The notes under the pieces were generated by a model. It did no database searches. It was not told the origin of the DNA and worked only from the letters and a program-made list of their open reading frames with translations. 59,549 nt of DNA from the IMG/VR virus record IMGVR_UViG_3300025668_000006, positions 1 to 59,549 of that record; one strand, 5' to 3'. Position numbers and translations under genes: made by a program. The DNA is from a virus. Below are positions 1 to 59,549 of this stretch, piece by piece. Positions within the stretch are counted from its first letter, which is position 1; each line of letters starts with the position of its first letter.

Positions 1-990
1 TAAACTATTAATATAATTTTGTAAGAAAGATAGTGTATCTTCTCCTTGGTCTACTATATTAACATCAGCAGTTGAATTGATATTATAACTATCTTCAATA
101 ACATTTACTTCGTTTGTGTGTATATCATTATGTAGTCTATCAATAAAGTCACCAAACTGGTTGACATCTGTTTTTTCTTCTACAATAACTTTGATAAAAC
201 AATCTTCATATTCACTTATATCCATATTACTATATGAATTTTTTTTATCATTGTATACTATCTTCTTAAACATATTGATAGGATTAGGAATTCTTGTTAG
301 TTCTCTTGTATCTGTATCAAAGATATGAAAACCTTTAGGACATTGATAATCTGACCAAGTAATCTCGTATTGTGTACCTAGATAAAAGATAGTACCATTA
401 TCTGATTTTCTATGATAGTGACCAGAATATACTTTCTCAAATCTTTTAAACAAGTCCATTTCTAAACCGTGTTCTTGGAAGTGTCCTTTGTGCATTTCAA
501 AACCTTTAACTTCAAGGTGACCCATACATATTTGTGCTTGACTTTCTGATATTGCTTTTAGACTTTCTTCTTCATTCTCTGGACATATCCAAGGTATGAA
601 TAGAATAGGCAAACCATCAAACTCAACCGTCTTTGGTTTCTCATATATAAATGGTTCGTTTACACCATCAAAGGTTGTAATTAGTTGTTGCATACTATTA
701 ATAGAGTTTGTGTTCTTATAGTATGTGTCGTGGTTACCTAGTATAATATGTGTATCAATCTTCATATCCCATAGTCTCTTCCAAAACTTATTTTGAAAGT
801 TATGAGCAGTATTAAAGTTAATAAATTTTCTTCTGTCTACTACATCGCCTAAATGTATTAAGGTTGTAATGTTATTCTCTTCCAAGTATGGAAAAAATAT
901 CTCATCATAAAACCGGTTAAAATATTTAATAAATGCAGGACTATCACTTCTTGCACCAAAGTGAGTGTCATTCAACAATGCTATCTTCAT
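1..990 (-). CDS. 47: Recombination endonuclease subunit gp47 (Mre11/SbcD family), partial at left edge
   Basis: The reading frame opens with ATG at 990 and runs off the window at base 1 without a stop, giving 330 residues that lack the C-terminus. Calcineurin-like phosphoesterase motifs appear in order: D8-x-H10 (NDTHFG), GDVVDRR at about 48-54, GNHD at 85-88, GHLE near 157 and GHYH at about 189-192. These are the two-metal ligands of Mre11/SbcD nucleases. In T4, gp47 pairs with the Rad50-like gp46 to process DNA ends for recombination-dependent replication; gp46 is expected just beyond the left edge. The start lies 2 bases after the gp55 stop, so the two genes are almost certainly co-transcribed from the gp55 promoter. 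Confidence 0.93.
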   Translation of the reverse strand, partial: MKIALLNDTHFGARSDSPAFIKYFNRFYDEIFFPYLEENNITTLIHLGDVVDRRKFINFNTAHNFQNKFWKRLWDMKIDTHIILGNHDTYYKNTNSINSMQQLITTFDGVNEPFIYEKPKTVEFDGLPILFIPWICPENEEESLKAISESQAQICMGHLEVKGFEMHKGHFQEHGLEMDLFKRFEKVYSGHYHRKSDNGTIFYLGTQYEITWSDYQCPKGFHIFDTDTRELTRIPNPINMFKKIVYNDKKNSYSNMDISEYEDCFIKVIVEEKTDVNQFGDFIDRLHNDIHTNEVNVIEDSYNINSTADVNIVDQGEDTLSFLQNYINSL

Positions 991-992
991 AA

Positions 993-1610
993 TTAAAAGT
1001 TCTCTAAATTTATCTTCGCTTTTCGGGTTCTCTTTAGTTTTGCACCTTTAGGTTTTGTTTCTATAGGTTCACTTGTTGGTTCTTGGCTTGGTAAGTTCTT
1101 TTGTAAGAATTCTGTAAATTGATTTTTAAAGTCTCTATCATCACCTGGTTGCAAAGTCATATCGTCATAGTTTGCATCCATAATAAGCTTATGTTTGATT
1201 GTTGTTTGTTTCTTTTCTTTCTGTATTCGTCTTACAAAGGCATAATAGATAATTTGTGTAAAGTATGCAAATGGATTGTTTGACTTCTCTGGATTAAAGT
1301 TACCTAGATATTGTAAACAATTCTCAATACCATCTGAAATCATATCGTCTCTAAAAGTATAATTGATAAAGTTAGGTCTATATGATAAGTGGTTTGCAAT
1401 CTTTAAAAAACATTCTCCAATGTAATTAGTAACCGGAGGTTTCTTTCTGCCTCTTGCTTCTGCTTTATTACATTTGTCTTTATACTCTACCATTGCAGCT
1501 AGAAACTCTTTGTTATTAACATAGTGTTCCTTCTTCGCCGGTGTTCGTATGCGTTTCTTTTTTTCAGGCACTTCTGCCGTTTCAATTTTTTTATCTGTTT
1601 TAGTTTTCAT
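993..1610 (-). CDS. 55: Late-transcription sigma factor gp55
   Basis: This 205-residue protein matches the compact T4 gp55 sigma-like factor that directs host RNA polymerase to TATAAATA late promoters. The core at about 75-130 has the sigma region-2-like run RDDMISDGIENCLQYL followed by FAYFTQIIYYAFVRRIQKEK. The N-terminus is a basic Lys/Arg-rich tail. The C-terminus ends in hydrophobic/acidic residues (INLENF), a likely equivalent of the gp55 sliding-clamp (gp45) contact; that part is inference. It has its own sigma70-type promoter (TTGACT-17-TATAGT) just upstream and is followed closely by gp47. Its presence explains the many TATAAATA boxes elsewhere in the window. Confidence 0.9.
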   Translation of the reverse strand: MKTKTDKKIETAEVPEKKKRIRTPAKKEHYVNNKEFLAAMVEYKDKCNKAEARGRKKPPVTNYIGECFLKIANHLSYRPNFINYTFRDDMISDGIENCLQYLGNFNPEKSNNPFAYFTQIIYYAFVRRIQKEKKQTTIKHKLIMDANYDDMTLQPGDDRDFKNQFTEFLQKNLPSQEPTSEPIETKPKGAKLKRTRKAKINLENF

Positions 1611-1619
1611 TATGTTCTC

Positions 1620-1648
1620 ACTATACTATATGTTGTTAAATAAGTCAA
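1620..1648 (-). promoter_or_regulatory. Sigma70-type promoter for gp55-gp47
   Basis: On the minus strand the -35 box TTGACT (1643-1648) is separated by 17 bases from the -10 box TATAGT (1620-1625). The -10 lies about 10 bases upstream of the gp55 ATG, so the leader would be very short. A second overlapping TATAGT at 1625-1630 is only 12 bases from the -35 and is less likely to be used. The -35 sits in GCTTGAC, the same heptamer found at the uvsY promoter. Confidence 0.72.
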
Positions 1649-1688
1649 GCACCTAACACTTTTAATTTTATTGGCACAGGCGCTTGAC
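1644..1688. repeat. Imperfect inverted repeat carrying both divergent -35 boxes
   Basis: GTCAAGCACC at 1644-1653 and GGCGCTTGAC at 1679-1688 are inverted copies with one mismatch in ten bases, spaced by 25 bases. Each arm contributes most of a -35 hexamer, one for gp55 (minus strand) and one for the plus-strand promoter. It may be a simple promoter duplication or a shared regulator site. Confidence 0.55.
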
Positions 1689-1712
1689 ATATATTGGATC
1701 CTATGTTATTAT
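1684..1712 (+). promoter_or_regulatory. Candidate plus-strand sigma70 promoter (antisense direction)
   Basis: TTGACA (1684-1689), a 17-base spacer and TATTAT (1707-1712) form a near-consensus promoter pointing to the right. Every gene here is on the opposite strand, so transcription would start near 1719 and run antisense to the 1754-2212 gene and uvsW. No plus-strand gene follows. It could drive a small or antisense RNA, or be fortuitous in AT-rich DNA. Confidence 0.45.
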
Positions 1713-1753
1713 CAGCGTGTCGCTGGGTAGAGATAGAGTCTATAGAGTAGCGT

Positions 1754-2212
1754 CTAGTGAATTGTACTTTTCTTTTTAATGTCATTAAAGGCCTCAAATA
1801 TTTCATCATACTCTTCCAATTCTTCTTCTCGCATTACTTCTCTATCCATAAGTCTTTCAGTTCTCGGATTGTCTTCTCGTCTCATAACCTTGTCGTGGTT
1901 TGTGTAGTCGCTAATAACTTGTGTATATGATTTAATCATTTCAGCACTTGCATTTGTAATAGTCAGTATCTTATCTTTAGGAATAGTAACCAATTGGTCA
2001 TTTGTATAAGCTGCCCACTTCACAAGCGCTATGTAGTCTTTGATACCAAGATTAGTAATCTGTGGTACATATTTTATTTCTAATGGTTTGTCTAATGTCA
2101 GCAACGGATTTCGTTGTTGATTTGCTACCTGAGGTATATGGCAAACAATATCTGTGCCATTCATAATCTTTACGATTTTAATTTCTGGTTTAGTTTCGTT
2201 GTTTTTGTCCAT
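1754..2212 (-). CDS. Hypothetical protein between uvsW and gp55
   Basis: This 152-residue protein is not identified with certainty. Its N-terminal half is rich in short hydrophobic beta-type stretches (IKIVKIMNGTDIVCHI, PLEIKYVPQI, LVTIPKDKILTI), a pattern that would suit a small Sm-like or OB-like barrel. The C-terminal third is charged and probably helical (REEELEEYDEIFEAFNDIKKK). It begins one base after the uvsW stop and belongs to the uvsY-uvsW transcript. Its position among replication/recombination and late-transcription genes suggests a nucleic-acid-related role, but this is inference only. Confidence 0.7.
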   Translation of the reverse strand: MDKNNETKPEIKIVKIMNGTDIVCHIPQVANQQRNPLLTLDKPLEIKYVPQITNLGIKDYIALVKWAAYTNDQLVTIPKDKILTITNASAEMIKSYTQVISDYTNHDKVMRREDNPRTERLMDREVMREEELEEYDEIFEAFNDIKKKSTIH

Positions 2213-2213
2213 A

Positions 2214-3698
2214 CTACTCCTTTAACTCCACATTATGTATCTCGTAATCAAAGTTTTCTTCGTTGTATATATTTATTCTTTCTCTAAAGTGTTGTAATGT
2301 ATAATTCTCTTTTTCTCCGTATGAAACATCATCTGATATATCATATAGTGTCGCATTAACTTTGTTATCACCTAGTCTTAAACCACGACCAATAGATTGT
2401 AAGTTTCTTATCCTAGACTTACTAGGACTAGAAAAAATAATATTATGTAAGTTTCGTATATTGATACCCGTTGAAAAGGTACCGTACGAAGCCACAATAA
2501 TAGCGTTATCACTCTTTTCTGTAATTGCTCTAATGTTTTCTCTATCATCTGCTGATACTCCTCCATATACAAAAAATACTTTACGACCATCATCTACTTT
2601 CTTTTCAATTAGTTCTTGTAATACCTTACCGTGTTTTTCTACAAATTGAAATAACAATAGTGTATTACCTTGAAGACCATTTGTCAAGTTCGTAATGTAT
2701 TTGTTTCTTGCTTTACTAGCACATAAGAAATCCATTTCTTCTTGGTAGTTCTTATCTTTTAAAAAGTCTTTACTATTCTTTCCGTGTTTAAGTATTAAAC
2801 AATGTATTTTAAAGTCTGCTAGTTGTTTCTTCTCTATCAAGTCAGTTGTACTCGCAACTCTATTTACAGCCCCGAATAGACCCTCTAGCACTAGTTTATG
2901 TGTCTTTGAACCATCTAGTGTACCAGTCATACCTATTCTATATTTACAATTAGTCATCTTTGTCATTATACTTGTAAGGGACTGGGATTTAAATAAATGT
3001 GCTTCGTCACCAAGTATACAACCAAATTGTGCAAACCACTTTTTAGGTAGTTTATATATTGATTGCCAAGTAGATATTACTACTTTCTTTGTTGTGTCTT
3101 TGTCGTGTCCTTGATATATTCTATGTATGTGTTTAGTATTATAACCATAGTCAGCAAAGTCTTTATATAATTGTTCTACTAGTGATGTTGTAGGTACAAT
3201 GATTAATACTTTGTTTGCTTTCTTTTCTTTAATTCTTAATAGTTGAAATCTCAATATAAGATATGCAATAAGTGATTTACCACTAGCAGTTGGAGATAGT
3301 AATAAACATCTATCTTCTTGTATTGCGTGATAGAAAGCATTGAATTGATAATCTCTAATAGTAATTTTAGGTATCTTTAATGCTTTACAAAATCTAGCAC
3401 ACTCTAACTTATCTAATGGTTTTGCTTTCTCTTTTATGTTAGATACAATTTTTATATTGTTATCTTCACAAAACTTTCTGATATATGGTAAGAGACCATA
3501 GTAAATCTCACCACTTGCATACTTAAAAAGTCTTATCTTTCCGTCCCAATATCTATTTCTATATTGAGGCATAAACTTATAACCAGGAACTTCAAATGTA
3601 AAAAACTCCGATAGTTCTCTACGAATATCGCTCTCGGCTTCTATTGAAAGATATACTTCGTCTTTCTTATCTAATATTAAATAACGATTTTCTACCAT
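2214..3698 (-). CDS. uvsW: UvsW-type DNA/RNA helicase
   Basis: This 494-residue superfamily-2 helicase is close to the length of T4 UvsW (about 500). Visible motifs are Walker A SPTASGKS with K141, the DEAH box in LGDEAHLF, motif III MTGTL and the C-terminal motif VI QSIGRGLRLG. The N-terminal region before the Walker A (about 1-110) corresponds to the UvsW substrate-binding domain. UvsW unwinds R-loops and branched recombination intermediates and helps switch replication from origin-dependent to recombination-dependent initiation. The gene lies directly downstream of uvsY, as in T4-like phages, with 3 bases between them. Confidence 0.93.
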   Translation of the reverse strand: MVENRYLILDKKDEVYLSIEAESDIRRELSEFFTFEVPGYKFMPQYRNRYWDGKIRLFKYASGEIYYGLLPYIRKFCEDNNIKIVSNIKEKAKPLDKLECARFCKALKIPKITIRDYQFNAFYHAIQEDRCLLLSPTASGKSLIAYLILRFQLLRIKEKKANKVLIIVPTTSLVEQLYKDFADYGYNTKHIHRIYQGHDKDTTKKVVISTWQSIYKLPKKWFAQFGCILGDEAHLFKSQSLTSIMTKMTNCKYRIGMTGTLDGSKTHKLVLEGLFGAVNRVASTTDLIEKKQLADFKIHCLILKHGKNSKDFLKDKNYQEEMDFLCASKARNKYITNLTNGLQGNTLLLFQFVEKHGKVLQELIEKKVDDGRKVFFVYGGVSADDRENIRAITEKSDNAIIVASYGTFSTGINIRNLHNIIFSSPSKSRIRNLQSIGRGLRLGDNKVNATLYDISDDVSYGEKENYTLQHFRERINIYNEENFDYEIHNVELKE

Positions 3699-3701
3699 CT
3701 A

Positions 3702-4130
3702 TTAAATAGCGCCAGAAGTAAACTTACGCCATTCAATAGCATCCTTGATTAGGAATCCACGATTTGATATTTGTTTGATTGTTTTATCCAGATAATCACA
3801 TATAGTTTTTAAGTAATCTACTTTTTGTTTTATCTTTATGTAATCTTCATCTGCTTCAATGTACTTATCAACATCTTGCTTTAGAATTTTTAAATTGAAT
3901 GGTTTAGTTTGATAAACTGCTGGGTCCGCTTTCCCTGTGTAATATTCCCACTTATGTAATTTTATAATCCTTAACTCACTTTCAGTTTTAGTAAGTAAAA
4001 GATTAAACTTATTGTAATGTTTCAAAAACTCATTATGTAGTTGTGGTGTTTTAAGAGCTTCAATATCAAGCTCAGTATCATTGATTTTTAATTTCTTATC
4101 TGAAAGTTCTTGTAATTCTTCTAATGTCAT
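3702..4130 (-). CDS. uvsY: UvsY recombination mediator
   Basis: This 142-residue protein is near the size of T4 UvsY (137). Recognisable family stretches are HKWEYYTGKADP in the middle and NRGFLIKDAIEWRKFTSG at the C-terminus, with a largely helical, charged remainder. UvsY loads the UvsX recombinase onto gp32-coated single-stranded DNA. It heads the uvsY-uvsW-hypothetical transcript behind a perfect-consensus sigma70 promoter, which fits early or middle expression by unmodified host polymerase. Confidence 0.9.
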   Translation of the reverse strand: MTLEELQELSDKKLKINDTELDIEALKTPQLHNEFLKHYNKFNLLLTKTESELRIIKLHKWEYYTGKADPAVYQTKPFNLKILKQDVDKYIEADEDYIKIKQKVDYLKTICDYLDKTIKQISNRGFLIKDAIEWRKFTSGAI

Positions 4131-4161
4131 AATCTAGTATCTTCCTCTAGTTTTAAGTATA

Positions 4162-4190
4162 ATTATATACTAAATCTAGTTATTTGTCAA
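4162..4190 (-). promoter_or_regulatory. Consensus sigma70 promoter for uvsY
   Basis: On the minus strand TTGACA (4185-4190), a 17-base spacer and TATAAT (4162-4167) match both consensus hexamers and ideal spacing. Transcription would start near 4155, about 25 bases before the uvsY ATG at 4130. The leader contains AGAGGA as a somewhat distant ribosome-binding site. The -35 is preceded by GC, giving the shared GCTTGAC motif. Confidence 0.85.
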
Positions 4191-4194
4191 GCTT

Positions 4195-4815
4195 CTATGA
4201 GGTATAAAGCGTAGAAGGTTTGCCGGGTTCAGCAAAAGAATAAGTCGTATATTTAAAGCTAACACTACTAGTTAAGTATTGAACATCACTTGCTTGTTGA
4301 CTATAATTTACGCCGGTTAACGAAACAGGAAATATATCTTTAAATCTTACTTCTTTAATCGGATTATTCTTTGCACTTAATATTGTTAGTGTGGCGTCAG
4401 ACAAAATACCTCCTTGAGGAGCAGCAGTTCCTTCTCTACCAGCATTTAGATTTTGACTATCTTTGCCTTGTGTAGGAAATCTATCTCTTCCAGAAGATAA
4501 CAAATTAGCATAATCGCTATGGTCTTCAGGAAAACCTAGACCTCTTAACCAACCAAATATCTCTTCATAGTTCTCTAACTTTTCGTCTATCATAAATGTA
4601 AGTACTAAATCTCCAAAGTCAAGTTTAGTTCCAGGCAAAGGTATATCTCTCAATGGAGTTACCTGTGTTGCATTGGTCATTTGTAGGCTTGGGATATTAA
4701 CTTCTGTACAAAAGTATTCTACCTTTGGAAGCTTTATGATATTAAACTTAAATTGCGTTGGTGACGCATAATCAAGTTGTGTTGGTTGTCGTGTTATTGC
4801 GTTTGTATTTGTCAT
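4195..4815 (-). CDS. Tail-tube-fold structural protein (gp19/gp54-like)
   Basis: This 206-residue protein resembles the T4 gp19 tail-tube fold. Shared features are a start like SPTQFKFNIIKLPKVEYFCTEV, a PGTKLDFGDLVLTFMIDEKLENYEEIFGWL core and a C-terminal SVSFKYTTYSF strand. It is distinct from the true gp19 at 11153-11680 and lies right after gp23, where related marine myoviruses carry a second tail-tube-like or tail-completion gene (gp3 in some annotations). A tube initiator/terminator role is plausible but not proven. An exact TATAAATA late box sits only 5 bases before its ATG, and a terminator separates it from gp23. Confidence 0.72.
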   Translation of the reverse strand: MTNTNAITRQPTQLDYASPTQFKFNIIKLPKVEYFCTEVNIPSLQMTNATQVTPLRDIPLPGTKLDFGDLVLTFMIDEKLENYEEIFGWLRGLGFPEDHSDYANLLSSGRDRFPTQGKDSQNLNAGREGTAAPQGGILSDATLTILSAKNNPIKEVRFKDIFPVSLTGVNYSQQASDVQYLTSSVSFKYTTYSFAEPGKPSTLYTS

Positions 4816-4820
4816 AATAC

Positions 4821-4828
4821 TATTTATA
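4821..4828 (-). promoter_or_regulatory. T4-type late promoter box, possibly leaderless
   Basis: TATAAATA on the minus strand ends 5 bases before the ATG at 4815. With normal T4 late-promoter geometry (box at -13 to -6) the first transcribed base would be the A of the start codon. Confidence 0.65.
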
Positions 4829-4880
4829 AGACCTAATAAACCCCTAGCAATCTGAATATACTGATATTATAATTTGGGCT

Positions 4881-4912
4881 AAAAAAAAGGCGACTTTAAC
4901 ATCGCCTTTTTT
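4881..4912 (-). terminator. Rho-independent terminator after gp23
   Basis: An 11-base-pair stem (4883-4893 with 4902-4912, containing GGCGA/TCGCC) has an 8-base loop and is followed on the minus strand by an unbroken run of Ts. It lies about 35 bases past the gp23 stop codon. The A/T runs on both sides mean it could also act on plus-strand transcripts. Confidence 0.88.
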
Positions 4913-4947
4913 CGTAAGATTGTCTACTATACAATCACTATTTGCAA

Positions 4948-6279
4948 TTACGCAAGGTTAGTGATTTGTACTTTTCTGTAGTATCTGTTAGCGTTTGCAG
5001 AACCTGAACCGTTAACAACAGCTGCATCGCCAGAACCTGCTTCAGCAAAAGGATTTGCTTGTAAGCCGTATCTAGTTTTGAAACCGATTTTCGGTTGGAA
5101 AGTGTCCTGACCAACTGCTCTAACCATTTGTAATGGCACATAAGGGCAGTAGAACATACCAGCGTCATAAGGTGAAGTACCTTTATAACCAACAACATAA
5201 AATTGTTTGCTTGCTTGGTTTGCACTATATGGATCAATGTACACTTTAAATCTGCCGTTTAATACTCCAGCAAAAGTGTTTCCTGTATCGTCAACAGATA
5301 AATTGTTGTTCAATGCAGGTGTATAGTCTAAAACACCAGCCATTTGTAATGCACTAGCAACATCAGAAGAACAGATAATAACATTACCTTTTCCTCTTCT
5401 TGTTCTTTGTGCGATAGCGTTAGCGTCTCTTTCTAGTTGGAACATAAGTCCTTTAAATCTTTCAACAGACCATCTACCGTTTGAGTCAGTATCTAAATCA
5501 AAGATACCAGCAGCAGTTGTGTCAGTTTGAGCACCTTTTTCTGAATTAACATAGATAGTTCTTACAACTTCTCTATTAATTTCAGCAAGGATTTCAGCAG
5601 AAAGAATATTCGCTAATTCAGACTCAGCGTCTAAACCGTGAATTGCTTTAAGGTCTTGTGCAAGTTCCATTGTGTACTCAGCTTTTAGAGCTCTTGACTT
5701 AGCAGTTACCGTTGACTTCTCAATTGAGAATGCCATTTCAGCAAAACTATTGTTCGCAGAGTCTCCTAATGCTTCTGCCGTAGCAGTAGACATTCCACCT
5801 TCAGCAGTATATGCTCCAGGTGACGAGTCGTTAAGTACAGCAGGATTTGTTTCTCCAGCAGATGATGTTCCAGCAGAACCGGGTACATTTGCTGTAGTTT
5901 TCGCAGCTGAGAATTGTGATTCAGCTTCGTCAAATAATGCTTCAGTTCCGTTTTGAGCCTTAAATCTGCTTCTCATTGCAAAGATAAGTCCAGTTGGACC
6001 AGACATTGGTTGAACGCCGGCAATATCGTAAGCGATAAGGTTCGGCATAGCTCTTCTAACTAAACTAATTAGGATTGGATCCCAGTTAGCGATAGATGAA
6101 CCAGTAGCGTTAGTAGGCGCAGTTTCAGTCATAAACTGAGCGTCTTCTTTTAGTGCTTTCTCTTGGTTTTCAAGGATAACACTGGTAACAGCTCGTTTAT
6201 AAGTATCCGTGATTTTTGGTAAATCAGGATGCTCTAATACTGGCTGCCACTTTTTTTGGTAGTTTTCAGATAAGTACAT
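4948..6279 (-). CDS. 23: Major capsid protein gp23
   Basis: This 443-residue protein has the T4 gp23 signature VRRAMPNLIAYDIAGVQPMSGPTG at about 70-95 and the C-terminal GYKGTSPYDAGMFYCPYVPLQMVRAVGQDTFQPKIGFKTRYG region. It forms the HK97-fold hexamers of the head. The first roughly 50 residues are helical and charged like the T4 prodomain; cleavage by gp21 may occur after E52 in FMTE-TAPTN, by analogy only. The start has a strong ribosome-binding site (AGGAGAGAGG). No exact late box is visible between it and gp22, so it may be read from the gp22 or gp21 promoters. A strong terminator follows it. Confidence 0.96.
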   Translation of the reverse strand: MYLSENYQKKWQPVLEHPDLPKITDTYKRAVTSVILENQEKALKEDAQFMTETAPTNATGSSIANWDPILISLVRRAMPNLIAYDIAGVQPMSGPTGLIFAMRSRFKAQNGTEALFDEAESQFSAAKTTANVPGSAGTSSAGETNPAVLNDSSPGAYTAEGGMSTATAEALGDSANNSFAEMAFSIEKSTVTAKSRALKAEYTMELAQDLKAIHGLDAESELANILSAEILAEINREVVRTIYVNSEKGAQTDTTAAGIFDLDTDSNGRWSVERFKGLMFQLERDANAIAQRTRRGKGNVIICSSDVASALQMAGVLDYTPALNNNLSVDDTGNTFAGVLNGRFKVYIDPYSANQASKQFYVVGYKGTSPYDAGMFYCPYVPLQMVRAVGQDTFQPKIGFKTRYGLQANPFAEAGSGDAAVVNGSGSANANRYYRKVQITNLA

Positions 6280-6321
6280 ATCTTGTTCCTCTCTCCTATT
6301 ATTATTTTATTAACTTGAACA

Positions 6322-7491
6322 TTAAAGTTTCAAGTCTTTTGTTTTACTAATAGCGGTAGTATAAGCAGCCATTGCATTAGATAAATCTTGTGTAGAATCT
6401 ACACCGCCATTATCAGCTACCGCATTATCTACTTCGCTGTCAGAATTAGCTTCTTTTTTAGCACCAAAATAACTTTCTTTGATAGTAGTTACCTTGTTTC
6501 TAAAATCTTCACCGTTTGAAAATTCAACTGCTTCAGTTAGTTTAGCAAATTTCTCTTTAGAGACATCTGTTAAATCCGAAGCAACATCAGCTAAAATGTC
6601 AGATTTTTCAAGTAAGTTAGTCTTACTATTCAATTCAACATTTTTCGCAATCTGTTCGTTAAGTTTATTTTCTAACGATTCGATTTTTGAAGCTTGGTCT
6701 TCTAACACATCATATTTTTCATCAGGTACATCTATATAGTGGTCTTCAAAAAGTTTTTTCAGACCAGAAATAAAGTCCTCAGCAATTTCGCCCTTGATAC
6801 CTTTTTCAATAGCAAGTTCGTTTTCTTTCATCCACTCGTTGACAACATAGTTCAAATAATTGTCTACCTTCTCAACTAGTTCAGATTTAGCTTTAGAGCT
6901 TTCTTCTTCAAATTTCTTATTATAGTCTACTTCCATTTCTTCAGCAATTTCTTTTACTTTACTAGTAATTGCAGCTTCAAAAATAGTAGCAGCCTTTGTT
7001 TTAAATTCTTCGGACAAGTCTGATTCACCAGAGGTCAAAGCGTCAATGTGTTCTTTTACATCAATGTCTTTAGCTTTCTGGTCAGTAGATTCCTCAGATT
7101 TTTCAGCAGATTTAGCGTCTTTAGTTTCAGCTTCAGATTCTTTTTTCATCTTATAGCCTTCTTCTTTTGACTCTTTATCTTTCTTTTTATCTAGGAATTT
7201 TTTCAGACCGTCAGGCATTTCTCCCTCGGAAATCTTCTCGCCTTCAGAATCAGTTTCTTCCTTCTTTACAGAAGGCATTGGATCCGCACTACCAGAATTT
7301 TTCTGTTGAGCGTCACCTGAAACTTCTTTAACTTTTTTAGTTGCGTCTGGATTACTATCTGTAGGTTTTACTACAGCAGCACCTAAATCTTCAGCACTAT
7401 TAGATAGTGGTGAAGTTTCAGCAGCTACAGCGTTCTTTTTAGGAGCGTCTGGAGCCGTCATTTCTACAACCTGTTTTTCTGTCTCGGCCAT
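6322..7491 (-). CDS. 22: Prohead core scaffold protein gp22
   Basis: This 389-residue, highly charged Glu/Lys-rich protein has long predicted helices and coiled coil (roughly 130-340), as expected of the T4 gp22 scaffold that fills the prohead and is later cut up by gp21. It is longer than T4 gp22 (about 270) because of an extended low-complexity N-terminal 120 residues. It sits between the gp21 protease and gp23, the conserved position. An exact TATAAATA box lies about 60 bases upstream of its start. Confidence 0.87.
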   Translation of the reverse strand: MAETEKQVVEMTAPDAPKKNAVAAETSPLSNSAEDLGAAVVKPTDSNPDATKKVKEVSGDAQQKNSGSADPMPSVKKEETDSEGEKISEGEMPDGLKKFLDKKKDKESKEEGYKMKKESEAETKDAKSAEKSEESTDQKAKDIDVKEHIDALTSGESDLSEEFKTKAATIFEAAITSKVKEIAEEMEVDYNKKFEEESSKAKSELVEKVDNYLNYVVNEWMKENELAIEKGIKGEIAEDFISGLKKLFEDHYIDVPDEKYDVLEDQASKIESLENKLNEQIAKNVELNSKTNLLEKSDILADVASDLTDVSKEKFAKLTEAVEFSNGEDFRNKVTTIKESYFGAKKEANSDSEVDNAVADNGGVDSTQDLSNAMAAYTTAISKTKDLKL

Positions 7492-7550
7492 ATTGAAGTT
7501 CTCCTTATTTCTTTTAAAAAAAATAATTATTTTCTTGTTTTGTTATAAGA

Positions 7551-7558
7551 TATTTATA
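7551..7558 (-). promoter_or_regulatory. T4-type late promoter box for gp22 (and gp23)
   Basis: Exact TATAAATA on the minus strand, 3 bases past the gp21 stop and about 60 bases before the gp22 ATG. The intervening leader contains an AT-only palindrome. Confidence 0.75.
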
Positions 7559-7561
7559 ATA

Positions 7562-8209
7562 TTACAATCCTTTAAGGAACTTACTAAATACCTCTGCTTT
7601 TGCTTCGGCAAGTTTTAGTCTTTTTGCTTCCTTAATGTATTGTTTATACTCTTCAATATCTCTTTCTTTTATTACACCATTGTCCCAAATCCATTCTTTT
7701 CCTTCCATAATGCCTTCTACGAAAGCGTCAGGAGCAGATGGGTCTGCCACAATGTCAGCTGCAGTTGCAAGGTAAAAGTCGTTTCCAACTCTTGCTTCAC
7801 CACCACGACTTCTCTCTAATGAACCCATACCACGAGAAGAAACGCCTAACTTAGCGCCTTCATCAATAAGATTTTTTACAATCTTACCGTATGGAGTGTC
7901 CATTATCTTTGCTTCACCGATAAAGTTGTTACCGTCTGGATAGAGTTTAGTAATCATATGACTTACTCTTTCCAAGTTAACCGTTGGTCCATCAGGATGT
8001 CCTAACTCACCAAACGCTCTTTTCTGTTCCACAAATTCTCTATTGTATCTACTAACTTCATTAGCTAGTGTTTGCTTAGGATAGACTCTGCCATTTCTGT
8101 TTTTGATTTCAGATTGCAAAAATACACCACGAATTTTGTAATTCGTTTTACCTTTAACTTCTTCGGTAATGTACTCTACATTTTCCAAAGTTTCTGTAAT
8201 TAATTTCAT
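7562..8209 (-). CDS. 21: Prohead core protein protease gp21
   Basis: This 215-residue protein matches the T4 gp21 prohead serine protease (212 residues). The family blocks are GVFLQSEIKNRNGRVYP at about 28-44, GELGHPDGP with H71, and LGVSSRGMGS with the candidate nucleophile S124/S125. The protease digests scaffold and trims gp23 during head maturation. It is preceded by an exact late box and followed by gp22. Confidence 0.95.
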   Translation of the reverse strand: MKLITETLENVEYITEEVKGKTNYKIRGVFLQSEIKNRNGRVYPKQTLANEVSRYNREFVEQKRAFGELGHPDGPTVNLERVSHMITKLYPDGNNFIGEAKIMDTPYGKIVKNLIDEGAKLGVSSRGMGSLERSRGGEARVGNDFYLATAADIVADPSAPDAFVEGIMEGKEWIWDNGVIKERDIEEYKQYIKEAKRLKLAEAKAEVFSKFLKGL

Positions 8210-8234
8210 AATAGTTTATCTCTCTCTTTCCTAA

Positions 8235-8242
8235 TATTTATA
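8235..8242 (-). promoter_or_regulatory. T4-type late promoter box for gp21
   Basis: Exact TATAAATA on the minus strand, 26-33 bases upstream of the gp21 ATG at 8209 and within the short gap after the preceding gene. Confidence 0.78.
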
Positions 8243-8249
8243 ATAATTC

Positions 8250-8645
8250 TTATCTAAATTCAACAACAATCGTATAATTATCGTTCAATGCAAAGTCTTT
8301 AGTACTTAAATAGACATAACCATTAGGGTTTGTCGCATTGTTTACTATGTCATTTCCAGCATCCCTAAAGTCTAAATACCCTTGTCCTGATAATAATAAT
8401 GATGTTGTATTTTCAGTAGCGCCTCCCCAAGCAATCTCTACTGCTGATTTTCTGTTTGCAGTATTGATAGAATACCACACTTTCGCAATCTCTTTAGTAC
8501 CATCTGCTGTCATAAAGTTAGAAGTTGTTGGATTAGCAATCACGGTGTTTGTTTCACCTGTGCCGTCAGAATAGTTAGTTTGTTTTACAACATACTTAAC
8601 ACCTGCTGTATCCGATACTATCTGTTGTGTTACCAAATCTGCCAT
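8250..8645 (-). CDS. Putative virion (head-associated) protein
   Basis: This 131-residue protein is not recognised by name. It is beta-rich, with strands such as KYVVKQTNYSDG, KVWYSINTANRKSAVEIAWGG and NDNYTIVVEFR, and looks like a single small sandwich domain. It shares layout with the next gene upstream (8647-8988): a short lead, a Y(S/E)I strand, then a repeated SLLLSGQG/SLSLTGFG element, suggesting the two are diverged paralogues. Lying between gp67 and gp21 in the head gene block, it is probably a capsid decoration or core component; that is inference. Confidence 0.7.
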   Translation of the reverse strand: MADLVTQQIVSDTAGVKYVVKQTNYSDGTGETNTVIANPTTSNFMTADGTKEIAKVWYSINTANRKSAVEIAWGGATENTTSLLLSGQGYLDFRDAGNDIVNNATNPNGYVYLSTKDFALNDNYTIVVEFR

Positions 8646-8646
8646 T

Positions 8647-8988
8647 TTATTTTGTCTCCGTTTCTTTCTGTACTTCTACAGCCATATTAAATTTTGAAAC
8701 ATTAGCGTCTGTCGTAATCTCTAAAGTTGTTGCCGTATTTAATTCTTGTTCAATTACTTTACGAGCTTCACCTTCTTTTAATCCCCAATTACCAAACCCT
8801 GTTAAACTTAAAGATTGGTCTCCGAGTTTAAGAGTCGCTGTGCCTGTTCCTCTAATCTCATAATATACATTCGCTAAAGATACAGATTGACCAGCAGAAT
8901 ATAATGTTCCACTTTCGTTGTCCGCACCACTAGCCGTAATAATAGCTTTAGTGGTATCGTCTACCTTTGAGACAATACTTAATGCCAT
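8647..8988 (-). CDS. Putative virion (head-associated) protein
   Basis: This 113-residue beta-rich protein has blocks VYYEIRGTGTATLKLGDQ and SLSLTGFGNWGLKEGEARK, with no known catalytic motif. Its one-base spacing to the next gene and its similarity in architecture to 8250-8645 point to a paired role. Two small genes in tandem at this place in the head cluster suggest accessory capsid proteins. The precise role is unknown. Confidence 0.68.
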   Translation of the reverse strand: MALSIVSKVDDTTKAIITASGADNESGTLYSAGQSVSLANVYYEIRGTGTATLKLGDQSLSLTGFGNWGLKEGEARKVIEQELNTATTLEITTDANVSKFNMAVEVQKETETK

Positions 8989-8992
8989 TTAA

Positions 8993-9229
8993 TTACTCCG
9001 AAAAATATGTTGTCAATGCAGTCTCTACATCGCTATCGCCGGCAGCAACTTCTGTGATTTTAGTTTCAATAATGTCAACTAAATCTTGTGGTTGCTTCCA
9101 ATCAATTGCGTCAAGGCCACTTACTAAAGTTTCTACACTAGTTTTCATCGCTGGCGATAGAGCGTTATATCTATCGTTTTTGATGTAACCAGATGTATGT
9201 CCTACAATACTTGATACCGTTAATGCCAT
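8993..9229 (-). CDS. Small protein in head gene cluster
   Basis: This 78-residue protein is mostly helical (YNALSPAMKTSVETLVSGLDAIDW, DLVDIIETKITEVAAGD) and acidic. It is unidentified. It occupies the place between gp67 and gp21 where T4 has gp68, another small prohead core protein, but I see no sequence signature that proves that identity. It is spaced 2-4 bases from its neighbours and so is translated as part of the head operon. Confidence 0.65.
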   Translation of the reverse strand: MALTVSSIVGHTSGYIKNDRYNALSPAMKTSVETLVSGLDAIDWKQPQDLVDIIETKITEVAAGDSDVETALTTYFSE

Positions 9230-9231
9230 TT

Positions 9232-9564
9232 TTATTCTCCTGTGTTACCAGGTGTTGCCTGGTTAAATGCTTGTTGTACTTCGTCTTGTGTAGCACTTTG
9301 TCCAATAGGTGTAGCAACATCAGGTTTTGCGTCTGAATGACCTTCAGCAGCATTTGTAGTATCAACTACATCTGTTGTCTGTCCAGTCATAACATCAGCC
9401 GCACTTTGAAATAGAGAAGAAGCGTAATCTTTTCTACTTGTATCTAATGCGTCTCCGACTTTATCTCTTAAAGCGTCTTTAAAAGCTTCACCGGCTTCTG
9501 CGTTGTTGCCTTTTGCTAATTGGTCTACAAAAGTATCTACTTTACTTATTTCATTGTCTGCCAT
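9232..9564 (-). CDS. 67: Prohead core protein gp67-like
   Basis: This 110-residue protein has the gp67-type N-terminal helix (FVDQLAKGNNAEAGEAFKDALRDKVGDALDTSRKDYASSLF pattern, about 12-52) followed by a low-complexity Ala/Thr/Asp-rich tail. T4 gp67 has the same arrangement: one amphipathic helix that scaffolds the prohead core, then an acidic tail. Position directly downstream of gp20 agrees with T4 order. Identification rests on position and pattern rather than strong identity. Confidence 0.72.
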   Translation of the reverse strand: MADNEISKVDTFVDQLAKGNNAEAGEAFKDALRDKVGDALDTSRKDYASSLFQSAADVMTGQTTDVVDTTNAAEGHSDAKPDVATPIGQSATQDEVQQAFNQATPGNTGE

Positions 9565-9584
9565 TTTATTTTCTCCTTATTATA

Positions 9585-11105
9585 TTACATAATGTCATTG
9601 TCGTCAGGTACACTAGTTTGTGGAGCTGCGATAAGACCATCATCAATTTCTTTTCTAATTTGACTATCAATTTGTTCAATTTCTCTTTCAGATTGTTTTA
9701 AAATACTTTGTCGTACAAATTTTACACTAAAGTATTTACCAACATAATCTCTCACATCATTTGCTAATGCTATTCTTTCTCTTAATAGTTCAGCGTCTTT
9801 TAGTTCCGAGAAATGACCATCAGCAAGAAAATCATATTTAATTTTTTCACTTATTGATTGCCAATCTTCTTCATTTATAACTGCTTTTAAAACTAATTGA
9901 GTTCTAAGCAAGTCATTAAATAAATCTGTAAATTTCTTTCTTAATCTATGTACAAACTTTGTAAATTTAAGTTCGTCTCTAGTAATTTCAGTTGTTCTAC
10001 CTAAATTGAAACCTTGACTTCCTTCTAATCTACTTACTGGTACATTTAAACTTCTGTATAATTTTTTCTGGAAGTATTCAATATCAGATACTTCACCTAG
10101 GTTTTGTCCACCAGGTAATGTAGTAATATCAGTTCCTCTTCCACCTTCTCTACTAGGTAACCAAAAGTCTTCAAGCATAGACATATAGTTTCTATCGTCT
10201 CTAATCTCTCCTGTACTTGCGTCATAGACAAGTTTGTTTCTGTATCTTGCCATAACATCACGGAGATATTGTTCTGCTTTTACTTTAGGTAAATTACCTA
10301 CATCAATTTTAAATATTCTTCTTTCAGGTGCTCTTGCAATTCTGTAAATAACAACAGCGTCTTCAATCATTCTTAATTGATTGACAGGTTTAATTGCCTT
10401 GTGCATATAACCCATAACCATATTTTTGTTCAAGTCTACTAATCCACTTGGACAAAATGAGATAGCGTCTGTGGCAATCTTAATACCACCACTTGCCATA
10501 CCAGGTCCTGCAACACCTTTTTCATTGTATAAAAAATATTCGTTGTAGTCGTGTACCACTTGTATGTTTGCCATAGCAACTGGACGACCTTTTTTAATCT
10601 CTCGTATTTTTTTAATTTTACGAGGATCAATATATCTTAATTCTGTTATACCTTTTACAGGTGATTCTCTATCAATAACTTTATGATAGTAAATTCTTCC
10701 ATCAACATACCATCTTCTGAATATGTCGTGTCCTTTTGTACTAAAGTTCATTAACCTTAGTATTTCTTTAAATTCATCTTCAACCTTACGCTTAACTTTA
10801 TCGCTAAAGTCCGTGTCAGATAAATCTACTCGCACCGGGTCTCTATCTATCTCGTTTGCTACTATAGCCTCGTTGACAATATCTTCAACAGCCATATCAC
10901 ATTCAGGATGGATTGAAATCTCTCTATACCTTCTTATTAAGTCTTGCTCTGTCTTGGCATTACCTTCCATATCAAGGTATTGTCCAAAGTAACCTCCGGC
11001 AGCGACGGTTTGTGTACCGTCATCTGCCTTAGGTTGAGTAAAACTTTGCTTCGGGTCTGGAGTATCTTTAACTCTAGTAATTTGAAAACCGAAAAGTTCC
11101 GCCAT
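9585..11105 (-). CDS. 20: Portal vertex protein gp20
   Basis: This 506-residue protein is close to T4 gp20 (524). Typical portal blocks are RRYREISIHPECDMAVEDIVNEAI at about 60-83, GYMHKAIKPVNQLRMIEDAVVIYRIARAPERRIFKIDVGNLPK in the middle, and FWLPSREGGRGTDITTLPGGQNLGE. The protein forms the dodecameric portal through which DNA is packaged and which joins head to neck. A near-match late box (AATAAATA) lies about 35 bases upstream. Confidence 0.96.
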   Translation of the reverse strand: MAELFGFQITRVKDTPDPKQSFTQPKADDGTQTVAAGGYFGQYLDMEGNAKTEQDLIRRYREISIHPECDMAVEDIVNEAIVANEIDRDPVRVDLSDTDFSDKVKRKVEDEFKEILRLMNFSTKGHDIFRRWYVDGRIYYHKVIDRESPVKGITELRYIDPRKIKKIREIKKGRPVAMANIQVVHDYNEYFLYNEKGVAGPGMASGGIKIATDAISFCPSGLVDLNKNMVMGYMHKAIKPVNQLRMIEDAVVIYRIARAPERRIFKIDVGNLPKVKAEQYLRDVMARYRNKLVYDASTGEIRDDRNYMSMLEDFWLPSREGGRGTDITTLPGGQNLGEVSDIEYFQKKLYRSLNVPVSRLEGSQGFNLGRTTEITRDELKFTKFVHRLRKKFTDLFNDLLRTQLVLKAVINEEDWQSISEKIKYDFLADGHFSELKDAELLRERIALANDVRDYVGKYFSVKFVRQSILKQSEREIEQIDSQIRKEIDDGLIAAPQTSVPDDNDIM

Positions 11106-11138
11106 TATAATTTCCTCACAAGTTTACTTTTTATTATA

Positions 11139-11146
11139 TATTTATT
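11139..11146 (-). promoter_or_regulatory. Near-match late promoter box for gp20
   Basis: AATAAATA (one mismatch to TATAAATA) lies about 35 bases upstream of the gp20 ATG, in the 47-base gap after gp19. Its use is uncertain. Confidence 0.4.
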
Positions 11147-11152
11147 CAACTA

Positions 11153-11680
11153 TTAAGTAGTCGTTCTTGCTTCAAAGAAAAGGTATCTAAACGATACTTC
11201 AAATGTTTCAACTGCTTCTGTTGGTTCCATATTCAAATCAATAGCACCGATTGAAGTTGGAAAACAACTTCTTAAAGTGTATGATTTAATAGTAGAGCCA
11301 TTTCTGTCTAAATGGTCAATAAAAGCGTCTACTTGATAATCTACTGGATTAACTAATCCTTCGTTATCAGACATATTATTGATTCCATTTTGCCATCTTT
11401 CAAAAGCGTCTCTTAATTTAAAGTTTGTGTCGTTAAGTACCGTAATCGTCCAAGGTTCAAAGTTTCTATCAGCCGCCAAATATACAGGTCTTCCACGGAA
11501 GTTAACCGTAGTAGTTCCAATATTCATTGCCGGGATTGTAGTTGTTTGACATAAGAACGCCAATTCTTCTGTTTCTCCACCAACTTGTGCATAACCAGGG
11601 AAAGGCATTGTTACCTTAAATTGGTTTGCTCTAGCGCCGCCGCCAGCAAGTTTAGTTTTGAAGTCATTAATGTTTGCCAT
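11153..11680 (-). CDS. 19: Tail tube protein gp19
   Basis: This 175-residue protein is near T4 gp19 (163). It starts with a basic lead, then NQFKVTMPFPGYA, CQTTTIPAMNIGTTTVNFRGRPVYLAADRNFEPWTITVLND and a C-terminal EAVETFEVSFRYLFFEA strand, the standard order of the tube fold. Hexamers stack to form the tail tube inside the gp18 sheath. It lies 19 bases downstream of gp18 and just before gp20, as in T4. Confidence 0.94.
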   Translation of the reverse strand: MANINDFKTKLAGGGARANQFKVTMPFPGYAQVGGETEELAFLCQTTTIPAMNIGTTTVNFRGRPVYLAADRNFEPWTITVLNDTNFKLRDAFERWQNGINNMSDNEGLVNPVDYQVDAFIDHLDRNGSTIKSYTLRSCFPTSIGAIDLNMEPTEAVETFEVSFRYLFFEARTTT

Positions 11681-11699
11681 TTTTTATTTCTCCTCTTTA

Positions 11700-13631
11700 C
11701 TAACCTGCGACTTCTGAAAAAGCCACGCCAGTTCTTGTTGCGACAAAAGATAATGTGATAAAGTTGATACTTCTTGCTGGTTTAATGTAAATCTCAGCAA
11801 TAAATTCGTTTCTATCCACTACTTCGCCTGTGTTATTAGTTTCATCACATACTACTAAAAAGTCTGTGATACCTCGTCTACCTTGTACTTCTCTTAAAAA
11901 AGGTTCTACTAGGTTTCTAAAGTTAGCTCTTGTAAACTCATCATTGAATTCAAAGAGTTGGAATTTAGAAGCTGTAGCAATCGCCTTCTCTAAAACGATA
12001 AACAATCTTCGTACATTTATTCTATCAAATGCAGATGGTGTTGTTAGTCCAGTCTTATCACCAAACAAGATAATACCTTGACCAGGGAAAGAAACAACTG
12101 GGTTGATTCTCGCTCTGTAAAGTTCGTCTCGTTGAGTTTTGTTTGGACTATAAGCAAGTTTAACTGCCCCTCTAATAATACCTCTGTTTAATCCAGCAGG
12201 ACTAAACCAAGCGTCATTAGTTAAATCAGTTCTTGCTGACAAACCAGCCATATCTCCGTTTAATGGTACATATCTATATACATCAGAATATCTGTCATAC
12301 ATATATTTGTAACCACTATCAAAGATTACATAACTAGATGATTGTACAGCATTGAAAAATGCAAGTACATTTTTAGTTTGAGTTATAGCAGAAGCAATAT
12401 TAACTACATCACTTCTTTGTGGACTAGCAAATACTATACAATCTTTTCTTGTTTCAGCGATTGTAATTAAATCACCAATCAAGTTCAGACTTGCGTTACC
12501 AGCCATAATCAATCCTACATCAACGGTTTCACTATCTTGGAATAATTCAAATGCAGACTTTCTAGCACCGTCAGTTACCGTTCCATCAACACCGTTTCCG
12601 AATGTTAATGCAATAGGTCCTGAAACAGCAGTGAAAGAAGTTGTCTTTACTGAACCCCAATTAGTTCCGTTTCCGTTATGGTCTCCCCAATAGATAAAAG
12701 ATGATTTTTTGTAAATAACTTCTGGGTAGAAATTATTAGAACCACCACTATCTTTTGCGTCTTTAGCTTTTGATACTTTTTCGTATACTTCTAGTACTTC
12801 GCCTTTAGTTCCTGATATAGAACCATCAGCGTCGGTTACAACAATGTGTAATTCATCATCACTACCACCAGCAGCTAATACATCTGGAGATGTTCCAGGT
12901 GCACCATTTACTGAATCGTAATGTGACCATCTTCTTCTAACATTAGCGCCGTCTATGACAACTCTTGTTAGACCACCAGCACCAACTCTTTTCTTAATTG
13001 TAATGTCGTTAGAATTTACGGCTGTTACCTCGTATTCAATTCCGTCATCATAATCGTTAGTAGCGGCTGTTGTTGAAAATGCAAGTATGTCACCAACACT
13101 AATGTTAGTTCCACTTGTCATTGTTATAGTTGTGTCGCCAACTGATACAGCACTATCGTTAACGGTTGTTACCGCTTCTTGCTCATATGCAGTTGCAGAA
13201 GGACATACAGAAACAGATAATCCATTTCCATAAGCGCCTGCTGTTCTAGCAACAAACTCCCTACCAGAAATACCTGTGTAAGCACCATCTGCTAAGTATG
13301 TTGAGTTGTAATGGTCAGTATTTTTGACCAGTACTGCTGAACCACTATTGGTTACAGCGTTTAAAATTCCAGTGTTTTCAGTTCGTACAACTTTCAGAGC
13401 ATTGGAATACTGAAGGAAAGATGAAGCAGTAAAATACTCTTCAAAGTTGCTTGCAGTAGGTTTCCCAAAGATACTAACTAATTCTTGTTCAGAAGAGATA
13501 AGCGTTATCTCTCCAACTGGACCTCTTGTAGAATTGAAAGCAAAAGCTCCAATACTAGTAGAAACAGCAGGAATTATGTTAGTTAAATCCTTTTCTTGTA
13601 CGAGAACACCTGGTGATACTTGAAATGCCAT
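11700..13631 (-). CDS. 18: Contractile tail sheath protein gp18
   Basis: This 643-residue protein is close to T4 gp18 (659). The N-terminus SPGVLVQEKDLTNIIPAVSTSIGAFAF and the C-terminal RRLFIVLEKAIATASKFQLFEFNDEFTRANFRNLVEPFLREVQGRRGI region are the conserved sheath core that interlocks neighbouring subunits. The middle, roughly 150-330, is the variable outer region. It contracts around the gp19 tube during infection. The start has a GAGGAG ribosome-binding site. Confidence 0.95.
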   Translation of the reverse strand: MAFQVSPGVLVQEKDLTNIIPAVSTSIGAFAFNSTRGPVGEITLISSEQELVSIFGKPTASNFEEYFTASSFLQYSNALKVVRTENTGILNAVTNSGSAVLVKNTDHYNSTYLADGAYTGISGREFVARTAGAYGNGLSVSVCPSATAYEQEAVTTVNDSAVSVGDTTITMTSGTNISVGDILAFSTTAATNDYDDGIEYEVTAVNSNDITIKKRVGAGGLTRVVIDGANVRRRWSHYDSVNGAPGTSPDVLAAGGSDDELHIVVTDADGSISGTKGEVLEVYEKVSKAKDAKDSGGSNNFYPEVIYKKSSFIYWGDHNGNGTNWGSVKTTSFTAVSGPIALTFGNGVDGTVTDGARKSAFELFQDSETVDVGLIMAGNASLNLIGDLITIAETRKDCIVFASPQRSDVVNIASAITQTKNVLAFFNAVQSSSYVIFDSGYKYMYDRYSDVYRYVPLNGDMAGLSARTDLTNDAWFSPAGLNRGIIRGAVKLAYSPNKTQRDELYRARINPVVSFPGQGIILFGDKTGLTTPSAFDRINVRRLFIVLEKAIATASKFQLFEFNDEFTRANFRNLVEPFLREVQGRRGITDFLVVCDETNNTGEVVDRNEFIAEIYIKPARSINFITLSFVATRTGVAFSEVAG

Positions 13632-13766
13632 TAGGTTTTCTCCTCTATTTTATTGTTTGTATTTTTATAAAAATACATAATGTTTTCCTTTGTCAAAATT
13701 CGTATTATTCATACGCCCATATTCAAATTTCTCAATCGTTTATATTTATCAAATAGGGGATCTTCA
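13632..13766 (-). promoter_or_regulatory. gp17-gp18 intergenic region with near-match late boxes
   Basis: This 135-base gap holds GATAAATA (13743-13750) and a perfect 18-base AT-rich palindrome at 13659-13676 that contains TATAAAAA. Each is one base from the TATAAATA late box. The palindrome could form a GC-free hairpin. A late start for gp18 here is likely on position, but which box is used cannot be told from sequence. Confidence 0.45.
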
Positions 13767-15398
13767 TTAACTACCTTTGCGTACCACGGGATGCCATACC
13801 TGGCCATATTCATCTGAAAATGGTTGTTCTTCTGGTGTATCAACACCATTATCAACAAACCCAAACGGCGCCATATCTTGTTCTATTAACTTCTCTTGTT
13901 CTTTATACATTTCTGCTCTGATATTTCTATCAGTCATTTCTTTGAAATACCTTTGATTTGCAACCCAACCTAATATAGTTAGACAAGTCATATAGTCATC
14001 ATTACAGCCTTCTTCAGCTTGCCAACTTTGATTTTTTCTTGTAAAGGTAGACATTTCTCCAATAATATTAAAGTCATTAATAATTATTTTATCAGACTCT
14101 ATAATCGCTTTGATGTTAGCAGTACCCATTTTCTTAATCTGTTTAGTCATTCGTACACCTAATTGTGAACCTCTTTGACTGAACATTGCACCAAGTATTT
14201 GTCCTGCTCTACCTTTTTGTGTAGTCATTAGTATATTATCATATTCTAATTCATAATGTAAACCATCTGAAATCTGAGCGCCAATATCATTGACTTCTAC
14301 AAGTATATGTGCTTTGTTATATTGAGTACAAACTTTCGCAATCATTTCAGGAAACAATATAGGTTTAATTTCATTGTCTCTAAATGTTGCAACAACTTTA
14401 TATGGTAAATCGGTTACATCAAATATAATAAACGCTGAGAAATCTTTTAGTGTACCTCTGGCAACATCAACCGTACATAAGTAAGTATGGCCTTTTATAG
14501 GTTCTTCAAAGATACTCAATCGTCCATTTGTTTTAAGTGGTGTCTTATACGGTGTCGCTTTGATTTTAGCAGGACTGATAAGTGTATCAATACTTCCTAA
14601 AAACTCACACTCAAACTCACTAGCAAATTGAGACTCACTAGTGTTTCTTATTGTTTCTTCTCTCCACTTTTCGTCTCTACCTGGTACTTCTCTCCAAGAT
14701 ACTTCAATAGGTATGTAATCGTTTTGTCCTGCTTCAGCGTCAACCCATAGTTTATAAAATTGATTCATTCCGTGAGGAGTTGAAACAATAATAACTTTAG
14801 TTGACTTACCAGAAGTAATCGTAGGATAAACGGAACTAAAAAATTGTTCAGCAATAGTTGTTGGTACGAAAGCAAACTCGTCAAGGAAGATAATGTTATA
14901 TGAACCTCCTCGGACAGCACTTGAAGATGTTGCGGCCGCTACTACTTTACTTCCATTCTCTAATTCTATATTACCTTTGTTCCAGTTTAACACACCTTGT
15001 TGTAACCATTTTGGTAAATTCTCATATGCAAGTTGTAGTCTTCCTAATATATCTCTTGCAGTAGAAGATTTGTTAGCAAGAATTGCTATATTACAATTAG
15101 GATTAAACAACGCATAGTGTAATAGATATGATATAGTTGTTGTAGACTTACCTGATTGTCTAGGTAGTTTACAAATCGTAAATCTATTTTCGTGTATTGT
15201 ATTTACAATTTTTTCTTGGAAAGGATACATATCAAAAGGCACTAGTCCTTCGTCAAGTGAAACAATTTGTACATACTTCTTCATAAAGTATATAGGATTG
15301 TTTTCACATTTCTTAAACTCTTTAATCTCGTCCGAAGTAAACTCTTGTGGTGTGTTTACTTTTTTTAGATTAGGGTTACCTAGATATGCGTCAGACAT
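13767..15398 (-). CDS. 17: Terminase large subunit gp17
   Basis: This 543-residue packaging motor has a Walker A PRQSGKST at 79-86, a Walker B IIFLDE at 169-174 and the coupling motif VSTPHG near 205-210. The C-terminal RNase H-like nuclease starts at about 305 with TVDVARGTLKDFSAF (D311, D319) and continues through VEVNDIG and the late NDDYMTCL stretch. It cuts concatemers and pumps DNA through gp20 using ATP. It follows gp16 by 3 bases, and its size is slightly below T4 gp17 (610). Confidence 0.96.
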   Translation of the reverse strand: MSDAYLGNPNLKKVNTPQEFTSDEIKEFKKCENNPIYFMKKYVQIVSLDEGLVPFDMYPFQEKIVNTIHENRFTICKLPRQSGKSTTTISYLLHYALFNPNCNIAILANKSSTARDILGRLQLAYENLPKWLQQGVLNWNKGNIELENGSKVVAAATSSSAVRGGSYNIIFLDEFAFVPTTIAEQFFSSVYPTITSGKSTKVIIVSTPHGMNQFYKLWVDAEAGQNDYIPIEVSWREVPGRDEKWREETIRNTSESQFASEFECEFLGSIDTLISPAKIKATPYKTPLKTNGRLSIFEEPIKGHTYLCTVDVARGTLKDFSAFIIFDVTDLPYKVVATFRDNEIKPILFPEMIAKVCTQYNKAHILVEVNDIGAQISDGLHYELEYDNILMTTQKGRAGQILGAMFSQRGSQLGVRMTKQIKKMGTANIKAIIESDKIIINDFNIIGEMSTFTRKNQSWQAEEGCNDDYMTCLTILGWVANQRYFKEMTDRNIRAEMYKEQEKLIEQDMAPFGFVDNGVDTPEEQPFSDEYGQVWHPVVRKGS

Positions 15399-15401
15399 AA
15401 C

Positions 15402-15890
15402 TTAATCTTTTCCTTCAATTGGTGTATCTTTAAAAGGATCGTTTGCTGTGTCTCTATTATTCTCATCAAACTTTTTATCTTTTAAATGTTTTTGTAGTTC
15501 AGCAGTTGAACCTACAAACAAAGCATTCTTAATGTTATTAGTTGTCTTATTAGGTACATCTTTTAGTTTAGATAATTTACTTTGTAAGTCTTGTAATTTA
15601 TCAACGGTGTCGGCTACATTTTTAATTAATGCACCTGCGACTTCGTATGCTCTCGGGTGTTGCCCTTCTTTTGCAACATCTAAAATGCCTTGTATTGCGT
15701 CTTGTCCTCGTTCAATTAAATTATAGTAATTCTCTCTACTATATTTGTAATCGTTTTCTATATCATCTTTCTTTGGGTCTTCAACTCTAGGTACAGGTAC
15801 AGACTTCTCTTGCAACATTAATTCTGCTACAGGAGTACTCTCTTCTTTGATACCTAAAATATCATTTACTTTGTCTTCTAGTTTACCCAT
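15402..15890 (-). CDS. 16: Terminase small subunit gp16
   Basis: This 162-residue protein is the size of T4 gp16 (164). The central stretch NYYNLIERGQDAIQGILDVAKEGQHPRAYEVAGALIKNVADTVDKLQDLQSKLSKLKD (about 55-112) is the long coiled-coil region typical of the family. It oligomerises and stimulates the gp17 ATPase while recognising viral DNA. It overlaps the upstream oxygenase gene by 8 bases and precedes gp17. Confidence 0.88.
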   Translation of the reverse strand: MGKLEDKVNDILGIKEESTPVAELMLQEKSVPVPRVEDPKKDDIENDYKYSRENYYNLIERGQDAIQGILDVAKEGQHPRAYEVAGALIKNVADTVDKLQDLQSKLSKLKDVPNKTTNNIKNALFVGSTAELQKHLKDKKFDENNRDTANDPFKDTPIEGKD

Positions 15891-16515
15891 TATTTACAAT
15901 CCTAAAGTTTGTATTTAAAACTATTCTATTATTATATGCACTTGGATTACTACTTGCGTGAAATCTCCAACCATTAAAAATTACACAACGATTTGCTTTT
16001 GGTTCAACTCTCTTTGCAATAGTTAATTTTTCTGGTTTCTTATCTTTATTAAAAAACTCATTGAACAATACGGTATCACCATCTGTATCTTGTGGATAAT
16101 AAATGCAAACAAGATGTTCTTCTTGTTCGTCATCAATGTGTGCCACATTGTACTGACCATCTTTGAAATCAGGATGTGGAAACATTAAATTAAATTTTGC
16201 TCTTAACAATTCTACTTTATCAAAGTCTTTAGTTAACAGACCTGCTTTACCAACCATTTCAGATAATGAATGTTTTATCGGTTCAATAGCAGGATTTTGT
16301 GGACCTTTTTGAGGTTGATTATGTAAATAGACTCTGTGTACCATTTGTGTAGATGTAAATGTATTCTCATCACTCATAATACCTTTATTGTCCATTTGAT
16401 TAGGTAGAATATCCATAGATAGGATATATGCCAATCTTGTAATGTTTTGTTGAAAGCTGTTATTTACAACTTCTGGTAAAACATTGTCTAATACTAGTAT
16501 ATCTTCTTTGTTCAT
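15883..16515 (-). CDS. 2-oxoglutarate/Fe(II)-dependent oxygenase
   Basis: This 210-residue protein has the double-stranded beta-helix oxygenase signature: H126-x-D128 in AHIDDE, distal H186 in GWRFHASS, and R197 for 2-oxoglutarate in NNRIVLNTNF. It most resembles prolyl-4-hydroxylase-type enzymes. A gene of this kind between gp15 and gp16 is common in marine T4-like phages, where its substrate is not established. It is separate in sequence and position from the two oxygenases in the 43-44 kb modification cluster. Confidence 0.88.
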   Translation of the reverse strand: MNKEDILVLDNVLPEVVNNSFQQNITRLAYILSMDILPNQMDNKGIMSDENTFTSTQMVHRVYLHNQPQKGPQNPAIEPIKHSLSEMVGKAGLLTKDFDKVELLRAKFNLMFPHPDFKDGQYNVAHIDDEQEEHLVCIYYPQDTDGDTVLFNEFFNKDKKPEKLTIAKRVEPKANRCVIFNGWRFHASSNPSAYNNRIVLNTNFRIVNNG

Positions 16516-16527
16516 TTTTGCCTCTCA

Positions 16528-17340
16528 TTATGTATCACTTCCACTTGTTGGATCATATTTCTTTCCATCATTGAAGAATGATATGTTTGTTGTAAATCCA
16601 AAATCATCACCAGGTTTTGCTGAAGATGGATTTGGTGTTATCACTATTCTTTCTTCTCTTGCTTTATCTATTGTATCTGTACCAAGGTCTGTTTGTACTC
16701 TTTTAACAACACCTTGATTTGTAGATGGTCCATATAGATAAGTTTTTGCAGTAAAGTTAATCGTATAAATTACTGCTCTTCTTGTATTAAAGTCTCCGTC
16801 ATAATTATCTTCGTATGCAATGTTGCCTATAACAATAGGTACATCACGCTTAATATTTAAGTCTGGTATCATATTTATAGTCACCGTATAATCAGGTTGA
16901 AAATACGGAACTATCTGTTCCATAATCTGTAATCCGTTTTCTGCTGTTGCAGTAAAGATAAACAAAGAATAATTTATGTTATACGGAACAGGTGTATAAT
17001 TAAACTTCATATTGTTTTGTTGAAAAGAAGTAGAACCATCATCTGTTTGTGTTCTAGTTTTTGTCAACTTATTTAATTTTCTACTAGGGTCATATTGTAG
17101 ACCAGATATTTCAAAACCCATACGAGGTAGAATAGTTGAAAATTGTGTATCTTGCAAGTCAGGTTGTTGTGTTAATCTTGTAATAAACTTTTCTTTAGGT
17201 GCATATGCAAGAGGCACCGTAAATCGTTTTACAACTGAACCATTTGCGTCTTTTGTTTGTACAACAATCTTATTAAAAATCTGACCAAATGCAATAGTCA
17301 ATTTTCTTAATCCTTCGTTATAAAAATGTGTTCCGAACAT
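16528..17340 (-). CDS. 15: Tail completion and sheath stabiliser gp15
   Basis: This 270-residue protein matches T4 gp15 (272). The conserved opening is MFGTHFYNEGLRKLTIAFGQIFNKI, followed by RFTVPLAYAPKEKFITRL and later LQIMEQIVPYFQPDYTVTINMIPDL. The protein caps the sheath and links tail to neck. Its ATG shares a base with the gp14 stop codon, so the two are translationally coupled. Confidence 0.95.
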   Translation of the reverse strand: MFGTHFYNEGLRKLTIAFGQIFNKIVVQTKDANGSVVKRFTVPLAYAPKEKFITRLTQQPDLQDTQFSTILPRMGFEISGLQYDPSRKLNKLTKTRTQTDDGSTSFQQNNMKFNYTPVPYNINYSLFIFTATAENGLQIMEQIVPYFQPDYTVTINMIPDLNIKRDVPIVIGNIAYEDNYDGDFNTRRAVIYTINFTAKTYLYGPSTNQGVVKRVQTDLGTDTIDKAREERIVITPNPSSAKPGDDFGFTTNISFFNDGKKYDPTSGSDT

Positions 17341-18179
17341 TACTTAACATCTCCAAATGGGTTACTTTCTGTAAAGTCTAATATGTCATCTGAAACCGTT
17401 GCAGTATCAAAACCTGCTTCAGTATCTAAATCTAAATTATCAGCGTAAACAGATTTTGTTTGTATACTTGTAGCGGCGTCTCCGTCTGTAGTAATATCAT
17501 CAAATTCTTCTTGTATTACATATTGAGGATTACCATTTGCGTCACCTTGTTCTAATTGTAAGAAACCAGAATAAGAAGACTGATTTAGTGTACCATCTTC
17601 AAGTCTAAATTGATATTGTAAACTTGTATCTAATGATAGTCTATCATCTGCTGAATCTATATCACCAATTCCTGTATTAAACTCTTCACTTGAATATTCA
17701 AAAGTTTTACATCTTAATTTGTAAACAGGTAAAGAACCTAATTGAAAGAAAGGCTCTTGGTCTTCAACAAATGAAACTTCAAAAAACTTGTTCATTAAAG
17801 GATAGTAAATTACATCACCTTCGTTAGGTCTACCGTCTACTACCAAGTTTGCAGTATCATCAACTTGTTCTTGGAATCTTCTTTTTGCAATTACAAAAGT
17901 TGTATCGTCTCTTACTTCTAAACCAAACTTACTAATTATTTCTTGTTCGCCTTGGAATCCTTCTACCGTTTCAAAGTACATTTCAACTAGATACGACTCG
18001 TCAAACCTAGACGCAGAGTCTTCGCCTAGAATTAAATCTCTATTGACAAGAGTTCTTGGTAAATAGTAAACAGCGTGACCATAGATTTTTAAATTTTCAA
18101 CGATTAAATCTTCTATTAATCTTTTCTCATTTTGACTACCTATGCCATCGCCGCCTTGAAAGTAATGATTAACGGCCAT
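17340..18179 (-). CDS. 14: Neck protein gp14
   Basis: This 279-residue protein has the gp14 pattern: an N-terminal EKRLIEDLIVENLKIYGHAVYYLPRTLVNRD block (about 19-49), then EMYFETVEGFQGEQEIISKFGLEVRDDTTFVIAKRRF. With gp13 it forms the neck that joins the filled head to the tail. It is slightly longer than T4 gp14 (256) owing to an acidic C-terminal tail. Order gp13-gp14-gp15 is conserved. Confidence 0.94.
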   Translation of the reverse strand: MAVNHYFQGGDGIGSQNEKRLIEDLIVENLKIYGHAVYYLPRTLVNRDLILGEDSASRFDESYLVEMYFETVEGFQGEQEIISKFGLEVRDDTTFVIAKRRFQEQVDDTANLVVDGRPNEGDVIYYPLMNKFFEVSFVEDQEPFFQLGSLPVYKLRCKTFEYSSEEFNTGIGDIDSADDRLSLDTSLQYQFRLEDGTLNQSSYSGFLQLEQGDANGNPQYVIQEEFDDITTDGDAATSIQTKSVYADNLDLDTEAGFDTATVSDDILDFTESNPFGDVK

Positions 18180-18186
18180 TTTATTT

Positions 18187-18993
18187 TTATCCTATTAACA
18201 TTGCTGGGTTTAATTCAAACGAGCTTCTAATTTCTGTTTCTAATTTTTCTACATCTTGTAGTGCTTCAGAATAGATTTGTTGTCCGTTTAATGTAACCCC
18301 ACCAATCATTGCTACTCCATTAAATTTAGAGAGGTTGGCACCCCATTGTTTTTTAACTAATGCAGTTGTGTATCTCTTTAACCAAATGTCATCATATACA
18401 TCTGTATAAGTGTCTGGGTCTAGTTTTCTGTATGCGTCAATAACTAGATACTCACCAACTGCTAAGTCGCTTCCCCAATCCATATCAATGTGTAATTTAT
18501 TGTCGTGTTGATTAAACCTTAATGGTTTTTCACCAACTAGTATATGGTCTAGGAAATCTAATTGTCTCATTACAATATCATAGTTGATAACACTTGTAGA
18601 TGAGAAATCGTAAAGGTCATTTAATCTTAATTGATACCTAACATCAAATAGATTCATACTACCTTTGTTTGAAAAAGGAAAGATGTTTTGTACTCCTACA
18701 ATTGAATCAGGAACAACGATATAACCGTTTCCTGTTTTCCAAGTTGTGGTTACAGAATTTTTTGTAGCACCTTCAGAAGTATCTGTATTAATTCTATTGT
18801 AATCTGCCTGTGTGTATTGATATTTTAAATATACTCTTTTGATACCGTCATAGTGATATTGTTGATAATATTGTATTGCTTCGTCAACTCTATCATCTAC
18901 TTGGTCGTCATCAACATTAATTTCAATAACAGGATGTCCCAATGCTCTCTTTGCATATGAGATAAGTGTCTGTCTAGTGTTAGGTATTGCCAT
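18187..18993 (-). CDS. 13: Neck protein gp13
   Basis: This 268-residue protein has the gp13 lead TRQTLISYAKRALGHPVIEINVDDDQVDDRVDEAIQYYQQYHYDG (about 6-50) and a C-terminal DIWLKRYTTALVKKQWGANLSKF block. It forms the upper neck collar under the portal. It is the first gene of the neck-terminase block and is preceded by an exact late box that overlaps the end of the bilin operon. Confidence 0.94.
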   Translation of the reverse strand: MAIPNTRQTLISYAKRALGHPVIEINVDDDQVDDRVDEAIQYYQQYHYDGIKRVYLKYQYTQADYNRINTDTSEGATKNSVTTTWKTGNGYIVVPDSIVGVQNIFPFSNKGSMNLFDVRYQLRLNDLYDFSSTSVINYDIVMRQLDFLDHILVGEKPLRFNQHDNKLHIDMDWGSDLAVGEYLVIDAYRKLDPDTYTDVYDDIWLKRYTTALVKKQWGANLSKFNGVAMIGGVTLNGQQIYSEALQDVEKLETEIRSSFELNPAMLIG

Positions 18994-19018
18994 AGTTTTA
19001 TTCCTTTATCTTTAGCAA

Positions 19019-19026
19019 TATTTATA
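19019..19026 (-). promoter_or_regulatory. T4-type late promoter box for gp13-14-15 block
   Basis: Exact TATAAATA on the minus strand, 26 bases upstream of the gp13 ATG. It overlaps the TAA stop codon (19022-19024) of the small membrane-protein gene, so the box and the end of the bilin operon share bases. Confidence 0.8.
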
Positions 19027-19222
19027 ATTTTCCGTGAGGGTCGCTATCCCAATTCGTCTCTTTATCGTCTTTTTTATCAAAATACCAACATACTAATGCC
19101 AATAATACCCCTATACCTAACAAACTTTGTATAGTTGTGTCGTATCTTAACATAAACCATAAGATTTCTAAACCATTTGCACCATCAACTATTAACCAAT
19201 CAAGTTCTTCTTTTATGTTCAT
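19022..19222 (-). CDS. Small single-pass membrane protein at end of bilin operon
   Basis: This 66-residue protein has one strong hydrophobic segment at about 32-48 (IQSLLGIGVLLALVCWY), followed by a charged tail (FDKKDDKETNWDSDPHG). The N-terminal half (LDWLIVDGANGLEILWFMLRYD) is amphipathic. There is no signal peptide. Its ATG overlaps the ALA synthase stop in an ATGA arrangement, so it is translated with the bilin genes. It is not recognised by family. A membrane anchor or regulator for the pathway is conceivable but unsupported beyond position. Confidence 0.75.
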   Translation of the reverse strand: MNIKEELDWLIVDGANGLEILWFMLRYDTTIQSLLGIGVLLALVCWYFDKKDDKETNWDSDPHGKL

Positions 19223-20412
19223 TTAGTTCTACCACATCTTCGCATAGCAGATTTAACTTTAACTACCATATCAAATATCATTGTATCTGTATGAAATGGT
19301 GTAGGTGTAAATCTTAATCTTTCAGTACCAACAGCAACCGTAGGATAATTAATAGGTTGTACATAGATACCATCTTTATAAAGTAATTCATCTGAAACTG
19401 CTTTACATTTTTTAGCGTCACCTATAATTACTGGTACAATATGACTATCGTTTTGTAATACTTCTATACCTTGTCTTGTTAATTCTTCTTTTGTTTTTTG
19501 TGCTCGTTCTTGTAGTTTTTCTCTTAATTCAGGATGGTCTTTAACATACTTAATACTTGTTAATGCACCAGCACATAGTACAGGCGATAAACTAGTTGTA
19601 AATATAAACGCACTTGCCATACTTCTAATTGCGTCTATAAACTCTCTCTTTCCACAAATGTAACCTCCCTGTACACCGTAGGCCTTAGCTAATGTTCCAT
19701 TGATAATATCAACATCAACTTTATCTCGTTCACAAATACCAGCACCGTTAGGTCCGTATAAACCAACTCCGTGTACTTCATCAATATAAGATATAGCTTT
19801 ATACTTTTTACATAAATCAGCAATCTCTTTTACAGGTGCAATATCTCCGTCCATACTATACACACTTTCAAATACTACACATTTAGGACCAGGGTTAGAC
19901 ATTAAGATACTTTCTAAATCATCTAAATCATTATGTTTAAATATTTCTTTTTTACATTTACTATGTCTTAATCCTTGTATGATAGAAGAGTGATTTTCGG
20001 CGTCAGAAATAAACAACAAGTCAGGCATAATCTTGCCCATTGTTTCTAAAGTTGTTTGATTAGCATTGTATGCTGAAGTGAATAATAACGCACTTTCTTT
20101 GCCGTGTAATTGAGTTAATTCGTGTTCTAAAGCAATGTGATAGTGAGTTGTGCCGGAGATGTTTCTCGTCCCTCCAGCGCCCGCTCCGCTCGTCTCCAGT
20201 GCTGTTTTCATACTATCTAACACATAGGAATGCTGTCCCATACCTAGATAATCATTTGAACACCAGTTAACTATTTTTTTGATTGAGTATTTTGAATACC
20301 AGATTGCGTTAGGATAACTACCTCTGGTTCGTAGGATATCATTGAATACACGGTATCTACCGTCATCTTTTAATTCTGTTATTACTTGTTTAAACTTGTC
20401 TAAATGTTCCAT
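19219..20412 (-). CDS. hemA: 5-aminolevulinate synthase (Shemin/C4 pathway)
   Basis: This 397-residue PLP enzyme condenses succinyl-CoA and glycine to 5-aminolevulinate, the first tetrapyrrole precursor. Seen in order: CSNDYLGM at 51-58, GAGAGGTRNISGT at 76-88, AENHSSIIQG at 138-147, the cofactor-aspartate block DEVHGVGLYG at 211-220, the PLP lysine K243 in GTLAKAYGVQGGY, and ERLRFTPTP near 364-372. GTLAKAYG separates ALA synthase from related alpha-oxoamine synthases only moderately, but the full length and all blocks fit ALAS. No Cys-Pro heme regulatory motif is present. The ATG at 20412 overlaps the bilin reductase stop by one base; an upstream in-frame start at 20445 would lie inside the reductase and is less likely. 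Confidence 0.93.
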   Translation of the reverse strand: MEHLDKFKQVITELKDDGRYRVFNDILRTRGSYPNAIWYSKYSIKKIVNWCSNDYLGMGQHSYVLDSMKTALETSGAGAGGTRNISGTTHYHIALEHELTQLHGKESALLFTSAYNANQTTLETMGKIMPDLLFISDAENHSSIIQGLRHSKCKKEIFKHNDLDDLESILMSNPGPKCVVFESVYSMDGDIAPVKEIADLCKKYKAISYIDEVHGVGLYGPNGAGICERDKVDVDIINGTLAKAYGVQGGYICGKREFIDAIRSMASAFIFTTSLSPVLCAGALTSIKYVKDHPELREKLQERAQKTKEELTRQGIEVLQNDSHIVPVIIGDAKKCKAVSDELLYKDGIYVQPINYPTVAVGTERLRFTPTPFHTDTMIFDMVVKVKSAMRRCGRTK

Positions 20413-21113
20413 TATTCCACATAAGGAAATAAAGCGTCTGTACAAAATTCTTTTACATCATCTTCAGGTAAACCTAAACTTAACATTACTCTTGGTGTAT
20501 GTGGATTTTCTCTTTGATGTTTTGCGTATCTGTTTTGTGCGTCTTTGATTTCCTGTAAGTCTCCTACTTCTTTGTTTCTTCTTAATAATGTAAAATATAC
20601 TTGTAAGTTTGATTGTGCCATACTTAACGCTTGTGTTAATTCTTTTTCAGTATTAATATTACCAGCCGCAATCATACCTGGACTAAAAATTTTCATTGCC
20701 CAATCAGGTAATGGTCTTGCTTTTGATGGTGTATAATTCTTTGATTCTTTTACAAACCAATCTACCATTGAATGGTCTCTTTTTGCAAGAGGAGAAAAGT
20801 CGTGGAAGAAACCTGTAACCTTTTTTGCACCTGCGATTACATCTAATCCAAATATAGGTGCTTCACTTGTTAGATTAGGAAACACGCAACAATGAAACAT
20901 AAACAAACCTTTTTCGTCTCTAGCGTCAACTACATCTAAATGACATCTTCTTGCTTCAGGTGTTTTCCATACTCTATTAACCCAACCTTCTTCAGGTCTA
21001 TTAAACTTTTTCATTGCAGGTTCAAATATCTCTTCACCTTCTCTTTCAAAATTTGCAATAATACTATGAGTGTGTTGCTCAAGCATTTCCCATATTCTAC
21101 TTCTTCGTTCCAT
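20412..21113 (-). CDS. pcyX: Ferredoxin-dependent bilin reductase, PcyX type
   Basis: This 233-residue protein belongs to the PcyA/PebS/PcyX family that reduces biliverdin IXalpha using ferredoxin. H74 and D91 in FHCC...FGLDV are 17 residues apart, the same spacing as the catalytic His88/Asp105 pair of PcyA. The FxHCxxFP...PIFGxDV block is diagnostic. The N-terminal EARRCHLDVVDARDEKGLFMF also fits. PcyX proteins were found in marine phage metagenomes and make phycoerythrobilin; assignment to PcyX rather than PcyA is from the phage setting and ALAS/HO partners. I chose ATG 21113 because AAGAGG lies 7 bases upstream; a longer start at 21131 has no ribosome-binding site. The gene overlaps heme oxygenase by 17 bases. 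Confidence 0.88.
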   Translation of the reverse strand: MERRSRIWEMLEQHTHSIIANFEREGEEIFEPAMKKFNRPEEGWVNRVWKTPEARRCHLDVVDARDEKGLFMFHCCVFPNLTSEAPIFGLDVIAGAKKVTGFFHDFSPLAKRDHSMVDWFVKESKNYTPSKARPLPDWAMKIFSPGMIAAGNINTEKELTQALSMAQSNLQVYFTLLRRNKEVGDLQEIKDAQNRYAKHQRENPHTPRVMLSLGLPEDDVKEFCTDALFPYVE

Positions 21114-21756
21114 CACCAAACCTCTTTTCATTGTTATTAATAAATGTCATCATTTCTTTAAATAGTTCCGTTGCAAAACTAAAACAAACTCTTGCTTCAT
21201 ATACAACATTATTTACATTTTCTGTAAGTGTACTTGCGTCTGAATACTTTTGAAAACTATCTATCTTTAATCTTAATGCGTCTTTTATTTCTTGTACGCT
21301 TTTATATTTTTGTACACCATCATCAACTTTCTTAAAATTGAAATCATAATAATAATTACGACTTGGTGTCTTTCTTTTAATCATTTGACCACCTGATAAA
21401 TCACCCATATGTCTTACATAGATATGTGCAGCTATTTTTTCAGGATTATCCATTAAATTTTTATTTACATATTCAACATATTTTTTTGTACTTTCACATA
21501 ACCAAGGTTTATGTTTCCAAGTCCATAGTTCATTAAAATCTTTTAAGATTTCAGGTGCTCTTCTTAATTGTGGCATATCATCAAAGAAACCGTCTGCCAT
21601 TGCGACTGCTTCTAATATGTTATATGCTTGATGTTGATTGTAAAGATAAACAGCGTAAACTTCTTCTAATATCTTTCCAGACATTAATACTTTTACAAAG
21701 TGTTGTCTTTCTGCTTCTTTATGATGTTCCCAAGTTAACTCTTTTAATGTTTTCAT
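21097..21756 (-). CDS. ho1: Heme oxygenase (biliverdin-forming)
   Basis: This 219-residue enzyme opens heme to biliverdin, CO and iron. The proximal heme ligand is H12 in TWEHHKEAERQHF, eight residues before F20 as in characterised heme oxygenases. The distal helix carries Y113, R115, G118, D119, G122 and G123 in HIYVRHMGDLSGGQMI, matching the human HO-1 pattern Y134, R136, G139, D140, G143, G144. All catalytic positions are present. Its ATG overlaps the upstream gene stop (ATGA), and no ribosome-binding site is visible, so it relies on translational coupling. Product biliverdin would feed the adjacent PcyX. Confidence 0.95.
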   Translation of the reverse strand: MKTLKELTWEHHKEAERQHFVKVLMSGKILEEVYAVYLYNQHQAYNILEAVAMADGFFDDMPQLRRAPEILKDFNELWTWKHKPWLCESTKKYVEYVNKNLMDNPEKIAAHIYVRHMGDLSGGQMIKRKTPSRNYYYDFNFKKVDDGVQKYKSVQEIKDALRLKIDSFQKYSDASTLTENVNNVVYEARVCFSFATELFKEMMTFINNNEKRFGDGTKK

Positions 21757-22568
21757 CTTTTAGGGGCTTCTTCAAATGTTTTTTCAGTCTCTTTTTTCTT
21801 TTGTTCAAGTTGATGTAAGTCTTCTTTTACAAAACTTTGATAATCTTCTGGCACATCATCTAAATTCATTTCACCTATAAAAATTTGATTTGCCATTAAT
21901 TCTGCTCTTACTTTTTGGTCTTCTGCTTCGTCTCTACTACCACCAGACATATCATTTAAACCTGATTTGTCTTCACCAATTTCTTTAGCAGCAACTTTGA
22001 ATAAAGAAATTCTAGGTAAGACTTCTTCTAAATGTTCGTTGTGTGCTTCTAAATCACCAGACATACCAATTTTAAAGTCCCAATTTAGTTTTATAATGTT
22101 AAGCATTTCGTCTGGTCTACGATTGTATGCTTCTGTAAATTTTTCTGTAAGTCTATCTTTGAGAATTGAAGTACCTTGATTGGTCATTATCTCACTATGA
22201 GAGGCATATAGGTGTGCGAGTAATAAATCTTTATCTTCTTTAACATCTATAATAGAAGTACACCAACTTTGCGTTGCATACATTACAGATGGTTCTACCC
22301 AAGGTTTTGTTATATCATTAGCGTCATAAGGCCATTCTGCTTTCCACGCTTCTTTTAGATTTTCTTTAATACAAATCTCTTCAATACCATCAAGTACACC
22401 TGCGTCTTTGCAATGTCCTTCTATTTGACATACATAGACCCATTGATTGTACAAGTAAGTACCAACAGCTTCTTTGTGTTTAAGTTTCTTGTTTAGATAG
22501 TCGTTAATGAACGGTTGTGATTCAAACTTTTTACGAGCCTGTTCAACAAATTCTTCTATTGCTTTCAT
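21753..22568 (-). CDS. Heme-oxygenase-like protein lacking the heme ligand
   Basis: This 271-residue protein leads the bilin operon. Its first ~140 residues align with the neighbouring heme oxygenase: both have YLYNQ at about 37-42 and an AH(I/L)Y helix (LLAHLYASHSEIMTNQG, 117-132). At the proximal-histidine position it has R12. The distal Y-x-R-x3-D-x2-GG becomes Y121-x-S-x3-I-x3-G, so ordinary heme-oxygenase catalysis is not expected. H119, H124 and E126 could bind a metal. A charged, disordered tail follows (about 205-271). It may be a heme or bilin chaperone, a partner of HO, or a heme-oxygenase-like oxidase. ATG 22568 is chosen because GAGG lies 5 bases upstream; a GTG two codons earlier is possible. 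Confidence 0.8.
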   Translation of the reverse strand: MKAIEEFVEQARKKFESQPFINDYLNKKLKHKEAVGTYLYNQWVYVCQIEGHCKDAGVLDGIEEICIKENLKEAWKAEWPYDANDITKPWVEPSVMYATQSWCTSIIDVKEDKDLLLAHLYASHSEIMTNQGTSILKDRLTEKFTEAYNRRPDEMLNIIKLNWDFKIGMSGDLEAHNEHLEEVLPRISLFKVAAKEIGEDKSGLNDMSGGSRDEAEDQKVRAELMANQIFIGEMNLDDVPEDYQSFVKEDLHQLEQKKKETEKTFEEAPKR

Positions 22569-22618
22569 ATTCACCTCAATTGTTTAATGTAAAAGACCGT
22601 GAAGTCTTAATGTATAAT

Positions 22619-22626
22619 TATTTATA
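22619..22626 (-). promoter_or_regulatory. T4-type late promoter box for the bilin/ALA operon
   Basis: Exact TATAAATA on the minus strand, immediately after the stop codon of the upstream tail-fibre gene and 51 bases before the HO-like ATG. It places the whole five-gene pathway under gp55-dependent late transcription. Confidence 0.82.
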
Positions 22627-24822
22627 TTAGTCTCTAGGACCCAAATGGAAGAAGTAAGAAACTTGGTTTGAGTTTGCACCTTCTGAATAGTAGTCATAGT
22701 TCATAGTTACCGAAGCACCACCATCATAACCAGTCCAGTATACTTGACCTCTTTGGTTAACAGCTCTTGGTATATTTGAAGAACCAGTTCCTGAATAGAA
22801 TAAGTCTGTCCATCTATGTCCACCACCTGGTTGAAATACGATTTTCTTTCTTGTTCTAAACATTTCATTGTCTTCCATACCTTGACCGGTATCGTTTCTA
22901 CCACCGTTGGTAAATTGGTCATTAAAGTTAGTGTCACCACCCATACCTTGCTCGTTGTTTGAATATGGAGCACCACCCCAAATCAATCCTTCGTCATCAA
23001 GTATCATTGGGAAAGAGTACATATAAGAACCATCAGCTCTACTCATACCTACATCACATACATTAACTGCCCATTTAGGACCTTTCATATGTATGAAACT
23101 TCCTGGGTGACCACCTGAAGCATACCAGTATCCATTACTTTCAACTGATTGTCCACGACCACCGTATGTACCATAGTTACCATCGTGTACCCATAGCATA
23201 CCAGTAGTTTTCTGTCTGATATATAACCATTTGTTTTCATCTCCACCACACCAGAAGAAGTCAATGTCTCCATTTAAGAAGTGACCTTCTCTTCTGAACG
23301 AACCAATATGGTGCGTATCTGTGTAACCAGGTGAGCCGATTGGCCAAGCACCTGAAGTTGTGTAACCTGTAAACCACATATAGCCTTCGCCGTCTAATAT
23401 GTGAGTACAAGAGTGTCCACCGTTTGAGTGAGTTGTCTTGTACATTTTAATTCCACCGTATCTGTTCCAGTTGACACCAACTCTTGTTGGGTGTGTGTAG
23501 TAGTAAGTGCCATTTCTGTTTCCTACTCCTAATTCACCGTGTTGGTTATGTCCCCAAGCCCATAGTTGACCGTGTTCGTCTAATGCGTGGAACCACGCCT
23601 CTTCTGAACCTGAAGTCCACATATCAATGATTTGTCTTCCATCAAAGTATGATTGAGGTAATCTAACTGGTCTGGTAACATTGGCACTATAGAAAGCAGT
23701 ACCTGTTGGTCCACCAGAAGTGTCTGTTGAATTGTTTATTGATGGATTACCTAGTCCTAATTGACCGTTGTTATTGTAACCCCAAACCCATACTGAACCG
23801 TCATCACCTAATGCGAAACAAGATGATGTTCCAGCGTCGTGTCCGGCGTCGGACATACCGACTTTAACCATTTTAGTTTGATTGAATGTTTTGCCTATAG
23901 TGTTTCCTTGCCAATCTTGTGTATCATTAGCAGTAACCCTTACACTATAATTTCTATCTGAAGTTTCTGAATTTCCTAAACCGTAGTTTCCATTTTCACC
24001 AGCGGCGTAAACTTCACCATTGTTCATTAACCAGAAAGTTCTATTTTGATTTTTTCTAACTTGTATTACTCTTGGTGCTTTTCCATCAGGTGTAGTCATT
24101 CTACCTGTAGCATTAATATTCCAAGATTGGTTGTCTGTAGAAGCCATCCAATCAGTAAATGTAAATCCTGTAGAAAAGTGTTTTCCAGGTTCGTCATTTC
24201 CAGCAACACCGTCACCTAATCCAGATGAACCAGTTCCTTCAGAAGAACCTACCCACATATCAGAACCATCTGAGCATAGTGTACAAGTTCTATATGTTTG
24301 GTCAGCACTATCTTGTGTGTCAACACCCATATTATATTTCCAACCTAACGGAGCTCGGTTGTTAAATGAAATAACTTCGTTTCTTGTACTCCACTTGTTT
24401 TCGTTAATGTAAACAAGTGCCCAATATTTTGATGGTCTACCATCGTGTTCTTCTACCCAAGTATTACAATATCTTGTTTTTTTCAAACAAAGATAAATCT
24501 TATCGGCAACTTTACACATTTCACCTCTTTCATATTGTCTCCAATACTGCCAAGTTTCAATGTTGTCGTTACCTGCAAGCAATAGCGTCCAGTATCTATT
24601 GTTGTCGGGTCTATATGACCGTCTAACAACCGTAGGCTGATATTGGCCATAAGAGTTCGTATTGACCATAGATTCACTTGAAATAGTAAAGTTATCAGGT
24701 GTCTCTTCTGTACATCTGTATGACTTACCTCTCCAGTAAACTATATCATTCTTATAATACTTCTCTTTATCTTTCCAGTTTCCTTTCCAGGATACTTTAA
24801 AGTTTTGTATATCTAGTGCCAT
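22627..24822 (-). CDS. Tail-fibre protein with RCC1 beta-propeller (731 aa)
   Basis: The N-terminus has the fibre module FKVSWKGNWKDKEKYYKNDIVYWRGKSYRC (about 8-37), shared with the three other large fibre genes. From about 165 onward it holds RCC1-type repeats: VYAAGENGNYGLGN, VWVWGYNNNGQLGLGN, LWAWGHNQHGELGVGN, MWFTGYTTSGAWPIG, LWVHDGNYGTYGG, IWGGAPYSNNEQGMGG and VYWTGYDGG, seven in all, enough for a closed seven-bladed propeller. RCC1-like domains mediate protein or carbohydrate contacts; here receptor binding at the tail is the natural guess. No catalytic residues were recognised. It is the last of the fibre genes before the bilin operon. Confidence 0.82.
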   Translation of the reverse strand: MALDIQNFKVSWKGNWKDKEKYYKNDIVYWRGKSYRCTEETPDNFTISSESMVNTNSYGQYQPTVVRRSYRPDNNRYWTLLLAGNDNIETWQYWRQYERGEMCKVADKIYLCLKKTRYCNTWVEEHDGRPSKYWALVYINENKWSTRNEVISFNNRAPLGWKYNMGVDTQDSADQTYRTCTLCSDGSDMWVGSSEGTGSSGLGDGVAGNDEPGKHFSTGFTFTDWMASTDNQSWNINATGRMTTPDGKAPRVIQVRKNQNRTFWLMNNGEVYAAGENGNYGLGNSETSDRNYSVRVTANDTQDWQGNTIGKTFNQTKMVKVGMSDAGHDAGTSSCFALGDDGSVWVWGYNNNGQLGLGNPSINNSTDTSGGPTGTAFYSANVTRPVRLPQSYFDGRQIIDMWTSGSEEAWFHALDEHGQLWAWGHNQHGELGVGNRNGTYYYTHPTRVGVNWNRYGGIKMYKTTHSNGGHSCTHILDGEGYMWFTGYTTSGAWPIGSPGYTDTHHIGSFRREGHFLNGDIDFFWCGGDENKWLYIRQKTTGMLWVHDGNYGTYGGRGQSVESNGYWYASGGHPGSFIHMKGPKWAVNVCDVGMSRADGSYMYSFPMILDDEGLIWGGAPYSNNEQGMGGDTNFNDQFTNGGRNDTGQGMEDNEMFRTRKKIVFQPGGGHRWTDLFYSGTGSSNIPRAVNQRGQVYWTGYDGGASVTMNYDYYSEGANSNQVSYFFHLGPRD

Positions 24823-24854
24823 TTGCTATTACCTTCTTTTTATTTAATTTGTCT

Positions 24855-25244
24855 TTAGAATCCTAAGTTTGATAGGAATGAAGCTTTAGCAGCTTTGTGA
24901 GTTGCGATTGCAGTTTTAGTTCCTGCAGTATCATCAGCCACATCAGCTAATAAGTCAATCATTGATTTACCATTCATAAATTCGTTATCTAAATTTCCCA
25001 AGCCTTGTGCAACATAGTTTGAAGCAGCTTGTAAACTTGCTTTTTCATCAGCGTCGGTTACAACAGCTACACCGTATACAGAATCATTTGCACCATCAGT
25101 TGTGATAGTAGTATTACCATCATCAATTGAGAAATAAGTTTTTCCACTTAATTCTCCTAAACTGATTGGCGTATCTCCTGTAGGAGCAGTATAGTCGTCA
25201 CCTTGACCGATTCCAGCAGTCATTGAATAAATTACTTTTGCCAT
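24855..25244 (-). CDS. Small protein between two RCC1 fibre genes
   Basis: This 129-residue protein is unidentified. The N-terminal half is beta-rich (KVIYSMTAGIGQGDD, GKTYFSIDDGNTTITTDG) and the C-terminal half is helical and Ala-rich (EKASLQAASNYVAQGL, KTAIATHKAAKASFLSNLGF). It has its own exact late box and lies between two propeller fibres, so it may be a fibre assembly chaperone or an accessory virion subunit. This is position-based inference. Confidence 0.62.
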   Translation of the reverse strand: MAKVIYSMTAGIGQGDDYTAPTGDTPISLGELSGKTYFSIDDGNTTITTDGANDSVYGVAVVTDADEKASLQAASNYVAQGLGNLDNEFMNGKSMIDLLADVADDTAGTKTAIATHKAAKASFLSNLGF

Positions 25245-25281
25245 TTTGTTTTTTCTCCGTTTTCTTTATTTGTTATACTTC

Positions 25282-25289
25282 TATTTATA
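25282..25289 (-). promoter_or_regulatory. T4-type late promoter box
   Basis: Exact TATAAATA on the minus strand, directly abutting the stop codon of the upstream 1367-residue fibre gene and 38-45 bases before the ATG at 25244. Confidence 0.78.
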
Positions 25290-28200
25290 TTATCTACCAA
25301 TACCAGCATTCCACATTTGTGAACGACCCGTTGATGAGTAAGTTGCACTAGCGTGGTGTCCTAGGTTATTGTTGTTTGAGTAACCCCAAAGCAAGACTTG
25401 TCCATCTTCTGTTCCAACCATTGGTTGTAATCCGTAATAGTTAGTTGATTGGTCAATACCTTGAATACACATAGTTCTAATTCTAGTTCCTGCAGGTACA
25501 AAAGCGTGGAAAGGTTTGTATGTTCCATCTTCACCGTTCCAGTTATCTCCAGCAACACTATTTGGCATAGAACCGTATACATCACGGCCTTGACTAAAGA
25601 ATTCACCATTATCTGTTAACCAATAACTTCTACCTTGGTCTGAATATGTATTACATATACAAACTTCTTTTAGGTTAGTTATCTTATCTACTTGTACAGG
25701 TGCCTGGTTTGTTCCAGTTCCACCATCACCAGAGTTGTAGTATCCACCACTATGTCCAGCAGTCCAAGTTTCACCATTTTTCAATCTCATAAATGTTGTA
25801 TGATATCCATTCCAGTACATTGTCCAGAAGTCTGCTATATCTCCATTAGGAGAAGCAGTTGATTGAGTTAATTGTGTTCTATTAGATGTTGAGTTATCAA
25901 CAAAGTTACCATAACCATTGTAACCTGTTGCCCATATAAATCCGTTTCCGTCTAATATGTAGAAAGCAGAATTAGATGAGTGAGCGTCACCTTGCCATAC
26001 AGCGATACCACCATTGTCAGCAGCATTAAATCCAGTCATTAATACTGGTCTGTATTTGTCAGTCGTTGTTGTATCTCCTAATTGGCCGATGTTGTTTCTT
26101 CCCCAACCGTAAATGTTGTCTTGTGATGTTCTAGCATAGAATGAAGTACTATCTCCACCAGTTGCTAAAATATCAATAATTTTTTCGTCATTAAAGAATT
26201 CTCTTGGTATTCTCTTAGGACCGTATGCGTTATCTGTTCTACCGTCTCCGACTTCACCGTAACCATTGTAACCCCAAGTGTATACATCTCCATCATCTGT
26301 TAATCCGCAAGGAGTATGTGTTGAATCTTCGTTCATTAATTTCATTGCGATTTTGATAAAGTGTACATCTTCTAATCCGTCAGGTGACATTGCAGAACCA
26401 GGAGCACCATCATAACCAGTACCTTGTTGACCGTGTGAACCGTAACCACCGTGGAATACTTGTCCATTGTCAAACAAAATCATTGTTCCGTCGTAAGACA
26501 TTTCAATTTGAATAGCTCTAGGTGTTCTCATTCTGTCATAACGAGTCCACTTACTACTTCTTCTTTCGTTGTAACCGCCTTCGTTTCTGTTTTCAGAATT
26601 GTAGAAATCTCTCCATCTAAAGGTTACTTCTCTAAAGTATGAAGAAGAACGGTCTTGTTCCATATTGTGTCCAGAAGTACCGTGTCCGATTGTCCATACA
26701 GAACCATTTTTATCAATGTACATATGACATCTGTAGATGTTAGCACCACTAGAATGACCGTGTTTATATGGCCACGCAATAGGTCCTTTGTTCGGGAACC
26801 AAACACCAGCACCTTGTTCTTGGTTGTTCATTCCAGCCCAAGATTCCCAGCAGTTGTGGTACGATTGAATATGTGCAGGATAATTCTTACCTGTCTCATT
26901 GTTTTGTTCGTGTTCACTTCTTCCAGTTAATCTTCCAGAAGTAACCGTTGATTTAGTCATCAATGGCGACCTTGTAGGTTCTTGGAATCCGTGTTGAGGT
27001 GGTCTTCCTCTATTGTCTCTTAAACATCTGTATAAACCAGTACCGTGTTTGTAAAATTTCTCACCAGTAGAAAGTCTTTTAAATGGTTTGTATGAAACAA
27101 TATCATTATAGTTATATTGTGTATTAGGACTAAACTCTCCTCTAAATCTCATAGAAGATTGTACTTTGTCCCAATGTCTGTAACCTCTCCAAGACTTTTC
27201 AATGTCCCAACCGAATGTGTTATACATTCCAGAAGTTTGTCTAGCAGTCGTGTTAGGTTCTATACAGAATGGATATATTTTTGTACTTTCAGCGTCTGAT
27301 TGTGTTGCTTGATAAGGAATAGTTATCTCAACATATCTTCCTGCCATATGTTCAAAAGTATATTTGTTTCCACCTTTAACTTTACCATTAGGCATAGTTC
27401 TAGGATAGTTTCTATCTTTTGTATTATTATCATTGAAAAATGTTTCAATGTAAGTGTTTTCGTCAACTTGTATGTTGTTTAAGTAATATTTAACAACACC
27501 GTTTTTGTTGTAACCTTGCCACTTTTTAATATTTCCAGGAGCGTATGTTTTTCCAAGATTTGTTGAAACATCAAATGTTTCAGCAGCTTGACCCATACCA
27601 GAATGAGCATTACAATATAAGTAAAGTTTTGCTGTTCCGTTTCTTAATTTAATTTCTGTGTATGCACCTCTGTTTCCAGGAGTACCTACATATTTAACAC
27701 CAGCAGTAAGTTCAGCACCACCACCGTGTGTTCCGTCAGAAGTTGTAGATAGTTTTAATAAATGTCCAGCATTTGTACTATCAGATTGGTCAAACTTATA
27801 AGTTTTTCCTTCTTCTAACATAATTGAAGTTGCAGTTGGTAAAACACCATCAATGTAGTATTTGTTTCCTGAACCAGGATTAGCAACTGAAACTTGCATT
27901 GTTCTTTCAACATTTGCTGTTGGGTCTGTAAGTTTCGGCATATACAAGTCTACTAAATTTTCGTTTGAAGTAGGACTTGAACCTAGAGCAGTAGTTGTTC
28001 CAGTACCTGCATTTGTAATTGCTTGATAAGCACCTGCGATACCACCAACCGTTGCAGTTGAAGCTTCGCCAACTAATTGATAAACAGGTTTACCATTTAC
28101 TAGTAATATCTTTCTTCCGGCACTATCGTTTGCAGTTGTTGTATCGTCTCTTTGTTGAGTGATTACAGCAGAAACATTAGAACCAACTTTTAATGCACCT

Positions 28201-29393
28201 TGAACATACACATATGAGTGTGAGCTTCCAGTGATTGAATGATATTCAGTTGAGTCACCTGTGTTAATATAAATTGTTTTTCTTGCGTGTGCAGAAACAC
28301 CACCTGATGTTTGTCCTGCCCAAGCATTTGATACTTGTAAGTATGTGTTATTACTAGCGTCTGTTAATACAGATACAACGGTATCTTTTAATTGAGTTCC
28401 GTCTGTATGTAAATGTCCTTGTAATGATGGACTTGCTTCTGTTTCCCAACCAGGTACATCACCTTGGTCAAAAGAAAGTTTATGAGCAGCACCAGCACCA
28501 CCTCTTCTTGTATCTTCAGCAATTGCAGCCGCTTCAGTTTTGTACATAGGTGAAAAGAATCCACTATCACCATTTGAAGCAGTACCTTTAACATAGTAAG
28601 GTCCATCAGGATCTTGTCCTAATGACTTACCAGTATCGCCGGCATTGTGTATACCGTCAGAAGTATAAGAGAAACCTAATGGATAATATTTGTTATTAGG
28701 TTTGTCTTGTGAAAATCTGTATGTGTGTCCTTCTTTAAAGTTTTCCCAGTTTCTATAACCTTCAAATTGTCTACCTTTAGTATCGTTACCTACTCGGTTA
28801 TCAATTTTGAAATCTGGAACACCACCTGATACATTAACCTCTACACTAAAAGTATTGTGTACAGGCATATAGTGGTATTTAAAGTAATTTTGTTCGTAAT
28901 GATTATATGTGTCTAATTGGTCATAGTCATCTTCGCATTGAGCAAACATTGCGTCATACTCACCCATTAAGTTTTGTTGATGGCGAACAACCGTTCCTAA
29001 TGATGAATCAATATAATCGTGTCTAATTTCATTTGCACCGTCTTCGTTAGAGCCGTAAGTAGAGTTTTTTGTGATAGGATTACCGTCTTGGTCAGTTCTA
29101 CTTGTTTCGCCTCTTCTTTCATTTTCAGTCCAATATTGTGTATGATTAAAAGTGCTATCTACACCATTGAAGTTCGGGTCATTTGACCAGAAGTCACCAG
29201 TATAGTCTTTTGGATTATATCCAAATATTTTTGTACCAGGAGCATACGCAGAAGAACCATCAGCAAAGTATTCTTGTTTCATAATCCACATTGCGTTATT
29301 ATGATAAACAATATCGTCTCGTCTGTATTGTTGGTCCTTATTGAATTCTCCTTGGAATTGTAATTTAATTCTTCCGAGATTAATTTTTGCCAT
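25290..29393 (-). CDS. Giant tail-fibre protein with RCC1 beta-propeller (1367 aa)
   Basis: The N-terminal fibre module (IKLQFQGEFNKDQQYRRDDIVYHNNAMW, about 8-36) is followed by a long beta-rich region with two GEFS/YRFSQ-type domains containing TYRFSQDKPNNK and TYKFDQSDSTNAGHLLKLS. A second copy of the module lies near the middle (MRFRGEFSPNTQYNYNDIVSY). The C-terminal third has about eight RCC1-like repeats, for example VYTWGYNGYGEVGDG, IYGWGRNNIGQLGD, IWATGYNGYGNF and VLLWGYSNNNNLG. It is probably a host-recognition fibre. There is no sign of a frameshift across its 4.1 kb. Confidence 0.84.
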   Translation of the reverse strand: MAKINLGRIKLQFQGEFNKDQQYRRDDIVYHNNAMWIMKQEYFADGSSAYAPGTKIFGYNPKDYTGDFWSNDPNFNGVDSTFNHTQYWTENERRGETSRTDQDGNPITKNSTYGSNEDGANEIRHDYIDSSLGTVVRHQQNLMGEYDAMFAQCEDDYDQLDTYNHYEQNYFKYHYMPVHNTFSVEVNVSGGVPDFKIDNRVGNDTKGRQFEGYRNWENFKEGHTYRFSQDKPNNKYYPLGFSYTSDGIHNAGDTGKSLGQDPDGPYYVKGTASNGDSGFFSPMYKTEAAAIAEDTRRGGAGAAHKLSFDQGDVPGWETEASPSLQGHLHTDGTQLKDTVVSVLTDASNNTYLQVSNAWAGQTSGGVSAHARKTIYINTGDSTEYHSITGSSHSYVYVQGALKVGSNVSAVITQQRDDTTTANDSAGRKILLVNGKPVYQLVGEASTATVGGIAGAYQAITNAGTGTTTALGSSPTSNENLVDLYMPKLTDPTANVERTMQVSVANPGSGNKYYIDGVLPTATSIMLEEGKTYKFDQSDSTNAGHLLKLSTTSDGTHGGGAELTAGVKYVGTPGNRGAYTEIKLRNGTAKLYLYCNAHSGMGQAAETFDVSTNLGKTYAPGNIKKWQGYNKNGVVKYYLNNIQVDENTYIETFFNDNNTKDRNYPRTMPNGKVKGGNKYTFEHMAGRYVEITIPYQATQSDAESTKIYPFCIEPNTTARQTSGMYNTFGWDIEKSWRGYRHWDKVQSSMRFRGEFSPNTQYNYNDIVSYKPFKRLSTGEKFYKHGTGLYRCLRDNRGRPPQHGFQEPTRSPLMTKSTVTSGRLTGRSEHEQNNETGKNYPAHIQSYHNCWESWAGMNNQEQGAGVWFPNKGPIAWPYKHGHSSGANIYRCHMYIDKNGSVWTIGHGTSGHNMEQDRSSSYFREVTFRWRDFYNSENRNEGGYNERRSSKWTRYDRMRTPRAIQIEMSYDGTMILFDNGQVFHGGYGSHGQQGTGYDGAPGSAMSPDGLEDVHFIKIAMKLMNEDSTHTPCGLTDDGDVYTWGYNGYGEVGDGRTDNAYGPKRIPREFFNDEKIIDILATGGDSTSFYARTSQDNIYGWGRNNIGQLGDTTTTDKYRPVLMTGFNAADNGGIAVWQGDAHSSNSAFYILDGNGFIWATGYNGYGNFVDNSTSNRTQLTQSTASPNGDIADFWTMYWNGYHTTFMRLKNGETWTAGHSGGYYNSGDGGTGTNQAPVQVDKITNLKEVCICNTYSDQGRSYWLTDNGEFFSQGRDVYGSMPNSVAGDNWNGEDGTYKPFHAFVPAGTRIRTMCIQGIDQSTNYYGLQPMVGTEDGQVLLWGYSNNNNLGHHASATYSSTGRSQMWNAGIGR

Positions 29394-29422
29394 TTTTATT
29401 TTCCTATCTTAATTGTTCTTTA

Positions 29423-29430
29423 TATTTATA
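29423..29430 (-). promoter_or_regulatory. T4-type late promoter box
   Basis: Exact TATAAATA on the minus strand, touching the stop codon of the upstream fibre gene and 30-37 bases before the ATG at 29393. Confidence 0.8.
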
Positions 29431-32400
29431 CTATCCTAAAACAGCGGGTTGTGGCATAGAGCAATAGTCTCCGTCGTTTTGACCTTGCATATGGTCTCCA
29501 CCGTAACCCCAAATTAGGTATCTGTTATCAAAAGTTCTAATTTCTCTAAAGTGGTATCTGTTACCGTCTGTAGAGTAGTAACCTCGTCCTCTTACATCTT
29601 CAACTCTTCCGTGAGCGTAATTAGGCATTCTTTGCATTTGGAAATAGTAATCATCTGTTTCTTCAATACCATTAGCTGATTGTCTGTCATTATATTCAGA
29701 CGACCAACCTTGAGCACCTAGTCCATAATTATTTCTTCCAGTATTAAACATAAATCCGTCATATGTTAATACCCATACATTACACATCCATTGGTTACCA
29801 TATTCACTATTACAACCAATGTCTTTAATGTTGTGTAAGTCAGAAGTTGTAGTTCCATTTATCTGCCATTTTGGTGAAACAGCAGCAGTTTGATTTGTTG
29901 AGTTTCCAATACCAAGTTCATAGTTACCATTGTAACCACAACACTTAATTTCGTCTTTACTATCTTTAGTCCAGAAACTTGCGTATCTGCCGTTTCCTGT
30001 AAACCACATATTTTGACAATCAGAATATGTTCCACTACCTGGACCGTTAGACATAATTGTAAATGAGCTGACATCTGTAGTATTGCCCATCATAGCCCAA
30101 CCGTATTCATTTCTTCCACACCAATATATCTTACCTTTTTCAGTAAGAATGGCACATCTTTGATATGATTGTTGCGAGTCTACTAGTAATTTTTTAATCT
30201 TACCAGGATTACTTGCACCGTTATCCCAAGTGATACTTGGAATTTCAGTTGGTACTGATAAGTTAGTTGTATTACCGTGTCCTAAAACACCGTAACCATT
30301 GTAACCCCAAGTATATAATTTACCGGTTACATCTAAAGCAAAACAGAAAGCGTATCCTGCACCAGCAGTCCAGAAAGCGTCAATCTTATTACCATTGAAG
30401 TAAGTAGTCTTATTAATTTTTGTAGGTCTACTTAAATCAGAAGTATTGTTTTGTCCTAATTGACCGTATCCATTGTAACCCCAAGCCCATAGTTCGCCGT
30501 CAGTATCTAACGCATAACAACTATGTGTACTTGTGTTATTGTCTCCGCCCCAATTAGTAATATAAATTCTTTTAATTCTTGTATCTTTTAATGTGTGAGT
30601 TGAAGTATTAGCAGCAAGATAAATTTCTTGGTATGTACCACCACATCTTACCGTGTATCCTCTGTCCGAAGTAGCAGCGTCACCATTTTGTCCGTGACCT
30701 CCGTAACCCCAATGGTATATTTCACCATTATTAAATAGTGCCATACCAACTTGATATCCAGATAATAGTTGAATTGCTTTTGGTACTTCTCCATCAGGAG
30801 TAGTATGAATACCACTACCACCGTTATCTGTACTTCTGTACCAGTCTAGGAATGGAAATACCATACCAACACCAGTCATAACAGAACCACTTTCTAATCC
30901 GTTTTGACCAGCAGAGTTTGAACCCCAACTTGTAATTGAGCCTCTACCGTTAATGAAACAAGGCCAGTTAACACAATTCGCTTGTTGGAATTGTCCAGGC
31001 AATCTGTATAACGGATGGTCATCACCGATAGGTCCGTTTTCATTACATAATGCCATTGCTTCTAATCTGTTTCCACTAAAGAAGTTTTGATAACCTCTTG
31101 CTTTTTTCTGTGTACTTGCGACATCAAATGCAATAGCAGCACCAGAATATAATACTTGTGCGTCAACAGCTAATGAATCACCTACAAGGTTGTTTTCACC
31201 ACCCATCATTTCAGCTTCGTCATTATTTTCCCATTGTGCGTTTTGCATTCCTCTTTTTTGGTCTCTAGCGATTTCTATTTGAAGAGCACCCCAAGTACCA
31301 ATTGATAATATATCAAAAGTAAAGTCAGGTGCACCGCCAGCTCCTAGAAGTGAGTCACCCATTGTAATTGTTTCGTTAACAGCATATCCTAAGCCACCCA
31401 TTTGACCACCAAGTGATTTTTTGGTAACTTTAACTGAAATAACAGCACCGTTATTATCTACTTCAATATCAAATGTGCAGTTTGAACCAGCACCAGAAGA
31501 TGAAGATTGTGTTAAGTTTCTGTATATACCAGGTTTTCTTTTGTAATGTGCAGTTGAAAAGTTTCCAACCGTTTTAACTGATTGGTAACCTTCACAAGTA
31601 ATATGTACTTGAGGAGAGTTATATCCACCAGTTCTTCCTGCACCACTATTTTCAGCAGCTGCAGTAGTATTTGTAGTATTTACAAAAGGATAATATCCTG
31701 CTTGTCTAGCAGGTGAAGCAGAAGTAGATGAAGTATCTATTGTTGCAACAGCACCACTATCTGTAATTGTTTCGTCATCAAATTGATGTTCTTCTGAAAT
31801 TCTTTCCCAATACTTGTTTGCGTCTGTATCAGTATCTTGGTCCCAAGGTAAAGTACCTGCGACACCAGATGTGTGTTCTCTTAAACAAACATAAGTACAT
31901 CTAATTTTTTGAATTTGGTCTCCAGAATATTGGTTGTTTGTAGAAAAGTCATTATCTACAGGAACATTTATTCTGATTATATCATTTGCATTGTAAACAA
32001 CAGAAGCTTCACTATGGTCACCTCTCCATTTAAATGATTGTCTGATTTCTTTCCATACTTGGTTTTCGGCAACGACCATTTTAGGTCCCCAAGTAGCAGA
32101 AGGATTATCAAAGTTGAAGATATAAATTTCTTTTGGAGTTTCAGCAGTAATCTCTATTCTAATTTCTCTTTTAGTAGCATTATTAAATGTACCAGAGTTA
32201 AAGTAGTCACCACTTGCAGTTCCACCACCAACAGACTTACCGTCTAACATATAGGTTACATCTGTGTGGAATAAATTTGTTTCTTTTGATGAAGCAGAGT
32301 CAGAAAATGCAATCTTGTTATCATCAAAGTCATTACCGTCTTGGTATAATACTAATGTATCACCAATTTTGTATTGTACTTCTGATTGAGGCCAAGTTGC

Positions 32401-32649
32401 TTCACCGTCCCATTTGTAAGCATTACCACCAGTACTTGCTGATGTAGCAATAGTTACCCTTGCATATCTTTTTTGTTGAGCTTCTGTTCCAGTATCAGGT
32501 GCTACTCCTGTAGTAGACGAATTTTTAACACAAATATAATCAGAATTGTTGTGTAATACAACATCATCTTTAAAGTATGTTTTCGTACTTGAATAATCAC
32601 CCTGGTAATTGAAGAACAGATTACCAATTCTAGTTTTTGTTGTTGCCAT
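29431..32649 (-). CDS. Giant tail-fibre protein with RCC1 beta-propeller (1072 aa)
   Basis: The N-terminus carries the shared fibre module (LFFNYQGDYSSTKTYFKDDVVLHNNSDYIC), with a second related copy near 205 (FKWRGDHSEASVVYNANDII). A beta-rich middle precedes RCC1-like repeats in the C-terminal ~520 residues: ITSWGSNSAGQNG, IYHWGYGGHGQNGD, LWAWGYNGYGQLGQN, LYTWGYNGYGVLGHGN, IYWCGRNEYGWAMMGN, IKCCGYNGNYELGIGN, MFNTGRNNYGLG and YLIWGYGGDHMQGQ. These are the most canonical RCC1 repeats of the three fibres. Role as a receptor-binding fibre is inferred. Confidence 0.85.
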   Translation of the reverse strand: MATTKTRIGNLFFNYQGDYSSTKTYFKDDVVLHNNSDYICVKNSSTTGVAPDTGTEAQQKRYARVTIATSASTGGNAYKWDGEATWPQSEVQYKIGDTLVLYQDGNDFDDNKIAFSDSASSKETNLFHTDVTYMLDGKSVGGGTASGDYFNSGTFNNATKREIRIEITAETPKEIYIFNFDNPSATWGPKMVVAENQVWKEIRQSFKWRGDHSEASVVYNANDIIRINVPVDNDFSTNNQYSGDQIQKIRCTYVCLREHTSGVAGTLPWDQDTDTDANKYWERISEEHQFDDETITDSGAVATIDTSSTSASPARQAGYYPFVNTTNTTAAAENSGAGRTGGYNSPQVHITCEGYQSVKTVGNFSTAHYKRKPGIYRNLTQSSSSGAGSNCTFDIEVDNNGAVISVKVTKKSLGGQMGGLGYAVNETITMGDSLLGAGGAPDFTFDILSIGTWGALQIEIARDQKRGMQNAQWENNDEAEMMGGENNLVGDSLAVDAQVLYSGAAIAFDVASTQKKARGYQNFFSGNRLEAMALCNENGPIGDDHPLYRLPGQFQQANCVNWPCFINGRGSITSWGSNSAGQNGLESGSVMTGVGMVFPFLDWYRSTDNGGSGIHTTPDGEVPKAIQLLSGYQVGMALFNNGEIYHWGYGGHGQNGDAATSDRGYTVRCGGTYQEIYLAANTSTHTLKDTRIKRIYITNWGGDNNTSTHSCYALDTDGELWAWGYNGYGQLGQNNTSDLSRPTKINKTTYFNGNKIDAFWTAGAGYAFCFALDVTGKLYTWGYNGYGVLGHGNTTNLSVPTEIPSITWDNGASNPGKIKKLLVDSQQSYQRCAILTEKGKIYWCGRNEYGWAMMGNTTDVSSFTIMSNGPGSGTYSDCQNMWFTGNGRYASFWTKDSKDEIKCCGYNGNYELGIGNSTNQTAAVSPKWQINGTTTSDLHNIKDIGCNSEYGNQWMCNVWVLTYDGFMFNTGRNNYGLGAQGWSSEYNDRQSANGIEETDDYYFQMQRMPNYAHGRVEDVRGRGYYSTDGNRYHFREIRTFDNRYLIWGYGGDHMQGQNDGDYCSMPQPAVLG

Positions 32650-32673
32650 TTTTATATCTTCCTATTTAACTAT

Positions 32674-32681
32674 TATTTATG
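32674..32681 (-). promoter_or_regulatory. Near-match late promoter box
   Basis: CATAAATA (one mismatch) on the minus strand, 25 bases before the ATG at 32649 and overlapping the end of the preceding gene. Spacing matches the exact boxes of neighbouring fibre genes. Confidence 0.45.
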
Positions 32682-35600
32682 TTGTTTCTATTACCAAGTC
32701 TCCAGATTTATCAATGTTTATTTGCATAGTTCCGTTGATAAATTCAAATCCTTCAGTTGCGTCCGTACCATCAAAGTAAGCACTTTCTTTTTGTATTAAC
32801 TCATTTGCATTTGTTATTACTCTTCTCTTTAATGATAAGTCTTCATCATCAATTGAAAGTGTTTGTAATGTTGGAGTTCCTTGTGCGTCAACATATGACT
32901 TATTAACTAAATCATTTGCAGCCGTTGGAGCAATAGCAGTTTGTGCTTGTGCAGAAAGAGTAATTATACCATTGTTTTGTGTTCCAATAGTTAAGTTAAC
33001 ATCTGTTCCACTCGTACCTGTTGTAGAGATACCTGTTCCAGAAGCAGTAATTGAACCAGCAGTTAATGAGTTAACTGATAAATCATTCTGTCCTCCACCA
33101 AGTTGACCATCTACATAAGTCTTAATCGCTCTTTCGGTAACGAGAGCAGTATCAGAATTATCTGCTAATGTTCCGTCAGTACTAAATTCATTAATTGTAG
33201 CACCGAAGTTACCTTGTGCGTTTGAGCCTAGACTCAATTCTTGTAATCCAGAAAGGTCAAATGCTTCAGCGTTCAATGTCGCTTTACCAGTTGCCTGTTC
33301 AATTCTAAACAAGTTACCAACTCTAAAGTTACCGTCTTGGTCAGTAGATGAGTAGAATACTCTTCCTCTATCTGCTTCAAATATTTCATCATTTGCGTCA
33401 GGTAATTGTGTTGGTGTGTTAGGATAATTTGTTGTAGTAATATCACCAGTACCTACATCCAAGAAGTCGTGTCCAGTCAATCTAATGTTTGAGTAATTAC
33501 TTCTCAATGTTGCAGTCTCGGAGTGTGTTGGAGTGTTAGAAGTTGTAAATTTAGGATTTACTCTAACAAGTCCAGCGCCAGCATTATAACCGGTTACACT
33601 AACAACATAATATGCTTGATTGGATATTCCAGCAAATTCAACAATGTCACCACCAGTTGGTGATTTAGATAATCCTGTTAATCTAACAAAGGCAGTACCT
33701 TCACTAGAGATTTCAGCATAACCGTCACCTGTAATAGTTGCAGTTGTTGTTTCTGTTTTATATCCAGAACCACTTGTTGTTACCGTAGTTTGTGAAATTA
33801 CACCATTACCAATATGTGATGTTGCAGTTCCAACCGTACTTGCGTTAGGGTCTGTGATTGTTACCGTTGGTGCAGAAGAATAACCGGCACCACCGTCTAA
33901 TATAAGAATTTTTGAAATTTGTTGATTTTCTACAACTGCTCTTGCGAGTGCGTTTCTACTAGGAGAACCACCACCACTTAAAGCAACTCTTGGTTCAATT
34001 TCATATCCTGAAGTTGTATCAAAAGTTGTTGCAGCTGATAATCCAGAGTTTACGAATACATCAAATCCTGCGACACCACTTTCTTTTTGTACCGTTGCAG
34101 TTTTTGTAGAAGCAACATAGTCAGCGATAACACCTGTGTTACCATAACCAGTTCCTGTATATACCGTAATTCTCATACCATTGTAGAAGTCATCAGGTTG
34201 TGAATCAGAAGCAGCAAGTTTAATTGTACTTGCAGTTCCTGTTTGTGCAAAACCTGTTGTAGTAAAGTGTGTTGATCCTGTAGTGTTAACTTTAACAAAG
34301 TTTACAGCACCATCAGCGTGAGTTGTTGATACAGCACCAGAAGCACCGGATCCTGCAATTGCAACACTTGAAGAAGTGTAATCATTTCCAGCGTATTGTA
34401 ATTCTAATCTTCCGATTCCAGAACCAGATACTAATACTCTTCCTACTTGAGCTTCGTTGTTTCTTAAATCAACATTACCAGTATATGGTGTTTCATTAGC
34501 GTCAATACCACTTGCAGTTGAACCGTATTCACCGTAAGAGTTGTTTGAGTTCAAACTTCTCATAACAGCACCACTATCACATAAGTAACCGTGATGTGCG
34601 TAATATGTAAATACAGATACTAATTCTGATTTAGCATTATTCAATGCCCAAACTCCAATACCGTCAGAAGTTACCTGTGTAAAGTCGTTTGCAAGTATAC
34701 TTCTGTTTCCAGAGTTGTGTAATGAACCGTCAATCTTAATACCAACAGAACCGAATCCAAAGTGAGTACAATTCTGAATAAATGGTGATTTAGATGTAAT
34801 GTGTGTAGTTGTATCGCCAACTCCAGTTCCTGGGTCTAATGCAAATACAACACCACTTCGTGTTGCACCGTCAGAAGTATTAGGTCTTGCAACTCCGTAA
34901 GAGTCAGCAGTTCCCATAGTTCCAACCATTCCAGTAAATGTAAATCCTGCAACCGTTGTACCGTTATGTACTCTAAACATATCAGCACGATTGTTTGGAG
35001 TGTTTGTTAGTCCAGCAACCGTTGAGTTACCAGCAGCAGGTTTAATTCTTGTACTTCTAACACCGTCTCCAACTAATTGTGTATTAGCAGATAAAATGAT
35101 AGGTAATGATTCTTCGTATTCTCCAGTTTTAACATAAACCGTTTTAAATGTAGAAGCGGTTACATTAGCGTTAATCCAAGTCATTGCATATTGCAAAGTT
35201 AACCAAGGTTTGTCTAATGAAGTTCCTCTACCTGTATCAGAAGCTGGGTCGTTGTCAGTACCGTGTTTAGCAACAAAGTAAACATTTGCTGTAACCCCAG
35301 GTATTGTCCAACTAACATCTGTTCCGTCTGATTGAACAACAGCACCAGCTGTACCAATTGGCAATCTAATATTTTGTGTAGCGTTTCTTGTTAATAAGTC
35401 ACCTCTTGTAGTGGTAACAAAGTTTGAATCTCCTTCAGCAACTAGGTCCCAGTAAACTCCGCCTGTATCATAATCAGGTCTCTTAGCGTCTCCTACAACA
35501 GCAGAAGATGTGTGAGCAAGTTTACATCTATAAGATGATGAACCGTAACCAACTGAATCACCAGGAGCATAAGCAGTTGCGTCTGCCCAATTGTCTCTCC

Positions 35601-36393
35601 AGTTAAATCCTTCGTTTAATAAATCCCAAGTCGCAGTAGTTGTTGGTACAACTCCAGTTGCGTCTTGTTTTGCAACATAAGTATGACCACCATATCTTAC
35701 TACATCACCAGTTTTGTATGCAGTACCACCAGCATATGTACCTTGCATTTTGTAACCAGTTGTTAAAACCGTCCAATATGAAGCGTTGTTATATGGTGTT
35801 TGACCTGTTGATTGTTGTTCGGCAACATAGTTGTAACCACCGTAGGTTACAATGTCACCTGCTTGATATGCAGTTGCAGAATTGTATGAATCTTCAAATT
35901 CTAATCCAGAAACGAATAAAGTAAATTTAGTAGTATCAATAGTTGAAGCGGCAGTATGTTCAACCGTACAAATGTAAACATTCGCACCGTACTTTGCTAA
36001 ATCGTTAACTTTATATGCAGTCGCAGCTGTATAAGTTCCTGTCCATTTAAATCCTGGAACAAATGATGTCCATTTTGAAGTGTCATCATATAAATCTGAT
36101 TGTGAAGTGTGCGCTTCATTACATACGAAAGTTGAACCTCCCCATTGTACTACATCATCTACTTTATAAGCAGTTGTTCCTGCCCAAGCGCCTTTCCATT
36201 CTTGTCCAGCAACCATCTTTTTCCATTTAGTCGCTGTTAAATCTGTTTCAAACGCAGCTGAACCTGTATGGTTAGCCATCGCCACGAAGCTGTTTCCTCC
36301 GTATCTTACAACATCATCTTTGATGTATGCTGTTCCTGTAACCCAATCTCCTTTAAAGTGAAATTTAAGTCTACCTAGAATAAAATCTGCCAT
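32677..36393 (-). CDS. Tail-fibre protein with six N-terminal modules and beta-helix (1238 aa)
   Basis: The first ~320 residues are six tandem copies of a ~50-residue module (W/F-x-G-x-W...TAYK-x-DDVV-x-YGG-x-x-Y-x-C...HT), the same unit used singly in the RCC1 fibres and similar to carbohydrate-binding-module repeats of cyanophage fibres. Next come FVAKHGTDNDPASDTGRGTSLDKPW and TVYVKTGEYEESLPIILSANTQLVGDG, hallmarks of a right-handed parallel beta-helix, then a long beta-rich region. The C-terminus contains short repeats typical of trimeric fibres. It probably forms a long or side tail fibre. Confidence 0.84.
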   Translation of the reverse strand: MADFILGRLKFHFKGDWVTGTAYIKDDVVRYGGNSFVAMANHTGSAAFETDLTATKWKKMVAGQEWKGAWAGTTAYKVDDVVQWGGSTFVCNEAHTSQSDLYDDTSKWTSFVPGFKWTGTYTAATAYKVNDLAKYGANVYICTVEHTAASTIDTTKFTLFVSGLEFEDSYNSATAYQAGDIVTYGGYNYVAEQQSTGQTPYNNASYWTVLTTGYKMQGTYAGGTAYKTGDVVRYGGHTYVAKQDATGVVPTTTATWDLLNEGFNWRDNWADATAYAPGDSVGYGSSSYRCKLAHTSSAVVGDAKRPDYDTGGVYWDLVAEGDSNFVTTTRGDLLTRNATQNIRLPIGTAGAVVQSDGTDVSWTIPGVTANVYFVAKHGTDNDPASDTGRGTSLDKPWLTLQYAMTWINANVTASTFKTVYVKTGEYEESLPIILSANTQLVGDGVRSTRIKPAAGNSTVAGLTNTPNNRADMFRVHNGTTVAGFTFTGMVGTMGTADSYGVARPNTSDGATRSGVVFALDPGTGVGDTTTHITSKSPFIQNCTHFGFGSVGIKIDGSLHNSGNRSILANDFTQVTSDGIGVWALNNAKSELVSVFTYYAHHGYLCDSGAVMRSLNSNNSYGEYGSTASGIDANETPYTGNVDLRNNEAQVGRVLVSGSGIGRLELQYAGNDYTSSSVAIAGSGASGAVSTTHADGAVNFVKVNTTGSTHFTTTGFAQTGTASTIKLAASDSQPDDFYNGMRITVYTGTGYGNTGVIADYVASTKTATVQKESGVAGFDVFVNSGLSAATTFDTTSGYEIEPRVALSGGGSPSRNALARAVVENQQISKILILDGGAGYSSAPTVTITDPNASTVGTATSHIGNGVISQTTVTTSGSGYKTETTTATITGDGYAEISSEGTAFVRLTGLSKSPTGGDIVEFAGISNQAYYVVSVTGYNAGAGLVRVNPKFTTSNTPTHSETATLRSNYSNIRLTGHDFLDVGTGDITTTNYPNTPTQLPDANDEIFEADRGRVFYSSTDQDGNFRVGNLFRIEQATGKATLNAEAFDLSGLQELSLGSNAQGNFGATINEFSTDGTLADNSDTALVTERAIKTYVDGQLGGGQNDLSVNSLTAGSITASGTGISTTGTSGTDVNLTIGTQNNGIITLSAQAQTAIAPTAANDLVNKSYVDAQGTPTLQTLSIDDEDLSLKRRVITNANELIQKESAYFDGTDATEGFEFINGTMQINIDKSGDLVIETT
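35457..36372 (-). repeat. Six tandem fibre modules (protein-level repeat)
   Basis: Six diverged copies of a ~50-codon unit (TAYKVDDVVxxGGxxFVC-type core) lie head to tail at the start of the 1238-residue fibre gene. The copies differ at the DNA level, so the array is old rather than a recent slippage product. Confidence 0.78.
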
Positions 36394-36416
36394 TTTTATC
36401 TCTCTCTATTTAATTT

Positions 36417-36914
36417 TTACAAATACCTGTTAATGTTGTTTTGGGTATAATAAGTTCCTCCACTAGGTGTCCAGTTAGCTCCTGTTGTAGAAGTTGCTGT
36501 CTCACTAGCGGCGTATGTATAATCTTGTTGATACCTTGCAACCAGATTACCGTCATCATTTATAAAATAAAAAAGTTTCAACGGATCAAATCTTGTTTGT
36601 TGATACTTTCTAAACTTTGCGTTTGTTTGATAATGGGAGTCCGTTGTTTCATCATAATCACTTTGTAGTGTATTCTGAACCGTTGTACCATCACTTGCTT
36701 TACCTAGTGCAAGTCCTTCAAAACCATTAAACCCAAATCCTTCACCAGAGTTAACTTCAATTGTCTCATTACTATCTAATTTTACTTTAGTATAGATTAA
36801 GAGACCATTAACATCACGGTTAAGGGCGTGCATTGCATATTCGTTAGAGATTTGAAAACCAGCAGCGTCTGTTGCTACTGCTTGTGAAGCTCCTGTTGGT
36901 AATGCTAATGCCAT
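36417..36914 (-). CDS. Putative tail/fibre-associated virion protein
   Basis: This 165-residue protein is not identified by name. It has a block typical of marine myovirus structural genes (ISNEYAMHALNRDVNGLLIYTKVKLDS) and a Tyr-rich C-terminus (YQQDYTYAASETATSTTGANWTPSGGTYYTQNNINRYL). It is beta-rich with no enzymatic motif. It has its own exact late box and leads into the large fibre gene, 23 bases away. Confidence 0.68.
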   Translation of the reverse strand: MALALPTGASQAVATDAAGFQISNEYAMHALNRDVNGLLIYTKVKLDSNETIEVNSGEGFGFNGFEGLALGKASDGTTVQNTLQSDYDETTDSHYQTNAKFRKYQQTRFDPLKLFYFINDDGNLVARYQQDYTYAASETATSTTGANWTPSGGTYYTQNNINRYL

Positions 36915-36939
36915 TTAATTATTCCTCTTCGTTTCTTTA

Positions 36940-36947
36940 TATTTATA
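36940..36947 (-). promoter_or_regulatory. T4-type late promoter box
   Basis: Exact TATAAATA on the minus strand, 26-33 bases before the ATG at 36914. Confidence 0.8.
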
Positions 36948-36970
36948 CAATAACCAGCGTCTAAAAACTA

Positions 36971-37300
36971 TTAAGTATTTTCTAATACCGACATTACCGT
37001 ATCTGTATTTCCGTGAGACGCAATAACTCTTATAATGTCATTTGCTTCAAGGTTTACAGGTTTATCTAATATAAATGTGTTATTTTGTGGTATGATGATA
37101 TTAGACATCAACGCCTTAAAAGTCGTTCCACCGTCTATTGTTATTTTTACATCAACTTCTGCTTGTGTATCAGTTGAAGTATTTGAAATGTAAACAGCGT
37201 GTAATACAGCAGTACCATTTGATGGTGCTGTATAAACATTTGCAGTTGAGTCATCAACTTGCGAGTTTGTCATTCCTGCGTTTTTAAAAGCACTAGCCAT
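36971..37300 (-). CDS. Small virion/fibre protein
   Basis: This 109-residue protein forms a single beta-sandwich-like pattern (NVYTAPSNGTAVLHAVYISNTS, AEVDVKITIDGGTTFKALM, DIIRVIASHGN). Small proteins of this pattern recur in T4-like cyanophage tail regions as structural components. It is separated by 3 bases from the upstream gene and by 56 from the next. Exact role unknown. Confidence 0.68.
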   Translation of the reverse strand: MASAFKNAGMTNSQVDDSTANVYTAPSNGTAVLHAVYISNTSTDTQAEVDVKITIDGGTTFKALMSNIIIPQNNTFILDKPVNLEANDIIRVIASHGNTDTVMSVLENT

Positions 37301-37303
37301 TTA

Positions 37304-37684
37304 TTATCCTCCAAATACCACAGCAAAGGCAAGAATATCTCCTGTCAATGCTAGTGTTCCACTAGAATCTGGTAGTTTAATCGTTCTATCAGCAGTCGGA
37401 TTTTCTACCGTTAATGTTGTTTCAAAGGCGTCAGCTGTGGCACCTTCAAAAATAATGTTTGCGTTATTAAAAGTTAAGTCTGTTGTTGATACAGCACCTG
37501 CTTGTAATACTGATTGAATATTAACAGCAGAGGCACCACCAACTTCTTTAATAGTGTTCGCATTTTGCTTCGTGTAAAACTTACCGTCAGCAATGTTCAT
37601 TGCTAATTCACCAATTTCTAAATCAGATAATTGAGGAACAGCAGAAGCTGTAAAACTTCTTTTTGGTTTAAGTATTGCGGTCAT
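37304..37684 (-). CDS. Small tail-fibre-related protein
   Basis: This 126-residue protein begins with the common fibre lead KPKRSFTASAVPQLSDLEIGELAMNIADGKFYTKQNANTIKEVGG, in which ELAxNxxDGKxYxK is a widespread phage-fibre attachment motif. The second half (IIFEGATADAFETTLTVENPTADRTIKLPDSSGTLALTGD) is nearly repeated in the 433-residue fibre protein at 50812-52113. It is probably a fibre adaptor. Its ATG shares a base with the upstream stop. Confidence 0.74.
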   Translation of the reverse strand: MTAILKPKRSFTASAVPQLSDLEIGELAMNIADGKFYTKQNANTIKEVGGASAVNIQSVLQAGAVSTTDLTFNNANIIFEGATADAFETTLTVENPTADRTIKLPDSSGTLALTGDILAFAVVFGG

Positions 37685-39420
37685 TAGAACAGACCACCGT
37701 CAATAGTATTCAATTCAACAGCACCACTTGTTACCGTAAATTGTGTACTATGAAATGACGCAACTCCTTTATTACTTGTACTTGCGTCTTCGCCAGCAAT
37801 TGTAATTGAAGAACCAGAAGCAGAAGTATCAATTCCTTCTCCTGCAGAAATAGTTAATGTGTTTCCTAATCCAACCGTACCAGTTCCAGTCTCACCAGCA
37901 AGTAAGAGATTTGGATCCGCAAGTTTAGAGTTTGCAATACTTCCTGCTAACATAGCATTTGTAACCCCACCTGCTTTAACAGATAAAGCGTCTGATATTA
38001 CAGCGATTGAAGTATTGTCTACATTAACATCTAAAGTGTTTCCTGCTTTTACCATAGCTGCACCGGCAACTACTTGACCAGCACCAGAAAATTGTGATAC
38101 AGGTAATTCAGTATTATTTGCAAGTGTACTATCAGTTAAAGTTGGTGTACCGTTGTGAGTGAATACATAACCGTTATCACTATTAGCAGTACCTTCTTCT
38201 ACGAAAGTAAATGTACCACCAGTTAATTCAGTACCAGCGTTTGCGTCTTGTGTTCTTGTTAATCTCCAGTTAGTAGAGTTAGTACCAACGATTTCTACTA
38301 GGTAGATACCGTTTTGTCTAGCTTCACTTTGGTCTTTAACCATAACTCTATCGTTTAGTGATAATGCAACACCGTCAATAGTTAGTGCAGCTTGAGTTCC
38401 ATTATTGTCTAATCTACCATTTGATTGGTCATATGTTGCAGATAAGTTTGCTGTAGTAGCAACTCTACAACTATCTTTTACATCTAAACCACTTGAAGCA
38501 CTATCAACATATTCTTTTGTTGCAAGTGAGTCAGCAGCGAAACCTGCTCTATCTTTATATCCACTAGGTACGGTAACCGTTCCAGTTCCGTGTGGTGATA
38601 AAGTAATATTTCTATTTGCAGCCGATGTAGCAATGTCTTGTCCATCTATTGTTAAATGGTCAACGACTACATTTGTTAATCCAGCAATGTCAGTTGTAGC
38701 AGTACCGAGAGTTAATGCAGTAGTACCTAAGGTTACACCGTCATTTGCAAGTTTAATATTTGATACGCCACCGTCAGCAAGTTGTGTTGTGCCAACTCCA
38801 CCATCTTGTACTTTAATAGTTACCGTATTACCGGAAACTGCTGTATCAATTGTTGTATCACCAGTTAGTAGTAGAGTAGAGTTAGTTGAGTAATCTGTTG
38901 TTGCACCAGCACTATCTTCAATTGTAAGTGTAGTATCTACAGCGTCAAATCCTAATTGAGCTTCAGTACCAGAAGCAGAAATTACTTTTAGAAATTGTCC
39001 TTGAGAACCTGCACCGTCAGGTAATAATAGTGTTGATGAATTTGTTAGTGATAATGGAGCTTTTAAAATAACATTGTTTGAACCGTTATTTGTTGCTTCA
39101 TTAAAAGTTATACGACCAGATTGAGTTGTTTCGTTACCAACTATAATCTCGTCAATTCTTTTGTTTGAATCTGTTGTTATTAATTTTTCAGCAGTAATGA
39201 CACCGTTCGTTGTTGGAAATAAACTAGTGAAATACTTACCACCAATTACATCAATATCGTTTGCGTTTCCTGAACCGTCTACACCACCTGCACCTACGAA
39301 TAATCTATCACCGGCATTACCAGCAGTACCTGTGCCATATGTAAATGCTAATTCACCAAGTTTTAGTGTTCCTGGAGCTAAAGCATTAGCACTTCTTTTT
39401 ATTCTAATTATTGTTGACAT
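37684..39420 (-). CDS. Tail-fibre/structural protein (578 aa)
   Basis: The N-terminus ([42 protein letters not shown]) is the fibre lead found in many marine myoviruses. The rest is beta-rich with short fibre-like repeats ([54 protein letters not shown]). LATKEYVD is a common fibre coiled-coil motif. A large plus-strand open frame inside it is a shadow. Virion fibre function is inferred. Confidence 0.8.
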
Positions 39421-39450
39421 ATCTTAACTCTCTCTTTTGTTACCTTAAAC

Positions 39451-39708
39451 TTAAAATGAACCACCGTTCAATGTTATTGAACCAGTAGTAGTTGAAATCT
39501 CGTCTCTTACAACAAATTTATCACTTGTTGCAGAATACTGAATCATACTACCATCTGCTAAGGTAGAAGCGTCTACATCTCCCATTAATCTAAATTTCAA
39601 AGTAGAATTGGTAACAGCAGTTTGAGAAGCTGCACCTGCAGGCATAGTAACCGACACTTGTTGTGGTCTACTTATCGTTGAATCTATTCTTGCTTTAATT
39701 TGCGACAC
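39451..39708 (-). CDS. Small virion protein (GTG start)
   Basis: This 85-residue protein has a beta-strand pattern (PQQVSVTMPAGA, LKFRLMGDVDAS, MIQYSATSDKFVVRDE) and a C-terminal GSITLNGGSF like other fibre tips here. The start codon is GTG at 39708, supported by AGGGAG eight bases upstream; no nearby ATG fits. Probably a tail/fibre accessory protein. Confidence 0.65.
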   Translation of the reverse strand: MSQIKARIDSTISRPQQVSVTMPAGAASQTAVTNSTLKFRLMGDVDASTLADGSMIQYSATSDKFVVRDEISTTTGSITLNGGSF

Positions 39709-39731
39709 TTTTAGTCTCCCTTAATTGTTAA

Positions 39732-39739
39732 TATTTATA
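39732..39739 (-). promoter_or_regulatory. T4-type late promoter box
   Basis: Exact TATAAATA on the minus strand, 24-31 bases before the GTG start at 39708. Confidence 0.78.
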
Positions 39740-39776
39740 ACCGAAGGGTATTCAAAAACTAATAGTTTAAAAATAA

Positions 39777-40118
39777 TTAAATGGTCACATTAGGACGCAC
39801 GGTTATTATACCTTCAATAACCCTGGTTACTACACTATCACTAGTTCTCGTAACCTCTACATCATAAACATATCTTGCTGGCGCATCCAAGGCACCAGAT
39901 TGAGCAGAAGTCAAAGATAGTGTTATAATGCCTGTAGCAGGGTTTGCTACGGCAGCAGTCATCACTATCCGTGTCTTTGTACTCTCATACCCCTTTGCCA
40001 TTTTAGCGGCAACGGTATGTCCAGTTAAGTCCCAAGCGGCACCATCATTTCCTGCAAGTGTTATATTTGAAGAAAATGTTGTTCCTTGGTCTATTCTTAA
40101 ATTTGCTATAGCAGCCAT
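39777..40118 (-). CDS. Ig-like/BppU-type baseplate protein
   Basis: This 113-residue protein shows the pattern LRIDQGTTFSSNITLAGNDGAAWDLTGHTVAAKMAKGYEST...ITLSLTSAQSGALDAPARYVYDVEVTRTSDSVVTRVIEGIITVRPNVT. That is the N-terminal beta-sandwich seen in BppU-type baseplate upper proteins and in many cyanophage small virion proteins. It lies 4 bases downstream of the DUF6447-like gene. A tail-associated structural role is likely. Confidence 0.72.
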   Translation of the reverse strand: MAAIANLRIDQGTTFSSNITLAGNDGAAWDLTGHTVAAKMAKGYESTKTRIVMTAAVANPATGIITLSLTSAQSGALDAPARYVYDVEVTRTSDSVVTRVIEGIITVRPNVTI

Positions 40119-40122
40119 TTAC

Positions 40123-40359
40123 TTAATCTTTTTTCGGTTCTTCTGTTTGAGTTTCTTCTTGTTTTGGAGCAGTTGGATCAATACCTAGAAATTCACAAAT
40201 CTTAGCATTGTAGTATCTAACTAACACATCAATTTTTTCAAGTTCAATCTCAACTCTCGCTTTGTTTTGTACTAATTCTTGTCTAGCGATAACATAATTT
40301 TTAGTTCTATCGTCAAACTTCTCTTCATCATACTCTTTACCATTTATTTTAATTGCCAT
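40123..40359 (-). CDS. Small conserved phage protein (DUF6447-like)
   Basis: This 78-residue protein has the lead KINGKEYDEEKFDDRTKNYVIARQELVQNKARVEIELEKIDVLVRYYNAKI, a helical region typical of small conserved proteins in marine T4-like phages (DUF6447 type by pattern). An acidic low-complexity tail follows. Its exact late box lies 20-27 bases upstream. Function unknown. Confidence 0.7.
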   Translation of the reverse strand: MAIKINGKEYDEEKFDDRTKNYVIARQELVQNKARVEIELEKIDVLVRYYNAKICEFLGIDPTAPKQEETQTEEPKKD

Positions 40360-40378
40360 AATTATCTCCTTGTATTAT

Positions 40379-40386
40379 TATTTATA
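40379..40386 (-). promoter_or_regulatory. T4-type late promoter box after the modification cluster
   Basis: Exact TATAAATA on the minus strand, 20-27 bases before the ATG at 40359 and 12 bases past the stop of the last modification-cluster gene. It marks the transcriptional boundary between that cluster and the small fibre genes. Confidence 0.78.
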
Positions 40387-40398
40387 AGCGTTCTTATA

Positions 40399-40809
40399 TC
40401 AGATTTTACCATCATATTTAATTTCTTTTTCATAATAGTCTCTAATATCAGGTATCATTCCCAATTGTTCATCTTTAGGAAACGCAGATATGATTGGGTC
40501 ATAAATGTGTTCCTTCCCTTTATATACTTCAAAGTATGGGTCATTGCCAAATAACAAGTCCTTGTCGTTTAACAAATCGTAAAACTTATCTCCATAATCT
40601 CTCTCTATCCACTTTGCATAACATATCGCTACACAATAACTCTTTGCTGGGTAGATAAATCTTTCTACTTGTTCTACCCAATGTCTTTTCGCATTAAGAA
40701 TAATATCACTATCTTCCCATATAAGATATATCTCCTTATCGTTCAATGTATCTTTGTGAGTAGGATTTAATCTATGATATACTTCTTGTTTGAGTTTCCA
40801 TTCTTTCAT
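40399..40809 (-). CDS. Hypothetical protein at end of modification cluster
   Basis: This 136-residue protein is unidentified. It contains KEIYLIWEDSDIILNAKRHWVEQVERFIYPAKSYCVAICYAKWIERDYG (about 25-74) and an aromatic, charged C-terminus. It overlaps the MptE-like gene by 38 bases and ends the cluster before the late box at 40379. No motif shows a function. Confidence 0.68.
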   Translation of the reverse strand: MKEWKLKQEVYHRLNPTHKDTLNDKEIYLIWEDSDIILNAKRHWVEQVERFIYPAKSYCVAICYAKWIERDYGDKFYDLLNDKDLLFGNDPYFEVYKGKEHIYDPIISAFPKDEQLGMIPDIRDYYEKEIKYDGKI

Positions 40810-41566
40810 AACTTATATACTCCACATTCTTACATTCATTCCATTCAGGAATATTAACATTTAACATATTCTTTCTATTTACCTTATAAAACTTTACCCA
40901 ACGATTTAAATTGAATAGTTTACGCCATTGTAATATCCAATTTTGTAAATAATATTGACTAGGGTGTGTATCAGATTTATAAAAAGGTTGACCAGCATAT
41001 ATGTTATTAAATTTACTTGACATACTATATATGTCGTGTCCTATTAGATACACTTCTTTCAATTCTGATATTTCATTACAAGCAACAAAACCACTTGCAG
41101 GACCTGTTGCCCAAGTTAACTCGTCACCACCGTTAACTAAATCTGTAAAACTTTTTACTTTATCACCTGTCAACCAACTAATGTTGACCATATTCTTTCC
41201 TGTTTCTTTATCATTGTATCCGTGCAAAACAAAACTATTAGAACCTACTCTTTGATTTTCTACAAGTAAACCTGAATTCCTAATTGCTCTTATATGTCTA
41301 TACCCAGGAAAGAAACCACTTAACATAGTCTCGTAATGTTCGTGTGGTACAGGATTCCAATCTCTAAAATAACATTTAGCAGTATAACTATAACCTGAAT
41401 GATAAATGCTGTGCATAACAGGATGGTCCATCGCAACTAAAATATCAGGTGCAAAATCTTTGTATAGATTATTACAACCTATTATAACACCTCTTCCTTT
41501 TATAGTAGAAAATTTAAAACCTTTTCTACTTTGACCATTACCTATAAGAAACGCTCTATTTGCCAT
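40772..41566 (-). CDS. MptE/DUF115-like protein (putative nucleotide-sugar or transferase fold)
   Basis: This 264-residue protein starts with FLIGNGQSRKGFKFSTIKGRGVIIGCNNLYKDFAPDILVAMDHPV, a Rossmann-like lead (GNGxSRK...GCNN...PDxLVAxD) seen in MptE/DUF115-type and some phage glycosyltransferase-like proteins. Later TWATGPASGFVACNEISELKEVYLIGHDIYS resembles the second nucleotide-binding half of that fold. Glycan or nucleotide-sugar transfer to a virion protein is a guess. It overlaps the radical SAM gene by 11 bases. Confidence 0.66.
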   Translation of the reverse strand: MANRAFLIGNGQSRKGFKFSTIKGRGVIIGCNNLYKDFAPDILVAMDHPVMHSIYHSGYSYTAKCYFRDWNPVPHEHYETMLSGFFPGYRHIRAIRNSGLLVENQRVGSNSFVLHGYNDKETGKNMVNISWLTGDKVKSFTDLVNGGDELTWATGPASGFVACNEISELKEVYLIGHDIYSMSSKFNNIYAGQPFYKSDTHPSQYYLQNWILQWRKLFNLNRWVKFYKVNRKNMLNVNIPEWNECKNVEYISYERMETQTRSIS

Positions 41567-42527
41567 ATTTAAAACTATAAGTATCTAACAGATACCTATA
41601 CCCATTACAACCATCTTTTAAAGTTTTAACATATCTATAGTGTTCAGTTAAACATCTACCTAGATATTCACACTTACGACATATATCAGAAATATTTTGT
41701 TCTTTCTCTTTTTGACACCATACTTCGTAATCAGCAAAACTATCAAGTTCTAAAAAATACTCATTATCGTCTTTATCAAAGTCTAGTACAGCAAATTTAC
41801 CATTAGGTGTAATGTACAAGTGGTCATCGCTATATGCGTTATAATTACTATTAAGAGAATCTTTTATGTTCAATTCATTAATAAATGGAAATGGATTGTT
41901 CTTAAATGTTTCTTTACTTTGTATGCTTTTATATTCTAATATCATTCTTAATATAAAATCTTCAAAGTCAGCGTGTGTCGCACCTAATTGATTTGCTTGA
42001 TTTGTACTATAAGGTTTAATTTCAAATCCTTTAAAGTTTTTATTATCTATTGCTAGATGGTTCATCTTTGACAAAATATCTTGTGGCGATTTTTTCATAA
42101 CTTCTGGAGTTGCCAACATTAAAACAGAAAATTCAACAGGTAAAGTTTTCATATTTTCAAAAACTTGTTCGTGTTTCTCTCTAGTATCCATATCATAACT
42201 AACACTTATAAAATATTCAGGATTCATAAACTCACTTCTTACCATAGATAAGTTTGTGTTTATATTAATCTTGTCTTTATAATATATCTTAATTGCATTA
42301 GTAATCTTTTCTAGGTTATCTTCTTTTAATACACCTATCTCACCACCATACAAATCAATGTGTTCTATATCTCTATGAGTTTGTACTTCATTTAATAGTT
42401 CACTTAACTTAAAGTGGTCAATACATTTTTTATCACCTAATTGGTCAGGTGTAAGATAACACCAATGACATCTAAAATTACAGAAATAAGATGGATTGAT
42501 TGATAGATTAATCTTCGGCTTCGTCAT
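41556..42527 (-). CDS. Radical SAM protein D
   Basis: This 323-residue protein has the radical SAM cluster motif C16-x3-C20-x2-C23 (CNFRCHWC), a GGE motif in IDLYGGEIG, and a TIM-barrel-length body. The C-terminus has extra cysteines (CRKCEYLGRCLTEHYRYVKTLKDGC) like a shortened auxiliary-cluster domain. Radical SAM enzymes of this architecture modify peptides. It overlaps both neighbours and belongs to the same transcript as radical SAM proteins A-C. Substrate unknown. Confidence 0.86.
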   Translation of the reverse strand: MTKPKINLSINPSYFCNFRCHWCYLTPDQLGDKKCIDHFKLSELLNEVQTHRDIEHIDLYGGEIGVLKEDNLEKITNAIKIYYKDKININTNLSMVRSEFMNPEYFISVSYDMDTREKHEQVFENMKTLPVEFSVLMLATPEVMKKSPQDILSKMNHLAIDNKNFKGFEIKPYSTNQANQLGATHADFEDFILRMILEYKSIQSKETFKNNPFPFINELNIKDSLNSNYNAYSDDHLYITPNGKFAVLDFDKDDNEYFLELDSFADYEVWCQKEKEQNISDICRKCEYLGRCLTEHYRYVKTLKDGCNGYRYLLDTYSFKYGK

Positions 42528-43083
42528 AGTTCAATTCCTCAATGGACTTTAATAACATTTTTTTACATCTACTAAACATTAGTTTTCTAATAATATTTTG
42601 TTTCCAGTTTCTATCACTTTGAAATAATCCTATCCAGAGATAGTTATACTCCATATGATTTCTCATAAACAATCTATTGAGTTCAGCATACTCTTGTTCT
42701 TTTTCTAAAGTGTAATCTACTCTTTCTAATAGTTCACCTTTAACATTTGCTTGTTGTTCTTTTATCTTGTACGATATACCTGGTATGTGCATTGTCTTTG
42801 CAATTATATCGTTTATTCTATCTAACTTGTTTTTACCACCTAGTGCCAACATTATATAAAATGGCATATGGTGTTTCTTTGAGAAGTGTCCTTCACAACT
42901 TGATATTGGAAGAAAACCTTTTCTAATAAATTCGTGGCAATGAGGTAGTACACCTTTCTCAACTTCATTGTCAAAATCTTTATCAAATGGACTTACTGAT
43001 AGAGCTAGATACCCATTTGAATAATCTAAATCTTGTTCTTGCGAGGCGTGTATTCTGCCGTTTGGAAATATTTTATTTTTCAT
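42508..43083 (-). CDS. Cys/His-rich hypothetical protein
   Basis: This 191-residue protein is not recognised. Its central stretch LPHCHEFIRKGFLPISSCEGHFSKKHHMPFYIMLAL clusters Cys and His residues (HCH, SSCEGH, HH) that could bind metal; SSCEGH recalls, weakly, the SSC motif of Tyw3-like proteins. The C-terminal half is helical and basic. Its ATG overlaps the upstream oxygenase stop (ATGA), so it is coupled to it. Confidence 0.68.
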   Translation of the reverse strand: MKNKIFPNGRIHASQEQDLDYSNGYLALSVSPFDKDFDNEVEKGVLPHCHEFIRKGFLPISSCEGHFSKKHHMPFYIMLALGGKNKLDRINDIIAKTMHIPGISYKIKEQQANVKGELLERVDYTLEKEQEYAELNRLFMRNHMEYNYLWIGLFQSDRNWKQNIIRKLMFSRCKKMLLKSIEELNYDEAED

Positions 43084-43601
43084 ATATTATAATCAAAACA
43101 TCCTACAATTCGTTCATTGTTAATTAATTTAAATTTGCCAACTCTATGTTCCCATACTTTACTATGATTTAAAAATATTAAATCATTCTTACCTGGATAT
43201 AACCAACAAGACAATTCTTTTGTTTGTTTGTTTCTTACTGATAAAGAACCACCTTGTTCTTTATTACAGGCACTTGTAAAGTACATTAATATAGCAATGT
43301 TTGCTCCTTCTTTCAAATCATTGTGCCATAGTGTACTTTCATAGTCTACACCATTGACAATTTGTGGTCGTCCGTGTAATTTGTATTTACTAGACACCTT
43401 ACTAATATATTTATCACCCAAATATTTGTGGGTTGTGGCGAGTGCGTGTGCAACCTTTTCAGTATGAACAGCAACCGTATACTCTTTATCTGATTCTACA
43501 AAAGGTATTTGTACACCTTCAAAGAATTTAAATGGCATAAGGTCTTTATGTGGCCATACTCCATTTATTATCAGATTTGATAAATCGTGTTCACCCCTCA
43601 C
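43080..43601 (-). CDS. 2OG-Fe(II) oxygenase-like protein 2 of modification cluster
   Basis: The 173-residue reading has H93-x-D95 (LWHND), distal H152 (WEHRVG) and R164 (NNERIVG), the complete facial triad plus 2-oxoglutarate arginine of the prolyl-hydroxylase-like superfamily. GGSLSVRN...WLYPGKNDLIFLNHS is the usual beta-helix core. The start is uncertain. GTG at 43601 has GGAG 8 bases upstream; TTG at 43625 and ATG at 43538 are alternatives. It overlaps the next oxygenase gene by 11 bases. Confidence 0.8.
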   Translation of the reverse strand: MRGEHDLSNLIINGVWPHKDLMPFKFFEGVQIPFVESDKEYTVAVHTEKVAHALATTHKYLGDKYISKVSSKYKLHGRPQIVNGVDYESTLWHNDLKEGANIAILMYFTSACNKEQGGSLSVRNKQTKELSCWLYPGKNDLIFLNHSKVWEHRVGKFKLINNERIVGCFDYNI

Positions 43602-44043
43602 TTGTCCATCTCCATTTAATTGCAAGTCTTGTCTTTTCTCCCCAATAAGGCATTGCCCTATGTATTAAATGAGAGTCCATAATAAACATTGCGTTTTGTC
43701 TAAAGTCATAAGTCTCGTCTTCAACTTGTATCTGACCACCTTTGTTTAAATCACCTTGTAGATATAATATAATAGTCTTTTCTCCTTCTACATCGCTGTC
43801 AGTATGAAAACCTATAATGTTCTTTTCTATATCTTTACTATTTACAGAAATAACATATCTAACAATACAATGTTTTAATCCAGGTACATTTAATTTACAA
43901 ATACTATCTGCCCACTTCCAATCATCTGGTAATTTCTTGTGAACATTCTTCTCATAGATAGGATATTCTTTTCCTAGATTACCTAGTTCACCAATCATAT
44001 GATTGAGTTCTAAATTTGTCATTACATTATGTTTAACTTGCAT
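43591..44043 (-). CDS. 2OG-Fe(II) oxygenase-like protein 1 of modification cluster
   Basis: This 150-residue protein has H80-x-D82 (GFHTDSD), distal H128 (HLIHRAMP) and R139 (TRLAIKW), plus GGQIQVED between them, so all iron and 2-oxoglutarate ligands are present. It is a minimal single-domain oxygenase. Start ATG 44043 is chosen over 44055, which has no ribosome-binding site; support is modest. It lies between radical SAM C and a second oxygenase, suggesting hydroxylation steps alongside radical chemistry on one substrate. Confidence 0.82.
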   Translation of the reverse strand: MQVKHNVMTNLELNHMIGELGNLGKEYPIYEKNVHKKLPDDWKWADSICKLNVPGLKHCIVRYVISVNSKDIEKNIIGFHTDSDVEGEKTIILYLQGDLNKGGQIQVEDETYDFRQNAMFIMDSHLIHRAMPYWGEKTRLAIKWRWTSEG

Positions 44044-45127
44044 ATTCTTTCTCATAAGGTGTCATTTGTATATATGGTTTATTATTTGCGACTAAAATAT
44101 CGTGTCCTATTCTTTTCATCTTCTCACAATGTTTTTCTACAACTCCTGCTTCTTTGTAATCTTTAACGGTCTTTCTACAACCATTACATATATTAAACAT
44201 AGGACAACTATAACAACTTTTCTTCATTGTAGATAAATTTAAATCATCTTGTAAAGGTGTAAAAAACTTACCTTTCATTTCTTCTTCAAAGTCTATCTCT
44301 TTGTCTTTATCATCACCAAATGCACCACAACTATAGTAGTCGCCATCTGGTTGTAAACATCTTATACCTTCATCACATTTTCTACTTAACGGACAACTCG
44401 TAGCAGTATCATTAATTGCTAACATCATCTGTCTAGTATTAAACTCCCAAGGCGCTAAACCTGCCTTATAAATCTCTACATACTTCTCATATATATCTGA
44501 TAACAAAAACGGCTCTTTTTGTTCGCCACTTGCCATTGCATAATTTAACTTACATTCTACACCTGTCTTCTCTTCTCTCCAGAAGTTATGTAATGTGCCT
44601 TCAGGTATTTTCTGTTCAGACATCTTCTTTGCAAGTTCAACATTCTTTATTGCGTTGTGTTCATTCTCTCTTGTAATAACAGATATAAAGTCTGGTCTAT
44701 AACCACAATGTTCTAACATTGCGTTTGAACACTTCCAAAAGTCTTCTTCTGTAAATTCTGAATAGTCACCTTTTAATCTACCACCACCATATTGAAAAGA
44801 AGTTGTGATACCAACTCTTTCGTTATTAAATAAGTCAACCCACTTACTAGGTTTCTTATAGAACGGCCACAAGTTTGTTGTTAATGCAAGTGAAGTAGTA
44901 TATTCTTTTTCATCTAACCAATTAATAATCTTCCAATAGTAATCAGGTTCCATCATTAATGGATCACCACCGTTTACTATGATTGTTTTTGTTTCTGGGA
45001 ATCTTTCTAAAAAACGAAATATCTGGTCGTGTTTTAACCAGTTCTTTTTCTCATCTGTAAGTTGTGTACTAGAGCAAAATGTACATTTGAAATTACAAAG
45101 TTCAGTAGGTTTAATTATTAAGTCCAT
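44033..45127 (-). CDS. Radical SAM/SPASM-type protein C
   Basis: This 364-residue protein has C11-x3-C15-x2-C18 (CNFKCTFC) and a GGD motif (VNGGDPLM). The C-terminal cysteine-rich domain runs CPLSRKCDEGIRCLQPDGDYYSCGAF...CYSCPMFNICNGCRKTV...C, the arrangement of SPASM auxiliary iron-sulfur clusters. SPASM enzymes act on ribosomal peptides. ATG 45127 is taken as start, as AGGA lies just upstream; an in-frame TTG at 45139 would add four residues. It overlaps the next gene upstream by 10 bases. Confidence 0.87.
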   Translation of the reverse strand: MDLIIKPTELCNFKCTFCSSTQLTDEKKNWLKHDQIFRFLERFPETKTIIVNGGDPLMMEPDYYWKIINWLDEKEYTTSLALTTNLWPFYKKPSKWVDLFNNERVGITTSFQYGGGRLKGDYSEFTEEDFWKCSNAMLEHCGYRPDFISVITRENEHNAIKNVELAKKMSEQKIPEGTLHNFWREEKTGVECKLNYAMASGEQKEPFLLSDIYEKYVEIYKAGLAPWEFNTRQMMLAINDTATSCPLSRKCDEGIRCLQPDGDYYSCGAFGDDKDKEIDFEEEMKGKFFTPLQDDLNLSTMKKSCYSCPMFNICNGCRKTVKDYKEAGVVEKHCEKMKRIGHDILVANNKPYIQMTPYEKEYAS

Positions 45128-45750
45128 TTTCCTATCCAATCAAATCCTGTATTACATTCTCTATTTCTAATCCAATAATCTTTTAGTTTGCCTTCAATAA
45201 CTTTGTCAAATCCAAACTGCCACATTATTTCTCTATGATATGGTTCTTTTTGTGCTCTCATCTGATTCATTGTTAAGTGTAACCAATCAAAGTAAGTACC
45301 AGACGGACATAATATATCTCTACCTTTAAATATGTTTATTGTATCACACCACATTTGTCTAATTAGTTTTCTGTTTTCTGTCATAGGTCTATTCTTCATA
45401 TATCCTGCATATTTTAAAGAACCGACTATAATGTACTCATCATAGATATGAAACATTCCTACACCCTTAATATAAGTGTTAGGCCTCTTGTTTTGAACCC
45501 ATTGTCTTTCACCTATTGTTTTTTGTGCAATCTCATATAGTTCACCATCTTCTTCTTTCTTGCCTAACCACAAAAACATATGTGCTTGTCTACCATCAAT
45601 TCTAGGTAGATATGGTTTCTCAACTGGAAAGTTATCTAGTTGTACTTCTATATGTTTAGGAAAATTATAAGGTAAATTAGTTTGCGATATAGTTTCGCTG
45701 TAATCGTACATCTTCAATATATCTGTGCGTAAGTTTGTAAACACATTCAT
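45118..45750 (-). CDS. Hypothetical protein between radical SAM B and C
   Basis: This 210-residue protein is not recognised. It is aromatic-rich (FLWLGKKEEDGELYEIAQKTIGERQW; GVGMFHIYDEYIIVGSLKYAGYMKN; PSGTYFDWLHLTMNQMR). Start ATG 45750 is strongly supported by AAGGAGG six bases upstream, even though this puts 74 bases of the gene inside the upstream radical SAM frame. A later ATG at 45711 has no ribosome-binding site. Strong independent initiation suggests it is needed at high level. Role unknown. Confidence 0.74.
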   Translation of the reverse strand: MNVFTNLRTDILKMYDYSETISQTNLPYNFPKHIEVQLDNFPVEKPYLPRIDGRQAHMFLWLGKKEEDGELYEIAQKTIGERQWVQNKRPNTYIKGVGMFHIYDEYIIVGSLKYAGYMKNRPMTENRKLIRQMWCDTINIFKGRDILCPSGTYFDWLHLTMNQMRAQKEPYHREIMWQFGFDKVIEGKLKDYWIRNRECNTGFDWIGKWT

Positions 45751-46729
45751 CCAACTCCTCCTTATATCTATAATCGTGGTTCATAAAACAGCCAAGTGTA
45801 CATCTATCTAAAAATTCGCAACTACTACAATTATACTTCTCTAGGAAAGAGTTTTCTATTATACTATTGTCTCTAGGTTTAATGGGTGACTTGTATTGAC
45901 TTATATCTTGTTCTTCTTGTACAAGGTTACCACATTGACATAATGTACCATCTGCTAATACAAGTTTTGAAACTCTACAACTTGCATAATTCTTTTTGTT
46001 AAATATCCAATCTCTAACAGGATGAACATTAGGATATTTGTCAACACAATGTTTAAAAAACTTTAATAATAGTTCATCACTAGGCATATTAAACTTTGCG
46101 TGTTCATCTGGCATATAATAATCAAAGTAAATATACTTACCTTGTTCATACAGATAGTCAAAGTATTCATCGCCTTCATTTAAATAAAATTTTATATTAG
46201 GTCTTGTAAGTAAACAAGAAAAACAGGTTACTTCATCACCCCAATAATCTACATTAGATTTAAATATTTCAAAGTCTTTTTTATTAAATCTACCTCGTGG
46301 GTCATAACTTGTTGTAAGTCTACAAGGTATATCTTCTTGTCTGGACCAAGTGAGTAAGTCCATAATAAGTTCATTACCATCAGGTGATGTAACCAAGTTA
46401 GATACCCAATTGATTGAAAATTCTTTATTGTATTTTTGACATATCTTTTGTATGCCTTTTGATAGGAGTTTGTAACCTTCATTTAAACTTCTGTTATAGA
46501 TTGCAGGTGCAAAGACTTCGCCACCCATAATATTAAAGGTGACCTTCATATACATTTCTTTTGAGATAAATTTTTCTATAGAAGGAAGTTTGTCAACCAC
46601 ATTATCAACACCGATTTTATTGTCGTGGTTCTGCCAACAGAAATTACAACGCAAATTACAAAATTCAAATAAATGAATAGTGTACTCTTGCTCTGGGTCT
46701 CTTTTGGGGTCTATTAAAAACTCTCGCAT
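45677..46729 (-). CDS. Radical SAM/SPASM-type protein B
   Basis: This 350-residue protein has C24-x3-C28-x2-C31 (CNLRCNFC), GGE (IMGGEVF) and a C-terminal cysteine-rich domain (CRVSKLVLADGTLCQCGNL...CSSCEFLDRCTLGCFMNHDYRYKEELDEC) of SPASM type. N-terminal residues 1-20 extend beyond the barrel. It lies 8 bases from the upstream unknown gene (46738-47853) and overlaps the downstream unknown. Peptide modification is inferred from architecture. Confidence 0.88.
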   Translation of the reverse strand: MREFLIDPKRDPEQEYTIHLFEFCNLRCNFCWQNHDNKIGVDNVVDKLPSIEKFISKEMYMKVTFNIMGGEVFAPAIYNRSLNEGYKLLSKGIQKICQKYNKEFSINWVSNLVTSPDGNELIMDLLTWSRQEDIPCRLTTSYDPRGRFNKKDFEIFKSNVDYWGDEVTCFSCLLTRPNIKFYLNEGDEYFDYLYEQGKYIYFDYYMPDEHAKFNMPSDELLLKFFKHCVDKYPNVHPVRDWIFNKKNYASCRVSKLVLADGTLCQCGNLVQEEQDISQYKSPIKPRDNSIIENSFLEKYNCSSCEFLDRCTLGCFMNHDYRYKEELDECVYKLTHRYIEDVRLQRNYIAN

Positions 46730-46737
46730 TTTAACTC

Positions 46738-47853
46738 CTATGAGTTAGCGAATAGTCTGTATTTTCCTAATGTGTCTGTATCGTTAGATTTCTTTAATGA
46801 GAATAGATATTGTAAAAATGTATAATTAATATTTCCAATATCAAATCTAGGAATAAAAGATAGACTAGATGGACTATTCACCGTTTCAGTTATAATTGTA
46901 TCAAAATCGTTTGAAGATAAACTTGAAGCACAAGCCTTATCTAAATGGTTCATAAAGTAATCAGGATCCGGAGAGTTCTGGAAATCATATAGGTCTTTAA
47001 TTAAAGTTTTCAATGCAGTTTGTTTGTCTGTTGAAAGACCGTCAATGTTTGCAATATTTACAGCGCCTACATTTGCAGTAGGTTTTTGTGTAAATACATC
47101 TTCGTCAGCAAATGGTGCTAATGGTGTAATACCTGAAAATGGATTGTCGTTATTTAAATCAACATCATCACTAGTATAACCTAATGCAGTTTGTTGATTA
47201 GTATTTAAAAGATTTAGAGCAGCACCTTCTCTACTATCTGTTAACACTTCTTTATAAAATCTTTTTAAGAATAAATGCCAAGTAGACAATAAGTTTGCTT
47301 GGTGAGTATCAGCACCTGCAAAGTATTCGCCTAATAATAATTCAATTGAGAAATTTAAATTAAGAGCTTTAATTCTATCTAAATCAAGTGTAGGTAATAC
47401 ATTAAAATATCCTGCAACATCTCCTAGACCAGCATTAATTTTTGTTAATGCAAGTGTGTGAGTTGGTTGCAATTGTGTATTTGCAATAATTTTTTCGTGG
47501 TGTAAATGAATATCTAAAAACTTCTGTACTGCTGTTTGGTCAACAAATGGTAACATAGTTTTTAACCAGGTTACTGATAAGTTTAAGTATGCTTCACTAT
47601 CGCAGTAAATAATAACTTTAGTACCTAGAGTACCTTGTTTAGATTTTACATCTTCAAAGAAACCAGTTAAGTCATCATACTTACCTGCCATTTCATTAAC
47701 ATTGTGAGAGTAGTTAATTAAAGTTCCTCTATATGTAGTTTGTAGTTCCTGGTGCATTTCATTACCAGTTTCTGCTGATATTACATATCTGTTTGTATGA
47801 CAATCTATTGAATCGTCAAACGCTAAATAAACTTTATTAAATAAGTGTAGCAT
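46738..47853 (-). CDS. Hypothetical protein in modification cluster (371 aa)
   Basis: This 371-residue protein is not recognised. It starts LHLFNKVYLAFDDSIDCHTNRYVIS and has helical, histidine-bearing segments (FLDIHLHHEKIIANTQLQPTHTLAL; ADTHQANLLSTWHLFLKRFYKEVL). The C-terminal 60 residues form a separate-looking segment. There are no transmembrane spans. It sits between radical SAM B and the 221-residue unknown, one base from the latter. Possible roles are substrate recognition or scaffold for the enzymes; nothing in sequence proves this. Confidence 0.72.
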   Translation of the reverse strand: MLHLFNKVYLAFDDSIDCHTNRYVISAETGNEMHQELQTTYRGTLINYSHNVNEMAGKYDDLTGFFEDVKSKQGTLGTKVIIYCDSEAYLNLSVTWLKTMLPFVDQTAVQKFLDIHLHHEKIIANTQLQPTHTLALTKINAGLGDVAGYFNVLPTLDLDRIKALNLNFSIELLLGEYFAGADTHQANLLSTWHLFLKRFYKEVLTDSREGAALNLLNTNQQTALGYTSDDVDLNNDNPFSGITPLAPFADEDVFTQKPTANVGAVNIANIDGLSTDKQTALKTLIKDLYDFQNSPDPDYFMNHLDKACASSLSSNDFDTIITETVNSPSSLSFIPRFDIGNINYTFLQYLFSLKKSNDTDTLGKYRLFANS

Positions 47854-47854
47854 A

Positions 47855-48520
47855 TTATTTTTTCTCTTTACCTTTTAAATATTCTTTAGTATCAAATTTA
47901 CCTTCGGCAACTGCCCAAGTCATTAAGAATAATGGATTACTTTCTGTCGCCCAATATTCAAATAAAGATTTACCTTTAAACATATAATCTTTAAAGTACT
48001 TTGTATAGTTCTTAACAATACTTTCTTTTTTTATTTGATAATAACTATAAAATTCTTTGTGTTTTAATAATGAAACAAAGTTAATACCTCTAACATCTTC
48101 TGTCTCGTCTTTAGGATAACTTTCAACAAATTCACTAAAAGCACCTTCGCCAACAATTGACATATTATATAATGGTAGACTTTCTAATTTGCCTTCCCAC
48201 TTGTCAAGTATATCTTTGTTCTTCTCTATAACACTCTTATATTTATCTGTCTTTGACAACCCTTTGTGTTCAAATAATAGAGCGATTACTTCTTTTTCTA
48301 ATTTAGGTATATTAACTAACATTTGTGTGTTAAGATATTCACTAATTAGTTCTTCGTCCATATTTTTAATATCACAAGGTATATCTAAATTACTTAAATA
48401 TGTTAAAAACTGAGCACCTTTCAATGTGCTGTTTTCGTAATCAATAAGATAACTTTCTGTTTTGTCTTCAAAGTATTTTTTTAAGTCTTTCAATTCAATA
48501 GGTACAATAGTATTAATCAT
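47855..48520 (-). CDS. Hypothetical protein next to CHxS protein (221 aa)
   Basis: This 221-residue mostly helical, charged protein (LKDLKKYFEDKTESYLIDYENSTLKGAQFLTYLSNLDIPC; PKLEKEVIALLFEHKGLSKTDKYKSVIEKNKDIL) is not recognised. It follows the CHxS-tailed protein by 2 bases. RiPP pathways usually encode a leader-binding or chaperone protein beside the precursor, and this is the natural candidate by position. That is inference; I see no PqqD-like motif. Confidence 0.72.
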   Translation of the reverse strand: MINTIVPIELKDLKKYFEDKTESYLIDYENSTLKGAQFLTYLSNLDIPCDIKNMDEELISEYLNTQMLVNIPKLEKEVIALLFEHKGLSKTDKYKSVIEKNKDILDKWEGKLESLPLYNMSIVGEGAFSEFVESYPKDETEDVRGINFVSLLKHKEFYSYYQIKKESIVKNYTKYFKDYMFKGKSLFEYWATESNPLFLMTWAVAEGKFDTKEYLKGKEKK

Positions 48521-48522
48521 TA

Positions 48523-49296
48523 TTATCTTCTTCCTCTACTTCCGTGGCAACTACTATGGCAACTACTATGACATATAGTTTTTGTTAATGTATAAGTGTT
48601 ACCTCTTTCAGTACTATATGCGTTTGCAAGTGTTGTCATAAATCCTTCTAAATTTGTATCGTCAATAACCTGACCAGGTTGTAAACTACTAGGTTGTGAT
48701 GGATTTAATGTTGTTCTTTGTCCAGTTGTTAAGTGTGCAATTTGTGTATCTGAATATTGTTGTCCTGCACCTGTCATATTAACAACAGCGTTTGTGTTTT
48801 TAATATTAGTATAGTTATTCATTTCATTTTTAAGTGTACTATAAATCTGATTTGCAGTAATTAATGAACCTGGACTACCAACACTAGTACCTGTAATACC
48901 TATACTTACAGCACTTATTTCTGCTAAAGTATTAACCGTTCCTACAGCACCTGAAGAAGTGCCTGATATAATATCGTTTTGTATAAATCCTGTTTGACCG
49001 GCACCTGGATTAATTGTTCTTAATTTTAATACATTGCTTGAATAACTAACTACGATACCAGTTGTTGCAGTTATAGTAGAGTTAACCGTTTCACCTACTG
49101 AATAAGTTCCGGTTACACCTGTTAGTGTTAATTCAAATCCGTCAACAACACCACCAAAATCAGAAGCAGTAAATGAAGAGTGTCCTGGTAGATTATCAGT
49201 ACCCCATACAATATGGTGGTCTGCTACATCTGTTACCAGTTCTTCAAATCTATCAACTATGTTTTGACTTGTTATCGGGTTGTTTAAAGTTACCAT
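48523..49296 (-). CDS. Virion-like protein with C-terminal CHxS repeat tail (candidate modified substrate)
   Basis: This 257-residue protein has a short N-terminal region (IVDRFEELVTDVADHHIVWGTDNLPGHSSF), then a beta-rich, Gly/Thr/Ser-rich middle (SVGETVNSTITATTGIVVSYSSN, QNDIISGTSSGAVGTV) like the repeats in the 2033-residue tail protein. A helix follows, and the C-terminus is CHSSCHSSCHGSRGRR (242-257). The tail is three tetrapeptides CHSS, CHSS, CHGS, then RGRR. Its gene overlaps radical SAM/SPASM A by 7 bases. A Cys-rich repeat at the C-terminus next to a SPASM enzyme resembles RiPP precursors. A metal-binding tip is the main alternative. Confidence 0.82.
   Translation of the reverse strand: MVTLNNPITSQNIVDRFEELVTDVADHHIVWGTDNLPGHSSFTASDFGGVVDGFELTLTGVTGTYSVGETVNSTITATTGIVVSYSSNVLKLRTINPGAGQTGFIQNDIISGTSSGAVGTVNTLAEISAVSIGITGTSVGSPGSLITANQIYSTLKNEMNNYTNIKNTNAVVNMTGAGQQYSDTQIAHLTTGQRTTLNPSQPSSLQPGQVIDDTNLEGFMTTLANAYSTERGNTYTLTKTICHSSCHSSCHGSRGRR
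48526..48573 (-). repeat. CHxS tetrapeptide repeat coding segment
   Basis: The last 16 codons encode CHSS-CHSS-CHGS-RGRR. The first two units are nearly identical at the DNA level (TG[T/C]CATAGTAGT), so the repeat may have arisen by local duplication. Confidence 0.85.
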
Positions 49297-50321
49297 TTCG
49301 CCTCACTTTGTTTTTTTAAGTGCTTCATAAGAGATTTAGGAGCACCACATATATTATCTTGCCACGCTAATTGGTGACAATCGCCACCACAATACTTAAA
49401 TACTTCACATTCAAAGCATTTAGGATTTCTTGCTACTTCACAAGCAACATTTTCTAATCTCTTAGGACTATTTATAAGTTCTACTAGAGGGTCATCTATA
49501 GTTCCAAAATTAAACTCTGGAGCTGCGTTAGGACAACCACCTATTGTGCCAGTTGCGTTAAGTGTAAATAGTTTTTGTTCACAATCTCGGCAAAATGTAC
49601 CATCTTTTGTTGAACCAGTCTCAAATTTTGAATAAATTGTCTCAAAAAACTCATTATCAAACCAATCTCTTGTATTATACTCAATAGATTGTTCGTGCAT
49701 TTTCAAAAACCACTTGTCTTGTTCTATATTACTAGGAAATATCTCTGGATGTAAGTTTGCATTACCATTTCCAGTCAATCTTTCTAGTGCCATTTCTTTT
49801 ACACCCAAATCTTTAACCCATTTTAGTAATTCAATAGGTTCAATTCTAATTGTGTCTTTGGTTACTGATATGAATAGTTTAATATCAACACCTTCACTAA
49901 TTAAAGTCTCTACATTCTTACGCCATAAGTTTGCTTGCTTCTCATTTGCAAATCTTATGTTAGGATCCCAACTAGTTCCACATCTATTTTTAAGTGGACC
50001 TTTGATAAAGTCAATATGTTCTTGTTTTAGTTTAAATGTTAAGTTAGAAGTTATGCCCATTGATTGTTGAATCCACAAATCTTTTGTGTTCTCATAGACA
50101 TATTGCATTTCAGATACAGGAACTAAAAACGGTTCACCACCGTGTAGTTCTAAATGTGCTGTATCGTGTTTTTGAAAATTATATTTTCTGAAATTTTTAA
50201 GCCACTTGATAGTCTTATCTGGATTCCAGTAGACTTTAGGACCATTAGTACCTGAAGTAAAGCAATGTTTACAATTTAGATTACAGGTCTCGGTTGTTTT
50301 AAGATAAAACATCCAATTCAT
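49290..50321 (-). CDS. Radical SAM/SPASM-type protein A (anSME-like)
   Basis: This 343-residue protein has C13-x3-C17-x2-C20 (CNLNCKHC), GGE in LELHGGEPF, and a full SPASM-type C-terminus (FCRDCEQKLFTLNATGTIGGCPNAAPEFNFGTIDDPLVELINSP...CFECEVFKYCGGDCHQLAWQDNICG) with the seven-or-more cysteines of anSME-like peptide maturases. ATG 50321 shares a base with the cupin stop and has AGGGG seven bases upstream; an in-frame start at 50348 is less supported. It directly precedes the CHxS-tailed protein with a 7-base overlap, as rSAM enzymes often lie beside their precursor. Confidence 0.9.
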   Translation of the reverse strand: MNWMFYLKTTETCNLNCKHCFTSGTNGPKVYWNPDKTIKWLKNFRKYNFQKHDTAHLELHGGEPFLVPVSEMQYVYENTKDLWIQQSMGITSNLTFKLKQEHIDFIKGPLKNRCGTSWDPNIRFANEKQANLWRKNVETLISEGVDIKLFISVTKDTIRIEPIELLKWVKDLGVKEMALERLTGNGNANLHPEIFPSNIEQDKWFLKMHEQSIEYNTRDWFDNEFFETIYSKFETGSTKDGTFCRDCEQKLFTLNATGTIGGCPNAAPEFNFGTIDDPLVELINSPKRLENVACEVARNPKCFECEVFKYCGGDCHQLAWQDNICGAPKSLMKHLKKQSEAKW

Positions 50322-50800
50322 TATACGACCCCTATACTTAACCCCCAAGTATCTGCTTCGTTTTCAACATAATGTTTTACACCTTCTTCTATGAATATAC
50401 CTTCGTCATCATATACTGGTTTAATAACACCATCTAAAGATACTTTCTTTTTGCCTTTGACAACATATAAGTAAACATCTTTATCATCTTTATGTTCTTT
50501 AAAACTAATACCTGGTTTCTGATTTACAAATAAATGAATATCTTGTCTTTTCTTTCCTGTGATATTCAATACTACTTCGTCTAAAACTTCTTTTAACCAG
50601 GCTACATCTTCTAAGCCTTCCACCTTAATAGTTTTAAATCTATCGTATTCTCTTAACCATTCGCCATAAGACATATGTTCTTTAACCTCACGGTCAAGTC
50701 CTTCGTCATCTATGTAGAATAGTTGTCTTGCTTCGTATCTATTGTGTGATTGGATTTCTTCTTTTAATCTGGAAATCCATAAAGTTGTATGTTCGTCCAT
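50321..50800 (-). CDS. Cupin/JmjC-like protein
   Basis: This 159-residue protein has a cupin core HLFVNQKPGISFKEHKDDKDVYLYVVKGKKKVSLDG with H103-x-D105 and a distal H143 (GVKHYVEN), the metal ligands of cupin/JmjC-type oxygenases. An N-terminal helical region precedes it. It could be a third hydroxylase of the cluster or a sugar-binding cupin. Translation of the next gene is coupled to its stop. Confidence 0.78.
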   Translation of the reverse strand: MDEHTTLWISRLKEEIQSHNRYEARQLFYIDDEGLDREVKEHMSYGEWLREYDRFKTIKVEGLEDVAWLKEVLDEVVLNITGKKRQDIHLFVNQKPGISFKEHKDDKDVYLYVVKGKKKVSLDGVIKPVYDDEGIFIEEGVKHYVENEADTWGLSIGVV

Positions 50801-50811
50801 AATATATCTCC

Positions 50812-52113
50812 TTATTTACCAACGATTGCTTCTATAACTCTCTCTTCTGTAGAATCGTCATTGACTAAACTTTTTCCAATTAATGCACCGTTTCTTGGTT
50901 CTGCTTCAGCTCTAGCACATCCTGCTTTATCGCAAGATACTAACATATCGCCTTTTCTTACAGGACCACATACTCTTACCGGTACTCTTCCTGTCATTGC
51001 AACCGTAGCTGTAGTACCTTCTAAACTGCCGTTCATAATAAAGGCAGGTTTGTCTGATTGAACACCAATAACTTTTGTACAATGATTTTCAGTACATATA
51101 GTTACCTCAGCAACACCACCTATACATAGGACGGTACCTACTGGATATTCTCTATCAGATTTATACTTTTCTGCCAAGTCAGCGTATCTCGCTTGCGTAG
51201 CAGTTGTTGTTAAAATATTTGTTGATGGATTGTAATATAAACTTGAATCTGCTTTTAGATTATTAGTACCTGAATTACTATCAACAAAAGTTAAATATCT
51301 TGTTGCGTTTTGAGTTGATTCAGAAGTTATATTTACAGCATTTGCTAATGAAGCAGTACCTGTAATAGTATTTGCAACTAAAGTATCAACCGTTAATGTT
51401 GCAGAAGCTAATCCTGAAAGTTTTGCAAGTGTAACCGTGTTATCAGCAATTTGTAAAGTACCAATAGCATTATCTGCTATCATAGTACTTGTAACCGTAT
51501 TTGTATCACCATTAGTAATAACGGTACCACTAGCGTTAGGTAGTGTGATTACATTATCTTGTGTTGGTTCATCTACTCTTAAAGTTGTTTCAAATGAGTC
51601 TGCTGTTAGTCCTTCAAATAACATTGAAGCACCATTGATTGTTAATCCTGCACCAACAAGTGTACCACCGGCAGATATACCACCTGTTGTATTTAATTGT
51701 TCGTTACCAAAATCAATTGTACCACTTGCAGAAGTAATTGAAGAAGTACCAATCTGTATGTTTGCAATCTCAGCTGTTGTCGCAACATCAATTGTTGATA
51801 GACCAGTTAAGTTTGTATTTAATCCGAGTGTTAGTGTATCTGGTGATGATACCGTTGCAGTAAGACCTGTGCCACTTGCTACGGTTAATGTATTACCAGA
51901 GGCAATCGCCTGAACATTTGTTCCGTCTGTTAATGTAAAACCAGCAGCTGCAATCGCAATACTATTGATTTCGTTAACAGCACCAATTACAGAAGTTGCA
52001 GATAAAGTAGGATCCAGAGTGGCAATATCACCAAAGTCTGAGGACGCTAATGCGTTAAATTCTATTCTTAATTTATCTAAACTATCTGTACTATTTACCT
52101 GTCTTACAGCCAT
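50812..52113 (-). CDS. Tail-fibre protein with C-terminal G2-peptidase-like domain
   Basis: This 433-residue protein starts RQVNSTDSLDKLRIEFNALASSDFGDIATLDPTLSATSVIGAVNEIN, continues with fibre-type repeats (MLFEGLTADSFETTLRVDEPTQDNVITLPNASGTVITNGD), and ends with ARYADLAEKYKSDREYPVGTVLCIGG...GRVPVRVCGPVRKGDMLV, a C-terminal domain common in cyanophage fibres and related to self-cleaving chaperone (peptidase G2) domains. This domain is unusually rich in cysteine (about seven, for example ICTENHC and SCDKAGC). It opens the stretch immediately upstream of the modification cluster. Confidence 0.8.
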   Translation of the reverse strand: MAVRQVNSTDSLDKLRIEFNALASSDFGDIATLDPTLSATSVIGAVNEINSIAIAAAGFTLTDGTNVQAIASGNTLTVASGTGLTATVSSPDTLTLGLNTNLTGLSTIDVATTAEIANIQIGTSSITSASGTIDFGNEQLNTTGGISAGGTLVGAGLTINGASMLFEGLTADSFETTLRVDEPTQDNVITLPNASGTVITNGDTNTVTSTMIADNAIGTLQIADNTVTLAKLSGLASATLTVDTLVANTITGTASLANAVNITSESTQNATRYLTFVDSNSGTNNLKADSSLYYNPSTNILTTTATQARYADLAEKYKSDREYPVGTVLCIGGVAEVTICTENHCTKVIGVQSDKPAFIMNGSLEGTTATVAMTGRVPVRVCGPVRKGDMLVSCDKAGCARAEAEPRNGALIGKSLVNDDSTEERVIEAIVGK

Positions 52114-52343
52114 TATTTTTTATCCTTACACATATTTTTTATTAAACTTTTTATTTCAAAAAGTTCTGCCTTTAAAGTATTTATCTCTCTACACATTGAC
52201 TTCATATTATCAACACTTGACTTTCTCATTTCTCTTCTTTTCATATACAACTCATATTCGCTTGAGTTTGTATTAATGATACCTCCGGATTCCGTATCTC
52301 TTATTAAATATTGTTCAGTTTCTACTTTTTGGAATCTTGCCAT
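52113..52343 (-). CDS. Small coiled-coil protein
   Basis: This 76-residue protein has an N-terminal strand region (KVETEQYLIRDTESGGIINTNSSEYELYMKRREMRK) and a C-terminal coiled-coil segment (NMKSMCREINTLKAELFEIKSLIKNM). Its stop overlaps the next start by one base. Similar short coiled-coil proteins occur beside tail genes of marine myoviruses. Role unknown. Confidence 0.7.
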   Translation of the reverse strand: MARFQKVETEQYLIRDTESGGIINTNSSEYELYMKRREMRKSSVDNMKSMCREINTLKAELFEIKSLIKNMCKDKK

Positions 52344-52347
52344 AGTA

Positions 52348-55300
52348 TTAAATCGCTAATGCGATACCTCTCATATCTCGTAAGATTGGTGGATAACTAG
52401 AGTTAGTTCCTTTTAATACAATCTTAATTTGAAACGCAGTAAAGGCGTTCAATTGTTCTTGTGAATATTGATATTCTCTAAAATCAAAATCATCTTTAGA
52501 TTTTGCAACTGAATTATCTTCAACCCCACCAGTATTGAAAGGTCTCCAGTCAATCTCTCCAATAGTTCTAACTTCATCAGCACTTGTTGTTCTAAAGTAA
52601 ACTTCAACTTTAGAAGAATCTCTAACAACTTGTGTTAGTCTAATATCTAATGCAGTTGAGTTATTAATAAGTGTAACCGGTTTCGTAATATATTGAGACG
52701 CAGTTGATGAACCATTTGCAGAAGTTTCAGCAACATAGTTAGGTGTATTACCAGTAGTTGGATCGTTTAATCTATTTGCAATACAGAAAACACTACTTCT
52801 ATCTAAATCAATTACTGGAGACAATTTACTACTTGTCGTTGTTAATTTCATAATAGTATAGAAAGATTTTTGTCCTGCCATTCTAGTTGTTTCATTTGGT
52901 CCAGACATAACTGCTTGTGGCGCAGTAAAGTAAATATCGTCTACTAATGTAACCGATTGTCTATTACCTTCAGCAACTAATGAATATGGTGTTTGAGAAC
53001 CGTGAAGTGATTTACTAGATGTTGTTCTAATAAATGGTTCAATACCTGTACCAGGAACGGTCATAGTTTGTAGACCACCTAGGTTTAATACATCAAATTG
53101 TTTATTACCGGTAACAAGTACTCCTGTACCTCCAATATCACCATCAGTATTTGCAGTTCCTGCTGATGTAATATCAAAACTATCTAATGTTATATTAGAA
53201 ATAGAATTATATGTTCCGTTTATATCTGTATGTGGAATACCATTGTGTGTACCATTAGGAACACCAGAGATAGTAACCACAGAATTTGTATCGTGTAAAT
53301 TGTGATTTGGAAAGAAAACTCTAATTACACTTGAAGCGTTTGTTGTTCTTAATCCGTTTTGTCTAATATTTTGTGCCGGTAGTTCTTTACTTCCTAGATG
53401 AACCGTACCTACAACACTACTAAACTCACATCTTTTCATTGTGAATTTCATATCTTCGTTTTGTTCAGCAGTCCAAGTTGAACCGTTTTGAGATTTGAAC
53501 ATAACACCAGCATATGGTTGTTTAGATATTGTTCTATTAGAACCGATATTTGTTTCTCCTAATCTACCTACATACATATTGTAATCATTTGAGTTAGATA
53601 GTACCGTCATTGCATATTCAACTTTATCTTGTATGTAAATAGGCGCAGGGAATGTAAATGTTGTTTTAACTGAACCATCAATACTTGTATTTACAGAAGA
53701 TGGATTCAATGAAACTTCACCAAATGGTAATACTTTACTTCCAGGATAACCATTAACCGTATTTCTAATTTGAACGGTTACAGGAATGTTTGCGTCTTTT
53801 GTTGAAAAGAATAAATCAACAGAAGATATGAATACACCACCAGGTTCATCTGTCATAAATGTTTGTGATAGTGGATCAACCCAACCAATAATTCTTGTAC
53901 CTTGTCTTGTACTTGTTTGTAAAACGGTTTGTGTATCTGTAACCGTTTGTTGTACACCTCTAAATTCTCTTGTAGAAACAATTGTGTCTCTAACGGTATT
54001 TAATAATCCTCTTGCAATATATTCAGCATTAGCCGCAGTAGCAACAGCAGCTGCGTCTGTAGAGTTAGTAGAAGAAGAAGTTAATCTAAATGTTCTTTCT
54101 CCAGTTCTCCATCTAGGATTTGTATCTACTTTAGGATCCGGTATTGTGAAAACTCCTTCAACAGAACCTGAACCGTCAGTAATTAAGTTACCTCCAACTG
54201 AACCACCATCTGGTGTACAATAAGAAGCAATATTTACATTATCAAAGAATGGAAATACTCTTGTATTTGGTTTTAATCTTGTAGCTTTAAATGCAACATC
54301 ACGGCTTCTGATAAATGGTACAAATGCAACACTAACAACTCTATCTCCCATAGATGTTCTTATCGTTTGAGGTACGGCAGTTGTTGTAATACCTGACCTA
54401 CTTTGGTTAACTTGGTTGATAGAAGTAATTTCTGTTCTTTGTACAACAGCACGACCACTTCTAAATGTTCCACCTGAAGCTGTAGTTGAAGATGTTAATG
54501 CTCTTCCAGTCCAGTTAGTTTGCCATTCATTCCATACCGTTCCAAGTGAGATTTCATTTTGATTTGTGATACCACTTTGTCTTTGTAATTGGTCCCACGC
54601 ACCTGTATTTGAGTTAACTACTAAATCAGGAGTTCTTTGTGTTTCTCTCCATTCATCACTTGATGGTGTTAAATCTATTGTTCCCATCCAACTGAAAATT
54701 GCAAATGGGTTAACATTAATTGCTTTAGAAGCAAAAGGTTGATTTATTAAATCTACTTCTGTATATGGTAAAGTTAATACATCACCAGTTTTTTGGTAGT
54801 TTGCAGCTGCTCTATCAGTAGCAACTAGTGCTGTACCATCTTCGTCAATCTCTTCTAGTTTTACAGCGTCTTGGTTAAACAAAGGTCTTAATTCACCTTT
54901 TGCATAATCAATAGAACATCTGTATGAACCGTTGGTTACTTCACCGATACCGTGACCGTTAAAGTTATCTACAACAAATCCATTTTTAAATCTATCAAAA
55001 CCATCAGCGTCTTGTATCTGTAAAGATTGAGCCGCACTTTCTAATAAAGACAATTGAGTGTAATATTCAATTCTATCAATTTTCTTATCAATGGCACCAA
55101 TATCTCTCATTGTATATCTTCTATTTTCTACCGTCTCATATGATACATCATCTGGAGACAATGTATAAGGTGGTAAAGAAATAGTGTATAGGTGCATTGC
55201 GTTATCAATAGAACCTGGTTCTTGTGGTATACTATCTTCAGCACCTTTAAGTACTTCAAAAGTACCTTCTTTATTTAAGAATAATTTATCAACTCTTCCT

Positions 55301-58300
55301 TTGTAAAATTCGTGGTCTGTGGTTACATTTGTTTTAAACTTAACAACTTCAATTGAAGCTGTTGCAGGATAAGTTCTATCTTGTGTACCAGAGTTAATTG
55401 TACTTGCGTCAGCTACTCTAGGTCTAAAGTCTAATGTGTCTCTTAATTCATAAGTTTCTCCTGATGTATCAGAAGTATAACTAGGTATATCTTCGTAATT
55501 AATAATACCTGAATAACTATCTACACTAAAGAAGTCACCAGAACCGTGTGTAAAGTAATTAAATGTAATTAATAATTGTCCTGTTGGAGCTAAACTATTT
55601 TCTTTTCTAACTATTCTTGCAATATCATAGAAGTTATCTCTTTGTCCACTATCAAGTGTAAATCTATCTGTAATGTCTGTATCACTTGCAGTAGGTGTAG
55701 TACTAAAGTCAGCAGCCATTTTAACAGATACTAATTGATATCCGTCAGCAACACCTAATGAGATATGATTTGCAGTTGCAGCTCCTGAAGTTGTAATAGT
55801 TGTTGTTGCGTTTGATACTAAATTTTTTGATTTTTCGTTTTGTGCAGATTTAGATATAGTCGCAATAATTTTTACTTCGTGGTCAGAATGATTAGAACCA
55901 AAATCTAAAGTTAATGAACGACCTACTGGAGAACCACCTAATGTGAAACAAGCAACACCTTCGTGGTTATTACCTGTTGTAGATAGTCTGTCACCTGCTG
56001 TACCTGCAGAAGATGAACCACCTGCTGACATAATAGTTACCGAATAATCTAATTCTTGTTGGGCAACAAAAGTTTCACCTGTGTTTGCAGTAATTGTAAT
56101 ATCACCAGTTGAAGATAAAGAACCTACAAATGTTTTTCTTACAACAAATGATGTATCAGAAATACCAGAGTTGTCTGTTGTTTTTAATGTTTTAATTGTT
56201 GAGTAAGGTAAAGAGAACAATGAAATGTTTTTACTTGCGTCTTGTAATTTTCCTCTTCTTCTTATAATCAATGAGTTTGAAACGGCAGTTGTAGAAATTG
56301 CACTATCAAGTCTAATTGAAGATGAATTGATAATGTTAATTACCGTTCTAGTTAAAATAGTACCAGCCGTTGTCGCAAACTGAACACTATCTCCTACTTT
56401 TAATTCTGTTAAAAATTGCGTATTGAAACCGGTTACATCAGAAGATGAAGCACTAATGGAAATATTACCAGATAATGTTTTATTTTCTCCGTATGTTCCA
56501 GATAAATCAGCTTGAGAAGTATATACTGGACTTCCTGCCATTGTAATTTCTTTTACATCACTTGAACCGTAATGTGTAAAACCTAGATTACCAAATACAT
56601 TTGCTTTTACTACAGCAGTATTAGATGAAGTACCACCAGTGATTGTTTCACCTGGTATAAATTCACCTTGTACACTTGATAATACTACACAAGATGTTGA
56701 GATAGTACCACCGGCACCTGCACCAGAATGTCCTGTACCATCAACGGCAACATCATCAGCGTCATACAATTCAAATTCTCTTTTTGCAACACCACCAATT
56801 TTTTGTCTTACATAGTAAACATTGTCATTTAATTCTACTTGCGTAGCGACACCTGCTATCGTAATTGCGTCACCATCAGAAAGTTCTACATCAGCAGATA
56901 ATGTAATCTCTACTGGATTTGCTGCTGTTGATGAAGTGATTGCAGCTGTTGTGTTTGTTGAAACACTTTCTTTAATACCGTTAGCACCTGAAGTAGTACC
57001 AGTGATTGTTTCACCAGTTGTAAATGCTACATTTGTTGGAATTTTTATATGACTAAACATTTCTACATCAAACAAATAATGTTTGAATATATTACTTGAA
57101 GAAGGAGATATATTTGACGCAGTTGAAATACCAGCACCTGTCGTTGCGTTAAATTCATAACCTTTAGATTTTGCACGACCAATGTCTTTTACTTTGTTTT
57201 CAACATTTGTTGATATATTACCAGCAGTATATGCCTCACTAGCAAGTTTTAATTGTAATCCTTTAAACGCTTCTGTCTTACCGGTTACAAAGTTAATGTC
57301 TGGAGAGTTATAAGCGTTTGATACATTGATGAAGTTACCAACATCAAAGATAGTATTGAAACCATTTTCAGTTCCAGTACTTTTTGGTTTATCAACAGGA
57401 ACAAAAGTTGTTCCAATTTTATCAACTTCATAACCTTTTACATATGCTTTACCAGGAGATAAACCTAATGCAAGTTTGTTAGCGTCACCACCAGCGGCAG
57501 CAGTAAAGATACCTCTATTACCAGTAGTATTATCTAAATGTTCTCTAATATCTAAATCAAATGGTCTGATTGTGTAATCACCACTTTCGTCAGCAGTTCT
57601 TCTTGCTAATGTGTCTTCCAAAATAGAGTATTCAGTTGTTCTAACCCTATTTTGGAGAGTACCGTTATCTAGTCTTAATAACTCTATGAAGCTTGAATCT
57701 TCAACGGAAGTGTTTGTAAGTTTAGATAGCGTTAAATCTACTTTAAATCTGTGAGCACCTGGAGCATTTGCGTTTGATGAACCAGCTGCATTGTCTACAA
57801 GTGAAGGATCTAAATTAGGGGTTACAAAACTTTCAGTAACCGTTAGACCTACTCTATAAGATGGTGTGTTTGTATACTTGTCTAATACAATTGTTTGTTT
57901 TGCAACATTAACAGCATAACCATTAATGTAGTAAGTACCAGAAGCAATTGAAGCAGCAGAACCAGTTTCAGCAGTTGTAACCACTCCACTAATATTTGTA
58001 CTTCCATTAAATACACCTAAAATTGTTTCACCAGCAACAAAGTCTGGTGTTTGATTTCCAGTTCCTGTTTTAGTATATTTTACATAAAGAGTTGCAGGGT
58101 CAGTAGAAGTTGCAACATCTGAATTAATTACTTTTGCAACAACACCAGATGTTTGACCGGTTACTTCTAATCCAACAAAGTCTGCTAGAGTAGTTGTACC
58201 TGTAAATGATGTTAACTGAATCGCATAGTATTCCAAGTCGTAAGTAATCTCACCAGGAATCATTTGAGCACCTTGCTCAAAGATATGGTTACCCATTTTT

Positions 58301-58449
58301 TCAAATTGGTTTTGTAATATAGTTTGCGATTGTGTTAGTTCTCTAGCCTGTACAGCAAATGCTGGTCTAAACAATATTCTATGAAAGTTTTTATCTTCCA
58401 AGAAATCGTCATAGTACGGCGAGAGGTTAAAGTCAGTTGGACTTGGCAT
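52348..58449 (-). CDS. Giant structural protein (DUF4815-type), 2033 aa
   Basis: The N-terminus FNLSPYYDDFLEDKNFHRILFRPAFAVQARELTQSQTILQNQFEKMGNHIFEQGAQMIPGEITYD is the DUF4815 lead typical of large T4-like cyanophage baseplate/tail proteins. The body is a chain of beta-rich domains with repeated VGETITGTTSG-type segments. Near 1060-1300 is a block with ENRRYTMRDIGAIDKKIDRIEYYTQLSLLESAA, and a conserved VDPLSQTFMTDEPGGVFISSVDLFFSTKDANIPV segment follows. At 6.1 kb it is the longest gene in the window. A baseplate-wedge or tail role is inferred. Confidence 0.85.
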   Translation of the reverse strand: MPSPTDFNLSPYYDDFLEDKNFHRILFRPAFAVQARELTQSQTILQNQFEKMGNHIFEQGAQMIPGEITYDLEYYAIQLTSFTGTTTLADFVGLEVTGQTSGVVAKVINSDVATSTDPATLYVKYTKTGTGNQTPDFVAGETILGVFNGSTNISGVVTTAETGSAASIASGTYYINGYAVNVAKQTIVLDKYTNTPSYRVGLTVTESFVTPNLDPSLVDNAAGSSNANAPGAHRFKVDLTLSKLTNTSVEDSSFIELLRLDNGTLQNRVRTTEYSILEDTLARRTADESGDYTIRPFDLDIREHLDNTTGNRGIFTAAAGGDANKLALGLSPGKAYVKGYEVDKIGTTFVPVDKPKSTGTENGFNTIFDVGNFINVSNAYNSPDINFVTGKTEAFKGLQLKLASEAYTAGNISTNVENKVKDIGRAKSKGYEFNATTGAGISTASNISPSSSNIFKHYLFDVEMFSHIKIPTNVAFTTGETITGTTSGANGIKESVSTNTTAAITSSTAANPVEITLSADVELSDGDAITIAGVATQVELNDNVYYVRQKIGGVAKREFELYDADDVAVDGTGHSGAGAGGTISTSCVVLSSVQGEFIPGETITGGTSSNTAVVKANVFGNLGFTHYGSSDVKEITMAGSPVYTSQADLSGTYGENKTLSGNISISASSSDVTGFNTQFLTELKVGDSVQFATTAGTILTRTVINIINSSSIRLDSAISTTAVSNSLIIRRRGKLQDASKNISLFSLPYSTIKTLKTTDNSGISDTSFVVRKTFVGSLSSTGDITITANTGETFVAQQELDYSVTIMSAGGSSSAGTAGDRLSTTGNNHEGVACFTLGGSPVGRSLTLDFGSNHSDHEVKIIATISKSAQNEKSKNLVSNATTTITTSGAATANHISLGVADGYQLVSVKMAADFSTTPTASDTDITDRFTLDSGQRDNFYDIARIVRKENSLAPTGQLLITFNYFTHGSGDFFSVDSYSGIINYEDIPSYTSDTSGETYELRDTLDFRPRVADASTINSGTQDRTYPATASIEVVKFKTNVTTDHEFYKGRVDKLFLNKEGTFEVLKGAEDSIPQEPGSIDNAMHLYTISLPPYTLSPDDVSYETVENRRYTMRDIGAIDKKIDRIEYYTQLSLLESAAQSLQIQDADGFDRFKNGFVVDNFNGHGIGEVTNGSYRCSIDYAKGELRPLFNQDAVKLEEIDEDGTALVATDRAAANYQKTGDVLTLPYTEVDLINQPFASKAINVNPFAIFSWMGTIDLTPSSDEWRETQRTPDLVVNSNTGAWDQLQRQSGITNQNEISLGTVWNEWQTNWTGRALTSSTTASGGTFRSGRAVVQRTEITSINQVNQSRSGITTTAVPQTIRTSMGDRVVSVAFVPFIRSRDVAFKATRLKPNTRVFPFFDNVNIASYCTPDGGSVGGNLITDGSGSVEGVFTIPDPKVDTNPRWRTGERTFRLTSSSTNSTDAAAVATAANAEYIARGLLNTVRDTIVSTREFRGVQQTVTDTQTVLQTSTRQGTRIIGWVDPLSQTFMTDEPGGVFISSVDLFFSTKDANIPVTVQIRNTVNGYPGSKVLPFGEVSLNPSSVNTSIDGSVKTTFTFPAPIYIQDKVEYAMTVLSNSNDYNMYVGRLGETNIGSNRTISKQPYAGVMFKSQNGSTWTAEQNEDMKFTMKRCEFSSVVGTVHLGSKELPAQNIRQNGLRTTNASSVIRVFFPNHNLHDTNSVVTISGVPNGTHNGIPHTDINGTYNSISNITLDSFDITSAGTANTDGDIGGTGVLVTGNKQFDVLNLGGLQTMTVPGTGIEPFIRTTSSKSLHGSQTPYSLVAEGNRQSVTLVDDIYFTAPQAVMSGPNETTRMAGQKSFYTIMKLTTTSSKLSPVIDLDRSSVFCIANRLNDPTTGNTPNYVAETSANGSSTASQYITKPVTLINNSTALDIRLTQVVRDSSKVEVYFRTTSADEVRTIGEIDWRPFNTGGVEDNSVAKSKDDFDFREYQYSQEQLNAFTAFQIKIVLKGTNSSYPPILRDMRGIALAI

Positions 58450-58461
58450 TTATTTTCCTCT

Positions 58462-59549
58462 TTAAAATTCTATGATTAACTTAACATTCTCCGTTTGGTC
58501 AACACTTCTGTTAACCGGTGCTCTATTCTCAATGTACATTACATCGCCAGAGTCCTGGTCAAGTTCAGAAGTTGCATAACCAGAAACTAAAGAAACATTA
58601 TTAACCGTTTCAGTATTACCAGTTGGTGTTCCTGTTGCACTTGAAGTAGAACCTGTAATAACATTTATTCCACTAAATTCAGTTCCGTCTCCATTTGCGT
58701 CAACACCTTCACTATTATATCTTGTTTGTGTGTAGTATAACATATTATTTGCAGTATCAAATGATACTACTTTACCTACAGCACCTGTATTCGTTTGTGT
58801 GATTATTTCGTCTGATTGAAATGTACCAGCACCTGCGTCTAATCTAATTGCTTTTGTTGCTCTTAATGTTGGTGTAGAAGAAGGAGAACCAGCAGATTTA
58901 GGATCTCTAATTAATGCAACTCTTCTAAAATCGTTGGCAGTTGTAAAGTCACCAGAGTTTGCTGTTTCAGCACCTTCAAATGAAGTATTAAGAATTACAA
59001 AGAAACCACCTAGTTCTTCGTGTGGGTCAAATCCGTGACCACCTTTTGGACCAATAATGCAATCTAGTTCAGCACCAGTTAATGCACCACCAGAGGCAGC
59101 ATTAATATCTGATACTCTTACATTTGCAAAAGTATATCCTAATGGTGTTCCTGTTGGAACAACAGAAGTAACCGAACCACTTGAAATTGTAACCGTACAA
59201 GTTCCGTTAGCACCGTCACCTCTAATAGGAATATTAGTAAATGTTCCTGCAGTACCACCAGTACCAGGAGTTTTAATTTTGATAATATCTATAGAACCGT
59301 CTTTAGCATTTGTCGTTGTTGTACTATTTGTTGAGATACCCATAAAGTCTGTTGATAAAAAGTTTGCTTGTTGAGCAGCAGACATAGTGTACATATATTT
59401 CCACTTGTAACCATCAGAAGTTTCTAAAATAAGAATAGAAGCGCCAGTAGGTTCTATCGTTGATGGTGTATTATTATCGTTATCTAAACATTTGTAAACT
59501 TCAAAGTTGGAATTAAGAACATAGAAGTTTGCGTCATATAAATTCGTTG
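58462..59549 (-). CDS. Tail/baseplate structural protein, partial at right edge
   Basis: The frame is open through the right edge, so the start is outside the window. An internal ATG at 59394 is not the likely start, because the preceding residues (FYVLNSNFEVYKCLDN...TSDGYKWKYMYTMSA) are a conserved block of marine myovirus structural proteins. The rest is beta-rich, with GVPLGYTF- and GETVNNVSL-like segments. It ends 12 bases before the DUF4815 gene. It is probably a baseplate or tail component. Confidence 0.82.
   Translation of the reverse strand, partial: TNLYDANFYVLNSNFEVYKCLDNDNNTPSTIEPTGASILILETSDGYKWKYMYTMSAAQQANFLSTDFMGISTNSTTTTNAKDGSIDIIKIKTPGTGGTAGTFTNIPIRGDGANGTCTVTISSGSVTSVVPTGTPLGYTFANVRVSDINAASGGALTGAELDCIIGPKGGHGFDPHEELGGFFVILNTSFEGAETANSGDFTTANDFRRVALIRDPKSAGSPSSTPTLRATKAIRLDAGAGTFQSDEIITQTNTGAVGKVVSFDTANNMLYYTQTRYNSEGVDANGDGTEFSGINVITGSTSSATGTPTGNTETVNNVSLVSGYATSELDQDSGDVMYIENRAPVNRSVDQTENVKLIIEF

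Follow-up and report, generated by a model that had tools for sequence, protein, structure and literature searches.

The stretch analyzed here (the window) is the complete 59,549-nucleotide viral record IMGVR_UViG_3300025668_000006. It contains a run of 14 genes (Table 1) headed by three: a cupin gene, a radical SAM (rSAM) gene designated rSAM-A, and a gene for a 257-residue protein that ends in CHSSCHSSCHGSRGRR, or CHSS-CHSS-CHGS-RGRR (the CHxS tail). The last two overlap by 7 bases, and both this overlap and the tail agree with an earlier sequence-only reading of the DNA. For rSAM-A, the start codon is taken as the ATG at 50321; a TTG at 50348 is an alternative candidate. Three further rSAM genes (rSAM-B, rSAM-C, and rSAM-D) and 2OG-oxygenase-like genes make up part of the remaining run. 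No tRNA genes were found in the window. The cupin, the 14-gene run, and the Bdellovibrionota cassettes described below lie beyond what the earlier reading had observed.

Table 1. Genes of the 14-gene run and adjoining features of the window. Conservation counts were taken over 174 sources, some of which are the same record twice.
Feature	Position	Strand	Evidence or remarks
Tail-fiber-like protein immediately ahead of the cassette (context)	50812..52113	(-)	phrog_19602 tail fiber 4.8e-6, ranked after two unnamed families; 102/174 sources
Cupin, predicted Fe(II)/2OG protein oxygenase	50321..50800	(-)	H103-x-D105...K118...H143; Pfam; profile matches; synteny
rSAM-A, radical SAM/SPASM enzyme, predicted tail modifier	49290..50321	(-)	TIGR04085, Cys motifs, pairing with tail gene
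CHxS-tail protein, 257 aa	48523..49296	(-)	Folded body residues 1-241, C-terminal tail CHSSCHSSCHGSRGRR residues 242-257
Tail codons CHSS-CHSS-CHGS-RGRR	48526..48573	(-)	Read from sequence; 145 distinct tail proteins in related loci
X, conserved 221-aa protein (phrog_20767)	47855..48520	(-)	144/174 sources
Y, conserved 371-aa protein	46738..47853	(-)	122/174 sources
rSAM-B, second radical SAM gene	45677..46729	(-)	phrog_1802 4.9e-42; CX3CX2C at residue 24
210-aa protein, no Pfam match	45118..45750	(-)	Part of gene run
rSAM-C, third radical SAM gene, SPASM-like C-terminus	44033..45139	(-)	phrog_1802 8.5e-56; Radical_SAM over cutoff
154-aa putative 2OG-Fe(II) oxygenase (HTD...H)	43591..44055	(-)	Asp_Arg_Hydrox weak, E 0.032, under cutoff; motif
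181-aa putative 2OG-Fe(II) oxygenase	43080..43625	(-)	2OG-FeII_Oxy_3 E 2.7e-5, 25.5 bits, slightly under cutoff 27
191-aa protein of run	42508..43083	(-)	10/174 sources
rSAM-D, fourth radical SAM gene	41556..42527	(-)	phrog_1802 4.9e-33
264-aa protein of run, few relatives	40772..41566	(-)	4/174 sources
136-aa protein, last of run	40399..40809	(-)	14/174 sources; relatives in Bdellovibrionota cassettes L158, L159, L161, L163

We searched IMG/VR with a DNA pattern for CHxxCHGxRGRR, in which the first CH of the tail was not demanded. An ORF ended exactly in the tail in 92 of the 93 matching stretches, excluding a chance origin of the motif; the remaining stretch (L061) was a chance match. The first CH was nevertheless present in all 92 tail records. 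The commonest residue at each position reached a frequency of 0.91 in the tail versus 0.57 in the body, although 9 of the 16 tail positions (C, H, R) were part of the selection, and their invariance is fairly shown only by the rSAM-led set described below (76/80) and, for the first CH, by the 92/92 check. The seven positions free of selection averaged 0.79. The 145 distinct tail proteins carry 136 DNA versions of the tail that encode 62 peptides. Judged from these alignments, conservation acts on the amino acids and not on the DNA, and a DNA-level element was rejected as the reason for the tail. The complete tail proteins (n = 142) span 124-319 aa, and Cys is confined to the tail in 108 of them.

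The AlphaFold2 model of the window's CHxS protein has a mean pLDDT of 90.2, with values of 64 and 54 for the tail blocks, and in this model the tail is flexible behind a folded body. The sequence-only reading had described a beta-rich middle and taken it as a sign of virion location. The beta-rich middle is real in the model (residues 52-127) and resembles a phage baseplate domain with a Z score of 7.7, but unrelated barrels reach 6.3, and the region is an insert in the window's closest relatives that is missing from most rows of alignment A3. PDB matches of the model come mostly from this insert and lie near EF-Tu/IF2-gamma barrels. A tblastn search of 50,697 phage records with the window's tail protein returned no match though tails occur there; body divergence and the BLAST low-complexity filter probably conceal them. 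Neither the CHxS protein nor X nor Y had an NCBIfam match at E 0.01 in a scan covering part of the run.

rSAM-A scores 33.2 bits against TIGR04085 of NCBIfam (cutoff 27). Its CX3CX2C motif (C12, C16, C19) and its SPASM motif CX10GX4C...CX2CX5CX3C...C (C246/G257/C262, C301/304/310/314, C324) are invariant in 14/14 sequences of alignment A2, and the general seven-Cys SPASM pattern is CX9-15GX4C...CX2CX5CX3C...C. By these motifs rSAM-A belongs to the rSAM/SPASM proteins, as had been called from the sequence. Its best NCBIfam match is DynA (45.6 bits, cutoff 450), and the models for anaerobic sulfatase maturases (TIGR03942; 42.4 bits, cutoff 349.45), PapB (41 bits, cutoff 340), HxsB (31.9 bits, cutoff 370), and SCIFF (22.8 bits, cutoff 425) also gave scores so far under their cutoffs that membership of rSAM-A in the Hxs, anSME, SCIFF, PapB, or DynA families was rejected.

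The closest solved structures to rSAM-A are the anaerobic sulfatase maturases 4k36-4k39 (E 4.8e-10), with both the rSAM core and the SPASM region matching. This likeness would suit a sulfatase-maturase-like enzyme that converts the third Cys of the tail (C-H-G-S-R) to formylglycine, and CHGSR does resemble the sulfatase motif C-x-P/A-x-R. However, the catalytic Asp277 of the maturase (chain numbering) is matched in the alignment by Pro263 of rSAM-A, a residue conserved in 90% or more of A2 rows, and formylglycine generation was rejected on this ground. The low TIGR03942 score points the same way, as does the third motif position, which is G, S, N, or others, never P, and A in only 1/145; the first two repeats would also be left unexplained. 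We regard this chemistry as very improbable.

The window's cupin passes the Pfam Cupin_2 cutoff (30.3 bits, cutoff 27.2), and H103, D105, K118, and H143 are invariant in 9/9 sequences of alignment A1. An HxD...H triad with Lys is the pattern of Fe(II)/2OG oxygenases of the JmjC/Cupin_4 kind. Quercetin dioxygenase is the best profile match, with MINA and other hydroxylases lower down, and from the HxD...K...H pattern and these matches the cupin is predicted to be an oxygenase.

Tail and rSAM-A were paired in both directions of search. rSAM-A is also present on 88 of the 92 IMG/VR tail records: 63 have the two genes adjacent in the fetched stretch, 8 have one or two genes between them, and 17 more were recovered by whole-record search. 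Among the four records in which no rSAM-A was found, short tail proteins are encoded in pairs on three, and the fourth is a contig that starts within the tail gene. In the reverse search, which used alignment A2 as query, a tail gene lay within 3 kb of rSAM-A in 76 of the best 80 of 361 loci, and the other four contigs end within 250 bp; many of these loci are the same records as the tail-pattern set, and the A2 rows, which also served as query for Bdellovibrionota, all come from tail-bearing records. More distant rSAM-A relatives may lack tails, as in Bdellovibrionota. The cupin lies directly upstream of rSAM-A in 78/79 phage loci, and jumbo phages with 42-52% rSAM-A identity retain the cupin, rSAM-A, and tail trio. 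Tails widespread without an rSAM neighbor, the pattern named in the sequence-only reading as contrary to a modification, were not seen; the few exceptions are the four IMG/VR records, the 1-Mb bin G028, and G031.

An unmodified metal site offers another account of the tail, in which its three Cys and three His would hold Zn, Fe, or Cu and close a spike or fiber tip, with the rSAM genes co-traveling for other reasons. Phage spike and fiber tips bind metals, the tail comes after a beta strand in the AlphaFold2 model, and its Cys and His are retained in every assessable rSAM-led locus. Yet a metal site would leave the 76/80 rSAM-A and tail loci and the 78/79 cupin loci unexplained, and the tail is flexible in the model, though AlphaFold2 models no metals. 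We consider this account improbable. The occurrence of rSAM enzymes beside a near-invariant triple Cys-His tail suggests that the protein end is chemically remodeled.

A single set of 7 phage records, out of 50,697, contained rSAM-A, rSAM-C, rSAM-D, and X, with tails read in 5 of the 7; co-occurrence alone does not tell whether any of the four rSAM enzymes works on the tail, or which one. At the limits used, rSAM-A, rSAM-C, and rSAM-D drew no match from any Campylobacter phage. Several enzymes for a single tail would also fit a docking tag, that is, a C-terminal leader whose CHxS units or RxRR the enzymes bind while modifying a different region of the protein or a partner, for example the fiber. 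Leader binding outside the core is a feature of known rSAM maturases, and RxRR, retained even in the degenerate tail of one locus (L250), looks like a recognition element. Against a docking tag, the conserved part consists of potentially reactive Cys, His, and Ser, most tail proteins are without Cys elsewhere, and the body is poorly conserved, so that we hold it to be unlikely.

For the other genes of the run, X was modeled with a confident fold (pLDDT 93.1), but Foldseek gave no convincing match in the PDB (best E 0.11); X is a possible adaptor. A Pfam search returned nothing above cutoff for X and Y. rSAM-C falls slightly under the TIGR04085 cutoff (25.3 bits, cutoff 27) and reaches 30.5 bits against the HxsC model (cutoff 267.9).

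A related cassette is present in Bdellovibrionota chromosomes, near genes carrying the S74 tail-fiber-chaperone domain. This domain was detected in 7/7 scanned genes, chosen by eye as pilin-like or large from cassettes other than those of G024, G026, G031, and G032. The tail pattern occurs in 8/290 Bdellovibrionota genomes, each of them one of the 16 genomes in which an rSAM-A-like gene was detected (hypergeometric 1.1e-11, a value that ignores kinship and sampling and overstates independence, as the 290 genomes include 8 already-known tail genomes). The rSAM-A-like genes of 8/16 genomes come without the exact tail. In the 1-Mb bin G028 a tail is present and no rSAM-A was found, and in G031 the sole A-like rSAM sits on another contig than the tail, in a clade mostly without tails.

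The cassette stands beside structural genes. In phage Atu_ph07, the virion-protein cluster defined by mass spectrometry (CDS 170-215; PMC6102473) begins with the tail protein, gp170. We infer that the CHxS-tail protein is a virion component; the sequence-only reading had placed it there, and this placement gains support from the Atu_ph07 cluster, being predicted elsewhere. In the available excerpts, the rSAM genes of DT01 (PMC8541153) and of Campylobacter phages (PMC2853527) are read as metabolic, without tests. Auxiliary metabolic genes serving DNA repair, host metabolism, or low oxygen, unconnected to the tail protein, would hardly be expected to show a peptide-maturase-like SPASM architecture, a fixed pairing with the tail gene, and a location beside structural genes, and for this cassette we give such a role almost no credence.

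Our preferred explanation, which we consider likely, is that a virion protein has its tail modified by rSAM-A, which in phages probably works with the cupin; both the substrate role and the chemistry are predictions from sequence. The CHxS protein would fold as a small virion-associated (baseplate or fiber) protein whose flexible C-terminal strand offers three CHx[S/N] units and a closing RxRR. rSAM-A, usually encoded by the adjoining upstream gene, would oxidize CHxS residues via a SAM-derived radical, with thioethers of Cys, Cys/His bonds, or similar crosslinks as the likely products. In phages, the same tail is probably hydroxylated by the cupin oxygenase, whose gene flanks rSAM-A opposite the tail gene, and X, Y, the other three rSAM enzymes, and the 2OG enzymes may help or have additional positions or partners as their targets before the modified protein is incorporated into the particle. 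The tail, gene order, two-way pairing, conservation, enzyme motifs, and flexible modeled tail count for this explanation; the large folded body, unlike a RiPP precursor, counts against it. Radical SAM enzymes are also oxygen-sensitive, and many of these phages may come from oxic environments. No match to the phage cupin was found in the Bdellovibrionota cassettes, so the cupin cannot be a universal requirement for the tail, which slightly lowers our confidence. The modification proposed in the sequence-only reading is partly supported; as to the putative Cys crosslinks it named, with 2-Da losses, rSAM-A scores far under the thioether-maturase models scanned.

Together, these results suggest chemical remodeling of a self-encoded particle or surface protein at its end, in numerous phages and in certain relatives of predatory bacteria. 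A literature search found no account of this Cys-His tail and rSAM cassette. More tentatively, and with somewhat less than even confidence, we propose an undescribed, widespread viral system in which rSAM enzymes, in phages with an Fe/2OG oxygenase, equip a particle protein with a modified Cys-His tail that may be polycyclic. This could be a general device of cell-attacking fibers or tips, serving adhesion, metal loading, or penetration, with related machinery near Bdellovibrionota pilin-like genes that carry the tail-fiber chaperone domain. Such rSAM chemistry is mainly known from peptide natural products. Should the tail prove to be modified, this chemistry is borne by virus particles and can be recognized by a simple sequence tag in phages and Bdellovibrionota alike; the cassettes would also be a source of new enzymes for peptide modification, whose tag is compact and fusable. 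The cassette gives phage rSAM genes a specific target, one 16-residue tail, which is present in a cultivable phage, Atu_ph07 (host Agrobacterium C58).

Multiple rSAM genes in phages have been termed highly unusual in the available excerpts of PMC2853527 and PMC12390700, which describe interchangeable rSAM-rich modules in Campylobacter phages CP220/CPt10 and eight rSAM genes within the structural cluster of Aeromonas phage 332-Vera, respectively. These phages resemble the present ones in their many rSAM genes and differ in that no CHxS tail is described in those excerpts. The JmjC/Cupin_4 hydroxylases (MINA, YcfD class) share the HxD...K...H pattern and profile matches with the window's cupin, which is much smaller and single, and which quercetin dioxygenase and plain cupins match equally or better. 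The anaerobic sulfatase-maturating enzymes (4k36-4k39), the nearest solved relatives of rSAM-A across core and SPASM region, differ at the Asp277 position and in their substrate motif. In HxsABCD, H-x-S units are likewise repeated at a C-terminus and have rSAM partners, whereas here Cys precedes each His with a 4-residue period, and the weak HxsB and HxsC matches are far under cutoff; HxsA and HxsD had no match among the window proteins scanned against NCBIfam (part of the run). This His-Xaa-Ser system is named in the available excerpt of PMC9062424. As in the rSAM/SPASM RiPP maturases with adjacent precursors (sactipeptide, ranthipeptide, cyclophane), a SPASM enzyme here adjoins a protein whose C-terminus carries a short Cys motif that is conserved and repeated. 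Unlike a short RiPP precursor with leader and core, the partner belongs to no recognized precursor family; it is a protein of 124-319 aa, folded in the one model, with its motif at the extreme C-terminus, and it is encoded in a phage structural region; the window's gene run combines a cupin with four rSAM genes.

The 59,549-base window, a virus record encoding a T4-type terminase and UvsW, is a fragment of a T4-like phage. As the sequence-only reading had claimed, one 257-residue product (the CHxS protein) carries the C-terminus CHSSCHSSCHGSRGRR, and the gene upstream, rSAM-A, matches a SPASM radical SAM model and overlaps the CHxS gene by 7 bases. Both lie in a single-strand run of 14 genes with intergenic gaps of −74 to +8 bases, in the order cupin, rSAM-A, CHxS protein, X (221 residues), Y (371 residues), rSAM-B, a 210-residue protein, rSAM-C, two 2OG-oxygenase-like proteins, a 191-residue protein, rSAM-D, and proteins of 264 and 136 residues. 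Elsewhere in the window, a heme oxygenase gene sits beside a ferredoxin-dependent bilin reductase gene, with an aminotransferase gene next to the pair, and another 2OG-Fe(II) oxygenase gene lies near the terminase gene, distant from the cassette.

Coordinates of features in the window and in fetched loci
Feature	Source	Position	Placement
2OG-Fe(II) oxygenase gene	window	15883-16515	
Aminotransferase gene	window	19219-20445	
Bilin reductase gene	window	20412-21131	
Heme oxygenase gene	window	21097-21756	
14-gene run	window	40399-50800	
Tail-fibre-like gene	window	50812-52113	immediately before run
DUF4815 protein	window	52348-58449	
T4 gp8-like baseplate protein	window	58462-59394	
CHxS N-terminal-like gene and short tail gene	L178	7001-8378	
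S74-domain gene	L157	16655-17692	near Bdellovibrionota cassette
S74-domain gene	L160	2055-3242	near Bdellovibrionota cassette
S74-domain gene	L161	9628-10917	near Bdellovibrionota cassette
S74-domain genes	L252, L254, L256, L258		near Bdellovibrionota cassettes

IMG/VR was searched with a DNA pattern encoding CHxxCHGxRGRR, and the reading frame terminates exactly in the tail in 92 of 93 matching stretches; the first CH, which lies outside the pattern, is present in all 92. The other stretch, L061, was a chance match. A looser pattern including the stop codon, applied to 84,980 bacterial and archaeal genomes, returned 19 stretches, of which 16, spread over 14 assemblies, encode genuine tails; the other three (L122, L123 and L129) do not. 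Adding later loci brings the pooled set to 145 tail proteins, no two of them identical in the last 60 residues. These share 62 different 16-residue tails, whereas the tail DNA occurs in 136 versions, which argues that selection acts on the peptide. Ser occupies the three x-S places, left free by the patterns, in 139, 121 and 132 of the 145 proteins, with mostly Asn or Ala otherwise. Across a 40-sequence alignment, the mean frequency of the commonest residue is 0.91 for the tail as a whole, 0.79 for the 7 tail positions that the selection of sequences left free, and 0.57 for those body columns that are occupied in half or more of the rows. No Cys occurs outside the tail in 108 of 142 complete proteins.

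The sequence-only reading had proposed checking whether tail and rSAM genes co-occur, and they do so in both directions. rSAM-A adjoins the tail gene in 63 of the 92 IMG/VR tail records, lies one or two genes away in 8, and is absent from the fetched stretch in 21, for 17 of which a whole-record search recovered it (18 of 22 counting L063, also searched). That search did not find rSAM-A in four tail records. One contig (L069) starts within the tail gene; the others (L055, L056 and L092) are 33-37 kb fragments of a phage class with two tandem short tail genes (about 125-145 residues) away from the rSAM genes, whose other 8 members (L020, L021, L028, L035, L059, L060, L084 and L086) carry rSAM-A and the cupin elsewhere on the same record. 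Conversely, among the best 80 of 361 rSAM-A relatives, a gene ending in CHxxCHxxCHxxRxRR-stop lies within 3 kb in 76 loci; in the remaining 4, the contig stops within 250 bp of rSAM-A, and no locus of the 80 with sufficient room lacked a tail gene. The query alignment was built from 14 rSAM-A proteins, each taken from a record with the tail, and many of the loci coincide with records of the tail-pattern set. The cupin is directly upstream of rSAM-A in 78 of the 79 loci with room. By eye, L219, L225 and L236 have a CX3CX2C-motif gene intervening between rSAM-A and the tail gene, and other genes, some oxygenase-like, take that place in L239. In L178, also by eye, a sequence resembling the CHxS-family N-terminal domain lies in a glycine-rich gene of its own that lacks the tail; the next gene is short and carries it.

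When rSAM-A (42-52% identity), rSAM-C, rSAM-D and X were each searched against 50,697 phage records, all four matched one set of 7: Phosso, Atu_ph07 (two records), SURPRISE13, FLC6, FLC8 and DT01. Tails were read in five: CHTSCHASCHSSRSRR in Phosso, CHSSCHASCHNSRSRR in one Atu_ph07 record, CHSSCHTSCHGSRGRR in SURPRISE13 and FLC6, and CHTSCHTSCHSARGRR in DT01; FLC8 was covered by alignment through the last residue. All five regions displayed keep the order cupin, rSAM-A, tail protein, with the Phosso and Atu_ph07 cupins assigned via the cupin alignment (A1).

AlphaFold2 models the CHxS protein at a mean pLDDT of 90.2, with an ordered body, and the last two ten-residue blocks, containing the tail, score 64 and 54. 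The simplest account of the link between a radical enzyme, joined in phages by a putative oxygenase, and a conserved and flexible tail of Cys, His and Ser is that the enzymes modify this tail. The main rivals read the same tail as a docking tag or as a bare metal site. Under the modification account, the tail would be altered before the protein joins the particle, with thioether, Cys-His or hydroxylation chemistry as guesses.

In the model, the insert at residues 52-127 is similar to a domain of a baseplate protein (9f4a_A, Z 7.7 over 71 residues, rmsd 2.3; 5hx2_A, Z 6.8), a weak likeness given that barrels of translation factors score up to Z 6.3. Cyanophage structural proteins are among the BFVD matches, as is a 296-residue Atu_ph07 protein of the same length as FDI40_gp170, that phage's tail protein. 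PMC6102473 groups the Atu_ph07 virion proteins identified by ESI-MS/MS in CDS 31-76, 170-215 and 284-329. Paper and record number the portal protein alike (gp198); if their numbering matches throughout, gp170 opens the second cluster and, from its place at this boundary, may itself have been detected in virions.

Among 290 Bdellovibrionota genomes, 16 carry an rSAM-A-like gene, and the 8 that have the exact tail all fall within those 16; a reversed control pattern gave no matches in the 290. One genome without the exact tail, G096 (L250), has a degenerate natural variant, CHSNCYTPPPKSRSRR, beside its rSAM-A relative, and the other seven carry rSAM genes of a separate clade seen only in Bdellovibrionota (L254-L258, L260 and L261). 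Tail-bearing G031 has its only rSAM-A relative, of this clade, on another contig. The cassette lies amid ordinary chromosomal genes; one 382-kb contig, for instance, also encodes ribosomal protein S20. The four contigs read contain rSAM-A, a tail protein, X, and relatives of rSAM-B, C, D and the 136-residue gene. The phage cupin was not found in the cassettes read, and this speaks against its having a universal role. Seven hand-picked genes near cassettes, from four genomes with the tail and three without, all encode a Peptidase_S74 tail-fibre chaperone domain, and 3 of the 7 reach the type IV pilin N-terminus cut-off; those in L254, L256 and L258 neighbour the three scanned members of the Bdellovibrionota-only clade. 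Overall, 12 of 13 tail-bearing cellular assemblies searched have an rSAM-A relative; none was found in G028, a 1-Mb bin. Tail contigs of Euryarchaeota, Rhodobacteraceae and Bacteroidetes bins span 12-92 kb and may be phage contigs. A second conserved C-terminus, [GN]RHWV[KQ]VK, occurs on proteins of ~200 residues near cassettes (L144, L147, L157, L160 and L161) and is a possible target of another cassette rSAM.

Phage rSAM genes have been listed before. Published sources list rSAM, cupin and 2OG genes for FLC6 and S13, and rSAM genes for RP12 and DT01 (PMC8541153). A structural cluster of 332-Vera holds eight rSAM genes (PMC12390700), an environmental genome of T4-like type holds twelve (PMC5332604), and Campylobacter phages carry modules of them (PMC2853527). 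In the passages of open-licence literature covered, we found no mention of the tail or of an rSAM-modified virion protein.

The cupin retains invariant HxD, K and H residues (A1). Its best profile match is quercetin dioxygenase; MINA, a histidyl hydroxylase, also matches (2e-5), as do a putative asparaginyl hydroxylase and a Cupin_4 protein. From sequence, the cupin may be a 2OG protein hydroxylase. In rSAM-A, CX3CX2C is invariant and the SPASM cysteines are complete (alignment A2), and the maturase models it matches all score far below their cut-offs. Its closest solved structures are the anaerobic sulfatase maturases (4.8e-10), followed by ChlB and other rSAM proteins; Asp277 of the maturases, however, aligns with Pro263 of rSAM-A.
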